A DNA stretch of 64,000 bases from Gracilariopsis chorda (Eukaryota > Rhodophyta > Florideophyceae > Gracilariales > Gracilariaceae): contig NBIV01000074.1 of NCBI GenBank assembly GCA_003194525.1, positions 1 through 64,000 on the forward strand, given 5' to 3'. The first letter of the stretch is position 1. The number at the start of each line of letters is the position of its first letter. Made by a program: the position numbers and the translations under genes. This document shows, piece by piece, positions 1 through 64,000 of this stretch. The notes beneath the pieces were generated by a model that had not been told where the DNA came from, did not search any database, and saw only the letters and a program-made list of their open reading frames with translations.

Positions 1-2365
1 TACGTTACCACATCTGTGGAAAGCCTTGTTAAGGCGCACCGAGTAATCGGTCTCGGTCTCTCCAGCACGCTGGCGTGTATCTCGCAAAGCGAGGATAGCC
101 TGCTGAATAGCGGTGTTGGTGGCGTAGGAGCGCAGAAGATACTGCACAGCCTCCGGCCAGCAAGTAACTCCTCCCTCGGAGGCGCGAGAAGATCCTCGGA
201 CAGAGGTGTATTGGTCCTCGGCCACTCCCCGTAAGAAATACGGTAAAGCCAAATAGGCTTGTCCCTCATTCATACCGAGGATATCGGCCTCCGCTACAAA
301 GTGGGATAGGAAATCCAGTACTAGGACTGGGTCCTCTCCAGTAAAATACTGGTTGCGGAGCGAGAGCTGCATTCGCTTAATGCATTCTCGCACCTTTCCC
401 GTACCACGGGGCGTACGTCCAAGTGACGAATCTTCAAGCCGGTAGTACCGGTATGATAAAAGCTTCCGGTAATCCGGGTTTGTCGGTTTCAATTCCCGGA
501 GACCGGGGTGTCTTCTCCCCTTCTGGCGGGTTCGGACCACACCTTCAGTGGCCGATGACCGCTTCGAGCGGGAGGAGTAGCCTCGCTTCTCGTCCTCCGA
601 GTCGGAGTCCGAGGAGCTCGAGCTAACCGAATGGTTTCGGGATGAGTCCGACGATGTCGAAGAATCGGAGTCCGAATATTTTCGGTGGTGTTTCCGTCGG
701 TGACGGCGTTTCTTCTTCCCAGCAACCTGGTCGTTGTGCGATGCCTCGTTTACCGGATCACCCGGGGATGGTTTGTCCATGAGGACGAACTGCTCCAGCG
801 TCTCCAGGCGGGCACCAATCCGATCAAATCGGGCTTCAACTCCTTCGATGAAGGCGGCGGGTTGTCCCAAACTCTCCAACACGGAGTTGACGTCAGACCG
901 TAAAATACGGAGCTCCTCGGCGACCTCCTTTACGGGGGTTGCCGAGACCACCTCTTGGAGGGATTTTAGTTCCCCTACAAGGGTGTCATGGGCGGTCCAC
1001 AGAGCGCGGACCTGGGATTCCAGGGAAGTCCCTGGGGGGTGTTATCGCCCGTTCCACGGGGGCTTGAAGCCGCGACAGCGGGAGCAGGCCGGGGTGCCTG
1101 GGGCACTGCGGCAACAGCCGGAGTCGATGCTGCATTCCCCTGCGGGGGTGATAACGAGGGCAAAAGGAGGTTCCGGGGTTCCCGGTCGGGGGTATCATTC
1201 CGCGATGAAGCGGCGCCAGCACGGCTGGAACTTGTCCGTATAGGGATACGGGGTACGAACCGAACTTCGGAAGTGTCCGCGTTGTCGCGGGAGCGACTAC
1301 GCGTAACCACTGGCTCCGCGTCGGAGGGATTTCTCGACATGAGAAAATACCGTTACGACGGGAAACGATCACGGAACTTCCGGTGAATGAAAACAAACCT
1401 CGTAAGAGGGAAAGCAAAAACCGATTCTAAGTCAGGAGACCACTTTGTGGTGCAATGCCCCAAAGGGGAAAAACACCGAAAGACGTCCGGGATCTTCCTC
1501 TCACGAGGTGAACCCAGTTGGGTAGAGCCCTCCCAGAGGTGTCACGGCGAAGCCGGTTTGTAAGACCAGGGACACCTGTCGCGACTCGCGCAGGGAGGTG
1601 AAGGCGAAGAATCGGTATCCGCGTGAGCGGGGTGTGATCCTCAGTAGAGGTATGTTTCCACGTAAGTGGGGGTGTGTGAGCGGATGCGCACACGAGGGCC
1701 GCGGATAGCGGGAGGTGCTGCCCTAAAAAGGGGAAAGAGGAAGGACGAGTGGGTCGCGAGAGCGACGAGTAGATACGGCAATGCCGGTGGACAGGACTCC
1801 CTATACAGGGCGAAACACCAATATGATTGGAACAATTAGTACTCCCAATGATGGGTCTCCTTTAGATGTGCAAGGGGGGTGAACTTCCGTACACTACGGT
1901 GCTTCCCTCCAAGGAGGAGTTGAGAACACGCGGAGGCGGTAAAGCTCAGAGCCAATTCCCCAGGTTGGGGTCCCTTGTTGGGGAAGGTTTACTGGTGCGA
2001 CGGCAGTGCGCCGTCGCACTAAGTACTAGCTTCCCAGAAATGGGTGTGAAAATAATAAATAAAATTAACTAAAATACTCCACATTCCGTGGCAACATCCA
2101 CTACTGTGGCCAACCGCCAATTGACCCAAAACCGTGTCCCACGTGTCCATACCCACCATTGTGGGGCGTAGTTCATATACACACTACACAACCGATAATA
2201 TCGGGAAAGCGTTCAAGTACCCAGAATCCCTCCCTGAGGGCGTTGCACTTCAAGTGGTCTTCCAGAGAGATCCGAAAAACCGTCTGCAGTTAGGAACTGA
2301 GGTCACAAGTCGAGCACCTGTGTGGACACGGCTGCCCACCTTACGGCGCATATCACATACAGTTG
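1..2365. repeat. dense array of short hairpins
   Basis: Nearly every 25-35 bases there is a perfect palindrome with a 4-9 bp stem and a loop of 1-7 bases. Examples: 8-19 CCAC-ATCT-GTGG, 23-35 GCCTT-GTT-AAGGC, 38-51 ACCGA-GTAA-TCGGT, 62-73, 81-93, 170-182, 229-243, 338-352 (CCAGTA-AAA-TACTGG), 898-910 (CCGTA-AAA-TACGG), 1440-1450 (CCAC-TTT-GTGG), 1458-1468 (CCCC-AAA-GGGG), 1658-1669, 1753-1766, 1958-1970, 1995-2019 (9-bp stem), 2152-2165 and 2192-2204. I count more than 70 by eye. Stem sequences differ from one hairpin to the next, so this is not a tandem repeat. The array continues without a break from the Gag-like coding part into the non-coding part. Its density drops sharply near 2365. Confidence 0.8.
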
Positions 2366-2390
2366 TCATTGTGATGGTTTTCTAGAAATT
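1..2390 (-). mobile_element. LTR-type retroelement fossil: Gag-like region and leader
   Basis: Read on the minus strand, about 1340 down to 1 has protein-like composition: a Pro/Ala/Ser/Arg-rich N-terminal part, a stretch of basic residues and Ser/Asp/Glu-rich runs, then a helical region with the feel of a retrotransposon Gag capsid. The part to the right (about 1400-2390) has no protein signal and would be the leader or LTR side. No RT or integrase lies in the window, since the element runs off the left edge. It is broken in at least one place. Family assignment (LTR retrotransposon, Gag) is by protein style only and could be wrong. The whole segment is packed with small hairpins, annotated separately. 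Confidence 0.5.
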
Positions 2391-3037
2391 GACGACGTTG
2401 AAGTAGTTGAATGTAAACTTGATGAGAGTATGGACTGGCATTTGAGCTCTACCGGAGTAAACAAGACTTCGAAATACGTAGTGGACTAAGAATCTTGACA
2501 AAATAACCTTGTTTAGAAAATTTGTGAGGCAATCAATATTGGCCTCATATGAGGCCATTGGTCGAATAGACACTAGGGTTATCTTGCTATTCTTCTCTTA
2601 CGCTACAGTAGTTAGCTATGTATTCCATATTGTTGGTGTAAACTATTTGCTACAGATTGAAGCTATTTAAGGGTGCTTGATCAATGTTGAACCACAGAGA
2701 ATAGTGCGTACGGCGATGGTTATGGACGATAACAGATCGGCGGAGGTGTTCAACCGATTTGTTTGTGTTCATAGATATTGTAAAGCGGTACCAACAGAAA
2801 TGGTATTGTGTGAACCCATTGGGGTTGTAGCTCTGTCCAAAGATGTAGCCGATAACAAATTACTGTGGGTAAGCGTCCTGCGTTGAAGTATTGTCAAACT
2901 CTTGGTTTACTGATAAGGATGAAGGCTCTGCCAGTAGTGTAACGACCTTGTGCGGTAAAATGAATGTTTGAGACGGAGTTGAGAAGCTGTGATGAGTATT
3001 TGTTGCTATTTTCATCGAGAGGTTTTGAACTTATTAA
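2391..3037. other. unassigned DNA, no gene seen
   Basis: The sequence becomes AT-richer and the dense hairpins stop. The open frames here are short and have no recognisable domain. It is probably spacer between the retroelement fossil and the Harbinger element to the right. Confidence 0.5.
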
Positions 3038-3333
3038 GGTTGGCCGGAAAGTTTGTTAGTTTTGTATATCTACTTCGCGTCAATGTGTTGGCCGCAAATT
3101 AAAACATGTTCCTCTGGTCGGCTGCAAGTTTCCGCCCATACTGACTGCAACATGCCTCACAGTCAGAGAAACGCTGTCGTTCTGCACAACGACGGCGTGT
3201 CTCGACTGTGACTCCGTACGGAAACATGTGTACTTGCTTCCCATCGCCAACCCAGCTTTCAACGCACGTCCACCCGCGCCGCTGAAACAGCTTAGAAGCC
3301 CAGTCTACGGGCAGCGAGCCGCAATAGTTTTCT

Positions 3334-4311
3334 ATGTCGGAAGGGGATGAAGGGGTTGGGGTGACTAGCGCACCAGAGCAGGTGCAATCTCCCATACAAA
3401 CGGTAATTCCGGCACCTGTATCACAACCTGGAGAGACAAGCTGCGTTAATTCACTGATGGCGTCTGGTGCACGTGTGGTGCAGTCTGAGAATTGGGCGGA
3501 AGCACAAGAGCGATCTTCGCTTCCGCAAAGCCGCCGCAAAATACACAAACGCCGTAATGTAGTCGGTGCTGATGCCCTTGCGTGCATGACAAGTAGCTAC
3601 GGAAAGCACTTTACTGCATATTGCAGAAAGAGAAAGCAAGCGGTTCAACAACGGGTCCCAGCCGCTGTGTGGAAGCTGGTATATAAGGACTACTTGGATG
3701 ACGGTAAAGCGAAATGTGAGATTGCAGGAGTTCGATTCGACAAAGATGTGCCACAGGAACGTACACTGCAAAAAGCTCTGCGCAGTGCTCTAGATGACGT
3801 ACAAACTGGAGTATCTGATGGGCCGGGGCAGCTATGTGCTTTGCAAAATGATGACCTTATGCAAAAGTTGAAGGAGTCGGATACTTACAACAAGAAGAAA
3901 ATGGGGGATTTTCGCGAGTCTCTGATCTCTCAAAGCACTGGGAAGTCGGACGATGCGGGTTCGGAGTCTGTGATAGACCTTGTGCCCGAGGAAAAAACGC
4001 AGGTGGAAGAAAAGATTTCTTTAGCAAACCCGTCTAAAAAGAAGCTCTTGAAGGACACGGTGACTGCGATCTCATCTATGGTTACAGTGGTTGAGGAGAA
4101 GTCAGACAATTTGTGCCGAGCAGTAGAAAAGCAAACAAAGGTGTAAGAAAATGACGTTGTTAGCAGGCAAACGCTACGGGAAGAGCAATTGAAATCTCTG
4201 CAGAGCCAGGAGATAGATAGACAGATCAAGCGATTGATTTTACTTCGTGAACAGGGTATCATCTCTGAGGTTGAATTCACAGAGCGTGTGAAGGTCATAG
4301 CGGAACTTTAA
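3334..4311 (+). pseudogene. Harbinger companion protein, one in-frame stop
   Basis: An ATG at 3334 opens a 270-residue frame that stops at TAA 4144-4146, but the same frame stays open and protein-like for another 54 codons to a stop at 4309-4311. The N-terminus is acidic and Pro/Ser/Gln-rich. A basic patch (SRRKIHKRR) follows, then a helical segment around residues 95-170, then a Lys/Glu-rich C-terminal part. The segment after the TAA reads as an amphipathic helix ending in an REQGIISEVEF-like motif, reminiscent of the short C-terminal SHOCT-type oligomerisation module. I infer that this is the DNA-binding or accessory partner of the neighbouring transposase. The terminal stop overlaps the transposase stop in a shared TTAA at 4308-4311. 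Confidence 0.55.
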
Positions 4312-5453
4312 GCGCCCCACTCTCCGTTTCTGTCACTGTCCTGAACGTTAATTGAAAAGTCCCTTCTCCTTCTGTGTAGAAAGTTGGTCAGGATTGCAGC
4401 ACTGGTAAACATATGGGAGAAGACACTTCGTCTATTAGGGCATGTATCCAAGAAGCGCCTAAAGAGTTGTTTGAGACCACCGATTCCCCACTCCACTGTC
4501 AAGCTATATCCCGCATGTAGTTTGTTAAAGGCTCGTAGTACTGGGTCTTCGTCTACATTTGCCAGCTCCCTGGCATCAATGCGCCGTAAGATGAAGTGAT
4601 CTAGGCCAAGATACCCGGGATCACCAAGCAAATACTCTACAGGATGTGGGAAGTCATGATCTACTGCGAAATGCTCTTGCCAATTTCGACTTAACCCCAT
4701 GTCTCTGAGTACAGTCACATCATGATAAGAACCAGCATATCCGGGCGCTATATAAATAAACATACCATTATGATCTATCACTACAGCACTATTGAAACAG
4801 TACATCTTCTTCCTACCATTAAAATAAGCGCTGTGGTGTCGATCATGTGGTCGCCGTATGCGACAAAGTGTCCCGTCTACAAAGCCAACACATCCCGGAA
4901 AGAAATGTATCCTGCTTCGTTGCTGCTGTCTTTCAGCAGCGGTTGGCCAACTGATCTCTGATGCCATAGATTCGTTAATTATGCCACAAACGAACATTGC
5001 ATCATCCCTCAATGATGTACAACTATAGTTCCAATACGAGGCTTCCTCTCTCACGCCATTTCTTCCTCGCAGATACATAATGCAAGATAAAAGCCGTTCA
5101 CGGGGCATTAGTTTTGAGGATGTACCAGCCAGACCACGCACATTGTTGGTATGTCTTGCCCGTTGAATAATTATCGGGCAAACAACTGCACACAAGGCTT
5201 CAAAATCTGCGGGATAGAGCCCGGCATTAGTCTTTAACAGCGACAGGTGTCCCTGAATGAGATTATTAAGTCTCGATATCTTCGGAATGAGGGGATTAAC
5301 TGAAAAATCGCCGTCATAGTTGTTGTCATCTAGCTCAGACAATACAACTGCACAAGCTTGTACTGTAGACACACAACCTTGTTATAGTAACAATGCGTGC
5401 CCACCAACAGACGTAGCGCATGAAACATATTCCTCCTCCTCCTCTATGTCCAT
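4308..5453 (-). pseudogene. Harbinger DDE transposase, one in-frame stop
   Basis: This is a DDE_Tnp_4 / PIF-Harbinger nuclease-type transposase, which cuts and rejoins the element ends in the nucleus. Catalytic blocks are in order: GFVDGTLCRIRRP (first Asp), GSYHDVTVLRD (second Asp region), LLGDPGYLG, and VEWGIGGLKQLFR (Glu). The best ATG is at 5453, giving an acidic N-terminus, but the frame meets TAA at 5382-5384 after 23 codons. Beyond that stop the frame is open for over 350 codons to 4308, with all core motifs intact. An internal start downstream could still give a shortened protein, but the N-terminal helical region would be lost. A subterminal repeat block lies upstream of its start. 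Confidence 0.8.
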
Positions 5454-5679
5454 GTTGTGGTGGTGGTGTTTTTATTCAGTTCACAGCTCTGGTGGGGCCT
5501 CAAGATGAAGGGCAGGATAGAGTACGTGTACAGAGGGGTCCTTGAGAACGTTTGAGGCACAGGCATCAAATGCAGATTGCTGGAGCTGATGTGGTGTACT
5601 TATGTGCTAGCGAGGTTTTTGTAGCAAGATTGAGGGCTGGGGTGAATTAGAGTGGTAAATGTGCCAGGTGCAGTGGCCG

Positions 5680-6215
5680 ACTAGCTATCCAGATGCAACG
5701 TTGAACTGAAGCCCGCGGATTGTTGATGTTTCCACGAGCAGCGGCGAGGAGCGTTGGCTGGATGCAGCGGCGAGGTGAAGCTTGCAGCGGGTTGCTTGTG
5801 TCCTGAGCAGCGCGGTGGTGCACGATTGAGGATCCGTGCTGAGCAGAGAGATAAATGTGGCAGGTGCAGTGACAACCTATATAGGAGATGCGCAGCTGAA
5901 AGGGTCGACCAGGTGTCCGGATACAACCGTGATGAACTGAAAAAAGTAGCGTGTTGATTTTGCCACGAGCAGCGGCGCGGAGCGTTGGCTATATGCAGCG
6001 GCGGGGTGAAAGCAAGGGGCAGTTTGTTTCTGCGACGAGCTGCAGGGTGGTGAGTTGGCTGGATGCAGCGACGAGGGAAGGCGGGACGGTGAGGAGATGT
6101 GAGTTGGCGAGATGCAGTGGTGAGCTAAAGCGGTACGGTGGTGATTTGGCTTTGTGTGGAGAAGGGATGAGGTGGCCAGGACCATCGGTTAGATGCAGCG
6201 GAGAGGTGCAGTGAG
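5680..6215. repeat. degenerate subterminal repeats of Harbinger copy 1
   Basis: Diverged units built around GATGCAGCGGCGAGGTGAAG and CGAGCAGCGGCG-GGAGCGTTGGCT recur irregularly. The clearest pair begins near 5738 and 5966. The block lies between the transposase start and the right end of the element, where binding sites for transposase or companion protein would be expected. That role is inferred from position. Confidence 0.6.
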
Positions 6216-6417
6216 ATGCTTTCACGCATTCAGGATGGCAACGAGCGACAACAAGGTTGCGAGTAAAAAAGAAGCAAAACACGTCGTATACTTTCATTCT
6301 GACGTATATCGGTGTGAATGATAGTTCTTGAATACACACTGTAAATTGTTTCTGAGTTCGCAAATTTTTGACACGAACAACGAGTTTACTACGAGTTTTC
6401 ATACTATGCGGCCAACC

Positions 6418-9195
6418 GTATTGAAGTGCAAAAAGTCAAAAATTCGTAAATACAAAAGGTGTTAAATATGGGTAAAATACAAAGTTGAATATGCCTTTGG
6501 ATCTATGTCTGGTTTGGTGCAGCACAAAGAGTTTCATATGCTGCGTTAGAGCAAAAATTGTTTTTCGTGGATCCAAAGAGATAGTGGTGGCACATATCTA
6601 ATGTTTGTTGCCTTTTAATAACACTCGGAGGTCTAAATGCAATGTTCTGGTACAAAACAATTGACTGCAGTGCCAGCCACTCTTTTGATGAGTGATTGGT
6701 ACTTTTCTAGTGCCAGCTAATCAGCAGCAAGAGTAGGTAATATGCAGCAGCAGCAAATAAGCTATATGCTTTGCTTATGATTTTGCTGCTGATATTTGTT
6801 AAATTGGCAAGGAGGCGTTGCCCCAAATTGGATTTTGCACGTGCTGAAGGGAACGTGCAAGATTGTTTGGTGCAACTTCTTCCATCAATCAAGAACATCA
6901 TCCAAATTTTTGAGCAAATTATTATAGTACGAGAGCGTGATCGGATCGGTCAGAGTCCGGAAGTTGGAGAACCTGGAAAAGTGATTTTTATTGCGCCTAA
7001 AAAAGTTGGGTGTCTAGAATTCGAATGAGCAAAGAGATTTGGATGGATTATCATACGCGCGCAACGCCATGAAACGCGTTGGGCTTCCTCTCAATGTCAG
7101 TGGTTTGTGGGAAAAGCGACAGCTCTTCCCAAGGCTTCAGAAAATTGTTAAGAAATATGGCAATCACGCTATCGGAAAACCAGGTGGCGAACTTTTGAAT
7201 AAAAACCGTCTTAATGTGGCCGGAGAGCTTCTTTTGCAACCCACATTATTTGTTCAGAATGAGGGCCTATACTATAGTCGTTGAATCCAAAATAAAATGT
7301 CAACCGTGATAGACGTGACCTACATTAAATGTATTTTCCCACGCCTCAGATGGGGTACCTTGGTACCGAGTCAATGTAACCCAATTCGAATGGGTGTACT
7401 AGGACGCGTGAGGAGGCTGACAAGGCTTTTTTGTGTAGGACGTCGCAAATGGACTTGTTATGACCCTGTGTTGAAACGGGTCAGGGGTTCCACACATGAA
7501 AATCCAGAGGCTGACCATTTCCGGCTTTCCAGAGTAGGAGGTCAGACAGGGTTGCTAGAGTTCAGTATACAGATAAGGCGTAACCCTGCTTCCAGCACTT
7601 CTAAATAAGTCGTCATACCAAGCCTCATGCACACATCTAACCAACCCGCTATGCCTACTTCCGTCTAAAAAGAACTGCTCATCACTATCCACAACAAATT
7701 CTTACTAACGCGAAAACTCTCTTTTGTGCTTCACTATTCAGTTATATTAACAAGGAGCGGAAAACTAGCTCTGCATCTGCACTTCCAATTTTGGGCCATT
7801 TTTGATGTTATTGCGCTGGTCAGTATGGAGAAACGGCACTGATACTTATGCTCACCTGGATGGGCATCTCTGAATTGTGTACGCTTGCGAAGCTAACGAG
7901 TTGGAGAGATGTTCTCACGCTTGTTAGTATACATTATTCCCCACGTTTGGGGAGCTTCAAAATTTCCAGAGAATTAATAACGCAACGGGCCGATAATTGA
8001 AAGAACGTTTTCGGATCATGCGGAGAAGTCTAAGCCTCCTCCGAAGATTAGTGTCTTCGCTGATTCTCCGTGGAAAAAGAGATAACCGCAAACAGCACAA
8101 CGTTGTTTGAGAAATAAACTGTGACATTGACTGTTCCAAGAATGAACAATAGTATCATTCTAAGTAATGTCCATCTGTTTCTCTATCTGTACAGTTGGCA
8201 GCAAACGTAGAGGAGGCCGTTTTGTCCCATTAAACCTGGCGTTCTGAGAAGAATTCTGTCTCTGGGAGGGCTAGGGGAATGGTCGATGTCTTGCGCAATC
8301 TTAAAACAATCAAATCACATCCTCCGTTCCAAGACCTTGATCACAAAGGTTTCTCTTTCAACGAGACCGGGAATTGTGTCATACACACGGTGTCCTCTCG
8401 GGGCATGTCCTGGAAAGATTTAATACTTTTAGTGGTTTATGCTTGCGCTGCTTTCTTCCTCTTGAATAGGCAAGGGGGTTCTTTCTGAACTAATTCTCAC
8501 TTCTTGTCAAGGCCAGCACCAAAGACTTACTGTGTAGCACCCACAAGCGATGGACAACCTTGGCCCGTTGACGGTTGTGATACATTTGTACTTATAAAGA
8601 AAACGGACGTTGACCTAAATTTTGGGAGGCATTCAGAGATGTCCCGAATGGCCGTATTCATCACCCTTTGCATTTCAAGATGATTCAGATTCTCCTCTTT
8701 CCTCTGCCCAGGTAAAGTTGGCGTGTGTTCAGGGTCCGGCAGTACTCCGAGTGCTTCTGGTAGCGGATCAGTGCAAACCTCGGGCCGCAAAGAAACGAAT
8801 ACCAGTGTTTACAGTGGAATGATGGATCCACTTTTGCCACCCAATGGGCAGATGTCACGTGCTTTTGAAAGCAATGAAAATTTATGCGTTTGAGTTGCAG
8901 GTCTCTTTTGGACCGTGCGAAAGAGTGCAATTCGCTCGTCCCGTCAAGTGGCCTTCAGAAACAAACGTTGGAATGGGACTGCATTTTTGAGTACATGGTA
9001 TAGTTCGATTAACGTAACGTCTGATGCAAACTTTTCCGGCTTGCTGCGTACTCGGTCTAGAGTTAGGAAACTACTATTTAACGCCTCTTGAAGTCACTCG
9101 TACTTGATCGATGTTCCTCACCAGCAATCAAACCTTCTCCTAACATTCCATTCACACTTGAGCTTTTAACTCGCACACCAACTCTACCAACAAGA
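6418..9195. other. no recognised gene; possible mini inverted-repeat element
   Basis: Only short open frames without recognisable domains are present, for example at 6771-7028, 7039-7284 and 8279-8488. An 84-bp segment at 6495-6578 is bounded by CTTTGGATC and its complement GATCCAAAG and could be a tiny MITE-like element. The stretch around 7330-7600 holds a few inverted pairs (for example ACCCA/TGGGT around 7385), far fewer than at 1-2365. Nothing else could be assigned. Confidence 0.35.
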
Positions 9196-9333
9196 ATGAA
9201 GTCCGCTTACATCATTACTCTTTTCGCCGTTCTCGCCTCCGTCGCCATGGCCGACAAGAAGAACGGTTTCGACGCTATCACCGAGAAGCTCAATGAAATC
9301 TTTTCTTCCTTGGGTGGTACTCCTACTGTCTAA
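9196..9333 (+). CDS. small secreted peptide, 45 aa
   Basis: An ATG at 9196 opens a 45-codon frame ending with TAA at 9331-9333. Residues 1-19 form a typical signal peptide (KSAYIITLFAVLASVAMA, with an Ala-x-Ala-type cleavage site). The predicted mature peptide is about 26 residues, with a lysine pair at its start, an amphipathic ITEKLNEIFSSL helix and the tail GGTPTV; it has no cysteines. Codons are strongly biased to C-ending forms (GCC, GTC, CTC), unlike the surrounding DNA, which suggests a real, well-expressed gene. The leader upstream (9100-9195) is CT- and A-rich and free of ATG just before the start. The family is not recognised; a secreted defence, signalling or wall-associated peptide is possible. 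Confidence 0.6.
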   Translation: MKSAYIITLFAVLASVAMADKKNGFDAITEKLNEIFSSLGGTPTV

Positions 9334-12300
9334 TTTCCTTTCAAGTCAAGCACACTGGGAGGGTACATCAATAGCACTCGCACGCTTTCAACATGGAGAA
9401 GGGGTATTTGGTTGCTAGTCATGAATGCAGGAAGCTTGAAATGTGAATGGACCCCTTTTTCGGATTTCTTCAACGGTTTGTGTTGCCAGAAATAAAGATC
9501 ATAACTTTGACTTGATACGTACCATTCTTGAAAACTCCTCTTTTCTCTGCTACATTTTATGCTTCTCCACTAGGGTTACAGGGATATGAAAAACAGATGT
9601 GGACAGACCGTTAGTCTCATTGCCGCATGAGCAATTTTGTCTGTAGAAGAAAAACAAGGAAATGGAGGCTACCTTCGAATATTTATCCTTTCCAGCCTTC
9701 TACCCTTCTTCCAGAATGTAGCGGGTGGCAAGCAACTCACCCTGGGCAGCCACGCAATTCCGGTAGTCCTTCAACTTTGCGCTTCCCTCCCGCAAAGCGC
9801 ACACAGAACTAGCTGATGCCCTTGCATTTGGACTGCTGGTTACAAATTAAAGCCTCACCTGGTTCTAAACCGCCATTGCATCAACAGTCGAGAGTGTGCA
9901 ACACGGCCGAGCCATCATCACCCATCACCTACAATTAACACCTGCGCGAGTTTCCCAACCAATCATTCTCAGAGTAATACATTCTCTTGATTCTGCTATT
10001 TGCTCTTGATGTACTTATCAAGTCAAGCTGTCTTAGTTTTGTGTTATTACTCCATTACTACATACAATGCAGTAGAACTGGTACCGTAGTTAAAAACAGA
10101 CAGTCGAACTACTAAATTCTTCTTGACTTCAAGCTTTCCACATCCGCATCAGTCTACTATTTGCTCCAATTCATACTATAGTGTTGGTGTAATATGAGGG
10201 TGTGTGAGGGATGCTGTGGCAAGATGATTCTCTTTAGGTGCCACAGATGTGCTAACGGTTACCAACGTTAATCATCGTTTGCCCTCTGAAAATGGTTAGA
10301 TATGTTCCTACACCCTGTTTCTCAGAGATTAGATGTCTTTTTCTTTAATGTTCCTGCTCTTCAAAGTTCTTATTCCTGATTCGAACTGGTTGGTTACTCA
10401 AAGCGGTCCAGTGATTGTTCTAAATGGCAACATGCAATGCCGCGCAAAGAGATTGGATTTTGGAGAGGTTTATTGGTTGGTGGATACGGGTAGTGCCGGT
10501 AAGGCCCAGACACCGATATTAGCTACCAGGTGAGGTGGTTAGCTGGGAGCACAAGAAGCTAGTGGAGGTTCAATCAGACGGCTACCCGTTTCTCGGGTTT
10601 ACTCAGCTAGCCTGGGTCCTTAAATGCGGTCTCTGGGTGGCCTAGCCTTCTGCAACGTCTCTGCATTAAGCTACTTGCGTGTCATGCACCCAGTTCAGAA
10701 ACTCCCAAACTGGACACATGTGCTTCTCTATCTAGCAACAACATAAGCTACTGAATTTTGAACACCCAATCCAGGTTGAACACGACACTAGGGTGCAGAA
10801 GGCTAATCATCTACTCGAGGTCGGTTACCCTAACAGACTCAATCACATCTCCACTTTGCTTACTCGTCCAGCGTAACTTCATTGAGCTTGGCACACTTCA
10901 GCGGGTAGAACAGCATGTGCCCTGAATGGGAATGTGCTCCACCTTTGTGATGATTCCTCAGTATCCGGCGCTGAGTGACATAGAATTATTGCGCGAGATG
11001 GAGTTCGAAAAGGAGAAGAAACTACTCACAGGAAAGCAGGTTCCTCTAAGCGCCCATGGCAAGCGATGTGATGGGCGCTATTAAATTCTGATGTGCTGCT
11101 ATAGAACTGTCTGTAGCAGTCATTCCACTCCAAAGCCATTCGAAGGGAATCGGTAAAAAACTGGGAACAAAACGAATCCCCATAGGGATAATCATAAAGG
11201 GAATAGAATTACGGCTCAGTCATGGGGTTTCCCAAAGTTGCGAAAGGTCTTTGTGATTTGAACTAGTCATTGAGAAAGTTTTGTCACTTTTCTTGTATTT
11301 TTAAGCTTTCAGGAGATCACCGTTGTCCAATGTCAATGCTGAGTCATATTTTGAGAAGAAGTTTCTGTGAAAGTCTTGCTCTCCGTTTGAAACCCGCCAG
11401 AGAACTCGTTTCGCACTCCTTCATTTTTCCTGTTTGCGGAAATTGGTACGCTTGGCAAGCTAGCGAGAGCAAAGTGCCTGTTGCACCGTTACAAAGAACT
11501 CTATAAAGACAACGAGAACGACATGATGAGACTCCTCCAGCTGTGGGGTTTACTACAGTATTCGTCACGTTTAATTTCTACAACGACGCAGTATGAAACG
11601 GAATGAAGTTCGGTAAGTTTTGTGCTTATGTGTCGTGAACATCGTTACGAGATGCAGTAGAATATTGTGCAATATAAGTTTTGTTTGCTTCAAAATAGCG
11701 CCATCCGAACCTTCGTAGCGTGTTTCAATGTCGGCGAGGCTTCGATATCATTGTTGGAGGTTAGATGAGCGAAAATCCCGCGATTGTCATGTCCCACTTT
11801 TCTGGACAAAATGGTTTCTAACCGCTTTTGGTTCGATAACGCTGACGAGATCTGGTATACGAAAATAGACACGTGAAGAACCATGACTTTTGACGTCGTC
11901 CGTACGTCCCATTTCGGAGAAGAATCTCATTCTTCGGATCGGACCGAAGAACTAGTTTATGGGAACCTATGTTTATTCCTGTTTCTTCACTGCGAACAAA
12001 CAGAAGAGAATTTACGATACAAGCTCTCATCCAGAGAGCTTCTTATAACGTAGGCAAATAAGACATGATTCTGACAAGTTTCTCAGAGTAAAGTTCAAGA
12101 CAATTATGGCTGACTCCAGAAAAATTAAACGTTGCACATTGTCTCTTATGAATATGGTGTTCCATTGTCCGAAGCTTGTTCATCCCTCATGTGTAAAGCT
12201 CATGAAGCTACAAGAACGTCATGTATGTCTGTAGCCTAAACTGCCCTGTTTTGATACACAGCCAGGACAGTGTGAAGAAGGAGAAGCTCATACATTGATT

Positions 12301-13096
12301 CTTGAACAGCATCCGAGTGTCAATAGAAATCTGACTTGATGTAGTATACAAGGACAAGTGGAGGAGGTTGGAACCTATATTCAAGAAGTGTATACCGTCT
12401 CCGTACCGTTGTAGAGGAACAGCTCCAGCAGCGTGATGCCTGCTTGGCCGCCGTGAGGGCCAGAAAGGCGAGATGCAAACTATTGTATAACAGATCAGTA
12501 TTCTTGACAGAAAATATTGATTTCAATATATTAGAAAATGTTCCAGTGTACAAATACATACAAATAGTGAAGGTTAAACGCGAAGTGTTGGAATACAGCC
12601 CACTTGCACAACTGAACGATGAATTTTTTCGTTGGTACCAAAGGTACCGTTGGCACCAACAGTATCCAGGATCCTCTGGCACCTCGATTCCTTCGAGTAA
12701 CTCGTTCCCAGCTAGAAGCGCACGCCCTCGTGACGCCAGCACCCGCTGCTTGCGTTGAAGGGTCCGCCTATGAGGCCCCAACAGTCTGTTCAACAAAGGA
12801 TGCTATTCTCTTCTTGTATCTACAGATAGCAATTCTACAGACAGGTTTGTCCTGCTGGTGCCTCGCCAGGTTGTCTAGTTCACATAGGACATACTTCGAG
12901 CCTTCAATATGAGCAAATGGGGCACTGCAGTGCATTTCTGTGGAGGGCCGAAATCACTATATTAAGCTCTCTCCTCAATTCGCATCGGCTGGGAAGGAGA
13001 CAGTCAAGTCTGCGAACCAAAGGCAGCAGAAGAAGCCGGGAAGAAGAAAGAACAAGTGAGAACAAGAGACGTGAATAGTAACCAATCCGTTTCATT
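9334..13096. other. long stretch without a recognised gene
   Basis: I see no open frame with domain-like or codon-biased character in these 3.7 kb. Around 12631-12660 there is a GGTACC/TACCGTTGG-type repeat (GGTACCAAAGGTACCGTTGG) resembling the TACCAACGGTA motif found elsewhere in the window. The last 100 bases before 13097 are homologous to the leader of the paralogous gene at 17722 and therefore belong to the next gene's 5' UTR or promoter. Confidence 0.4.
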
Positions 13097-13801
13097 ATGG
13101 TTATCATCAAGGCCTGCATCGACGCCCTCCGCACCGCCGTCATCTTCGGTGTCCTCATCTGTATTATCTCAAGCAGCCACGCTATGACAACCGAGACAGT
13201 GAGCGTGCAGCCTTCTGAAAGAATCATCGGCAGACTCACCTGTCCCCTTCGCCGACCGTCAGCTGAGTGTCGTGCCATGCGCGAGGTAGAGCGCAGTCAG
13301 AGAAGTCAGATTCGCACTTTGGTGCGCAACTTTAACAGACATGCTGGACGAATTGGTAATGACTGTGCATGTGCGGTTATGTTTGCTACTTGTTTCGCGC
13401 CCACTGGAATTGGCGGCTGTGCGGCATGCGCAGCGCTGTGCGCTCAGGTGAACACGTTTGCCCAAACGGCTGCGGTGAGGTCTTCAGGGCGCGCTATGGC
13501 AACAGCTTGTCTGGGTAAGCTGGGGTGGAACAATGCGATTCGTGTGTTGGATACAGAGCCAAAGGTTGAAGAAGAGCTTGCTCCAGCTATTAAGCCGGTC
13601 ATAACAACATCCCGAATGACCGGTGATGCATGCTACAACAACATTCATCCAACTTACAAACGACTTCCTGGGTGTTTGAAGCAATATGTGGATAACCCGA
13701 ACAAGGAGAACTATGAAAAGGCTATTAGAATCCTGAGCTATTCTTCTTCGGTGTGTCATAACAAGGGTGCATCGGAGAAGCCGTTTGTGGATTTCATTTG
13801 A
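13097..13801 (+). CDS. secreted Cys-rich protein, copy A
   Basis: Predicted 234-residue secreted protein of unknown family. Residues 1-30 form a signal peptide or membrane anchor (hydrophobic AVIFGVLICII followed by SHAM). The mature part has a basic segment with RRPSAECRAMREVERSQRSQ, then a Cys/Ala-rich core around residues 94-125 (CACAVMFATCF...GGCAACAALC), and a C-terminal region with spaced cysteines, DACY...GCLKQYV. This start is chosen because the paralog at 17722 aligns from exactly the same ATG, while copy A has stops in frame just upstream. The two copies are nearly identical through the middle but diverge in the signal region and in a short patch around 13600-13660. Disulfide bonding in the secretory route is likely; function is unknown. 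Confidence 0.75.
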   Translation: MVIIKACIDALRTAVIFGVLICIISSSHAMTTETVSVQPSERIIGRLTCPLRRPSAECRAMREVERSQRSQIRTLVRNFNRHAGRIGNDCACAVMFATCFAPTGIGGCAACAALCAQVNTFAQTAAVRSSGRAMATACLGKLGWNNAIRVLDTEPKVEEELAPAIKPVITTSRMTGDACYNNIHPTYKRLPGCLKQYVDNPNKENYEKAIRILSYSSSVCHNKGASEKPFVDFI

Positions 13802-14566
13802 AGCGAGCGTGAAGCGTCCTGATGTAAGTGCTATCCATCTTTGACAAGCAGTTCAAGATGAGGGTTGTGTTGTGATCGAGCAAAGCTTTAGTCTTTCACA
13901 TTATAGTAGTGCTCCACCTTGTTGATTGATTTAACGATAGAACGAAGAACGCGCATACACACATACAAACATTGCTCTTAGCACTCGCATGTTCTATCTA
14001 CACGTTTCCTTTTATCATGCGATCGGGAAGTTGGTTCGGAATGTGAAGCCTTGGGTTTCTCATTGCCCGCTCCTAGGCATTTGCTGCCGACGTCGAAGCA
14101 ATATCTACACGCACGTTAGGTCAGCACTATATATGGCCAATGAGACCTCCCCTCAGACACGCAATATCGTTATGCTATTGGTCAGGCCCAGTCAGGTGAT
14201 ATCCGATTCCGCTTGCAAAAAGGACATTACTTGCCTAAAGCGATGGCAAGCTAACTTGTGGATGCAAACTGTGAAGCCGGAACAATCGAATGCTGCGTTG
14301 TGAGAGACCTTGGGCACGACAAAACATCAAGCTGTTTTACACGACGTGGGGAAGGAGAGCTCGTGCTTTCTTCCTTGCTGTGGCCTTGCTTCAACGATTC
14401 CCTTACCTTTTCTTTAACTTTTGTTCACAGAAACTCGACCATGCCAACTAGGCAGGATTCTTGCTCGTGTAACAAAGTTTTTCTAAACCTTCACGGTTTC
14501 TGCCTCTTCGGCCGTCTACTCGGACACGGCAGGCATTCTTACACGTGCAATGCGATCCGCTCATAG
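13802..14566. other. 3' flank of copy A and upstream region of the AAA gene
   Basis: The first 80 bases share a short TTTGACAAGCAGT block with the 3' flank of copy B, so they belong to the duplicated unit. No other gene is supported. A Met-rich-start open frame at 14567 with a hydrophobic N-terminus is discussed under the AAA ATPase. Confidence 0.4.
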
Positions 14567-14807
14567 ATGTTCGGCGAACTCGCTGTAGCGCTTGTCGCTC
14601 TGTCCGCCTCTTTCTTCCTGGGGAGAGTGAGAACGGTCAGTCTATTTATTCTTGTACGTCCTTTTCCCCTCATACCGCGTCCTGATCCTCTTCATTATCT
14701 ATTGTATTTAAGCTTCACTCGCAACTGTTTCAACACTCAGCAGTCCCTGTCCGAAGTATTTTGACCGAGTTGCATGGGCAACATCGTCCGTACGTCACGA
14801 ATATCTC

Positions 14808-16313
14808 ATGATGGCATCTGATCTGTCGCCGCTCTCCTTCTCCTCAGTACCACAAGCCGCTCTCACTCACTTCCCAGATTCCCATGCAAAGCACCTCATT
14901 CAAGTTTTCGACGTTCCTGCTGATCGCATTTCCTCTTGCACTATTATGCACGACAATGAGAAACTGTTCAATGCCATTCTTCTGTACGCCGCGCTCTGTC
15001 CAAATCCAGCCAAGCCGAACCTCGCCCGTCGATTCTACATTAATTCCTCCGACCCTTACGTTAAGGGCGATGACGATAAAGATGTCAGTCCTACTAGATC
15101 ACATCGTTCGAAGCATCTGCACTCCCGGAGCATTGCTCCTGGAAAAGGAGAAAGACGTGCGGCGGCTCCAGTGCCTAAGCTGAAGATGGATATTGGCACT
15201 ACTGTGGTGTACTGGCCACCCCCAGAACATCTCGTTCCCAAATTCTTAACTTTGAATGATAATCATGAGCCGTACAAGCTTCCGGATGGAATGGAAGACA
15301 GTATCAATGTACACATCATGCACTACGAAGTAGGAACTCCTCAGAAGAGCATACTTCAGAATGATATGAGTTCTCTTCATGTTGCTCGCGTGTCTACTCA
15401 TCATGGTGATGAAGCTTTACAAGTGTTCTTGCAAGGAATTTTGCAATGGAGTGTTGATAGAAGCAACCCGGATCATAATGGACGGAAGTATAACTTATAT
15501 CGTTTTAAGGTTGACAGCTGTGGTGTAGGGAGTTGGGAAGAACAAGGCTCTCGTCGTGGACGTCCCCATGAATCCGTTTTGCTCAGAGAGGGACAGATGG
15601 GCGCTATTCTAGAAGACATAGAACAGTTTCTGCATCCAGATGCTAAAGACTGGTACATACAACATGGCCTTCCGCACAGGAGAAGCTTCTTGTTTGAGGG
15701 AAGTCCTGGCACAGGAAAGACTAGCACGATTCGGGTGATTGCAGGACAGTATTCGTTGTCATGCTGTTTTCTTTCGATGACGAATGAAAAATTTAGCAAT
15801 CAGCTATTGTGTGATGCGTTAAGTGAACTGCCGTCTAACGCTTTACTCGTTCTCGAAGATGTGGACGCACTGTTCAATGCAGATAGAACCAGTGCAAGCA
15901 GTTCGTCGCTCACGTTCTCAGGGCTGCTCAACGTGTTGGACGGGGTGACCAGTGTTGAAGGACTGATAACTATCATGACGACAAACCATGCCAATCGACT
16001 GGACCCTGCTCTCATTCGTGGTGGTCGAATAGACAGGCGCTTTTGCTTCACGGCTCCATCTGAGAAAGAGCTGGCTGCTCTGTTCAGAATGTTTTACGAG
16101 GATGCCCCAGAAGAGCTTGTGAACCAGTTTGTTACGGAAGTGGCCGAGTGGAAGAAGAATGGTCACGAAGCTACAGTCGCTACTCTGCAACAGTTTTTCA
16201 TCAGTTTTCGTGGTCGTTCGGCTGAGAAATGCGTTGAGGGGTTACAGGTGTTTCTCTCAGAGCAACCTGCAGCAACTTCTGCAGGTGAAACGGACTCGCA
16301 GACACAGAAGTAA
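14808..16313 (+). CDS. BCS1-like AAA ATPase
   Basis: 501-residue AAA+ protein with the layout of the BCS1/AATP family. A BCS1_N-like region covers about residues 1-240. The ATPase core follows: Walker A in FEGSPGTGKTS (about residues 305-313), Walker B in ALLVLEDVDALF (about 345-355), sensor-1 MTTNHANRLDPAL, and an arginine-finger segment IRGGRIDRRFCF. BCS1 of mitochondria folds the Rieske protein across the inner membrane; plant relatives sit in other membranes. Which applies here cannot be told. The expected N-terminal membrane helix is absent from this frame. A hydrophobic stretch beginning at ATG 14567 (MFGELAVALVALSASFFLG) just upstream could be a first exon, with a strong pyrimidine-rich acceptor ending at 14847 (CTTCTCCTCAG), but the matching donor is weak. 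The core call is solid and the 5' end is uncertain. Confidence 0.85.
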   Translation: MMASDLSPLSFSSVPQAALTHFPDSHAKHLIQVFDVPADRISSCTIMHDNEKLFNAILLYAALCPNPAKPNLARRFYINSSDPYVKGDDDKDVSPTRSHRSKHLHSRSIAPGKGERRAAAPVPKLKMDIGTTVVYWPPPEHLVPKFLTLNDNHEPYKLPDGMEDSINVHIMHYEVGTPQKSILQNDMSSLHVARVSTHHGDEALQVFLQGILQWSVDRSNPDHNGRKYNLYRFKVDSCGVGSWEEQGSRRGRPHESVLLREGQMGAILEDIEQFLHPDAKDWYIQHGLPHRRSFLFEGSPGTGKTSTIRVIAGQYSLSCCFLSMTNEKFSNQLLCDALSELPSNALLVLEDVDALFNADRTSASSSSLTFSGLLNVLDGVTSVEGLITIMTTNHANRLDPALIRGGRIDRRFCFTAPSEKELAALFRMFYEDAPEELVNQFVTEVAEWKKNGHEATVATLQQFFISFRGRSAEKCVEGLQVFLSEQPAATSAGETDSQTQK

Positions 16314-17721
16314 TCAAACCCCAAAACAACCAATATACATATCTCATACACATAGCTGGAATCCTTACTAGCTAGCGTTGAGAGTCGAGCATAGTACCGA
16401 TTACCGATAGACCACGTCTGTTAAAAAGAGGCTGGTCTGAGCAAATGTCAAGCAGACTTAAAATTCAAACATCATGGTGTTACACATGCATTGCTTATTA
16501 ATGTTCGAATTAAGATAGGTTAAGAAAAATTCAGTTTGCCTTCTTGCATTGTGCCAATTTCCAAAATAGAACCCCACTTGGATACCAACGGTACGGAGTA
16601 CGAGCAGTTTGCGTTCGGGACCATAATATGGTGTTATATCATATTATGAAGAAGGCCAGAGGTAATAGTCGTGACGAGATTCGTTTATATATTATGTACA
16701 GAACATGGATTTTGTGGACCAAGGGCAGGCCAACCTCCAAATTTGTGCAAATATGTCTACCTTTCGTGATTGTGAAGACTACACAATCGTTTGGCAGTTT
16801 CGATGTATAATGTTACCAGATGATACCGTTGGTACTGGGCCTCCAACGAGCTTGTGGCGCAAGCAGTTACGCATGCGTTGTAAGAGCAGTGGCTTAAGCC
16901 CTAAAGCAACTGCGACACAGAGCGGCAGCCAGGAGCAAGCAATGAACGTGTTGGAGGACACGAAGGGTCCTTTAGGGTTTCGGCTACATCCTCATGCACA
17001 TTCTGAATGGACCCCTGACTTCTGTACAGCACATGAAGTCAAAAGGCTGAGGCTGACAATTGTCTTCGTGAAGCTGGCAGTCTCTACTGGTGGCTAGTTA
17101 GACTCGAGCAGCGCGAGGTGAAATGACGTTGTTGGACCAGCAATATCATACGGAACAGAGATGCAAAACAGGAAGGATCGCTATTCAGGAGAGAAAACAT
17201 TATCTCAAACAGCAAGCTGCAAGAGATTGTCGTTACTCCCCAGTGGGCTCCAAGCATAGATGGCGGGCGTGACTTTCGTAAGACCCTTGGTACAGCACTG
17301 GTATGTCTAAAAATAATGCAAGTGTGAATTGAAAAGAAACCCAAAAACCCATCAACCGTTGATGGTTACAATCCCCGTTCGAAGTTTGAACTTCACACCA
17401 TTCCATTTCCCGTGAAGCAGTGTTTTCTCTCTCTAAAGTTACGTCCTTGTTGTGAGCTCCAAGTCCCCGCAGGTATCAGGAACACCACGCTGGACGGAGA
17501 ACGTGCTGCGAGCTCCGTGTTCGAGCGATGGCTATGCTCCGGACCAGTTCTACAGGTACCGAAGTCACTATAACAAGCGCGCCGTCTTATCGCACTTCGC
17601 CATGAGGAGAAGAAGGTCAAGCCAAGGAAGCAAGAGCAGCAGCGGTAGCCGAGAAGAAACAGCACAAGAACGTGCAGAACGCGAAGAACGCGAAGTGAAT
17701 CGAAATCCAATCCGCTTCGTT
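16314..17721. other. intergenic, with MITE-like segment and copy B leader
   Basis: Most of this is unassigned. A candidate inverted-repeat element occupies about 16583-16834 and is annotated separately. CCATCAAC-C-GTTGATGG near 17348 is a perfect 8-bp-stem palindrome. From about 17600 the sequence is Arg/Ser/Glu-codon-rich and stays open in frame with copy B, but the homologous leader of copy A contains stops, so I treat it as 5' UTR. Confidence 0.4.
16583..16834. repeat. possible MITE bounded by TACCAACGGTA
   Basis: TACCAACGGTA at 16583-16593 and its complement TACCGTTGGTA at 16824-16834 bound a 252-bp AT-rich segment. Inside is a perfect hairpin with 9-bp arms, CATAATATG at 16622-16630 and CATATTATG at 16640-16648. 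This looks like a miniature inverted-repeat element, but no target duplication was identified. Confidence 0.35.
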
Positions 17722-18426
17722 ATGGCCACCATCAAGGCATTCATCGACGCCCTTCGCGCCGCCGTCATCTTCGGCGTTCTCATCTGCATAATCTCACGCA
17801 GCCACGCTATGACAACCGAGACAGTGAGCGTGCAGCCTTCTGAAAGAATCATCGGCAGACTCACCTGTCCCCTTCGCCGACCGTCAGCTGAGTGTCGTGC
17901 CATGCGCGAGGTAGAGCGCAGTCAGAGAAGTCAGATTCGCACTTTGGTACGCAACTTTAACAGACATGCTGGACGAATTGGTAATGACTGTGCATGTGCG
18001 GTTATGTTTGCTACTTGTTTCGCGCCCACTGGAATTGGCGGCTGTGCGGCGTGCGCAGCGCTGTGCGCTCAGGTGAACACGTTTGCCCAAACGGCTGCGG
18101 TGAGGTCTTCAGGGCGCGCTATGGCAACAGCTTGTCTGGGTAAGCTGGGGTGGAACAATGCGATTCGTGTGTTGGACACAGAGCCAAAGGTTGAAGAAGA
18201 GCTTGCTCCAGCTATTAAGCCGGTCGAAACGACGTCCAGATGGGCTGAGGATGCGTGCTACGTCGACATTCAGCCAATTTACAAACGACTTCCTGGATGC
18301 TTGAAGCAATATGTGGATAACCCGAACAAGGAGAACTATGAAAAGGCTATTAGAATCCTGAGCTATTCTTCTTCGGTGTGTCATAACAAGGGTGCATCGG
18401 AGAAGCCGTTTGTGGATTTCATTTGA
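17722..18426 (+). CDS. secreted Cys-rich protein, copy B
   Basis: Paralog of the gene at 13097 with exactly the same length (234 residues), signal peptide, Cys/Ala-rich core and C-terminal cysteines. About 430 bases from the end of the signal peptide onward differ from copy A at only a few positions, whereas the signal-peptide codons and a patch at about 18224-18290 differ heavily (ETTSRWAEDACYVDIQPIYKR-type text against ITTSRMTGDACYNNIHPTYKR-type text). An in-frame ATG further upstream at 17602 would add a basic, Ser/Arg/Glu-rich N-terminus, but this is not conserved in copy A and would bury the signal peptide. Function unknown; it is likely secreted. The pair is separated by the unrelated AAA ATPase gene. 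Confidence 0.75.
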   Translation: MATIKAFIDALRAAVIFGVLICIISRSHAMTTETVSVQPSERIIGRLTCPLRRPSAECRAMREVERSQRSQIRTLVRNFNRHAGRIGNDCACAVMFATCFAPTGIGGCAACAALCAQVNTFAQTAAVRSSGRAMATACLGKLGWNNAIRVLDTEPKVEEELAPAIKPVETTSRWAEDACYVDIQPIYKRLPGCLKQYVDNPNKENYEKAIRILSYSSSVCHNKGASEKPFVDFI

Positions 18427-19024
18427 AGGGAGTAGGTGGTACTCGTCTTTGACAAGCAGTCCAAGATTAGTTGCACATTGTGTGTGTTAGTAATTGGTTA
18501 GCTACGCTGATAGACAGCGCGGCAGTTATGCGCTGCTAGTTGTTGTTGGCGGTACGTGAAGGACGCAGCAATGATGAAAAATAGGTCAACGTGACCGTAA
18601 ACGTCGTTGTGGGCTACAGGGCACTATGTGACGTCCCCTTCGCGACCAGACTGTGTTCATTCTTGCACTCAGCTTCGCTTCTGTTTAGATGGCTGACATG
18701 GGGAAACAGCCAGCCATGTAACAATATAGGCGTGTAGCGAAAGTGATGAAGAAGTATGGGGAGCTCTTTGTCCGTGCTACGTCGGGCAGAAAAAAGTCAG
18801 TAGCTACTTCGAGCTCGGGAGTCCGAGTGTGGAAGAAAATCGCAGAAGTCAAGGCAATTGTGCGTGGACTCTGATTGCGTGTATACGGCGCAACGTGTAA
18901 ATACCCCACGTAATAAACGTGGACACGATGCACTGGGCTCGAGACCCACAGTTCGATTCAGGTTTCGTTTAGCGTGACGGTGAAGACGGTGGCCGGGGCG
19001 ACTGCACCGGGCGCGCCGGACACG
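18427..19024. other. intergenic between copy B and eIF2B gamma
   Basis: The region is GC-rich with a CT/AG mix and carries no supported gene. The 3' part must contain the promoter of the eIF2B gamma gene. The frame of that gene stays open upstream to about 18974 but has no ATG before 19025. Confidence 0.4.
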
Positions 19025-20434
19025 ATGCTCGACATGCCCATCGCAATGGAACTAGCGTCCTTCTCGCCGCTAACAACGCACGCCGTCGTTCTAGCCGGCG
19101 GCGCCGGCAGTCGCATCACCCCGCTACCAAGCTCATCCATCCCGAAAGCGCTTCTCCCCATTGCGAATCGACCCATGATCTTCTACGCCCTTTTCTCGAT
19201 TCATCGCGCGCACATTCCCTCCGCCTCCGTCTTCGTCTCCGCAGAGTTCCGAAATCAGATTGAGACCTATGTGAATGAGATTTATGTCAAGGATCCGCTC
19301 GTAAAGGCTTTGCAATGGTCGTTGACTTGCGAGTTTTTGGTCAGAGATGAGGAAGGTGGTACAGCTGACGCTTTGCGAATTCTGGATGGCGCGGATGCTC
19401 ATGCTACTACCCTTGTCGTGCTCAGCTCGGATTATGTTGGAAATATTTCGATCGAACGCGTGCTTCAACATCACATCGACACCCTTGCAACAGCCACAGT
19501 GACATTAGTCCGCCAAAAGTGCACTCCCGTACAAGTCCCAAAACAGAAAGGAAAGGCTTCGAAAAAGCCGGCACAGAGTTCCACATACTCCGTCACAAAC
19601 TATGCAATGCTATCAGATGAACATCGTCTACTGGCACTTATCAGTCCGTCCGATTTAACCAACAACAAGGTCATAGTGCGTCCGACGCTTACTCGCCGTT
19701 ATGACTCGATCAAACTGTGTTCGGATATGTACGATCCCCATGTGTATGTGTTTCATAAGATGACTGTACGGTACGTGTTACGTTTGTTTCCGGCCATTTC
19801 CTCCGTGCGTTTTGATCTTGTTCCATATCTCGCGAGGAGACAACACACATTGCAACGCACGGCGGAGACCTTGGATTGGCCTTACCCCGGCGAACAGTTG
19901 GTTGTGAATGCTTTGGTACTTGACGCGACAAGCACTTACGCGAAGAGAGCGAACACTGTCGAACATTTTCTCGCCACTAATGCGGAAGTTGCGAGTGGGT
20001 GTATCAACACATTTCTCAGTCCTTCAGACGACCCGCCCGAACGACCGAAGAAAGGAAAGAAATCTGAAAGGAAACTACCCTTCGTGACTGCCGGTGAAAA
20101 GGTATCCGTCTCACCCGATTCAGCGGTTGCTCACAATGTCACTGCGGGGCACCGCACTTCGGTTAAGAAGAGCGTGGTTGGTCCGAACTGCAAGCTCGGC
20201 TCAAATGTTAAGATCAACGGATGTGTGTTGATGCAAGGCGTCGTTCTTGAAGATGGAGTCAATTTGTCCTCTTGCGTTGTTTGTGACGATGCTGTTATTG
20301 GACACAATTCTACTCTTAAGGACTGTCGTGTCGCTGCGGGTATCGTCGTGTCACCTGAGTCCGAAGTTTCGGACAAGGACTTTACTGGCGCTCAGGAAGA
20401 TGTGTATGGGCTCGGGGATATAGAGTTCGTCTAA
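19025..20434 (+). CDS. EIF2B3: translation initiation factor eIF2B gamma subunit
   Basis: 469-residue protein with the two-part layout of eIF2B gamma. An N-terminal nucleotidyltransferase-like domain begins at AVVLAGGAGSRITPL, continues with PKALLPIANRPMIFY, and resembles sugar-nucleotide pyrophosphorylases. A C-terminal left-handed beta-helix of hexapeptide-type repeats follows (VGPNCKLGSNVKINGCVLMQ, VVLEDGVNLSSCVVCDDAVIG, STLKDCRVAAGIVVSPESEV). eIF2B is the cytosolic GDP/GTP exchange factor for eIF2; gamma pairs with epsilon to form the catalytic half. ATG 19025 is the first in frame; a later Met (MELASF) is an alternative. A basic, low-complexity insertion (PPERPKKGKKSERK) sits between the domains. 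Length is close to animal (about 450) and below yeast Gcd1. It converges with the FAS1-Hint gene on the minus strand. Confidence 0.88.
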   Translation: MLDMPIAMELASFSPLTTHAVVLAGGAGSRITPLPSSSIPKALLPIANRPMIFYALFSIHRAHIPSASVFVSAEFRNQIETYVNEIYVKDPLVKALQWSLTCEFLVRDEEGGTADALRILDGADAHATTLVVLSSDYVGNISIERVLQHHIDTLATATVTLVRQKCTPVQVPKQKGKASKKPAQSSTYSVTNYAMLSDEHRLLALISPSDLTNNKVIVRPTLTRRYDSIKLCSDMYDPHVYVFHKMTVRYVLRLFPAISSVRFDLVPYLARRQHTLQRTAETLDWPYPGEQLVVNALVLDATSTYAKRANTVEHFLATNAEVASGCINTFLSPSDDPPERPKKGKKSERKLPFVTAGEKVSVSPDSAVAHNVTAGHRTSVKKSVVGPNCKLGSNVKINGCVLMQGVVLEDGVNLSSCVVCDDAVIGHNSTLKDCRVAAGIVVSPESEVSDKDFTGAQEDVYGLGDIEFV

Positions 20435-20742
20435 CTTGTCAGCATTATGAGTCCATCGTTTCGAATTCATTGCCGCGTTTCTTCGGTGAGGCGCATGGTT
20501 GTTGCATGTGCATTAATAAGCCTCATCTCTGATTGCGGCAAAAACACGCAAAGCTCGACGATCGATGTTCTTATTTACAACGCAGCGGTTGTTGAGTGGA
20601 ATGAAACTCAGCTTGCGGAAGAAACACCGAGGATATCTCTTGCACACTACGATTTACAATGTTTTGCAGTTCTTCTCTTAGGAGGTCGAAGCCAAGTCGT
20701 CACCCAAATTCCCATCAGTTTGGGGTTTCGGGAAGGTCGATT

Positions 20743-22953
20743 TCAGTATACTGCTGAAAGCCATTCCCTGAAATCTCTCCATTTAGGGCATCCATCGTAC
20801 AAAACGGCCCCAAGCGGTTCTTTCATCAATCCGAGACGCACGGGAAGACGAACTATTTCCAGAATAGGGTGCGCAACCCAGTGGGGTAGTGCACTAGTGT
20901 AGGATGAAGCGATCACCCTTCCAACTGCAATGTCGCCTTGCAATGTGTGAGGGGCAAACAGGCCTTCACGTTGAACCGTTGATATTGTTTTCACTGTTGA
21001 CGGTCCATCCAAAGTCCGAAGGATATCTCCACGTTTCACGTCTATTGCAGGTTTAAGCTGTCTGTTGGCGTAGATGTAATGCTCAGCTGAAAGTTCAATG
21101 GAATGGTTATGCTCCGATACAATTCGAACAAATGGATAGGTTCCCAACGGCTGTCGGTGTGAGAACAAATACACTGTGCTCGATTTGGATTCGGACGACA
21201 TGATACGATGTCCAGCCTCGAGATTCGCCATGCGAATGTCCTGTCCGGAAGAAAGGTGGATGACGGCTGAGCTTGGGAAACAACCATCGATGTCTGGAAC
21301 ACCAGAAGTTGCTGGACTGTCCTGCGGAATTTCTTCTTCAATGATCGTTTCTGGGCTTCCAGTAACTCCCATGACGTCAAGGTCGAATGGCATCGTGTTC
21401 GTCGAAGATGGAAGAACTGGTCCGCTTAGTGCTTCAAAGTCGTCAAGAGGTATCAGTGGTGACGAAATAGGATCGTAGAAAACAGGGCTTGCTGATACCT
21501 CCATTGTGGGGGTAGATGACGGGACGATGTCCTCACTCGCCGCCGCCGTTCGCGGGATTGATCTTGGCACAGACGGACTGGTTGATAATGATGGGCTTGG
21601 CAACGCATCTTGCGAAGACCCGCCGACACTCGGACTTATGGCTGGCATGATGTCAGAAGGGGCGGCGGAAGTGGTTTGTCCGTGGGGAATGGTATTATCG
21701 TCTTCTACCAGGGGCGATGTTTGAACGTGATGGTCTGGTGTTAATATTTCACTGAGGATTACGTCTGGCGTCTGAGTGAGTAAACTGACTTGTTCCCCGG
21801 TGCTTGAATGCGTCGCGGTGTCACTAGGTGTTTCGGAGGCGTTTGGACTTGTCTCCAGGTCTGTAGATCCATGAAACTCGAACTCTTCAATTGGCGGTAT
21901 CTGAGATGGTTGTGGAGAGTAATCTAGGTCCGTAACAGGCGTGGCGTCGAGTTCCTCCGGAAGAGCCTCCGCAGTCGAAGAGTATGTAGGAGTTGACTCA
22001 GCTTTTCTCACAAGCATTTCCGCATCTGCGTCAAGATCGCGTGGACCATACAGTAATGTATTCGGCATAACCGAGGAAACAAAACGAGTTGAGGGTTTAA
22101 GTTCAGCGTCCTGGAACACGAGCGGACCAGAAGATTCGACCACATCAGTATCAAAGACGTATGACATTGGTGATGTCTCCACAGAAGGGTTTTCTACCGC
22201 TGCAGAAACGAGGGGAGTAATCATTTGGTTTCCAGAATCCCCAACATACGGGGCGATTGTTGGTCGCTGAGAGCTAGTTAAACACGGTGCACTGCGGTTA
22301 TAGAGGGTTTCTTTTGCAGGGTCATTCGGTTCTTGAAGACGGTCTGAAAAGAGCACTCTGTCAATGATGTGGATATAGCCGTTGGACGTGCATATGTTCT
22401 GCATTTCGGGTATGAGTTTGGCGTCTGGAAGATCTGGGTGTCTATCAATGAGTCTAAGCCCATCTCGGTGCAGGGGGAGGTTCGAGTCAAACGTAGCAAA
22501 TGAGGAACGTTGCATTATGGCGGTAGAAGTCATCTGAGGTGCCACTATGTGATACAATGGCATCCTGAACAAGTAGTCAATCGGGTTTGCAAAGCGCTTC
22601 GACAGGAATGTTACTACATCATAATAGGTCTGGTTTTCTTGGTTTCCTTCGAAACCCAGATCCCGCATAGTGCGCATAATTGCTTCATCATTTGGTGCGA
22701 AGAAGGTAATGCCACCTGGTATGGTGACGTTAAGAACTTGTTCGTTGTTTCCAGCTGCAAGAATATGAGCAAGAATGTTGAAGTTGGTGCCATTACTGTC
22801 AAAAGTGTTTGCCGTTGTTAAACCCTCTTTGAGAATGAACTCGAGAACAGTTTTACTGTCGCATTCATCTGGAAACGGCTGGGGAACGCCTTCAGACGTA
22901 CTGACGACAGAGAACCAGACTATGAGCGACAGGATTTTCTCAAAGTACTTCAT
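20743..22953 (-). CDS. FAS1-Hint protein, long form
   Basis: 736-residue predicted secreted protein. Residues 1-22 form a signal peptide. About 30-205 is a fasciclin (FAS1) adhesion domain, with the family pattern of a GITFFAPNDEAI strand, YHIVAP, and a closing NGYIHIIDRVLF. Residues about 206-555 are a long Ser/Thr/Pro/Glu-rich linker, likely O-glycosylated. The last 180 residues are a Hedgehog-type Hint (Hog) domain: GCFPSSAVIHL puts the nucleophilic Cys at 558, the block-B histidine lies in ELSAEHYIYA (Ser replaces the usual Thr of TxxH), followed by LRTLDG and GLFAPHTLQGDIAVGRVIASSYT, close to the Hedgehog pattern up to the WxAH segment. In Hedgehog, Hint cleaves itself off and attaches a sterol to the N-terminal part; whether that happens here is unknown. 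A paralog lies upstream in the same orientation. Confidence 0.88.
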   Translation of the reverse strand: MKYFEKILSLIVWFSVVSTSEGVPQPFPDECDSKTVLEFILKEGLTTANTFDSNGTNFNILAHILAAGNNEQVLNVTIPGGITFFAPNDEAIMRTMRDLGFEGNQENQTYYDVVTFLSKRFANPIDYLFRMPLYHIVAPQMTSTAIMQRSSFATFDSNLPLHRDGLRLIDRHPDLPDAKLIPEMQNICTSNGYIHIIDRVLFSDRLQEPNDPAKETLYNRSAPCLTSSQRPTIAPYVGDSGNQMITPLVSAAVENPSVETSPMSYVFDTDVVESSGPLVFQDAELKPSTRFVSSVMPNTLLYGPRDLDADAEMLVRKAESTPTYSSTAEALPEELDATPVTDLDYSPQPSQIPPIEEFEFHGSTDLETSPNASETPSDTATHSSTGEQVSLLTQTPDVILSEILTPDHHVQTSPLVEDDNTIPHGQTTSAAPSDIMPAISPSVGGSSQDALPSPSLSTSPSVPRSIPRTAAASEDIVPSSTPTMEVSASPVFYDPISSPLIPLDDFEALSGPVLPSSTNTMPFDLDVMGVTGSPETIIEEEIPQDSPATSGVPDIDGCFPSSAVIHLSSGQDIRMANLEAGHRIMSSESKSSTVYLFSHRQPLGTYPFVRIVSEHNHSIELSAEHYIYANRQLKPAIDVKRGDILRTLDGPSTVKTISTVQREGLFAPHTLQGDIAVGRVIASSYTSALPHWVAHPILEIVRLPVRLGLMKEPLGAVLYDGCPKWRDFREWLSAVY

Positions 22954-24156
22954 TTGGCCTCGTAGACAGTTGCAACTAGTGTTCTTTTTTCATGGAGAGA
23001 AGCACACGAATTTCAGTAGCTACCAATGTTATCAAGTACGTTTGGCAACGTACGCCGAATAGCGCGAGAAGGCGTTCTAATGTTGCGTGACATCTTCTTT
23101 TTGAAACAGTCAGATTCAGGCCCGCGTTCGAAAGAAACGGAGAATAGAACGAGCGGATGTGAAGAACGAATAAGTCCGTGAACATCATGGAAGTCGTGGG
23201 TTGTAAGAATAACGTAGGGTTCTTTTCAAATGGGTTTTATTCTCGGAGGCTGTCATGTCGTTCTCAGAGGTCTTGTTGTTTTGAAATTCTCACGTGACCT
23301 ATTCACTTATCTGTTCTGGCAGCCGTCTTGGAAACATAAACAGGTCATTCTCCGTGTGGACTGCACCTTACCAGAGCATGCATGCCCTAATGGCCGGATA
23401 GAGTGTTAGAGTCCTTGCAGACATAGGAATTCTTCAACAAAGGTTCCTACCACGCTGTCGGAATTAGTGGTGTGCGCCCGTAAACATACATACATACATG
23501 CATGCCCTTCATACAACCAGTTTTAGTACCAAAGGGAAAGGGTTGGACTGACTGCTAACCTGAGTTCAGGGCATATTCGCCGCTCTGTCGTCAGGTCATT
23601 CCGTTCTTTGATTCTCCAGTAGTAAGCCGTACCCTCCTTTTATGGGCTACGACTTGACCCTTATGTCAGCAGTGCGTGCAAAAAGAAAGGTATGGTCGCT
23701 TGCATCGAAGAAGTTTGTATTCTGTCCCGGTTGATCCCTGATCGTACGCGAACCATGTTAGTCTGGAAAGCTCGGCTTCAACAGCGACAGGTATATATCT
23801 GCACACTGTCGCCCGCCATGAGAAGGGTTTCTGCGGTTCGGAAGACGATAATACGGTTCTAGTCGTACAGGTCGAAGAAGAGCTTCTAGAGAAGCTCTGC
23901 GCAGATGTCTAGATGCAAATTCTTGATGACACTCTCGAGAAGGTGTCATCCGATCCGGTATCACGCGACCCTGTGCTTCTTAACTAATACGCAAACGGTC
24001 ACTACAGCACGCATCACGAATCGAAAGCGTCATACCAAAACAACCGCAACCTCATGTACATCGTGAGACATCTTATTCGGTAGATGACCCACAAACGATC
24101 ATCGTCCAATGCGCAGTGGCACGAGGCATTAGGTTACACCTAGTAATCAATAGTGA
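22954..24156. other. spacer between the two FAS1-Hint genes
   Basis: No gene is supported. The right part of this stretch is downstream of the shorter gene; the left part (22954 onward) is the promoter side of the longer gene. Two perfect hairpins stand out: 23879-23898 (AGAGCTTC-TAGA-GAAGCTCT) and 23925-23950 (GATGACAC ... GTGTCATC, loop of 10). A short ACAT-type simple repeat lies near 23485-23505. A terminator or RNA role for the hairpins is possible but unproven. Confidence 0.4.
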
Positions 24157-25536
24157 TCACCATATTGACGGTCCCGACGGAAGCCATTGGGTAACTGCGA
24201 TTGGTCCTCCGCTGTACAAAGTGCTCCCGAGTGGCTCAAGCGAGACACCAATTCTCGCTAAGAAGCGAATCGGAAGAAGAACGGTGTGAGCAAACCATGG
24301 GGAAAACGCCGTCGTGTACGTTGAAGCGATGATACGATTAACGACTATATCTCCGTGAAATGTATGCGGTGCAATGAGACCTTGCCTCCTGACGGAGCGG
24401 ATTGTTCTGACCCTAGATGGTCCGTCCAATGTTCGTAACATGTCACCGGTCCGAACTACATGAGCAGCAACCCTTCTTCCGTCCGCATAGATGTAGTGGC
24501 CATGAGTGAGCTCTATAGTGTGATTGAGCTCGGTTGTTATCTGCAAAAATGTGTACAGGCCGTATTGCGATCTGTGGGAAAACAGGTAGACCTCACTGGT
24601 ACTTTCATCGGAAACCCAAACAACTTGTCCTGCCTTGAGGCTTGAAAGCAGTTGGGAACGCCCACCCTGCAGGTGAACAGTTGAAGAACCCGGGAAACAC
24701 GCGGGTTGTGACGATGATTTTGGAATAGGAGTTGCGGAAGCTGAGGGTCTCTTCGATTTGGACGGTTTTGGAGATGGTGTAGGTGTTATCCGTCGAATGG
24801 GGTCTCGAGAAGAAGATGGAGACGGGGGGGGTGATGGAAGCAAATCTGTGGAATTGGGCTTCAGTGTGAGTTGTGCGAAACTGGGAAAGAGCATCCTGTC
24901 CACGACTACGACATAGCCATTACTTGGTTGTATTGCTGGCTGGCTTTGCGGTGCGAAGGCAAACTCCGCATGGGGGAGACGATTGTCGTTATGCGAAAGC
25001 TTGGTGATGTGAACGGCAAGGTCCTGGCCAGCCAAGGTTTTGAATTTGAACGCACCCAACTCGAGTATTCCTTCGAATGTGTGCGGTGTAGTAAGTATGT
25101 GGTAGTTGAGCCAGAGCTCCAATGCCTCGGTCGTGTTCGCGTACCTGTCTAACCAGGTTCGTTGCAGGGAGATGAAGGCATGCTGCTCAGTGTTGACGGG
25201 ATTATTAGTAGTTGCCGTCTCGTTGGTAAGTGCTATCACGTCGTTCGCCGTCTGAATACATGCGCCATCGTTTGGTAGAATGAGTGTGAATTGAGATCGG
25301 GTCTGAAGTGTAGACCGTACCGACGGAACGAGGTCAACGAAGGAACGAAACACATCAAAATCCCAGTAATTGGAGTCGAAGTGGGTATCGGAATCGCTGC
25401 CGTGCGCACGAACAAAATCCCAAACCGTGTCGTTGTTTGCGTCGCAGATCGCCTTGAAGTATGCAGGGAAAAGGAGAACCGATGCGAAGAACCATGGCAC
25501 ACCAATCCTACAACATCCTGACTTGAAGCAGAGCAT
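24157..25536 (-). CDS. FAS1-Hint protein, short form
   Basis: 459 residues from the first ATG in frame (25536). The N-terminus has a hydrophobic signal segment (GVPWFFASVLLFPAYF) after a short Cys-containing lead. A divergent FAS1-like domain follows (about residues 40-240): FTLILPNDGACIQ, WLNYHILT, and NGYVVVVDRMLFPSF. The Ser/Pro linker is short (about 240-278). The C-terminal Hint domain begins at ACFPGSSTVHL with nucleophilic Cys 280, has the full TxxH motif (THGH, 344-347), LRTLDG, IAPHTFHGDIVV and IASTYT, then a WFAH segment like the Hedgehog WAH. All key Hint residues that I can recognise are present, so this copy looks the more likely to self-cleave. It shares strand and domain order with the longer gene 1.2 kb away, evidently by tandem duplication followed by strong divergence of the adhesion part. 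Confidence 0.87.
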   Translation of the reverse strand: MLCFKSGCCRIGVPWFFASVLLFPAYFKAICDANNDTVWDFVRAHGSDSDTHFDSNYWDFDVFRSFVDLVPSVRSTLQTRSQFTLILPNDGACIQTANDVIALTNETATTNNPVNTEQHAFISLQRTWLDRYANTTEALELWLNYHILTTPHTFEGILELGAFKFKTLAGQDLAVHITKLSHNDNRLPHAEFAFAPQSQPAIQPSNGYVVVVDRMLFPSFAQLTLKPNSTDLLPSPPPSPSSSRDPIRRITPTPSPKPSKSKRPSASATPIPKSSSQPACFPGSSTVHLQGGRSQLLSSLKAGQVVWVSDESTSEVYLFSHRSQYGLYTFLQITTELNHTIELTHGHYIYADGRRVAAHVVRTGDMLRTLDGPSRVRTIRSVRRQGLIAPHTFHGDIVVNRIIASTYTTAFSPWFAHTVLLPIRFLARIGVSLEPLGSTLYSGGPIAVTQWLPSGPSIW

Positions 25537-26599
25537 GTTTGCAACTCCTACGAAGCATGGCGAAGATGTACAAAGTGCGAGGTAAGCGGAGCGACACGAG
25601 TGTTGCACGATGGCTGGCTTTAGGAGAGTGAAGCCTTGGGTATGGGCTGCATAGACGGATCGTCTCTACTAAAGGGGTCAATCGCGTTCCCGAGGAGAGT
25701 AAAGCTCATTCTGACACTTCTGAGGCGCGCGGAAAGCTGTGAAGAAACAAGAAGCTATGAGTGCGCCATCAATAATGTGTATGAGTGTTATCGATAAGCA
25801 CAGTGCTGCGTGCTTCACGCTAGAACTGCCTCTGGGATGGAGCAAAAGGGAGATTTTACAACGCCGAAGCAACGTCACACGCCAGACGCGGTGATGATAG
25901 GCTGAAACGGGAAGCGTCGTAGACTACCCTTGTACGACTGTCACATGTCCGTTTGAATAATGTCCGTTCTTTAATGCTCCATCAGGAACGTACAAAAAGG
26001 TGACCAAACACGGCCAAAAAGGTTATCTATAGGGCGTTTTTCCGCTGTATGTCTTCTTGTCGTATTTGACCCAAGGTGGCATACAGAGTCACCCTGGTAG
26101 CGTACGGTAGCCTTACGATGGTAGGTAGAGGCAAGGGCCAAACTGCTACACGTAGCCCTTTAGCAGGAGGGATAACGGTTTCTTATTCGTCCTTGCACTT
26201 CCTGTAACTTACAGTGCCATCGCACTTTCACACGAGCTCAATCTTTACGGCCCACCCTCCTCGGCCCACCCTTGGCAAGATACTTTGGCTTCATGAGCGA
26301 TTACTTCGTTCTGACTAAGAGAGCGGAATTTGTTTCAGATTTCAGCAAATCTTTCACCTTCCATCATCGAATATACAATCACCGACGTTGGCTTTCAAGA
26401 GGTTCAACGATTAAACTCTCTACCAAAAGACGGTGCGTGTCAGCTGGAAAATTTCCGTGGAAGAATTTGTTCTTCATGTCACGTTTGTGTTTAACCCCTA
26501 GTCCGGATGAAGCAAAATCCCCGCTGTAATTTGAAGCCTGTAACGGTCACAAACCCCCCTTCGCCCATGTACACGTAGCAGACAAAGCCCCGCTTGTCA
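25537..26599. other. upstream region of FAS1-Hint short form, to Harbinger target site
   Basis: No gene supported. The frame of the short FAS1-Hint gene stays open to 25608 without another ATG. The trinucleotide TCA at 26597-26599 is the left target-site duplication of Harbinger copy 2. Confidence 0.45.
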
Positions 26600-26620
26600 G
26601 GGCCGTTCTAAACAAGCCTG
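26600..26620 (+). repeat. left terminal inverted repeat, Harbinger copy 2
   Basis: The 21 bases match the complement of 35007-35027 at every position. Beyond this the two ends drift apart, although both carry a nearby TTCTGATCG block. Confidence 0.92.
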
Positions 26621-26739
26621 ATCTGCTCATGTTCTGATCGGGTTTTATTGAAAGTTTTTTTATTTTCTTCTGTAAGCGCATAATCTTACGCGCCCTATGC
26701 CCGACGCCGGTCCACTTTGAGATGACCCGGCAAACACTA

Positions 26740-26910
26740 GCACCGCAGTCGAAAATCTCTGCATCCCCCTTGCCACGACGTCGCAAAACTCTGCACCTTT
26801 CTCTTGCCACGACTCTGCAAATCCATGCACATCTCTTGCTTCCCTTCCCAAATCCCTACACCGACCCTTTGCCACACATTCTCAAGTCTCTGCACCCCCG
26901 CATAGCCCAC
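26740..26910. repeat. degenerate subterminal repeats, Harbinger copy 2
   Basis: Units of roughly 45-50 bases around CTTGCCACGAC-TCGCAAAA/CTCTGCACC recur three to four times between the left end and the transposase start, mirroring the repeat block of copy 1 (5680-6215) in position though not in sequence. Binding sites for transposase or companion protein are a plausible role. Confidence 0.45.
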
Positions 26911-27096
26911 AATGTCCAGGATCGCAACCCCAAGCCTATTCTTCATGTCATATCCACGAACCACCTCATAAGAAGACTGGAGCCAACAAACCGGATTGCA
27001 GTCAACAGATGCTCTTGCATATCGAACCTTTCTCTCCGCGCATTGAATCCATCACTATAAGTGCAACCCTTATAATTCTTTTTCATCGTTTACACG

Positions 27097-28368
27097 ATGG
27101 AGTTGCAACCTCTCTTTGACTTGCAAAACTCGCAGTCGATGATCGAAGAGTTTGCTGCTGCTTCTTGTGCGGTCGTAGTAGGACATATTGCTACCCACAA
27201 TAATCAGAAAAGGAAAGCTAATGTCATGCATATGCCGTTTCCCCTACGGAAGGACATAACCTTCGATGGTATTGCTGCAATACTGAACGAGCGATGCTTC
27301 AAACGCGCATTCCGGGTAAGTAGAGATTCTTTTTATCGTCTTCTGGATTATGTCAAACCATCAATATCTAAGGACACTAGCATGGGGACACGTTCTGGTA
27401 GAACTACAGTTCCGGCCGATATTCGGCTCGGAATTACCTCACGGATGCTAGCAGGTGCTAGTTATCTTTATGTAATGATGTGCTTCAGAGTAGGCGCATC
27501 TACGGTGTACGACATATTTCATGACACATGTCTGGAGCTTATGAAGGTGATGAAGCTACCAGGACTACCAACCTCATTTCAAGGGCTCCACAAGCTCTCT
27601 CAGAGTTTTAAGTACTCTCGGTCTTCACCAAGTCCTTTTTCCGGATGCATTGGAGCACTGGACGGAATTTCAGTTCGCATTAGAAAGCCTGCACGATATC
27701 TTAACCCAGCAGCGTTTTACTGTCGAAAAGGATTTTATGCCCTTCCTGTGCAGGCTTTGGTAGATGGATCTTACCGTTTCCTTAGCTATTCAGCGCGATG
27801 TGTGGGCTCAACACATGATGCTCTCGCCCATGCAGTGTCCAGCCTTGGTAAGTTTTTGGAGAAACATGGATTACGTTCTGAGTTTTGGATCGTGGGTGAT
27901 GAGGCATACGTATGTACAGAAAGCCTTATCACCCCGATACCTCTTTCCCAACTGGTAGGTCCATATGAAGATGCATTCAATTTCTACTTATCATCGTTAA
28001 GGATTCATGTAGAGCAGGCGTTCGGAATGCTTGTGGCTAGATGGCGAATCTTACAGAACACGCTCCAGTACTCTGTCTACATCAGCGCACGGATCATATG
28101 CCTGTGCATGAAATTGCACAACTTTTGTTTAGAAAATGGGGAGCAAACTGTAACGAGATTACGGCAGGAAGAAAAGGTTCAATGCGAGATTGAAATACAG
28201 CACTGGTATGCTTGTTGTAAAGAGGACAACAACATGCAAGTGCTGCAGCACAACAATGGCCGGACCCAAGGTGTCTCGAGAAAAAGGGAAGAGCTGGTAT
28301 CGATTATTCGCCAAAAAGAACTCCGTCGCCCCTCCCTCTATGGTGTCCCGCAAGATGAAAGGGAATAA
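27097..28368 (+). CDS. Harbinger DDE transposase, copy 2
   Basis: 423-residue frame from ATG 27097. Catalytic blocks: GCIGALDGISVRIRKP (first Asp), GSTHDALAHAV (second Asp region), WIVGDEAYV, and RIHVEQAFGMLVARWRIL (Glu), then a helical tail with MKLHNFCLENG, a common end motif of DDE_Tnp_4 transposases. An N-terminal helical region (SRDSFYRLLDYVKPSIS, SRMLAGASYLYVMMCFRVGASTVY) supplies the helix-turn-helix part. The LINE inserted near the 3' end: from 28325 the last 14 codons belong to the LINE, so the natural C-terminus is replaced but the catalytic core is whole. It is distinct from the copy 1 transposase and so represents another subfamily. Confidence 0.87.
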   Translation: MELQPLFDLQNSQSMIEEFAAASCAVVVGHIATHNNQKRKANVMHMPFPLRKDITFDGIAAILNERCFKRAFRVSRDSFYRLLDYVKPSISKDTSMGTRSGRTTVPADIRLGITSRMLAGASYLYVMMCFRVGASTVYDIFHDTCLELMKVMKLPGLPTSFQGLHKLSQSFKYSRSSPSPFSGCIGALDGISVRIRKPARYLNPAAFYCRKGFYALPVQALVDGSYRFLSYSARCVGSTHDALAHAVSSLGKFLEKHGLRSEFWIVGDEAYVCTESLITPIPLSQLVGPYEDAFNFYLSSLRIHVEQAFGMLVARWRILQNTLQYSVYISARIICLCMKLHNFCLENGEQTVTRLRQEEKVQCEIEIQHWYACCKEDNNMQVLQHNNGRTQGVSRKREELVSIIRQKELRRPSLYGVPQDERE

Positions 28369-28479
28369 ACGATCAATGGCACACCACGGCGAACATATAC
28401 TCTCACTATGACTGCCCTCCACTCACGATAGTGCGCGAACAATACGTTCTCCGATCCCCCACCGAACATCCCCTCCTCG

Positions 28480-31400
28480 ATGTCGCATGCCAGCAACCGC
28501 CGCGCGATGACAACGCCGCCCCCCTGTCGTCCACGGAATCCACGGCAGTGGAAGATGAAAAAATCCAAAAACAACAGCGAAAGAAGAACATTACGCATAC
28601 TCCAGCTTAACTGCAGGAGCTTACTTGCGACAGGGAAACGAAGCGAGATCGCGCGCTTAGCTCATGCTTGGAAGGTGGACATCCTTTGTCTTCAGGAAAC
28701 TCACTTCCAGGAGTTAGATCGGACACCTCGAATCCAAGGTTTCAAGTTAGTAGGAAGATGTGACAGAGATGCCGACTTTGGACAACAAGGAGGAAGGGGA
28801 GGAGGTGTGGCAACGTATCAACGAGACGACCTCACAATAGACCTATTGACAGACGAGCCAATTCTGAAAGGATTAGAGAGAGTGACAGTACTAGTCAGGT
28901 CTCCAAAAGGTCCGCTCTCAATTGCTAATGTATACGTTCCTCCACAACTGCACGCTACAGAGTGGTACAAGGCATTGGACGACCAGGATATGGTAGTAGC
29001 CGACAGCAACACATGCGGGTCGTGGTATCCTTCAAGGGCGGAAGCTTCTGGAATCGCATTAGAAGAGTACCTCGGAGAAACCGAACGCGTCGTCCTCAAC
29101 GTAGATGGGGTCGCAACCCATAGGGATCCAAGGCATGGAACGCAAAGTGCGATAGATATAACGGCGATACCAGAAAAATGGGTTCCGCTAACCACATGGG
29201 AGGCATCGGACCTTCCATTTTCAGACCATCACCCGTGCCTTGTGTCCATAGATATTGGGCGTAAGTCTTGCGTCCAGAAGAAATGGAAGACTTGGAGTAT
29301 CAAAAATGCTGACTGGACCAAATTCCAAACGTACGTAGACGATAACCTTAGCATGATTGAAGATAATAGTATAGAGAGATTAGACGAACATTATCATCGC
29401 TTTTGCGAAGTAGTGCTAGGAGCAGCAAGGATGCATGTACCATTTGGAAGACGGAGACGCGAAGCACCATGGTGGAGTCCGGAAGCATCGGACGTGATCC
29501 AGCTGAGAGCAGAGAAATGGAGAAAGTATCGAAACGATCCGAGTGCAGGAAATAGGTTAGCATTACAGCAGGCCCAAGAACATGCGCTAATAGTTATTGA
29601 CAGACTCAAACGGGATGCATGGCAGGAACTCACAAGTTCACTACACCCAAACGATAATGATGCAAAGTTATGGCGAATAACGAAGGCAACTGAAAAGGGA
29701 AAATGGGAACGTCCATCACTTTGTCCTCCAGGGGGCGAACAATGGTTTGATAAGAAGAGAGCGAAGTGGTTTGTCAAATCAGAGATCAGAAGTGTGCGGA
29801 CACACGTCAAGAACAGAACAGTGAGAAACGAGTACAGACGGGCACTGGACACATATCATAAACATGCAAAAGAGTCAGTGATAGGGAAGGTATTTCAACC
29901 TCAACACCTTGATGTGGAGTTGAGAAATATGACCCCGAAGAAGGTAGGAGGCCCGGATGAGATACAGATAGCTTTCCTACAGAATCTTCCTCCAATTGGA
30001 AAAGAGTGGCTACTGCACCTTATAAACAGAAGTTACAAGGAAGGGCGGACTCCGGCAAAGTGGAGATTATCCGGACTCATTCCAATTTCTAAACCAGGCG
30101 TCAAGGGAAAGTTTCGGCCGATATCTGTCACATCGGTCGTGGCACGGCTTGCGGAACGGATGGTTAACAGGGAATTCATGAAATGGTTGGAGCCAAAACT
30201 CCCTGCGTGTCAAGCAGGATTCAGAATGAGCCGAACGACAGATCAACATATTGCTGCCCTTTGCAAACATATAACGCATGGCTGGCAGCAACGCCGACAG
30301 ACATTAACACTTTTCTGTGACTTCTCTAAGGCTTATGACTGCGTTCAACATCACCGACTGTTAGTAAAGCTGGCAAATCTTGAGTGTCCGACTTACCTCT
30401 GGAGATGGATAAGAGCATTTGTAATGGACCGCAGATGGACTTGCAGATGGAACACAGCTGATACCAGACCTTATGTAGTAGCTCAAGGTCTACCACAAGG
30501 CGGGACTCTTTCCCCAGGACTAGAGCTTGCATATGTCGCAGATCTTCCCGAGCGAGTGCAGCAGGGTGATTCAAGAATTGCGGTAACAATGTTCGCCGAT
30601 GATGTATCCATATCAGTGACACAACGAAAACTGGATTTCTGTGCCCATGTTATTCAATCTGCAGTACAAAGACTGGAGCAATACTGCGAAGAAAATAACA
30701 TCAAGATGAATCCGAAGAAAACCACACTAGTTCCGTTCACATACGCACAATGGAAAAAAGACCGTAGCAAGTACGAAGTACAAGTAGCTGGAACGTGGAT
30801 AGAGCTTTCAGGTTTCACGAGATTTCTAGGAGTCATCATGGATAGCCGCCTTACATTCCACCATCATATACACAAGGTGGCTGCACGGTACAGGTCACGG
30901 TCGCGCATTCTTCGGTGTCTAACTGGAACCACGTGGGGGGCAGACTGGGTGACCATGTACGTATTTAGAATGGGTTTCGTTGAACCCATTGCAAGGTATG
31001 CAGCGTGCGTAGTCATACCGAATGCTCTATCTTGTGCAGTACAAGAATTGGAAAGAACCCGAAATGAAGCAGCCCGAATTCAAACAGGTTGTACACGATC
31101 TTCCCCAGTGAGAAAACTTAGAAACCTTTTGAGTCTACCCTCTCTTCAAGAAATTGCGGCTGCACAGGCAGCACAGTTATACGAGAAAGCGAAACGATGT
31201 CGTGCAGAGGATCCAACACCTATTGCTTTAGCACTTAACAGAGAGTCTTCGGCACGTATTCGCAAGAACAGGTCGTCATTCAAGAAGACAGCAGAGCAAT
31301 TATTGGCTGAGTGTGGTTTATTGCAGCTCAACAGAGCACCACTCCCAACAGAGCTAGGCTTGGGCCAAACAGGAGGCATCAGCTTCTGTTACACGTCATG

Positions 31401-32577
31401 CACTAAGGAAGATTCGGTTGAACATCAGCGGTACCAGGCTCTACAAACATTGAAAAAGCTCCCACCGGCCGATTGCGAGATCTGGAGTGATGGCTCAGTG
31501 AGGTGACCGAAGTGGCTTCAAGAAGCACAACCGTTACGAGCAGCTGTGGAGTGGGACGAAGGATGGTACGCGGGATCGATTGATTATCCGAACAGCTTCA
31601 CGGCCCATGCGGAAGTTGTTTCCAACTTTCAAAACAAACATAATCGGACACCGAGTATAGTGATACGATATGACGATGGATTTGTAATGGGATACGAAAT
31701 AGACGCTGAACATCAAGAGTTACTCGATGCCGATGGACATAAGCTTAAATGGCGTGTACTTAACATTTCCGAGGTTGGGGGAAGTGCTTTTGCGATCTGG
31801 TGGAATGCATCAATTACCCCCCAAACTGGCATGGAGCCCGCAGGGATAGGGACAACGTCGTTTTATGCGGAAACATGGGCAATATATCACTCACTTCAAG
31901 TTGTTAAGGGAAGAATAGGATCTGGGTGGACTGGACACATAAGGCTGATAACGGATTCTCAGAGCGTGGTTGAGAGTATCCGAGGAGCTGTAAGAGATCA
32001 GCCGTATTCTGTGCAACAAGTATCACGTACATTGTACGAGATCGGCAAAACATGCACTATGGATATGGTCTGGGTACCGAGCCATTGCGTTTTGCACCGC
32101 AACGACCTTGTAGACAGTTTGGCCAAAGAAGCATTGGAACTACCTCAGCATTTGCAGATAAACGTGCCAGTGGACTACGCAGAAGTGAAACGAAGAGTGA
32201 AGTCTCGAACACGATGTAGGAAAATTATTCAGTCTATACCTCAGGAGCTCACACAAGTGGTATCACAAAGAGAAGCGGAAGTTACATTGTCGCAGTTTGC
32301 AGTAGGCCATACACCTCTTTTGCACCCGCTCGGAACGCACTTGTACAAGCGAAGAATCGTGTGTACTTGCCGACCGGGAGTACTGAATGATGTGGACCAC
32401 TTTGTTCTAAGGTGTCCTTTGCGAACAAGGTCTCGCCGAACCTGCCTGCCAAGTATGCGAGAAAGACACGGGATGGATGTTGGAGAAATCATCAAAAAGT
32501 GGCCGGAATGTATGCTGGTCTTCCTAGCGAGAGAACGCTTTTTTCACATGAAGCGATCTACACTATGTAGGAATTAG
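28480..32577 (+). pseudogene. LINE polyprotein: endonuclease, RT, RNase H, with one in-frame TGA
   Basis: From ATG 28480 the frame runs 1008 codons to TGA 31504-31506, then continues in the same frame to 32577. Endonuclease: RILQLNCRSLL, ILCLQETHF, and the SDHHP motif near 29220. RT: FSKAYDCV..., LPQGGTLSPG, MFADDVSI. RNase H: first Asp in IWSDGSV just before the TGA, Glu in FYAETWAIY, Asp in ITDSQSVVES, and HRNDLVDSLAKEA. A zinc-type motif CTCRPG...DHFVLRCP follows. Between the first RNase H strand (SDGSV) and the second (VGGSAFAIW) lies an extra 90-residue segment, 31507-31770, with Tudor/Agenet-like text (EWDEGWYAGSI ... IRYDDGFVMGYEI). The TGA could be a CGA to TGA transition. Confidence 0.85.
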
Positions 32578-32594
32578 ACTGGTGTACCCGTAAA

Positions 32595-32614
32595 AGAGAG
32601 AGAGAGAGAGCGAG
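32595..32614 (+). repeat. (GA)n tail of the LINE
   Basis: A run of AGAGAGAG... with one C ends the LINE, directly before the AGAACTCC target duplicate. Similar GA tails end the repeats at 45409 and 47230. Confidence 0.8.
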
Positions 32615-33206
32615 AGAACTCCAATTTTCAATCCATGAACACGGAAGACTTTCTAGACTTGTTCAATGCAGATAGTGCTGAGGCCTCATCCACCAACGAC
32701 TCATCGCTTGATATCAGTGTCGGAACTTTAAAGGGCATGAAGGCTGCTTTGGCAGGGCTTGGGTAACATTTTGCTAGGATGGGCACATCAGGGAGTACGT
32801 GATTTGTTGATTCGGAGCCTTAGTGGAAAAGTAGGCACATTCTAGAGAAGCGTACTAACTGATTTCCTGCTGCCATTTGCACAACGGCTTTTTCGTATGT
32901 GGGAGACATGAGCTGCAGCAACTATGATGGTAGCAGTCGTGCGGTTTATGTTTGTCTTTAGTACACGGTAAGGGCGTCCATCGTATCGCGATAGTTCAAC
33001 CAATTTACTTCGTATAGCACTAAGGTAAAGATTGCGGCCCGCCTCCACCCGGCGCTAAACGCCTCCGCAATTTCGATGAGTAAGATTAAGCCAAGCAGTT
33101 ATCAAGAAATCCCACCAGCACCCGGCTCCATGAGCCGATGAAAGATTCTGTAGGATAGAAACAAAGAGAGCAAAGTTCGTAGTCCTTGTTAGTAAATGTT
33201 CATCGA
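32615..33206. other. Harbinger copy 2 interior between LINE and companion gene
   Basis: Begins with the second copy of the LINE target duplicate, so the first bases are the original end of the transposase gene. A 43-codon frame from ATG 32635 to TAA 32766 (NTEDFLDLFNADSAE...) is acidic and protein-like but in a different phase from the transposase; it may be the remains of its C-terminus. The rest shows nothing recognisable. Confidence 0.4.
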
Positions 33207-34706
33207 TTATAGCTCTGATGCTTTCGAAATTAGTTGGAACTGTTGCTCTATGTTCTCGAGTGCCTTACGCGCATTCTCAATAAAGATTTGGTTGTTCGTC
33301 TTCTGCGCTCGCTCGTATCGCATGGCACTCTGCTCCAGAAGTTCCATCATCTTGTTTTGGTTTTCCAGTCGTTTGAGAATCACATTCTCGTCATTCTCAT
33401 CTACTTCGCTCTTCGATCTCTCGTACATCATTTGATCCCGCAAAAGTTTTGTTCGAGCCTCCGAAGCAGATCCAAGGCGGTCCAGACCCCTCGAAAGATT
33501 ACCAACTTCTGATCGTAAATCGCCACTATCCCTTTGTGATCGTCGCCTACGCTTTCCGCTCGATTCCTCGCTCTCCCGACCAGTTGGTATGCCCTCTTCG
33601 TACCCTGCATCATCTTCGCCGATTAGCTTAGTGGTCATCTGCAGCATTTTTGTGTCTTCATCTTTAGTTCCTAGCCTGCAGACTGTAAAAAGAACATAAA
33701 CACGTTTAGAATCAGCAGTCAGATCTCCATTACCTGTATACTGTAGAAAGTCTGGAACCCGAGAACTATCGTTCTGACCAGATGCGGACCATCGCTCGCG
33801 AAAAATTGTAAACAAGCGCTTAACGTGGTTGAACTGGTTTTTCAGAACCATAGCAGTGCGAAAACAAATTGGGCGCTTGTTCGAGTCTACTTCATCAATT
33901 CGACCGCGAAAATTTTCCTTGGTGTCCACATTCGCATCATTGAATCGATGCTCAACCACTGTCCAAAATGATTCCCTTGTAATATTGGCATCCAGCTGCA
34001 TTCGTGACAGCTCTGCGCCAATTGCAGTAGACAATGCGGAGCGTGCTCGCTCATCGTCCCGGAGCAGTACGCAAAGTCGAGCAAATTCATTCAAAGTGAA
34101 TCCATGACTTGCTGCTTTATCCGTTGCGTGTTCGCCGTTTTGAGCCTGTTGCCCACCGTCCTCATACGCATACTTCCTTCTCACTTCTTCCCGGCGAATC
34201 ATTTCCTTTACTACTTTCCGCTCTCTCTCCGGCACTGCATCTAGCAATGATTGAACTGATGGCAGCTGGTTGTACTCCTGATCTCGCGCAATTGCTGCAT
34301 GCTCCCATGAAATAAATGCCTGGGCGGCTTCACTTTTCGAGATCCAATGCTGCAAAGTTTTTTCTTTGAAGCTTTCAGTTAGTAAAAAGAGAAGCAAGCG
34401 CGCAATAAGTTCTGTCTTGTTCTTGTGGCTACACTTGAGCCTCCATCCTTTGTTGAAAGCTCGCAAAGTCTGCGTGCTTTGTAATGTGAGATATGTGTAA
34501 AATCCTTGTAGTCGTGTAGATTCTGAAAAGGCTGCGAACGGAGTTTCTTTGTCATTGTTTTGGATTACCTGTGAAGTAGCGGTTTGTTTAAGACCGGATG
34601 GGCTCCACTGTATGCTACTTTGCGGGAAAGAGTCTTGTAGAACTGCGGAGGACGGATGTTTGCGAGGGCTGCGGCGCAGAGATAATGGTTGAATCAAGTC
34701 GGACAT
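33207..34706 (-). CDS. Harbinger companion protein, copy 2
   Basis: 499 residues from ATG 34706. Around residues 80-105, LRAFNKGWRLKC...KTELIARLL has the spacing of a SAP-type DNA-binding helix pair. The middle (about 200-340) holds a helical region with FWTVVEHRFNDAN, FRERW and VPDFLQ, in the style of the trihelix/Myb-like partners of PIF/Harbinger transposases. The last 130 residues are charged and heptad-rich, a probable coiled coil (LENQNKMMELLEQSAMRYERA). A basic patch GKRRRRSQR near residue 390 could be a nuclear signal. It faces the transposase gene inside the same pair of terminal repeats. The frame is intact. It is unrelated in sequence to the copy 1 companion as far as I can see by eye. 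Confidence 0.75.
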   Translation of the reverse strand: MSDLIQPLSLRRSPRKHPSSAVLQDSFPQSSIQWSPSGLKQTATSQVIQNNDKETPFAAFSESTRLQGFYTYLTLQSTQTLRAFNKGWRLKCSHKNKTELIARLLLFLLTESFKEKTLQHWISKSEAAQAFISWEHAAIARDQEYNQLPSVQSLLDAVPERERKVVKEMIRREEVRRKYAYEDGGQQAQNGEHATDKAASHGFTLNEFARLCVLLRDDERARSALSTAIGAELSRMQLDANITRESFWTVVEHRFNDANVDTKENFRGRIDEVDSNKRPICFRTAMVLKNQFNHVKRLFTIFRERWSASGQNDSSRVPDFLQYTGNGDLTADSKRVYVLFTVCRLGTKDEDTKMLQMTTKLIGEDDAGYEEGIPTGRESEESSGKRRRRSQRDSGDLRSEVGNLSRGLDRLGSASEARTKLLRDQMMYERSKSEVDENDENVILKRLENQNKMMELLEQSAMRYERAQKTNNQIFIENARKALENIEQQFQLISKASEL

Positions 34707-35006
34707 GGTGCTGTGATGAAAATTGGTAAGGCGCGCATTCCGCTGGTTACCTATATTGCAAGGTGGTGCAAGGGGAGCGTGAAGTGCGCTGCAAGGCTGA
34801 TGTCAAGCGGACTTAAACAAAACACAGCGGTCCAAATTTTTGAACTTGTGCAGTTGGAGCATGCCAAGTGGTCAAATAAGGTCATGGGTCATGTAACGCC
34901 ATTACAGTTTGGTCGAGCAGGGGCAGAACAGGGTCAAGCAGGCCCATTTCAAGAAATTCGGGAACTGACCAATCAGCAGACACGATTGGGCGATCAGAAG
35001 TCCGAG

Positions 35007-35027
35007 CAGGCTTGTTTAGAACGGCCC
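35007..35027 (-). repeat. right terminal inverted repeat, Harbinger copy 2
   Basis: Exact complement of 26600-26620, followed by the TCA target duplicate at 35028-35030. Confidence 0.92.
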
Positions 35028-36344
35028 TCAATGCACTATTGTATTCCGACAAGCCCATGCAAAAATGATTGCCTTGTCCTCGATCCGCGATTGACAACGT
35101 TGTACTACTCGTAGCAATTGCTAGCAGTCGCTAACCCTTAACCTTGGTACCTTTCACTTCAAGCATAATTATAAACAAGCGGCCCAGGATTTCTTTGTTC
35201 GATAGAGACATCGCACAGAATTTCGACAGCAACGGCGATTTCGTGAAGCTGGTAAAACTTCAAAGACTCCCGCACTACAGAACGCCTTGTCACAACTACG
35301 GATTCCATCGTCGCGCACTTTCATTCGTTAATAAGTTTCCAACATCGATTTGGCCATTGGAAAAGGTTAATCCTTACATAACGGGGCCGCACTGTATGTT
35401 TGGTTCGGATCATTCGATGCGGTTAGGGGAGAGAAGCATTCTAAGAATAGCCTTCCTTCCGCACCAGGAGCCGAAACCTTGGCGTCAACAGTCTAGCCCA
35501 TGTCTTGCTTTTGGAATAATCTATTCTTCAGTATAAACGCATGCCAAGATACCCTTGTATTTTACTTCGAGAATGCCTGTAATCATTGTTACGGGCGTAC
35601 GTCCGGGTTTATTTAGATCCCGACAGACTAACCCTATGACCAGAGTATGTATTTTGCCTCTACTTTCTCTAGCGTCGGGCCAGCTAGAAGGCAGTATTCT
35701 GCATCGAAGGCTAGTTGCCTGATCAGCACAAGCATGGTTTCTGTTCTTCTCCCCTTTGCGCAATAGGAAACCCTGTCCACCGATGCAAATCAGCTGACTT
35801 GCAAGCATGGGTAAAGTCCTCGTGTTACAGAGGAGTAAGATGGACAAAGAATGCATCTCGCTATACATATGCGCTGCCGGCCGTTTCCGGGAGATCACTC
35901 ACCGAGCTATTCACTAATCTGAGAGCTTTTCTTGCCTCCCAGCTCCTAGTGAGCGGTATTGGCGGCATGGAAGCGTAGAGGAGGCATCATAGGATATCAT
36001 TGTTGGACGATAAGTGTGAATTGAAAACACTTTTGAAGACGTGCGAAGTGTCCAATGGTATTTGGCTTCACCCCAGGAAAACTGTGGCCTTCCCGAGACT
36101 CCAAACCTGGTACTTCAATGTACGTCAAAGTGAACCAATATGGTGGATGCAAGCGTGACCCTCGATGCAGTTTAGCTCTTGCCGTATGATTGTTGTACCG
36201 TGAGCTTCTCACTCTTCCACGAAGTAAGAGTACTTCTACGAGTCAGAATCAGGTCTGACGCAGCGGCGAGGATCATAATCTAACCACGCCAACATTTCGT
36301 AGTGCAAAAGCATATCCACATGAGTTGGCGTCACTTGCAGAAGA
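35028..36344. other. no recognised gene
   Basis: Short open frames only, none with domain-like content. This is host flank of the Harbinger insertion on the left and of the 1 kb dispersed repeat on the right. Confidence 0.4.
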
Positions 36345-37335
36345 GCCCCTCTTGGGTTGCGTCCTGTATTCGAAGACCACTTTCACTAGCTAGGTGCGTG
36401 GATGGTCCCAATCTAAACGCTTCAACTTAGATATTATCCGCAAACGAAACAACTCAGGCTTTAGTTAGCCGCCACGAAATCAACTGATACAACACAACAC
36501 CAAAGACATCTGAGAGAGTATGAATATTCATGGCGAGGACAAAGCCCAATAGACTTCCAGCCTGCTGTATAGAAACGTATAAAACGAAGCATTTTCATCG
36601 AAGTCGCAGTGGGTCTGAACCCATCCTCCCATCCAACACCGAGGTCGCTGAAGGCCAGCATTAGCATTATGAGTACATCCGCGACGCGGCCTGACGTGAA
36701 GGTGGAACCCGTCCTCCGCCTGGTCCCATGTATCGCCGCAGCAAGTCCGTACTCGTCGCAAAGCGAGACGGCTACCTCTCCCGACGACGAAGAGGGGTCC
36801 TGGGTGAACTCATGGGATATCCTTCATTTCGGGAATGCCTTACGGAGGGCAATGTGGAGACGGGGGGCGAGCTGGAGGATCGGGCCTATTACATGCCGCT
36901 TTCACTCAACACAGCACTCAGGGATGGTAGGCGCAAGGGTAATCAGGAGAATAGGTAGTATTGGTCGTGGACGCGGTGGATGTGGGGGAACAGGGGTAAG
37001 AAACGGGGTAGAGAATACCCCGTTGCGGAAGATCGGGCGGTGAAGAAACGCCGCATGTGGTAAGTGGACAGTGAATGGGTTCCACACATAACTCTTGAAA
37101 CTCGAAGGGACGACATTGCCGACGGGAGTCAGCTGAGGAGAGCAAACCGCAAGCTAAGAGAGAACTTGACCGAAGTCTCCCCACGAGATTGGCCTCTGCT
37201 GGTAACTTTGTACCAACGGTACTTGAAGAGAGTGGAACAACATCGGATTTGTCGTGCCCACGTTACATGTGGCCACCAAGGCAGCTTTTAAATACGGTTG
37301 CCCTAATGGCAGGTACGAGCATTTCCAAACCCATC
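36345..37335 (+). repeat. 1 kb dispersed repeat, copy 1
   Basis: Aligns by eye with 62385-63345 in the same orientation, for example through CAATAGACTTCCAGCCTGCT and CGCAGTGGGTCTGAACCCAT. Open pieces in both copies carry related protein-like text (a MYRRSKS... segment, then NRGKKRGREYPV...), so a decayed gene was probably carried along. No terminal repeats or RT/transposase motifs are seen, so the element class is unknown. The copy contains TACCAACGGTA at 37211-37221, a site that is changed in the other copy. Confidence 0.7.
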
Positions 37336-38774
37336 CAACGATGTGCCATGGCAGACACTCCACTATCCACTCTCCGCATCCTCTGGACACAGCTCGGTGG
37401 AGCAGGCTTGCCAGAATCATTTATCGTTTAGCAAGGTACAGCGGAACAACACGCAAATTGAAAAGCATCCGAGACGTGAATGATGCGTCCGCAGTTAGTT
37501 GTAATGCAAATGATTCAGCCAAGTAGTCATCACGAAGCACGCCGGACACATTGCAGGATGAGCCATTCGCTAAGCTCTTTTCGAAATGAATTTTCTAGCA
37601 GATGGTGCGAGAAAGAGAAACTTTTTTAAGACGGTTGGGAAGAAGGTGAAAGGTTTGGGTTCATGCTATTTAGACAAAGACGGCTGACGTATCGCTAGGC
37701 AAGGAAACAGCTGGCGGGCAGGTGCGAGGCGATTCTGTGATAGTAGCAAAACGTGTGTGCCGACGGCTGAATAGCCATGGACGAACGATGGCGTTTGTTT
37801 GGACTTCTTAGTGTGTGTCCCTGCCGAAGTTGGTGACTGCCAAGCGCATGAGAAATCTGGTAGACGTTACACCTAAGTCCATAAACAGTTAACGATATCA
37901 CGATGAGTCTACGATGGACGGCGGACCTGGATGATTCCCACCAACTTCTTTCATGTGAAGCGTAAGCCGAAATGTTCGAAGCAATGATAAACTACAAATG
38001 AGCTCGTGCATGTAGCACTTAGCTTCCTGGCTAAACATTATCACAAAAATATTGTCGGTTGTTCACGAAACGCTTCGGTATAGCTCGCGGTGCTCAATTC
38101 TCTTTCTTCATCTCCTATCAATAGGAAAATCGGAGTCCAGTACAATGGAGAGCATCGGGAGCGCTGCGCGTTGCCGATGTTCTCATTGTACAGGGCTCCG
38201 GTTCTCCTGAAGCAATAAAGGCGTCCTCCGAAAGCCTGCTGAATACATGAACTGCGATTAGAGTCGCAAAAAAGGCGAAGAACCGACCAGGAGATATGCT
38301 GGAACACTGTTCTTAATGTGCACCACTCTCATTCAATGTCACAGTGATCATACATAGCAAAATATCGATGACGAAACAAAAGAATGCGAATGGTTGTAGA
38401 TGCCACAGATGGCGGAGAGCAGTGGCTGGAAATGCTTTTCGGCAGGCCTCGTCTTGCGGGCAGCCCGGTAGTGAACAGACCATAGTTACGAGAAAGCAAC
38501 AACGATTGGCTTTCAAGGAGTATTGTATGGACTAAGAAAATGGGGTCCGTCAATGCCAAAGCTGGAAAGAAAAGACAACCAACTTTGACGGGATGAGCAG
38601 TGCACAATTGTGGCATGTTCGTGAATGAACGTGCATATTTTCTTTCGATTGTAGAGAGCTATTTAAATGGAAGTGTTTGAGATTGGCGTGGATGAGTGCA
38701 TAAGCTGTAAAATGATGCTCGCCTTGCGACACGATCAGCTGAAAACATTGTTACTTTCTACGAGGTAATTCTGG
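37336..38774. other. no recognised gene
   Basis: Short frames on both strands without recognisable features. Sequence composition is like the other gene-free stretches of the window. Confidence 0.4.
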
Positions 38775-38863
38775 AGGTGAGGGTCAGAACACGAGCTTGT
38801 GATGACACGCAGCGTGCTTGTTGTGTTCATGGTTGCGTACACGTGCAACTGGTTTGCACGATT
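38775..38863 (+). repeat. promoter-side direct repeat, copy 1
   Basis: Matches 39355-39453 through blocks such as GCTTGTGATG-CACG, AGCGTGCTTGTTG and TTGCGTACACGTGCAAC. The second copy lies 150 bp upstream of the receptor start. Both share an ACACGTGC core of E-box type. Confidence 0.6.
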
Positions 38864-39354
38864 GGATTAAAAGTGACTGCCGCACGTAGAACTTCAGCTT
38901 TGCAAGGCCGCGCAGACTAAAAAATGGGTGCACTTGAGCGACGGAATGGCGACCTACACCGATATCAGTCAGCTGCAGACACCAACACGAGGCCATGAAG
39001 TGCCCCCTGAGTCAGCGCGCTACCCAAACGGTGAGGCGCTTCCTGCATTTGGTGTTGGACGATTTTGACCGAAAGAGATATGTCCTCCAGAATCGTTCTA
39101 TCGGGTTAATTTTTAAATTTTCGTTCTGTAAATGTGTTTCTCTTCTACTCTTTGGGCGCCTCCGTGATGCCAACTGTAGCTCTTCCGCATATGCAGGTGC
39201 AAGGAGCAGCGCCCCGTGCAGCCCTTGAGCATGGGCGCGCCCAATCAATGCCGCGCACGCGTCTGAGCAACTCGAGCTGTGAGGTCAGCATAGTACAGGT
39301 AGACTAGACTAACTTACATACTAGTTTACTGTATGTGAGGTCATCGGCTATCTC

Positions 39355-39453
39355 GGAGGTGACCCGGTCAAAACAATAGCGGCTTGTGATGGCACGTAGG
39401 ATAGCGTGCTTGTTGCCTTCATGATTGCGTACACGTGCAACCGGTTTGCCAAG
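39355..39453 (+). repeat. promoter-side direct repeat, copy 2
   Basis: Diverged duplicate of 38775-38863, ending about 150 bp before the NB-ARC gene start. It may be a duplicated promoter or leader segment; it includes TGCGTACACGTGCAACCGG. Confidence 0.6.
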
Positions 39454-39601
39454 AGGACTTAACGCGCCGTGGCGAAACTACATCCGCTCACCTGTCGTGA
39501 CGTTATCTTGCGTCTACCGCACCTTGGAATCGTCTGCCTGCCTGTGTCGTCGTTGTTACATCTATCGAGGTGCGCCCTGTCGGAGCAAGAAAATCAGCAT
39601 A

Positions 39602-42600
39602 ATGGAATATGTTGCCTTGGTTGCTCCGGTTGTTAAAGTGGTTGAAAAGCTTGAAGCAATCGTAAATCGGTACTATGAACGAGGCGATATCATTGAAGAC
39701 AATAGAAGGCAGCTTGGTCGTCTCATCCGACAGTATGCCGAAGCTGCGGAAATACTTCGGCAGCTTGAAACCTCGAAACATTTTGAAATTGACCGTGTTA
39801 CAAGTGCAAGGTTACGTCTCTTCAAGATTGATTTGGAAGAAGATGGGAAGACTCTTGAACAATGGAAGGAACCTATCAACAAGGCCAAGCGCACGAAAAG
39901 AGTTCGAAGAATGAAAGACGTACTAGATGAGTGCGAAGCAAGGAGCAAGGAGTTCTTCGAGTTTCTGAACGACAAAATCTCCCCAATGTTGTCAAGTCAA
40001 CCTATGCGGCAAGACTATTACAAAGCGCGGAATACGGTGCCACGGAACCCGCCGAGGCTGATACTGAACTATAATAGAAGCGATACATGCGAAGGCAAAC
40101 TGAAAGATGCTGTTCTCTGCAAAGAAGAGGGCCAAGTTGTTGCTGTTCTTGCTTGTGGACAAGGCGGTGTTGGGAAGACATGTGCCTTGCGGGGTCTTGC
40201 TGGCGAAACAGAAGTCAAGAGTGCATTTCCTGGAGGACTTCTTTACATCCAACTTGGGAATGACGCGACGATGAAGAGCATTGTGGAAGGCATTGCGACC
40301 GTAGTGGACAAGACAGGGGGTGAGCAATTGGCTAAGAGTATAAGGGAAATGCCATTAGCAAAAGCAGCAGAGAAGGCCTCGGATTGGTTCTGTGCGCACA
40401 CTTGTCTATTTCTCGTAGATGATATTTGGCGAGTGAATGGGATTGACTCGGGTGTGTTGACCACTCTTGAATCGATGATGAACGAGAAGAGTCGAATGAT
40501 ATACACAAGTAGAGATGAGCGTTTTCTAAATCGGGCTCATACAAGGATTGAATTTAGGAAGAAAGACACGCACGGGGAACTGTCGTGCAGGATGCTGATG
40601 AAGCATGCAGGATATGATGCAGAGTGTGACCTCAGCGAGGAGAACAAGAATGCATTCGAGGCTATTCTAGATATGTGTGACGGGCTTCCGCTTGCACATG
40701 GTATTGCTGGACGTTCAGTGTGGAATATCTCACGCACGAAGAGCGCAGAGCAGAAACAAGACGCATGGTCAAAGTTTCAGCAGGGCATATTGTCGCATCG
40801 AAACGATATGTATGATGTTACAATGGAGGGGTACGGCAAATTGCCCAAGATCGTTGATGCTTCCCTCGAAGTTCTGGAAAGATGTAACAGTAACGGAAGG
40901 TACTGCGAACGGTTTCGGGCTTTGTGCGTTCTTCAGAAGCAGGAGAAGGTTTCGACTCGAATGCTTCAGAAGTTGTGGGATACGGAGAACTTGGCTGATG
41001 CGGAACGAGTTGTGGACAGGTTCAAAGAAGTGTCCATTGCACAGAAACGGGAAGATGGGGGCTTGGTATACATTCAGTTGCATGACATTGTTCTCGATGT
41101 TGCGACTCGAATGGCGGAAGGAAGAAGTGAGAGACACAAAATCTTTCGAGATCTGGTTTACAGTTACACTCCACGCCTTCGATGGGGTGATACTTCGTTT
41201 GAGTGGTGGGAGACAGAAGATGACGGCTACATTCACGACAATGTTTGTCGACTTCTTCGGAATGCTGAACATGTGGGCCAACTGATGTGGCTGTTGTCAA
41301 AGCCACAATGGATCGCAAAACGTTTCGTGAAGAATGGAATCTACGCCGTTGAGCAGGACCTCAAGCATGGCATAGCCCTCGCAGAGAACAGCAATTACGG
41401 GTATGCGAATCACAAGGAGCATTTAGATATGGTAGGCAGAGCTGCACGCATGTCAAACGCTACAGTCGCCACGAACCCTCGTGAAGTTTGGTTTCAACTG
41501 CACGGGCGTTTGCTGTTGCACGCGACAAAATGCGAGCAGACGAAGAAGTTTGTGGAGGAAATTGAGCAGTGCGCGCCGCGACCATGGGTAAAAGGATCTT
41601 TGGGAATTTTGCAAGCCCCAGGTGCTGCTGAGGAAATTATCAAACTGCCTGTATGCGCAAGCAGCATAACAGTAGAGGACGATGAAACATGGATCTCCTG
41701 GAGATTTGAGTATGACGACAAGAGAATGGGTGTCTCAAAGCACACGAGAGCGAGTGGTGTGTGCGAACATCACCCTTTGGTCATGAAAGAAGAGGACAAG
41801 CGGTGGCTACTCGATGTGCACTGCAAAGCATTCGCCAAAATGGGCGATCGGAGAAGCTTTGTGACAGCGCATGGCAACGGGAGAATTGTGACGTGGAATA
41901 GAGATACGGGGGAGATGGAGCGAGAGGTGGAGTGCCTCGGATACATTTCAGATGCTGGATCGAGGTTTATTGGGTTTAGCTGTGACGGGACACGAGTGGC
42001 GTCCACTTCTTCACAACGCAATATCCGAGTATGGGATACATGCAGCGGTGAGGCGATGGGGGCACCGCTCGTGGGCCACACAGCGTCTGTGATATGTGTT
42101 GCGTTTAGCTGCAACAGAAATGTGCTTGTGTCGGGGTCACAGGACAAGACGGTGCGCGTGTGGAACGCGCAGAGCGGGGAGGCGCTGACGCCGCGGCTCG
42201 TCGGTCACACTCATGACGTTTCGTGCGTGGCTGTGAGCGCAGACGGCAGGCGCATTGTGTCGGGGTCCGCGGACAAGACGGTGCGCGTGTGGAACGCGCA
42301 GAGCGGGGAGGCGCTGACGCCGTCGCTTGTCGGTCACACTGATGACGTTTCGTGCGTGGCTGTGAGCGCGGACGGCAAGCGCATTGTGTCGGGGTCTTAT
42401 GACAAGACGGTGCGCATGTGGAACGCGCAGACAGGGGACGCGCTGACGGCGCTGCTCGTCGGTCACACTGATGACGTTTCGTGCGTGGCTGTGAGCGCGG
42501 ACGGCACGCGCATTGTGTCGGGGTCACGGGACAAGACGGTGCGCGTGTGGAACGCGCAGAGCGGGGACGCGCTGACGCCGCTGCTCGTCGGTCACACTGA

Positions 42601-42961
42601 TTGGGTTCGGTGCGTTCCTGTGAGCGCAGACGGCAGGCGCATTGTGTCGGGGTCCGCGGACAAGACGGTGCGCGTGTGGAACGCGGAAGACGGGAGATCG
42701 ATGTTTGTGAGCAGCCTAGAGGGTGCGATGACGGTGACGCAGGTGGCGTGGGAGCCGATCGTCCCCGCGCTCGAACTGCCGTGCTCGCTAGGGCAGACGG
42801 CGCGGAGATACGAAGACAAATTCGCCGCCGAGCGGGAAGTGCGCGATGGAGGCGAGGCGGGACCACTGCTGGCCACGTGTGAATGCGAGGTTGCAAATTT
42901 CAACGGTGGTGACATGTATTTCTCCCGCGATTTTGACAGAATGTGCCGAATAATTCGCTGA
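39602..42961 (+). CDS. NLR-type receptor: helical N-terminus, NB-ARC, WD40 propeller
   Basis: 1119 residues from ATG 39602, the first in frame. Residues 1-130 are purely helical and heptad-like, similar in layout to the four-helix signalling bundles of plant RPW8/CC and fungal HeLo domains (inference). The NB-ARC NTPase follows: P-loop GQGGVGKT at 186-193, Walker B CLFLVDDIW, RMIYTSRD sensor, and CDGLPLAHGIAGR, matching the GLPL motif. A helical, winged-helix-type segment fills about 430-740. The C-terminus carries seven WD repeats, enough for one beta-propeller (IRVWDTCSG, then five KTVRVWNAQ-type blades). STAND ATPases of this kind sense ligands with the propeller and oligomerise through NB-ARC; many serve in immunity or programmed death. 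Five blades are nearly identical at the DNA level, and GC rises sharply there. Confidence 0.88.
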   Translation: MEYVALVAPVVKVVEKLEAIVNRYYERGDIIEDNRRQLGRLIRQYAEAAEILRQLETSKHFEIDRVTSARLRLFKIDLEEDGKTLEQWKEPINKAKRTKRVRRMKDVLDECEARSKEFFEFLNDKISPMLSSQPMRQDYYKARNTVPRNPPRLILNYNRSDTCEGKLKDAVLCKEEGQVVAVLACGQGGVGKTCALRGLAGETEVKSAFPGGLLYIQLGNDATMKSIVEGIATVVDKTGGEQLAKSIREMPLAKAAEKASDWFCAHTCLFLVDDIWRVNGIDSGVLTTLESMMNEKSRMIYTSRDERFLNRAHTRIEFRKKDTHGELSCRMLMKHAGYDAECDLSEENKNAFEAILDMCDGLPLAHGIAGRSVWNISRTKSAEQKQDAWSKFQQGILSHRNDMYDVTMEGYGKLPKIVDASLEVLERCNSNGRYCERFRALCVLQKQEKVSTRMLQKLWDTENLADAERVVDRFKEVSIAQKREDGGLVYIQLHDIVLDVATRMAEGRSERHKIFRDLVYSYTPRLRWGDTSFEWWETEDDGYIHDNVCRLLRNAEHVGQLMWLLSKPQWIAKRFVKNGIYAVEQDLKHGIALAENSNYGYANHKEHLDMVGRAARMSNATVATNPREVWFQLHGRLLLHATKCEQTKKFVEEIEQCAPRPWVKGSLGILQAPGAAEEIIKLPVCASSITVEDDETWISWRFEYDDKRMGVSKHTRASGVCEHHPLVMKEEDKRWLLDVHCKAFAKMGDRRSFVTAHGNGRIVTWNRDTGEMEREVECLGYISDAGSRFIGFSCDGTRVASTSSQRNIRVWDTCSGEAMGAPLVGHTASVICVAFSCNRNVLVSGSQDKTVRVWNAQSGEALTPRLVGHTHDVSCVAVSADGRRIVSGSADKTVRVWNAQSGEALTPSLVGHTDDVSCVAVSADGKRIVSGSYDKTVRMWNAQTGDALTALLVGHTDDVSCVAVSADGTRIVSGSRDKTVRVWNAQSGDALTPLLVGHTDWVRCVPVSADGRRIVSGSADKTVRVWNAEDGRSMFVSSLEGAMTVTQVAWEPIVPALELPCSLGQTARRYEDKFAAEREVRDGGEAGPLLATCECEVANFNGGDMYFSRDFDRMCRIIR
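42143..42687 (+). repeat. 129-bp WD40 blade repeats
   Basis: GACAAGACGGTGCG begins exactly at 42143, 42272, 42401, 42530 and 42659, a constant 129-bp (43-codon) period. Neighbouring units differ at roughly ten bases. Most differences change the same few residues: after SGS, after ALTP, after GHT, and at DG-x-RI. The rest, including third positions, is largely identical. Confidence 0.92.
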
Positions 42962-44818
42962 CGAGGAGCTGACGGCAGCCATGCCTCGACGATGCGTTTA
43001 GTTGCGTGCGTCGCAGTCCGGCCACTTGCACCTCAACCACAGTTGGTGACAGAGCACACTTCTTTGCTGTTCAAAGCATTATCGTACGTGACTTCTTGCT
43101 TGTACTACTGTCATTAGAACGTACCGTTGAATCAACATCTCTCGGACATCGGCGGCATCTTGCACCGCGTATTGCACTTTACTAGATTACAGTTACGTTC
43201 ACGGCGACAGCGCCATGCATTGAGCTTGTACTCAACATAAAACGCTCCAGCGCTATCAACCATTCGCTTCACGCAATCGTCGTCATCCGCGCAATCTTGC
43301 ACCTCACACAACCTTCTACTTGCGCTGACACTTTCTGCGCATTCCACGGAACGCTTGCACTACTCCGCAACGGGTGCATGTCGTTCTGCGTGGGTCATTT
43401 GAATGAGTGAGAGCCGTGCTTCTCGCGGATGAGTGCACCCCTCTCAGAGAGAGTCATTCGAATGTTTTTGAGCACAACCATTTTCGTTGCGACTATAAAT
43501 CACAATCAGCCACATCACCATTTCGTAGTGCACACTCGTCTACTCTTCAGCCGGCGTCGCTAACAAATATGCCGTTTCGGGCTGCCAAAGTGCATTTCAA
43601 CGCCAGTTCCATCATACGCTGTGCATAACATCCATCACAGAAACAGCTCAAGCCCCAATTTGTCGCTGAGAAATCGACTGACAATCGCAATCTCCAACCC
43701 TCTCCCACATCGTGTGACAATTGAGACCACAAAGATTCAACCCAGTGCCACTGCAGCACATCGCACCAAATTGTATAAAACGACCATTCCCATCGAACTC
43801 GCCGTACCTCTGCAACCATTCTCAGAACCAGACATGGCACTCGGTACGAATGACAGAGTCGCACCCGCCATAGCGGCGAAAGCACAAACTTGAAGAACAA
43901 AACCAGCGAATGGCCCCCGCAAAAGAATGCTTGAGAAGTAGAAGTGGACATTGCTAGTGAATTGTAGTCGCGTGTCCAGCGATATTAGATTCCACAGCAG
44001 GGTTTCAAAAATGCCAGCTCCAGGTTAGAATTTGCGCACGGTTAGCGATTGAAGGCGCTGCCACCACGGTTACTCCACCTGGAGTCTTACAATGAGCAAA
44101 CGGAATGTGTGCACCTTCAGTTACAATTGATTCTAAAGACCCACTTGGCACATACCAAGGGATACCGTTGGTACCCGTGATACAATCCCCGTTTCAAGAG
44201 GCGAGTCGGACCAGCGATTGTTTATAGTATATTCATGAAGATGATCCTCGTTCCTCTACAGGCAGCCCGTGTACGTCATTCTACAACCACATCCTCCGCT
44301 GGGCATTTTTTCGGCCGTATTTTTTCTCTTTACCGTCTTCCTCAAGATTTTTCCGTGGATGGCTAAAAGTTGACGATTGGAAGAATATTTGTTTGGTGGT
44401 AGCATTTCAAGTGGTCATCCGAAAGCCAAAAAGATGTCAGTGTCTAGGAGAGATAAGTAGTTGTCGCTGTTATCCCTAATTCGGCCTTAGTACACGAATT
44501 ACTAGTCTCTTATCGCGAACCCCAGGCTTCGAAACGATATACGTATCAAAAGCAATAAGGATGGAGTTCGGCAACGAGCGTAAGATGTACGAACAACTGG
44601 CTAGTGCCTTGTTGAGAGCCCTATGCTTCGAACTAGCATTGAGGTCCCGCAAAGAGCGCATGAGTGGCCAAAATTGGTGTGCTTTGTTCAAATCTTAACA
44701 AATTGAATAGTATGTGGATTTGGGACGTTCTTGGTTTTTCTTTCGCTTTTTAGCTTTGTGAAGGGTGAGCTCGAAAACCCCGATTGGCTCACGAAGCTTA
44801 CTTGAGCTGTTCTGCTCA
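42962..44818. other. no recognised gene
   Basis: Several short frames only. A minus-strand frame near 43132-43347 is Cys-rich but has no ATG. TACCGTTGGTA occurs at 44163-44173. Confidence 0.35.
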
Positions 44819-44842
44819 AAGCCGTTCTTAACAACCCTGATC
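44819..44842 (+). repeat. relic of a Harbinger copy 2-type end
   Basis: GCCGTTCTTAACAACCCTGA at 44821, extended by TC, matches the left end of Harbinger copy 2 (26602-26623) at 20 of 22 positions. No partner end was found nearby, so this is probably a broken element or MITE. Confidence 0.5.
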
Positions 44843-45408
44843 GAGTGATAGAGCTCTATATCAGGCTCTGTTCAGACGTGTTCTATGACGGGGTGAGTGT
44901 AACGGAACGGTAGAGAGTTTTACCTGTACCCCTAACCAGTTCACTTTGTTATCGTTGTAGTTCTGTTTTATTCGTTAGTATTTAGTTGAAGAACGTTATT
45001 CTTCTGTGGAAGAGCTAAAACTACATACAGGCTTGTAGACCTGGATCTGGCAAGAGCTCAGCCAGATCGAGGCCACGACCACTCCGAACTCTTTCGTTTG
45101 TTACACCTAGGCACTAGTACTGACAGTATCTACAAATGTAAGAACGAAGCTCAAACCCATCGGGTTCAAGTTCTTCTCAGACCTTCACAATGTGTGAAGT
45201 TCACACGCTGCTTCACCTAAATTGTCTCTTTATAAGGGTGAGTTCATGCTTTCTTGCCATCGCACTGGAGCGGTGCAGGTGAGGGGTAGAAACGAGCAGA
45301 CAACAATAAAACATTCATTGTCATTTTTTTGACTACGGAACCGGCTCAAGAGTGTAACACTCCGTTATCCACACTACTAGAAGTTTTGAAAACATCGAGA
45401 ATACTATG
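44843..45408. other. unassigned, LTR-like composition
   Basis: Contains a hairpin with 8-bp arms, GATCTGGC ... GCCAGATC near 45052, CTTCAC ... GTGAAG near 45183, an AATAAA at about 45307 and GAGTG-TAA-CACTC near 45350. The mix of hairpins and polyadenylation-like signal recalls an LTR, but no matching second copy or target duplication is seen. Confidence 0.25.
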
Positions 45409-46050
45409 TTCTCTCTCTCTCTGTTTACGAACGAGTAACATCAATTCTATGTTAGCCCGGGGGTTTGCTAAGGACCCCTACAACCTATAACGCGTTCTTC
45501 GTACGATAGCTATTAGCTACAACCCGGAGTCGTGCTACACACACTGGGTTACTACTATACTAAGAATGCATTAGGTGTCTAGGCGTGTTCAACCGCAGAA
45601 TCGTTTCGTTTCCGAGGACTGTTGCCTTCTTCATTCCACCATTTCATTCAACCTCTAGAGGTCCTCGGGTAAGGGGCACACCACGACAAGGCGATTCGCA
45701 TGTACCACGTTGGCCGCCAAGAAACCATTGACGACATCCTTTCCGCCCAATCCTCATTTCAGCGGCAAGATCGGGGGTAAGAACCGGCGCGTAACCTGCT
45801 GCGGCGTCTGATCCAAGTGTAGATCCTCCGAGAAAACCCTGGAAAAAACCCCGGTCCAGAGGCTCCTTTGGAGCTCTTCCTTCGAGGGAAAAATTCGGGG
45901 AAACAGCGGCTGGATCTTCTTCCGGTAGCGGGCCCGTGACCGACTGCGTACGTGCAGTTACGCGGGTGACTTTTCAAGACTATTCACCCAGGTCCGCGAG
46001 GGCAACTGGCAAGCTGACCGGTTGCTTGGGCGAGTTTAACGACCTCCCGG
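45409..46050 (-). repeat. 650-bp GA-tailed repeat, minus-oriented copy
   Basis: This is the inverted partner of 46581-47230, similar over its whole length (about 80 percent by eye). Its 3' end, on the minus strand, is GTTCGTAAACAGAGAGAGAG. Both copies hold related protein-like text (CTYAVGH, FPEFFPRRK, GFSRR), so the unit descends from a coding retroelement segment. The tail resembles that of the LINE at 32580-32614 (CGTAAAAGAGAGAG). Confidence 0.7.
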
Positions 46051-46149
46051 GTCGTAATACTATGTTACAATTCCAGCCGATTTGCAAAATGCTAGACAGG
46101 CATTGTGATAATCAGTTGCTGCAAGCATTGCACAATTCGGTTCTTTCTC

Positions 46150-46390
46150 TCTTTTACGAGTACACTAGTTTATTCCTACATAGTGCAGAACGCTTCAATT
46201 GAAAGTAGCGTTCTCTCACTAGGAAGCCCAGCATTCGTTCAGGCCACTTTCTGAAGATTTCAAAAATCCCCAGTCCTTGTCGTTCTTGTGTAGTTGGCAA
46301 GCAAAGTCTTCTTGACAAGGGCCTCAATGGACATCTTAAAACATAATGGTCCACATCGTTTAGCACATACGGCCTATGCCTGGAAACCAA
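46150..46390 (-). mobile_element. LINE 3' fragment, same family as 28325-32614
   Basis: The minus strand encodes VLNDVDHYVLRCPLR, the C-terminal zinc-type motif of the full LINE, through to CALCRN, then an untranslated end with GTAAAAGAGAG. The rest of the LINE is missing: a 5'-truncated insertion, the usual product of incomplete reverse transcription. Confidence 0.8.
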
Positions 46391-46580
46391 TCATCGTTTC
46401 GATAAATAAGATCCCAAAAGACGCAAGCATGGTGTGTGACCCATTGCTAGTTGCGATAAAGCAACATCGGCTGCGCGTTGAGATACCACTCTATCGAGTT
46501 CCTTAGGGATACAAAGTATAATCGAGACAAAATGTTGTTTCTTTGTCACTCTTCTTTTCTCATCTGCGTGATCAACTGGG

Positions 46581-47230
46581 ACGACCGATCCGAGAGGTCG
46601 TTCAACTCGTCCAGGCGGTTCGTCAGCTTGCAGGTTGCCGACCTGGGTGGAGAGTCGTGAAAAGGCCCCCGTCCAGCTGCACGTACGCAGTCGGTCACGA
46701 GCCTGTTGTCAGAAGGAGATCCAAGCACCGTTTTCCTGAATTTTTCCCTCGAAGGAAAGGCTCCAAAGAAGCCTCTGAACGGGGTTTTCCGGGGTTTTCT
46801 CGGAGGACTACGCTTGGATCGGATGATATTACAAGCTACGCGCCGGTTCTTATGTCTGATGTCGCCGATGATATGAGAATTGGGCGAAAAGACGTCGTCA
46901 ATGGTTTCTATGGCGGCCAATGTGGTACATGTGAAGCGCCTTGTCGTGGTGTGCCCCTTAACCAACGATCTCTAGAGGATGAATGAAGAGGTGCAGAGAA
47001 GAAGGCGATAGTCGTCGGAAACGAAACGCTTCAGCGGTTGAAGACACCGACGGGACCTAATACTTTCTTCGTATCATATGTAGGCCAATGAGTGTAGCAC
47101 GGCTACTGGTTTGTAGTTCGAGGCTATGGTATAGGAGTAGGTATTATAAGCTGTCGGGGTTCTTAGCAAACCCCCGCGCTACGAGGAATTAATGCATGCG
47201 TGTTCGTAAAACAAAGAGAGAGAGAGAACT
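46581..47230 (+). repeat. 650-bp GA-tailed repeat, plus-oriented copy
   Basis: Inverted partner of 45409-46050. It ends TTCGTAAAACAAAGAGAGAG. The minus strand of this copy is also open over 139 codons, but the protein-like text shared between the two copies reads in the direction of the tail. Confidence 0.7.
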
Positions 47231-47245
47231 GGAACGAAAATTTGA

Positions 47246-47600
47246 TCCTTCTTCTTCTTCTTCTTCTTCTTCTTCATTCTTTAGTATGGTCCGTCGCTCC
47301 TAATTTCGAAGCGACAGGAGATCTATCTAATTACAGGTGGTTCTCTCTCTTGAAGAATGCCAAAAACTTTTAATTATTTCTAAAAGCGATTTGTCTCCTC
47401 TTCCTCTAGCCGCGGCGAGTTTATTGCGACGGGTTCCGTCAGTGCGCGGACAGCGGAACAGAACGTGATCCACATTTTTCTTGACTGCTGTACCACACTC
47501 ACAACGCACTACTTCCTTGTTCAGATAGGAACCCACTGGTTGTAAGGAAGGGGCATGCCTCGTCGCAAACTGAGCGAGCGTTACTTCTGCTGTTCAATCG
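47246..47600 (-). mobile_element. LINE 3' fragment of a second family, (GAA)n tail
   Basis: The minus strand encodes VRCECGTAVKKNVDHVLFRC, the same zinc-type C-terminal motif with a different sequence, and then ends in a run of GAA trinucleotides (TTC on plus, about 47248-47276). A second LINE family with a different tail is therefore present as a truncated copy. Confidence 0.65.
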
Positions 47601-48955
47601 CGTTTACAATATGTTAAGTAATTAAGGAAAAAGTAAGACCTGTACGGCTAGTTCTTTTTTGACAGAGATTGGTAATCTTGGCGCAGCGAAAGCTCGAACA
47701 CAGCCAGATATGGTAGCTTAAGGGTAGAACGACCAATTTTTATTTTTCACAAAATTGTGTTTAGCGGGCTTAAAACAGCCGTTAAATTTTCTATGTTGAC
47801 GTCTTTGCTAGTGTGTTTTAGCCAGTCGATGCTTATTGCCCTTTTTTGGTTCTTTGAAGTGCTGCCATTTGTTGAAAGATGGTATACGGCAAATATAACG
47901 ACCAGGTGGTGACGTTTCCGATAACGCCTTATTTCTGTGCTTGGTACCGTGAAGGTGTTTCTCGAGTTGTGTGCGGCTGTTGAAGCGTACATTGCAGTTT
48001 TCACACCTTGATGTACGGATGCAACATCGAATTGTACGCTTCTGCTGGCGGTGGATGCGATCGTTTTCAGTATGCTAAAGTTGGTGTTTCCTGCGTCGCT
48101 GATCGGCAAGAAAATCCTGCGCTTCTGATTGGCTGAGGCGTACGCTTTACGAATAAGGTGCCTGACTGTGTAGACCGTTGCAGTTTTTCCCCCAACAGAG
48201 GCTTGTTGACGTTTGTCTAAAGTTTCTGGTTCTTGTAAACTTGCTCAGGAGATGGTGGTTGAGTACCAGGCGTCTGGTGGTCAAGGGAAACGAGGTTGTC
48301 GAATGGTTCAAATGATAGCGAACGGGGTTTTGAGGAGAGGTTGTGGTCAGCTACGGAGGTTCAAGGGTCAGCACGGTCCACGGATGGTGAAGGCGGCGGT
48401 TTTGACTGTGGCTTGAAGAATGCGTTGGTATTGGTGTATTCCGACGGCGGAGACGGCCGAAACCTGGATCGAAGTATTTAGCGCTCTGTAAACACACAAT
48501 AAAATTGGTCGGTCATAAATAAAAATTCAGTATGATCTGGGTCTCTGTAGCCCATCCAAACATGAGTAGTTTTGTGTAGCAAGATCGACCAAGGCTGGAT
48601 GGTCACCGGTTTCAGGTAAGTGCAATACTTATTTGCAAATGTTACCAATGTTAGGAACGGAGATGCAATGGTTGAAATGGTTAGAATAGTCGATGATACT
48701 GATCCCAGTTGAAAGTAAGAGCATCCATATGGTTTTATATATAGTTCCTCGCTTATTTCTATCAGTGGCATTAGTAGATGCGAAATCGTGCTATTTTATC
48801 GGCATCATGCTTGGTTTTCTCGTTCGCCTCCATATGTTGGTGGTTTACTAAGCTCAGTGCCAAACCTAGTCAATTGATGACTTGGCGAATTCCGCCAGCC
48901 CTGATGACTTGTTTTATGACTGTGTTAGAACGAACGTACGGGCGTCAGATTATGA
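47601..48955. other. no recognised gene
   Basis: The longest frame, minus 48109-47747 (120 codons), shows no motif I recognise. Nothing else is supported. Confidence 0.35.
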
Positions 48956-50153
48956 CAGACGACAGAGAACACCGATGCACGATACCGTGGGAGACCGGAG
49001 GGTGGACAGATGGCAAGAGTGCACCTGACCGGCACGGTGCACCTGGGGACTGTTGGGACGGGATACACGTGTCCGACCGGAAGGAAGGGCAGACGTGCCA
49101 GCAAGACCCTACATAATTTTTAATTAATTTTTAGGTAGTACGTACGCAGTCCCGCCATTGGTCCATATCTGCCGAGGTGCTTCGTCGCCGAAGTGCACCT
49201 CGGGGCCGGCGGGTCTACTTAGCATGACAGTACCACTCGACCCCCATGAACGAGTAAATGCAGACGTCATCCCACCAAACGGACTAGTTTCTTGTTCTAG
49301 TTGGCGATACAGACTGCCCACTAGCTTGTACTACTACTCCGCACGGTAATCCACGAGCGGTACACGGCCGCAAACACTCTACGCGTGCTCCGTGACCACG
49401 CCTGACGCAGTTGCCCGTCCGGCTCCGCAGCCCTCGACCGGCGTCTCCCGACATCTACCGTTCGGATCACCGAGCACATCTTCCGCCCGGGCTTTCTAGG
49501 AAATCCTTCTACTGACCACTGAGGCACGTCCGACCGGTCTGCATCTTGTGCTAAAGCATTGCGCTTCCCCACAATGCCTTGGCAAGGATCAGTAACAGGT
49601 AGGGTGTTGATGATATTGCATGAGTCCATGGTGACCGCGATGAGTTGGCGCGGATCTTTTGGGAATCCTTCATGAACATTTGATCACTGTGTGGTATAAC
49701 GGAACACAGTCAATGACAAATGGGTAGTTCGTGTGGACCTCGGCTGTAGGGAGCGCCGGGTGGGCTCGACCTAGAAGGGGAAAAGAGGGCTACCGGTAGG
49801 GTCTGTGGCCGCAGAAACCACTACAGGTGCGAGATAGTCGGCTAGTTCTACGTACCAGCGTGGTAGTCCCTAGGTATCGTGACTGGCCGACTAGTAATAC
49901 CTGATAAGATCTTGGATACCAAAACGGTTGACAGTAAAAACAAGTTGGTATCAAATTATCGAAGGGGTGCCTACCGTTTACCTTGACGCGGGAGGATGCT
50001 GACGCTCACCTTAAGAGTGGGCGAGCTTGACTCCCCGTGGACATAGCACCGGGAGTCGAGCTCGCCCATTTACGTGTGCCACGTCTGAGTTACACCCTAG
50101 TGGTGCACCTCAGTACTGTAGCTAGCAGTTAGAACTATTTCTAAAAATTAAAG
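48956..50153. other. GC-rich, hairpin-bearing unassigned block
   Basis: Sharply richer in GC than its flanks and bounded by T/A-rich runs (TTTTTAATTAATTTTTAG near 49118 and CTAAAAATTAAAG near 50142). It contains long hairpins: 49172-49203 (CCGAGGTGC paired with GCACCTCGG, closed inside by TTCG/CGAA) within an outer CCCGCC/GGCGGG pair, and 50018-50068 (18-bp arms with one G-T pair, loop of 15). GATACCAA ... TTGGTATC near 49916-49950 is another. No protein motif is clear. It may be part of a retroelement leader. Confidence 0.4.
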
Positions 50154-53100
50154 TTAAATATTAGGACATACCGCCCTGGTCCAATCACCCACCTGACACA
50201 CCGAACTGGTATTTTGAACACCACTTTGGTAGAAAACCCCACTATACGACACACTGCTATACCATATGAGGTGTCTGTCAACGTTGCAAATGGTAGGCAA
50301 CGTGTACTTCGGAGCTAACTTCATCCATGTGGGCATCCCAGACTTCTCTGTTATAATTATGTTGTATTGTCATATTGACAGCATGTCACAAAAGATGTCA
50401 ACTCGGCTTTGAGGACAGGTACACATGTCATATAGAAAGCCAATGTCTTCAGGGGATCCAGTAGAATAGAACTAGGAAGACTAGTAAAACTGATGATGGA
50501 GCCAATTTCACTCAAACAAAGGTAAGTACTAACCAAATATGACGATGAGCAGCCAGATTGTCACGTGCGACATGTTTTCTATTTCCGATGGGAATTTTTT
50601 GGTTGGCGGTATTCTGCACCATCCTCTCAAGCTGGCGTGCTCCGTACGTCTGACCAGGCAGTGATACCACATCTACCTGCCAGGTTTCCATGCGTTCATG
50701 GTGATTCAAAGCCGCCTCTTGGGCTTCCGAAAGCGGAGAACTTGCTACGTGCCGAAGACGCACGCCTGTGGGTGTTACATCCATATGTCATTACCGACAT
50801 TTGCGAAGTAGCCAATGGATACCGTGCATTGGCAAGGACGTAACACGCCCAAATGGTGTCGCAGTGGGGACCATGGATGAATATGTCTCTCAGACATTAC
50901 GAAAGCAGGGCGCGTTATGCAATCGAGCTGGGCAGTGCAAAGAACTGGTGCAAACTACGGATGTATTCTTTCGCATGGCGGTTGTGTACTTGCTGCAGAT
51001 TTTCAACCAAACTAGCAGGAAACCAACGATGGTATTCCATCGCGGCATTGGGTGAACCGTCACCCTCTTTGAGGAATACGTTAAGCCACTTCGGTCTCAG
51101 GATGGGCTTTGTTCTTATCGGGTACGGGAATGTTCTGCCTTCGGCAGTACCGAAGCACTGGGTTACATGGTAAATACTTCGCATTGCGAAAGGTGTTTTC
51201 TTCTGGCGTAAACCCTGATCATCTTACCTTACATTGGTGGTCCTCTGCTGTTCCTTGGGTACGACCCACGATCCGCCTTATGACCACTTCGTCACTTTGC
51301 GTGTCCGCTGGGAGCTTGGAAGCCCCGACGACAACGTAGCCAAGTTTAAAACGCTCTTTGCGCCCATTGTTTTTAATGAGAACCGTGTTGTGTCCTGTGC
51401 CAGTGCTCAGCACTTTAAAAAGTCCTTTCACCTTCCAGGGCACCTTTCGTGAGACTTGCTCACCTGATACCCTAGCTTTCTCGGTATCCACATTCCTGCC
51501 GATGTACACATACGCCCTGGGATTGGGCATATTTCGCTCGACGACGGGTGCGTTGTATCTTGGTTTGTAGCACTTTTGCGCTTTATTCAAGGTTTCTATA
51601 GCTCACAGAATGAGTTGGCTCAGATGTGCCAGGTTCTGCATCTTCACCTCTCCAGTCTTTCGCCTGTTCAGGGATTTAAGACGTTAGTGAACCAATAGTT
51701 CGGGAACCCAAGGGAGTACCAACTCAAAATGGGAGTGCCCCATGCTATCATGCACCTGGTTGTTATAGCCAAAAGTCAGCGCATCGCTGTGAGGCTCCCA
51801 TATGTGCTGATTTCCAGCGACAAACTGCGTCTAGTAGGGCAAAATGATTCTGTTGAACCTCTCAGCTTGGCTGCCTGGCATTTGAATGATACGTCGATTT
51901 AAGGAACTTTATGATGCAGAAGATTCGGCACACACTCTGAATAACTTCGAAGCAAAGCCGGATTTGTTTTCAGAGAGGACAGTAACGGGGGGGCGGTACA
52001 CAAACGTCCAATGGGTGCTGAACGCTTCTGTGGCTGTGAAGGCACTACCTGACAGTAACAGGACGGTCTTCGTCAACGTTTAGTAGCGATCAAAGATCAC
52101 TAATAGGTAACGATCGCCTCGCGCTTTGTCCCCTGGATCAGGCGCAGTACGTCGATGGTGACACTTTCCCACGGCGCAGTCGCCAGTAAGAGTTTCAAAC
52201 GTGACGCATTTCGTTTTAGAGAGATTCTCTGGTTCACACAGGAGTCACATTCATTGACCAGTCGATACACATCGGCAGTCATGCTTGGTCAACACAATCT
52301 GGGATGCATGGTCGCGCACATCCTTCGTCGGTCCGAATGAACTGCCGCACGCGGGTAATGATGCATATGCATCATTCGATCTCGGAGAGGCTTAGGTACG
52401 AGCACCTGCTCACTTTGGTCCAACCTGGACCGACGGACTAGTAGTCATTCTCCATGAGTATAAATTAAACCCTTCCAGTTATTCAAGGATTTCTCCAGCA
52501 TCTCTATACAAACTGGACTAGTGGCCTGCTCTGCAAACAGCTCCTCCTATTACAAGTCTGTCACTTCGTGTTCGTCGAGGTCGAAAATACCATCCATCGG
52601 ATGCACGACCGCACAAAACGGTTCTTGGTCTTGATGAGCCTCCGGCTTGTATAGGAAATAAGGAATGTTCTCCGACGGTTTGATGGTGGTCTCACAAACC
52701 ATCGGGATGCGCTATAGTGCATCTTCAGCCAGGTTCTCCAAATTCTTCTTTTAGAGGAATTCAAATTCGTGCTCCACGATGCGTAGCCTCCACCTCGGTA
52801 ATCCACTAATGACGTCAGAACTCGACAAATCCAAAAGCCATTTCAAGGCTTGGTAGGATGATGAACGTTAAGGACGTGCGCTCTAGATAAGGCCGAAGAA
52901 TGGTCAAGCATACAACTGCCAGACATTCTCGCTCTGTAGCAAAGTAGTTCTGCTCCGCTGAAGACAGAGTCCTACTCCAGTATTCATTTGGGTTACAGAT
53001 TCTGTCAAGCTTTTCTGTCAAGACACACCCTATCTGTCCAGCACTGGCATCAATTACAACCTTTTCCGCAATCTTGCCGTTGGCAGCGTGAGGATTGGTG

Positions 53101-53950
53101 TATGCATGAGAGCGTGCTTGAGCGCGTCAAATATCTCCATCTGCTTATGAGTGAACGCAGGCAGCTTTGAATAATATTTCTTCGTGTTAAGCGTCTTTAA
53201 CGAGGCATTCATATTGGCAAAAGGTCTGTAGACGTGGCAAATCTCGAGGAAGAACCGGAATTCAGTATGTGTTGTAGGTGGCGTCTCCTTTTTAAGAGCC
53301 TCCAAGTTGTTGGCGGGTCCTTTAAGTAACACGGATGGAATCACATGGACAAGCTAATCGAACGATCGCTAAAAGATAGGAAATTTCGTCAACTTCAGAG
53401 CTAACCCTTATTTCCGAAAATGATGAAAATCTCATCAACGTGACGTACGTGGTCTTCCACGGTCTCCGAAAAAATGATAAAATCATCTATGTACACCAGG
53501 CAGTGCTGCCATTTATATTCTGCCAGGAGGATGTCGACGGTCCCGTGGAGCATGGCGGGCGCGTTGCATAGCCGGAAGGGCATCCCAACGAATTGATAGC
53601 TCCCTGCATAACATATAAATATCTTTTTGTTCCAATCCTCGGTTCCAAATGGCAACTGCTAGTAGCCACTGTTGCAGTCATACATCGTGAGGAACTGGCC
53701 ATTGCCCACTCTGTCTAAACAATACTCTATACGGAAAGAAAGATAGGTATCTTTCACGGTGAGAGGGTTGATACGCCGATTATGTACGCAGAAACGTAAT
53801 CCACCGTCCCGTTTAGGACGGAAGACAACTGGGTTTGCCCATTCTAACCTCAAAGGTTCAATAACTGCTGCTCCAAGTGTGAGCTAACTTTGGTGCGCTC
53901 ATGCTCTCTCACCTTCGGCCCTGCTCTATAGGGTTGAGAGTGCACGGGGG
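50154..53950 (-). mobile_element. Ty3/gypsy retroelement fossil, minus strand
   Basis: On the minus strand, in the usual Ty3/gypsy pol order: reverse transcriptase text (VYIDDFIIFSE and neighbouring blocks, around 53850-53400), RNase H (SAEQNYFATERECLAVV, near 52950), the integrase zinc region and core (around 52280-52100), and the integrase C-terminal part (51590-51220). A further stretch at 50440-50160 is related, in inverted orientation, to 56620-56790 beside the second gypsy element. Gag and the LTRs are not recognised. The copy is heavily broken in many places and looks old. Confidence 0.8.
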
Positions 53951-54229
53951 TTGGCCTTTGCAACCATCTTGATACTTTGGGGTGATCCTTGGGTGTCCCT
54001 GTGCCTACCGCTCCACACATTCTTAAGCTTACTAATCATTTTCATCACAATGCGACGCATCTTTTTCGAGACTTGTTACAAGGCAAGGGAATCAAATTGA
54101 TTCGTTTCTTCCTGAGTCGCTTCCGACTTTTGGTCGTTGGGAGCATAATTCGGCTGTGCCGCACCACATGTCGGGCGGTCCTGAGCTGGGTCGCTGAAAA
54201 TGGAGGGTACGTCCGACGGAAATAATGGA

Positions 54230-56790
54230 ACTGCAGCACAAGGACTTGTCCTTTGCAGTGGGTTACTTCCTGGTCAGCTACATTACCAACGATGAACAAA
54301 AAAGTTCTATTTATGGGAACGCTTGCAACAAAGGTACGCTGGCTGGAAAAAATCGTTGAGTTTGACTTCTGTTTTCAGCCGATCAAAGGGAAGTCCAACT
54401 TTGTCGCAGATACTCTTTCTAGATACCCGAAACACGCTGAGAACCCTGAAGTAAATAACCGGTCACAACCTCAGGAAGCAATTCTCAGAACCTCCAAAGT
54501 CAATGGTATATCCCAGCTTGGTGAAGTATCCAAAAAAGATAGGCGCGCATTCATCAACGGGTATGTGAACATCAAGGAATTCAGAAACCTATGCAAATCT
54601 CCGCAGGGCCTATTCTACAAACAAAACGGATTTTTGCATAAGGAAGGACGACTCTGTCTACCAAAAGAAGAAGTAAGACTAAAGATATTACAAGACTACC
54701 ACAATCAATCTATATCAGCTCACCTAGCATTTAAGACAATATATGAAAAGATTCGGAGACTATACTACTGGAAATCGTTAACCCAAATGATTAAGGAGTA
54801 CGTCAAATCATGTCTGAAGTGTCGAGAAACAAAATCGGGAACCAAGAAACCCCAGGGTCAACTACAACTACTTACTCCTCCGAGAAATAAGTGCGCCAAA
54901 ATTTCAATTAACTTCATCACACCGCTTCCCAAAACGAAACATGGGAGTAGTGCATTTTACGTAGTAGTAGACTGCCTATCTAATTTGATCAGAATTATAC
55001 CAACAACTTCACATTTCACTGCAGTCCAGACTGCAGAACTCTATTTCAAACACGTATACAGACATCATCGCCTCTCCGAAATAATTATCTCCGACAGAGA
55101 TTAGCTTTTTATGAGCAGCTTTTGGAAAGAACTATTTCGTCTCGTCGGTACTAAGATAAGAACATCAACAGCATATTATCCACAGACAGATGGTCAAACA
55201 GAGGTAATGAACAAAACAATGAATAAATGATTAGAACATACGTCAAAGTTGAGCAATCTAATTGGGATGAACACCTCATAGACTTCGAATTCCCATACAA
55301 CTCGTCAGAGAACTCAACCACAAAGTTTACACCCTTCTTCTTAACGTATGGGGACCATCCAAGAGTACTACCGCTCGATACCATCATTTCAGAAAATTAT
55401 GCAGCTCTCAAGCTCTTAGAAACGATGAAGCAAGCAACAATTGAAGCAAGAACACAGATTGAAAAACAGACCCGTTACTCAAAGTCATACATCGATAAGA
55501 ATCGGTCCCCCTGCAGAAAGTGATGTTGTCCACAAGAAACATCAATGCGGACCACATAGGAAAGAAGTCCAAACTACAAATCCGATACTGTGGACCGTTC
55601 AGGATTACAGAAAAACTTGGTCCAGTACCATTTAGTCTAGACTTGAGTCATACAATGAAGTCAAAAATTCATGATTTGTTCCACGCTAGTGTTCTCAAGC
55701 CTTAACGAGAAGACAAATAAATTCGTACCGAGCCTGATTATCCCATCCCGGTAACATTGAAGGATCGGACAGAAGAATATGAAGTAGAATGTATTGTCAA
55801 CCACAAAAAAAAACGGGCCAGACGATTTGAATTTCTCGTCAAATGGCTTGGATACCCAAGTAATGAGAACACTTGGATGAAAGAAAGAGACCTCAAGAAC
55901 TGCAAAGCACTGCTTTTGCAGTATAAGAAGACGAACGTACTCATACCGAGAAGGAGCTAAGCATCCCCGTCTCAAAAAACCTTGAGCATGAATCAGAACA
56001 CCAATGACGAAGGCGCGAGAGAGTTTTCCAACAATATCAACCTCGGCGGAAGATCTTTATACCACTGGATGGGTGAAATCACTGCCATTGAAGCAACCAG
56101 GCTACGTCTTTGCTGGGCAGCCTACCATATCTCGTTCTAATTCGCCCAAATCCGTGGACCCTTCTACATCGAAGAGAACGACATACTGCTGCACCGACTC
56201 TTCTTCAAATATGATAATGGAATTCTGACGATTTTGTACGATATGTTCGAAATGCCTACCTTCTACTATATGGTCGCGCGTGATGGACACCTCACGGGTG
56301 AAAGAAGCTTTACGGAGAAAATTGATGAAATCCTGAACCGCTTCGAGGATGAAGGTCAAGTCCCATTCACCTTGGAACCTGAAAATCAGCATGACCTGTT
56401 CCCTGTTCCTCCTGAATCTGGGTTTTTGTGAGTCTAAGAAAATCTCCGTCACGAGTCGGGTCGAATCTACTGGTAGGGGAGAGTGAAGTTAAAACTAGTT
56501 ATTATTTACCTTTCTTGAAATATAGTTGGCTCTAGCATCAGTTCTAACGTGCACAAACCAGCTATTTTTATTTTTTAACTCCTGGAGAGATCTGTTACCC
56601 ATCGCCATGCCGAACTGGCTTCGAAGCCGAGTTGACATCTTCGTGACGCTCTATCAATATGAAATGACAACATGCTTATTTCAAAGAAGTCTTGGTTTAC
56701 CATGTGGACATATTGGCTCTAAAGTACACGTTGCCTACTACTCATAACATTGACAGACCTTTCACACGGTGCAGCAGGGATCGAACGGTC
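54230..56790 (+). mobile_element. Ty3/gypsy chromovirus fossil, plus strand
   Basis: Read on plus: the end of RNase H with its FVADTLSRYP-type linker (54380-54435), the integrase zinc-binding and catalytic regions (about 54560-55400), then a chromodomain (RFEFLVKWLGYPSNENTWMK, near 55830), the mark of chromoviruses, which target heterochromatin marks. The 5' half (Gag, protease, most of RT) is missing. It carries only a few breaks in what remains, so it looks younger than the minus-strand element it abuts head to head. The segment 56620-56790 is shared with the minus-strand element. Confidence 0.82.
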
Positions 56791-59700
56791 CTGGACGATT
56801 CCCGAGGGAGTCGTACCAAGTCATCACTGGCACCATGGGTCCAGGCCAGATCATCAAAGACCTTGTTTGATGACAATTCATCAGCATTTATGGAATTTGC
56901 CAAGCCATCAAACCACTGGATCCGGCACTGAACCCAGTACACCAGTCACGTATGGAGGCCAGCACAAACACCAAGCATCATGCCATTTAACCCGGACGAA
57001 TTCTCATTGAGTAATGGCACTGATAGAACTAGAATAGAAACTCTATATAAACCTTGATGGATGTTCCAAACTTTGCAATAGGATCATCACCATCTACTTC
57101 TCACCAATTCAACCACTGAACCTGTGCTCTTAACACCTTGCACTAGAGCCCAGGTTTGTACGTCTGCTATGTCGGCGCAGTCTTGGACTCGCAGTAAGCA
57201 ATGCTCACTAACCATGGTACGAGAGCGAACCGAAGTGTCGGGGGCGACACTATAGTTTGGCTGTTTACTCATACGGCAGAGTGGCCAGTAGCCCAACGGG
57301 CTGAACGACAGCGCCAAACGCACTAGCAGCGTCCGAAGGCCGGTAGCAACGAGAGCTAAACGGGTAATACCCAGCGATTGTCGGACAAGAAATGGACCTC
57401 GACTATAATTGTGCATGCTATAGCCTTTATTCTCGTCGTCGAGAATGGTGTACTACGTAGGATACCATACCACGCGTGATTTCCTACACGCAGAATCACT
57501 TTTATTTGTGCATGCTTATCCAACGTGCATCTACGTACTTCTCTGGGAATAAAATAAACTTTTAAAAGTCGTTCTTTATTCTTAGAATCAAGCTTAACTG
57601 CAAAATCAGAGCCAGTGTCTTAATTAAAATTTGTAACGCCACCAATAATACACATGTTAAACCACCTGGCAATGTGATAAACTGTCCTGACCATGGTCGA
57701 TACCAATATTCCTTCACAAGCAAGTTGCCAAATCACAAGTACTGGCTTTGATCATGCAGAGTGAACTGGATGAATGCAAAATTTTGTTCTTGAAGTCCGC
57801 AAATAGCTGCATTTCTTTGCACGTAATATATTTTTCGAACCTGATCTCTCCCGTGATCCCTTCGGCTTTTTTTGTTGGATTATTCGTTTTTTATTTTCTC
57901 TTTTATGGTGAATTTCTTTTTCTTCTGTGTGGCTTGGAAGGGTGCGAATGTTTGGAGAGATTTCGACAGAAAGCTTCTTCTTTAGTACCCCCCACGTGGA
58001 AGCAGGAACCGGTGGTCCCGTACAATGTTCTGTTCATTTCACGACACGCTGAAGTGGTTCCTTTTGTATCTCCTGGATGAAAGCCAAAGACGGCGGAATC
58101 AGAAAGGACAAAGCAAAGGCGCAGTACAGAGTGGTTACTGCGATGAAAACGAGAAGACACAAATGTTCATGACACTGCCAACATCATATATGGCCGAAGC
58201 TGGAACGATGTCTTGGTTATGAAGACAGATAAGCGGTCACAGAGTCTTATGACAGGAATTTCGACTGGTTTGGCGCGTGAGATTTGTGGGTGAAAGGTGC
58301 CTGACGGGAAAAGGAACAAAGATTCACAGTTTTTTCAAGTAAGTGTATGATGCTACATCTACTGGTAGTACGCCTCATGTTATTTCATGTTCTCAGTCTC
58401 CACCAATCATGTGACATAATTTCGAGCAATCTTTTCTCCCTCTCTGCTAGTAATATTCGAGGCAACTAATACGATATGGGCGATGAGCACTGAAGAATAG
58501 CACTCGTTTCTATCTCTTAGCAGTGCTTTTTCTTGAAATTTTGCTCGTTGAATTGTTGATGCTGTCCTGCGTACATCACTGACACGCAATTATACCCGAT
58601 AGTCAGAAACCAAGAGGCATGTGTCGCATTTCCGAATAATGAATAACCATATTTTGAGATATCCATCGGTTATCGATTGTTTTTCATGGATACCTTCGAC
58701 ATGATCGTACCAAATGCTTGCCATTTACAAATGTAAAACTTCTTTAACAGGCAAAGGAAGCGTTACCACTCATATCGAATATCAGATTCTTGATTAAAAG
58801 TTCTATGAAGTTCTTATGGATATTGGATTCATGCATCACAATTTGGCAGTACCTCTGGGCTTTTTGTAGGTGAACGACACGTGATATGAACCTGCTGCTC
58901 TACTGAACTATAAGACAGACGTGAGATCTTGAATCTCCTTCTGCATTAATATCTCGAAATAGTAGCCGCTGTACAAGAGAAAGAGACGCGCAAACATGAA
59001 CCATGGGATTTAGTGTTCTCTGCGTCGAATCGCTGTAGTTGTTGTAAACAAGAGTGAAAGAGATCGATCTTGCTTCATATACATATCAAAATGTGAACTT
59101 TACGCGGATGATTTAAGGAAACACATTGTGTTCTGGAGAGGAGAGAAAACATGCAACACATGATTCTCAAGTTCTGTGTAGCAAGCATGCAGAATAACCT
59201 CACGCGACTACTCACTCGGGCGTTCCTGACTGCATCTTTAACTACATGTCATTGGAAGTAGTCCAATCTTTGGGAACTGCACTGGAACATTTTTAAAGGG
59301 TGTTCAACTTGGAACAAATCAAATATCTCTGCTTCTTTGCACGTTCCGCACGGTTCTCTTTACGTCTCTGTAAAGGACCCTGGAGCAAAGGCCTACCTTC
59401 TGTTGAACTGCTATGACATGTTTCAATCTCGTCATATATACCGGTCCTAAACCCCAACCTAGACGTATCTGTGGACCTCCGAACCGTTCGTCTACCTCTC
59501 GAAACCTTCGTTCAGCGTTTTCGCTTCGGATTCTAATGTGATCCATGGAGTTTGTGGAGTCTGCAACTGTTTTTCATGGCCTGTTTAATATGTTTATCGT
59601 GATAAGAATAAAATCTACAGTCCTATGAACAGAACACTCTGACGTAATTACTTCCGTGTTATGGGGTTCACTATCTGCAACGTCTTCAGAATTGCGCTTT

Positions 59701-62384
59701 GCACTTCGGTACCAAAGCACGGTCTAGTCAGATTTAGATATCTTACAGTATTTTCGAACACCACGATCGGTCGCATTACTTTGATTTTTATCAGCTCTTC
59801 GCCTCCAAATCACGGCGTATTCAGAAGAAACTAATGAACAATGAGCTGGATATGTTACCTCAATGGCTCCACTACCATAAATTTCTTTACCGTGTTGGAA
59901 AGCTTGATTTTTTGGTGACGAATAACCTGAATATTTGTGTCAGAATCGCGCTCATCTGAAAACAAACCAGTTATACTAAATAGAAGAACTGGAATTGGAA
60001 GTGATTTGAGGCTCCCGTATAGGCTTGGGTTACCCTACCTTCCAACTCTCATTCTTTTTGCCTTAGTCCTCTTCACATTCACTTTTGCGACCTCTTAAGA
60101 AGGCTTTTATTCCATAGCTTCATTAGAAGTTTGTTTTTCTAGCAAATTAATTTCTTCTCAGCTCCATTTAATCTATCTTTCGGTTGACCAAGTTTGCCTC
60201 GAAGGCTGCATGAGCGATCCACAGATGTTTCGTCACCTTCACGTCTAATTACTTGCCAGTCATCTGCGTCATAGTCCGTCTCGGCTCTGTCTGAAATGCA
60301 AATATTCTGCTAGAAAAATGATTCTTCATTTGCTGAAGGCTAAATCGAGCATGGCACTGTTGGAATAGAATAGAAGCCTCAAATACCACCTCAATGAACC
60401 TCATGAGCCGTCTAGGGTATGTCTCGTAATGTACGGTAGACGACATATCCTCTCTGCTCCATAGAAACTTGCAGCGTTGTGAATTGTGATCAAGAGCTTC
60501 AGATGTTCTTCAACATACAGCTTTGCATGAATGGAAAGGTTGCTTGGGCGACACAGAATGACTCTTTTCATGAATATGACACGCGAAGGCTGAAGAATCA
60601 GTAAAACGTGAACAAAAATGGTACCAGATAGTGGAGGAGATGGACATGCAAATGGAGAATTCAAAGCGAAGGGAAGAGTTAAAAGCATTCAGTGAGCATT
60701 CTGCAGGACAAAAGGGTCCCCAAAACAAAAAACGCCTATGAAAGATTGGACATCCAACTCTTTTCGATTCGTAATAAAACAACTAGCTATTTTTTCATCG
60801 CGCCCCCGATCATCATCCCTGCATGAGTCATGGAACGTGCATCAGTTTACCGATTTGGTGCACTGCTATAAAATGCGTTTTCTAGTCGGATGAGTACGGC
60901 AAAGGCGCGCATCACATCATGAAAATCTTCCTACACAGTTATTTGCCTCCGCTAAGACTTTTTCAGTGCTTCGAAGACAATGGGTGCCCTTTTTCTGCTT
61001 AGAAAAGAGTCAGCCGTGTCACAGCACTTTCTAGAAACACTTTTTGCCCTTTGAAAAGCCCAGTTGGAGTGAAATACTTAGGAGTCTCACACTACATTTA
61101 AGTTCACACATTACCCTGAGTATCCTCTAATTGGACACCTCTCGCAAAAAATTGCAATATTTTCATTTTTCGAATGTCGCGCGCATGGCAAGTGGAGTGT
61201 GACTGCTTTCAAAGGATTGCAGTTACAATGTAAATTGAATGCCACCTCGCGCTCCTTGGAACATCCACTTAGACACGTCGAAGCTAGGCCAGAAACATAG
61301 ATTTCAAGACCTTTGGATGGCCTTCATTTAGCTTTCATGCGTGATCCACAACAGCCATGCACGCTCCAAATACACTCATATTATTCCGAAGATGTCTCGT
61401 ATAGATTCAGAGACTGTCTAGCAGCCATGGAGGTAGCAAGGAAGTCCCAGACCGCAACTACGAAGAATAATCTCGGCTCGAAGAGAATTGAAAGATGGGA
61501 GTCCAATCAAAGCGGAGAGGAAACGTTTTAAAGCTTTACAAATATCCAACACTCTTATGATGCGCATCATTGTCAGCAATTCGTATCATTCTAAACCTTT
61601 TGAAGGGAGCACCCGAGCGTTTTATTGGCAGCCAAATCTGTCTAGCTCATCGCTGTCTTTTGAAGATCGTATAGCTGCAATTGAAATAATGCAAGAAGAT
61701 ATTGGTTCCAATATGGCTCTACCCCGTAGCATTATTGATGCAGAATATGATATGATCGTTCAACACTCCACTGCTTTTGTAGCAATATCTACAAAGAATC
61801 ACGAACATACTCAGATTGAAGTCAAGGACGTCCATCAGAACTAGGAACGCCTTCAAAAGAAAAAGGTAAGAGTGAATTCGGATGACATACAACCTGGAGT
61901 ACTGATGAGCGAAGAAGCTAGTTTCAGGATCGATGAAACCAGAACCAGCGTCAATGAGGCAAACTGTGAGGGAAAATCTAACGCATCAAATATGCAAAGG
62001 ACGCATTCAACGTTTCAACATTTTACAAAGAATCACGGCTTTCTAGTATACTTCAACATCAAAGACGGCTAGGTTGCAGCAGACATGATGAGCCATGTGC
62101 TATTGGAACGAGGTACCTTCTATAAATCTTGAGCGAGAGTGAGGAAATAGTTTTTTGGGCGTCTCCGCTTCCAATGCACCTGTTTCCTTACTTTTATAGT
62201 GTCAGTGTCATAGTGATGCAATAATCAGAGCGGTAGCTCAGTACATGATCCAATATATATTCTCGGCTGCTTTTCTGTACAAGGAAGCCTTCAAGTAATC
62301 TCTAGGAGCCCGTGTAAAGGTGTCCACCTATATGAATAGCATTGGATATAACTAAAACGCTGCTTTCTTTGGATTGGATGCAAA
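56791..62384. other. long stretch without a recognised gene
   Basis: About 5.6 kb, AT-rich from 57500 on, with only short frames. The piece 61488-61844 is open for 118 codons but lacks an ATG and any known motif. Nothing supports an RNA gene or a mobile element by eye, although diverged repeats could be missed. Confidence 0.4.
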
Positions 62385-63345
62385 CATCATGTATTCGAAG
62401 ACAACTTTTACTAAGTGCTTGGATGCTCCCGATTTGACCGCTTCAACTTAGATCTTATCCCATCTACAACGGAAACAACTCAGGCTTTAGGTAGCCACCA
62501 CGAAATCAAATGGTACAACACAACACCGAAGACACCTGAGAGAGCATGGATATTCATGGCGTGGGATCTGCCCAATAGACTTCCAGCCTGCTGCATAGAA
62601 ACGTATAAAAAAAACCATTCTCATCTAAGTCGCAGTGGGTCTGAACCCATCATCCCATCCAATATCGAGGTCACTGAAAGCCATGATTATGAGTACATCA
62701 GCGACGCGGCCTGGCGTGAAGGGGAAAACCATGCTCTGTCTGGTCTTATGTATCGCCGCAGCAAGTCTCTAATCGTCGCAAAGCCAGACAGATACCTCCC
62801 CTGACCACGAATAGGTCTTGTGCAAACTCATTGGATATATTTCATTTCAGGAATGCCTTACGGAGGGCAATGTAGATATGGGGAGCGAGCTAGAGGATCA
62901 GGCTTATAACATGCCGCTTTCACTCAACACAGAGGCCAGGGATGGTGGGCGCAGGGGTAAGCAGGAAAATGGGTAATATTGGTCGTGGAAGGGGTGGATG
63001 TGGGGGAACAGGGGTAAGAAACGAGGCAGAGAATACCCCGTGGCGGAAGATTGGGCGGGTTACAAACGCCGCATGTGGTACGTGGACAGCAAATGGGTTC
63101 CAAACCTAACTCTTGAAACTCAAAGGGACGAAATTGCCAACAGGATTCAGCTGAAGCGAGCTAGCCGCGAGCTAGACGAGAACGTGACCGAGTTCTCCTC
63201 ACGAGATTGTCCTGCGCTGGTACCGCTTACTTGAAGGGAGCCGAAAAATATCGGATTTGTCGTACCGTCTCGTCGCGTGGCCATCAAAGCAGCTTATAAC
63301 TGAAGATTGCCCTAATTGAAGGTACTGGTATTTCCATGGAAAAGA
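62385..63345 (+). repeat. 1 kb dispersed repeat, copy 2
   Basis: Direct copy of 36345-37335. Open pieces at 62415-62804 and 62998-63234 hold the better-kept protein-like text (YEYISDAAWREGE, MYRRSKSLIVAK, KRRMWYVDSKWVPNLTLET). The gene of origin is unknown. Confidence 0.7.
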
Positions 63346-63560
63346 ATCTGTCGGAGCGGAGTGGTCAAAAAAGATCTCAAAGTCAGCATGGAGCCATTAG
63401 GAGCACGTGAAGGGCCGTATAATCTGCTTGTGCCCCCTCCGTTCTCGCAATCAGGTCCAACAAATCACTACCCGCTCTGCTCTTCGGGAAGATATTTGAG
63501 ACTGCTTCATCTTTCTTCTTCGGAAACTTCTCTTTCTCTCCGTCCCTCGCCGTTGATCTC

Positions 63561-63968
63561 ATGAGTAAACGAATCTCCAAAAGCAACCTCTCATACTATA
63601 ACAACACCCCAATACCGTCACCTACATCACTTGTACTGAACGAAGACACCAACAACTGCAGCACCACAGACTTCGAAAATGTCAAGTCTGTTCGTGACCG
63701 CACGCCAGTGCAGCTTACACAAAGCGTATCAACCTTCTTCAACCCAACCTCCAATTCATTCACCTTGTCTCATCTCGCCACAGCCCCAGTCGAGTCACCA
63801 ACTGTCCAAGACTCCTCATTTCAGACAGCCCCAGAGGCATTCTTTGAAAAGGAACACCTCATAGCCTCTTTTATGTCATTTTCTACACCACACAAATACA
63901 TCACTGCCCTCCACAATTTTATAGAATTCATCACTAGTCTTGCCCAGCTTGGAATAACGATTGAATAG
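63561..63968 (+). CDS. hypothetical Ser/Thr/Asn-rich protein, 135 aa
   Basis: ATG 63561 to the stop at 63966-63968. The product is low in complexity (Ser, Thr, Pro, Asn), with a more hydrophobic helical end (FFEKEHLIASFMSF, YITALHNFIEFITSLAQLGI) that recalls the start of a retroelement Gag or capsid-like helical region. It lies at the window edge and its neighbours are unknown. It could be a chance frame; the GC-neutral surroundings and the lack of stops over 135 codons are the only support. Confidence 0.3.
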   Translation: MSKRISKSNLSYYNNTPIPSPTSLVLNEDTNNCSTTDFENVKSVRDRTPVQLTQSVSTFFNPTSNSFTLSHLATAPVESPTVQDSSFQTAPEAFFEKEHLIASFMSFSTPHKYITALHNFIEFITSLAQLGITIE

Positions 63969-64000
63969 GTCGTAGCACAATATATTCCGCACAAACATGC

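Follow-up and report, generated by a model that had tools for sequence, protein, structure and literature searches.

The 64,000-nt stretch of Gracilariopsis chorda DNA analysed here, hereafter the window, opens with a retroelement packed from end to end with short perfect hairpins, and the question it raises is what maintains these hairpins and which molecule or protein makes use of them. A sequence-only reading of the window had described the element as a fossil and had offered three possible causes, namely a genome-wide folded RNA, protein-binding hairpins for packaging, and template switching that perfects quasi-palindromes. A comparison of positions 1-2400 with known RNA families returned zero matches up to an E-value of 1, and the titles and abstract openings covered by our literature search contain no report of a hairpin-saturated retroelement.

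The element and its copies

Window positions 1-2252 align at 99.5% identity, with 10 mismatches and one gap, to positions 2504-252 of another, complete copy of the same element, L031, which serves as the reference for most hairpin counts below. L031 has an open gag frame of 724 codons and a pol frame of 1853 codons, the latter with Pfam matches to RVT_1 (2.5e-36), RT_RNaseH (4e-36), Integrase_H2C2 (9.6e-13), rve (6.5e-11) and Chromo (2.3e-9). The assignment to the chromoviruses comes from other copies, through RT, RNase H, integrase and a C-terminal chromodomain in L031 and flanking LTRs in L044, and the window copy itself ends before pol. The LTR repeats measure 806 bp in L038 and about 804-807 bp in L044, an element of 9.7 kb. 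The gag of L031 has no Pfam match at E 0.01; its homologues comprise 41 matches, 11 of them with a precomputed PF03732, and the six that carry an organism name are all from Agarophyton chilense, at 44-62% identity. Gag contains a CCHC zinc knuckle, CHLCYAHGHTSPQC; in an alignment of 19 gags, its C, C, H and C residues are either invariant or conserved to at least 90%.

A search of the genome (91.3 Mb in 1081 contigs) yielded at least 44 matches to positions 1-2252, the window itself included, of which at least 31 (at least 30 without the window) are 98-100% identical over the whole of 1-2252; among the matches listed, nine more cover the full stretch at 93-96% and four are partial. A search with a pol piece found at least 91 RT copies at 97% identity or more, and the majority of those listed are free of stops across the match. 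The many near-identical copies, together with 99.9% identity between the LTRs of L044, indicate that the family is young; it is also abundant and recently active. The term fossil is therefore wrong for this element; the gag frame of the window copy is broken. The copies form one family with two architectures, with the antisense-ORF segment present in L031, L035, L039, L041, L042 and L043 and absent from L034, L036, L037, L038, L040 and L044.

Table 1. Coordinates of the element, of example hairpins and of other features (window positions unless marked L031).
Feature	Position	Strand	Remarks
Ty3/Gypsy chromovirus LTR retrotransposon, 5' part (LTR, leader, gag start)	1..2252	-	Contig start cuts the element within gag; hairpin-dense all along
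5' LTR, about 806 bp	1446..2251	-	Coordinates carried over from two-LTR copies via the L031 alignment
Leader, LTR to gag	1341..1445	-	gag ATG at L031:1164, window position 1340
gag, N-terminal part	1..1340	-	Frame broken by a frameshift near 1030 in the window copy (three-frame translations compared with L031)
Hairpin 5-3-5, CC..GG type	398..410
Hairpin 5-3-5, CC..GG type	898..910
Hairpin, stem 6, loop 4	1236..1251
Hairpin in LTR	1887..1899		L031 element position 352; inner pair altered in other copies, compensated in 4 and uncompensated in 5
Hairpin 5-3-5 in LTR	1958..1970
Exceptional longer hairpin, 10 bp, in LTR	1995..2019		Falls outside the short-hairpin grammar
Antisense ORF, 255 codons	L031:9109-9876	-	Between pol and the 3' LTR; no Pfam match
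Fasciclin domain joined to a Hint (hedgehog/intein) module	20743-22953	-	Pfam
Non-LTR retrotransposon ORF, endonuclease and RVT_1	28480-31506		Pfam
NB-ARC and WD40 repeat protein, 1178 codons	39425-42961		Pfam

Size, form and coding context of the hairpin excess

Positions 1-2365 contain 91 non-overlapping perfect hairpins with stems of at least 4 bp and loops of 1-7 nt, against a mean of 43.1 and a maximum of 56 in 200 dinucleotide shuffles, and 49 with stems of at least 5 bp (mean 13.2, maximum 23, again in 200 shuffles). With loops restricted to 3-4 nt, positions 1-2252 hold 63 hairpins of stem 4 or more against 14.2 (200 shuffles, maximum 25). The earlier figures of more than 70 palindromes and about 40 with stems of at least 5 were thus, if anything, low. 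Since 43 and 13 such hairpins are expected by chance alone in this stretch, not every hairpin is special.

The excess ends at position 2252, the outer edge of the LTR. Hairpins with stems of at least 5 bp number 14 against 11.6 in shuffles at 2253-4504, and 8 against 9.9 at 54200-56000, in the coding part of a gypsy element near 54 kb, which bears out the earlier statement that neighbouring regions, 54.2-56 kb included, lack this density. Over the remaining window, in 1-kb bins from after position 3000, the mean z is 0.18 and the maximum 3.8, at 12001. A mild excess (z 2.6-3.8 per kb) lies at 12001-13500, 15001-16000 and 50501-53000; these stretches may be what is left of related elements, or may have arisen by chance in a scan of 127 bins.

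Elsewhere in the genome, 14 stretches of 5.4-10 kb show the excess persisting through pol, and hairpins are present in the LTR, leader, gag, pol and the optional antisense-ORF segment. L031 carries 284 non-overlapping hairpins with stems of at least 4 bp and loops of 3-4 nt, covering 36.5% of its 9748 nt; when overlapping hairpins are counted, the number is 330, with about 88 expected by chance. The L031 family has a few hundred perfect mini-hairpins more than expected by chance.

In L031 the excess extends over loops of 1-6 nt and is by far the strongest at loops of 3 and 4, where hairpins with stems of at least 5 bp number 71 against 8.6 and 35 against 7.0, respectively. At loop 6, stems of at least 4 bp are still above chance (45 against 29.3). 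Stems of at least 5 bp are at chance at loop 0 (9 against 9.7) and loop 7 (9 against 8.3), and loops of 8-11 give 136 hairpins with 129 expected (sum of ten bins). Loops of 1 and 2 are readable as loops of 3 and 4 with complementary ends, so the preferred forms, written as stem-loop-stem, are 4-3-4, 4-4-4, 5-3-5 and 5-4-5. Triloop stems have exactly 5 pairs in 62 cases and 6 or more in 5; tetraloop stem lengths run 80, 25, 9, a lengthening close to the chance prediction; and stems of 6 or more at loops 1-5 are above chance at low numbers. Because triloop stems are capped at 5 and tetraloop stems are not, hairpin size is narrow without being absolutely fixed.

The stem base is typically CC..GG, in 81-87% of 5-3-5 hairpins (n=63) and 75-84% of 4-4-4 hairpins (n=91), and this clamp is not found in 4-5-4. 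Across the 284 hairpins, C-G occupies the two outer pairs in 79% and 70%, and 39-43% of the inner pairs are A-T. The inner pairs are variable yet Watson-Crick: the third pair in CC..GG boxes of span 12 (n=172) is Watson-Crick in 108, G-U in 3, A-C in 16 and otherwise in 45, and interior G-U in 5-3-5 is not above chance (9 against 14.2; A-C 17 against 16.2). Centre-to-centre spacing among the 284 hairpins peaks at 18-21 nt, most commonly at about 20 nt. Past immediate neighbours, the spacing lattice has a power of 97 against 75 +- 13 for permuted gaps, and long-range repetition of the 20-nt spacing is suggestive only.

Shuffles that preserve the codons leave the excess in place, with 54 hairpins (stem at least 4, loops 3-4) in L031 gag against 16.2 (maximum of 100 shuffles 26; z = 10) and 141 in pol against 43.6 (maximum 63; z = 14). 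No shuffle, whether dinucleotide- or codon-preserving, comes near the observed counts. Where synonymous codons in pol permit a CC..GG hairpin, the site is filled in 32 of 69 cases for 5-3-5 (1.7 expected), 49 of 109 for 4-4-4 (6.0), 22 of 81 for 4-3-4 (3.1) and 8 of 64 for 5-4-5 (1.2), a fill rate of 12-46% in which overlapping forms are counted separately and to which the protein itself may have adapted. At RT-integrase positions with at least 70% agreement among relatives, L031 deviates in 8 of 96 codons that hold 2-3 stem bases against 36 of 349 others. Taken together, the excess over codon-preserving shuffles, the filling of permitted sites and the undisturbed RT-integrase residues indicate that the hairpins appear to be written largely by synonymous codon choice.

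Evidence for selection on stems and for the strand that carries it

To L031 we mapped 38 copies (44 loci minus L031 itself and five duplicates of longer loci). Variants private to one copy are taken as mostly post-insertion mutations plus some assembly errors, and variants shared by at least three copies as having passed through replication; variants in exactly two copies (0.0175 per site in stems, 0.0240 outside) are excluded from the test. Sites with fewer than eight copies are dropped, and pol is therefore represented by about a dozen copies. Private variants are equally frequent in stems and outside them (0.170 and 0.169 per site). Shared variants, in contrast, occur at 0.0085 per site in stems, 0.0387 outside and 0.046 in loops, a depletion in stems of 4-5 times (Fisher OR 4.6, p 4e-12). 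The depletion is seen in the LTR and leader (0.0147 in stems against 0.0589 outside; p 0.011), in gag (p 0.012) and in pol (p 1.6e-8; 0.0116 against 0.0738 at third codon positions), and it holds at G/C sites and A/T sites taken separately. Control stems with loops of 8-14 nt, ascertained alike in L031, carry shared variants at 13/437 (0.0297) against 220/5013 (0.0439) outside (p 0.39), and the real stems, at 17/1985, differ from these controls with p 7e-4. Those shared variants that do fall in stems are concentrated at the loop-closing pair or close to it, and a few are compensated in some copies. Stems, unlike loops, are depleted of variants that went through replication, from which we infer that a single-stranded form is under purifying selection; the sense genomic RNA is the likeliest such form.

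The excess of paired compensatory substitutions for which the sequence-only reading had suggested looking does not appear: among these very similar copies, compensatory Watson-Crick doubles make up 7 of the 395 unique events in stems and 70 of the 3752 in controls. Within double changes only, 7 of 11 are Watson-Crick in stems and 70 of 175 in controls. A cell-weighted excess (18/242 against 1.7%) was rejected, as it counts inherited changes repeatedly and is gone with unique events.

The strand was addressed through the flanks of the hairpins. On the sense strand of L031, an A lies directly 3' of the 3' arm in 95 of 181 CC hairpins, whereas the mirror arrangement, a T before the 5' arm, is found in 23 of 181. 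This polarity has the same direction in four of four regions, with p 0.001 in gag and 7e-7 in pol; taken alone, the LTR/leader (11 against 3, p 0.06) and the antisense-ORF segment (7 against 1, p 0.07) are not significant. The pair beside the stem end is G-U in 7 of 185 CC hairpins and A-C in 33 of 185, shuffles giving 15.4% and 17.5%; since flank base composition predicts 7.3 G-U, the avoidance of G-U in the flank does not count as evidence separate from the 3' A. The flank polarity thus favours the sense strand in the L031 family, where it supports, without proving, sense RNA as the substrate. Because A-T is common in the inner pairs yet G-U is unused, simple RNA stability does not explain the pairing rule. 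For the L031 family, a protein that requires a helix of clean Watson-Crick pairs would fit, and a DNA form is also possible.

Folding energy, the other check proposed earlier, lies below shuffles on both strands in all eight settings, but only modestly so (mean z -0.77 to -2.09). Unrestricted folding gives mean z of -0.93 (60 nt) and -1.41 (120 nt) for the sense strand and -0.77 and -1.16 for the antisense strand; with pairs limited to 20 nt the values are -1.44 and -2.09 for sense and -1.26 and -1.89 for antisense. Twelve single 150-nt segments range from -3.45 to +0.05, and minimum-energy folds often hide mini-hairpins inside longer pairings. A genome-wide folded RNA fits these values weakly, the energy being low on both strands but modestly so, and a global fold is not our preferred explanation.

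Relatives, possible readers and known systems

Outside this genome, IMG/VR returned zero relatives with the pol piece or the gag alignment, and another search of it one distant relative. A further 23 Gypsy loci (L046-L068) lie within prokaryote genome assemblies and are read as eukaryotic contamination of those assemblies. Across these 24 relatives, a small and distant sample, z for stems of at least 4 bp with loops of 3-4 is highest in L064 (10.9; 88 against 33.1), L058 (7.7; 100 against 54.5) and L066 (5.8; 72 against 40.3), followed by L061 (4.3), L053 (4.0) and L046, L054, L057, L059 and L063 (2.8-3.4), the other 14 being at or below 2.4. L058 and L066 reach 1.8 times their shuffles, and besides these and L064 no locus of the 24 exceeds 1.55 times. 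At stems of 5 or more, further z above 3 are those of L053 (7.5), L063 (5.4), L046 (4.7), L061 (4.0), L054 (3.8) and L062 (3.6); L053, L062 and L063 are equally in excess at loops 9-10, so their excess is not specific. The excess of L046 (52% related) is weak, with 36 against 18.7 at stem 5 or more and 95 against 70.0 at stem 4 or more, and no kilobase stands out. Among 20 more, partly overlapping loci (stem at least 5, loops 1-4), z exceeds 3 in L075 on the contig of L064, in L076 and L072 on that of L066, and in L079 and L073, apparently on that of L058; the other 15 are at or below 2.0.

L064 (57%), a contig in a bacterial assembly that has matches on eight contigs, covers gag and the beginning of pol. 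Its excess spans all four kilobases, lacks the CC clamp and resides in odd loops: with codon-preserving shuffles, loops 1 and 3 give 54 against 23.6 in gag (z 6.6) and 28 against 13.2 in pol (z 4.4), whereas loops 2 and 4 show hardly any excess (z 1.8 and 0.6). Interior A-C pairs number 23 against 9.2 in centre-1 hairpins and 43 against 24.5 in triloops, G-U pairs 6 against 7.6 and 29 against 21.3. Beside the stem end (n=73), G-U occurs 16 times and A-C 8 times, so that G-U is not avoided there. These wobble signs are opposite to those of L031, and the sense-strand reading therefore does not extend to L064. Six further contigs of that assembly carry Gypsy pieces, possibly from a different host, in which there is no stem-5 excess (L071 reaches z 2.8 at stem 4), and a search of 11 assemblies with the L064 gag matched its own contig only. 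L064 thus has a strong excess with a different grammar, and the other Gypsy loci have a weaker excess or none.

Our leading explanation, held tentatively, is that the dispersed mini-hairpins on the sense genomic RNA are repeated binding sites, most likely for one protein, with Gag as the candidate. It starts from the observed excess and the avoidance of stems by replicated variants, and takes as substrate the sense genomic RNA that the L031 family supports. Each hairpin would act singly rather than via a global fold, and one protein would read it as a unit, as the narrow size, the clamp and the flank suggest. The conserved CCHC knuckle and the difference in grammar between elements point to the element's own Gag as the putative reader. 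Repeated Gag binding might then condense and select the genomic RNA at particle assembly, as the packaging signals scattered through the genomes of small RNA viruses do; hairpins would be narrow in size because they match the footprint of the reader, and co-evolution of Gag with its RNA would account for the other grammar seen in a related element. Of the causes proposed earlier, packaging through hairpins that bind a putative protein agrees best with the confined range of sizes, the CC/GG base, the A that follows the 3' arm and the selection acting on stems.

A more far-reaching version, possible though in our judgement doubtful, is that a genome-wide hairpin code in synonymous codons, arrayed at about 20 nt, lets Gag recognise the RNA of its own element, and that grammars diversify between competing retroelements. 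The CC-clamped stems of 4-5 bp with loops of 3-4 in L031 and the odd-centred palindromes of L064 would then be distinct recognition grammars. For RNA viruses, the argument for packaging via dispersed sites was built on stem-loops that are degenerate and comparatively few. In the present element the sites would number in the hundreds and follow an explicit grammar, and selection on them can be measured across dozens of young copies within a single genome; related elements with another, a weak or no grammar would serve as controls, and the element would show unusually clearly how synonymous codons can carry dense non-coding information.

Selection might instead act on single-stranded cDNA during reverse transcription, where hairpins in the minus or plus strand would protect the DNA, pace the polymerase or aid integration. 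We regard this as unlikely, even though within stems G-U is handled like any mismatch, single stem changes yielding G-U in 106 and A-C in 115 events (controls 965 and 1141), and although the A-C excess of L064 corresponds to G-T on the minus strand. The signs in L064 and the softer size limit of the L031 hairpins strengthen the cDNA alternative and weaken both the Gag and sense-RNA explanation and its more far-reaching version. The flank polarity of the L031 family, however, points to the sense strand, a polarity that plus-strand DNA would share, and to our knowledge no reader of such hairpins in cDNA has been described.

It is likewise improbable that the hairpins shield the sense RNA, a structured block about every 20 nt denying any long accessible stretch to small-RNA silencing or to host RNA-binding proteins, with stems too short for Dicer-like enzymes. 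The commonest spacing near 20 nt, the scarcity of stems above 5-6 bp and the presence of hairpins in every part of the element are as expected of a shield, but the CC..GG base, the 3' A and strict Watson-Crick pairing are not predicted, the lattice past neighbours is weak, and L064 uses odd loops.

A host RNA-binding protein acting in export, translation or stability could also read the hairpins, and the evidence for it is the same as for Gag, none of which singles out Gag. The difference in grammar between related elements and the gypsy element at 54 kb, which lies in the same window and has no excess, nevertheless make a host reader quite unlikely.

Template switching within quasi-palindromes during reverse transcription, which would write and repair hairpins free of selection, is very unlikely. 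Wobble-free Watson-Crick arms would follow from it naturally, and correction in replication would likewise reduce replicated stem variants. In nine copies, however, hairpins were gained 8-20 times per copy by one arm change and 0-6 times by two or more, and 0-2 stems per copy were kept through two changes against 14-53 lost by one; conserved RT-integrase residues are undisturbed at stems, and the CC..GG base and flank preference require extra assumptions. The earlier idea that template switching perfects quasi-palindromes is thus unsupported, as gains are mostly single substitutions and two-change stems are so few. An artefact of composition, codon usage or search freedom, which the G+C-rich element (0.57) could have fostered by raising the number of chance hairpins, is refuted for practical purposes by the codon and dinucleotide shuffles, the chance level at loops 8-11, the depletion of shared variants in stems and the loop 8-14 controls.

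Against this background, the Gag-binding explanation can be compared with known systems. Genome-scale ordered RNA structure is recognised by low genome-wide folding energy. Such structure across the whole genome is described for persistent RNA viruses (PMC7642675, PMC3950689, as far as the portions consulted go). The L031 family differs in that its folding energy is modestly low and its signal consists of local perfect mini-hairpins.

L031 resembles the chromodomain Gypsy elements, or chromoviruses, in its RT, RNase H, integrase and C-terminal chromodomain; the hairpin pattern sets it apart from chromoviruses as described in the abstract openings covered, where no such pattern is named. Ty3 and Ty1 are systems with genomic RNA structure and Gag-RNA packaging, and include Ty3/Gypsy relatives of the element studied here (PMC4974528). 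For Ty3 genomic RNA, the abstract of that report speaks of a core that is well folded and of dimer contacts through 5' palindromes, and mentions no genome-long hairpin array (PMC4974528).

The nearest described mechanism, going by the parts of the reports consulted, is packaging-signal-mediated assembly (PMC6281560). In MS2, satellite tobacco necrosis virus and the hepatitis B pregenome, many short stem-loops with a common feature recognised by the coat protein are dispersed genome-wide (PMC6281560, PMC3593212, PMC4751978, PMC7612645). Unlike these, the present case comprises 284 hairpins in 9.7 kb, of narrow size and with a base clamp rather than a loop motif, in an LTR retrotransposon in which Gag binding is putative. 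What it shares with dispersed packaging signals is many stem-loops with a common feature along the element, and stems under purifying selection.
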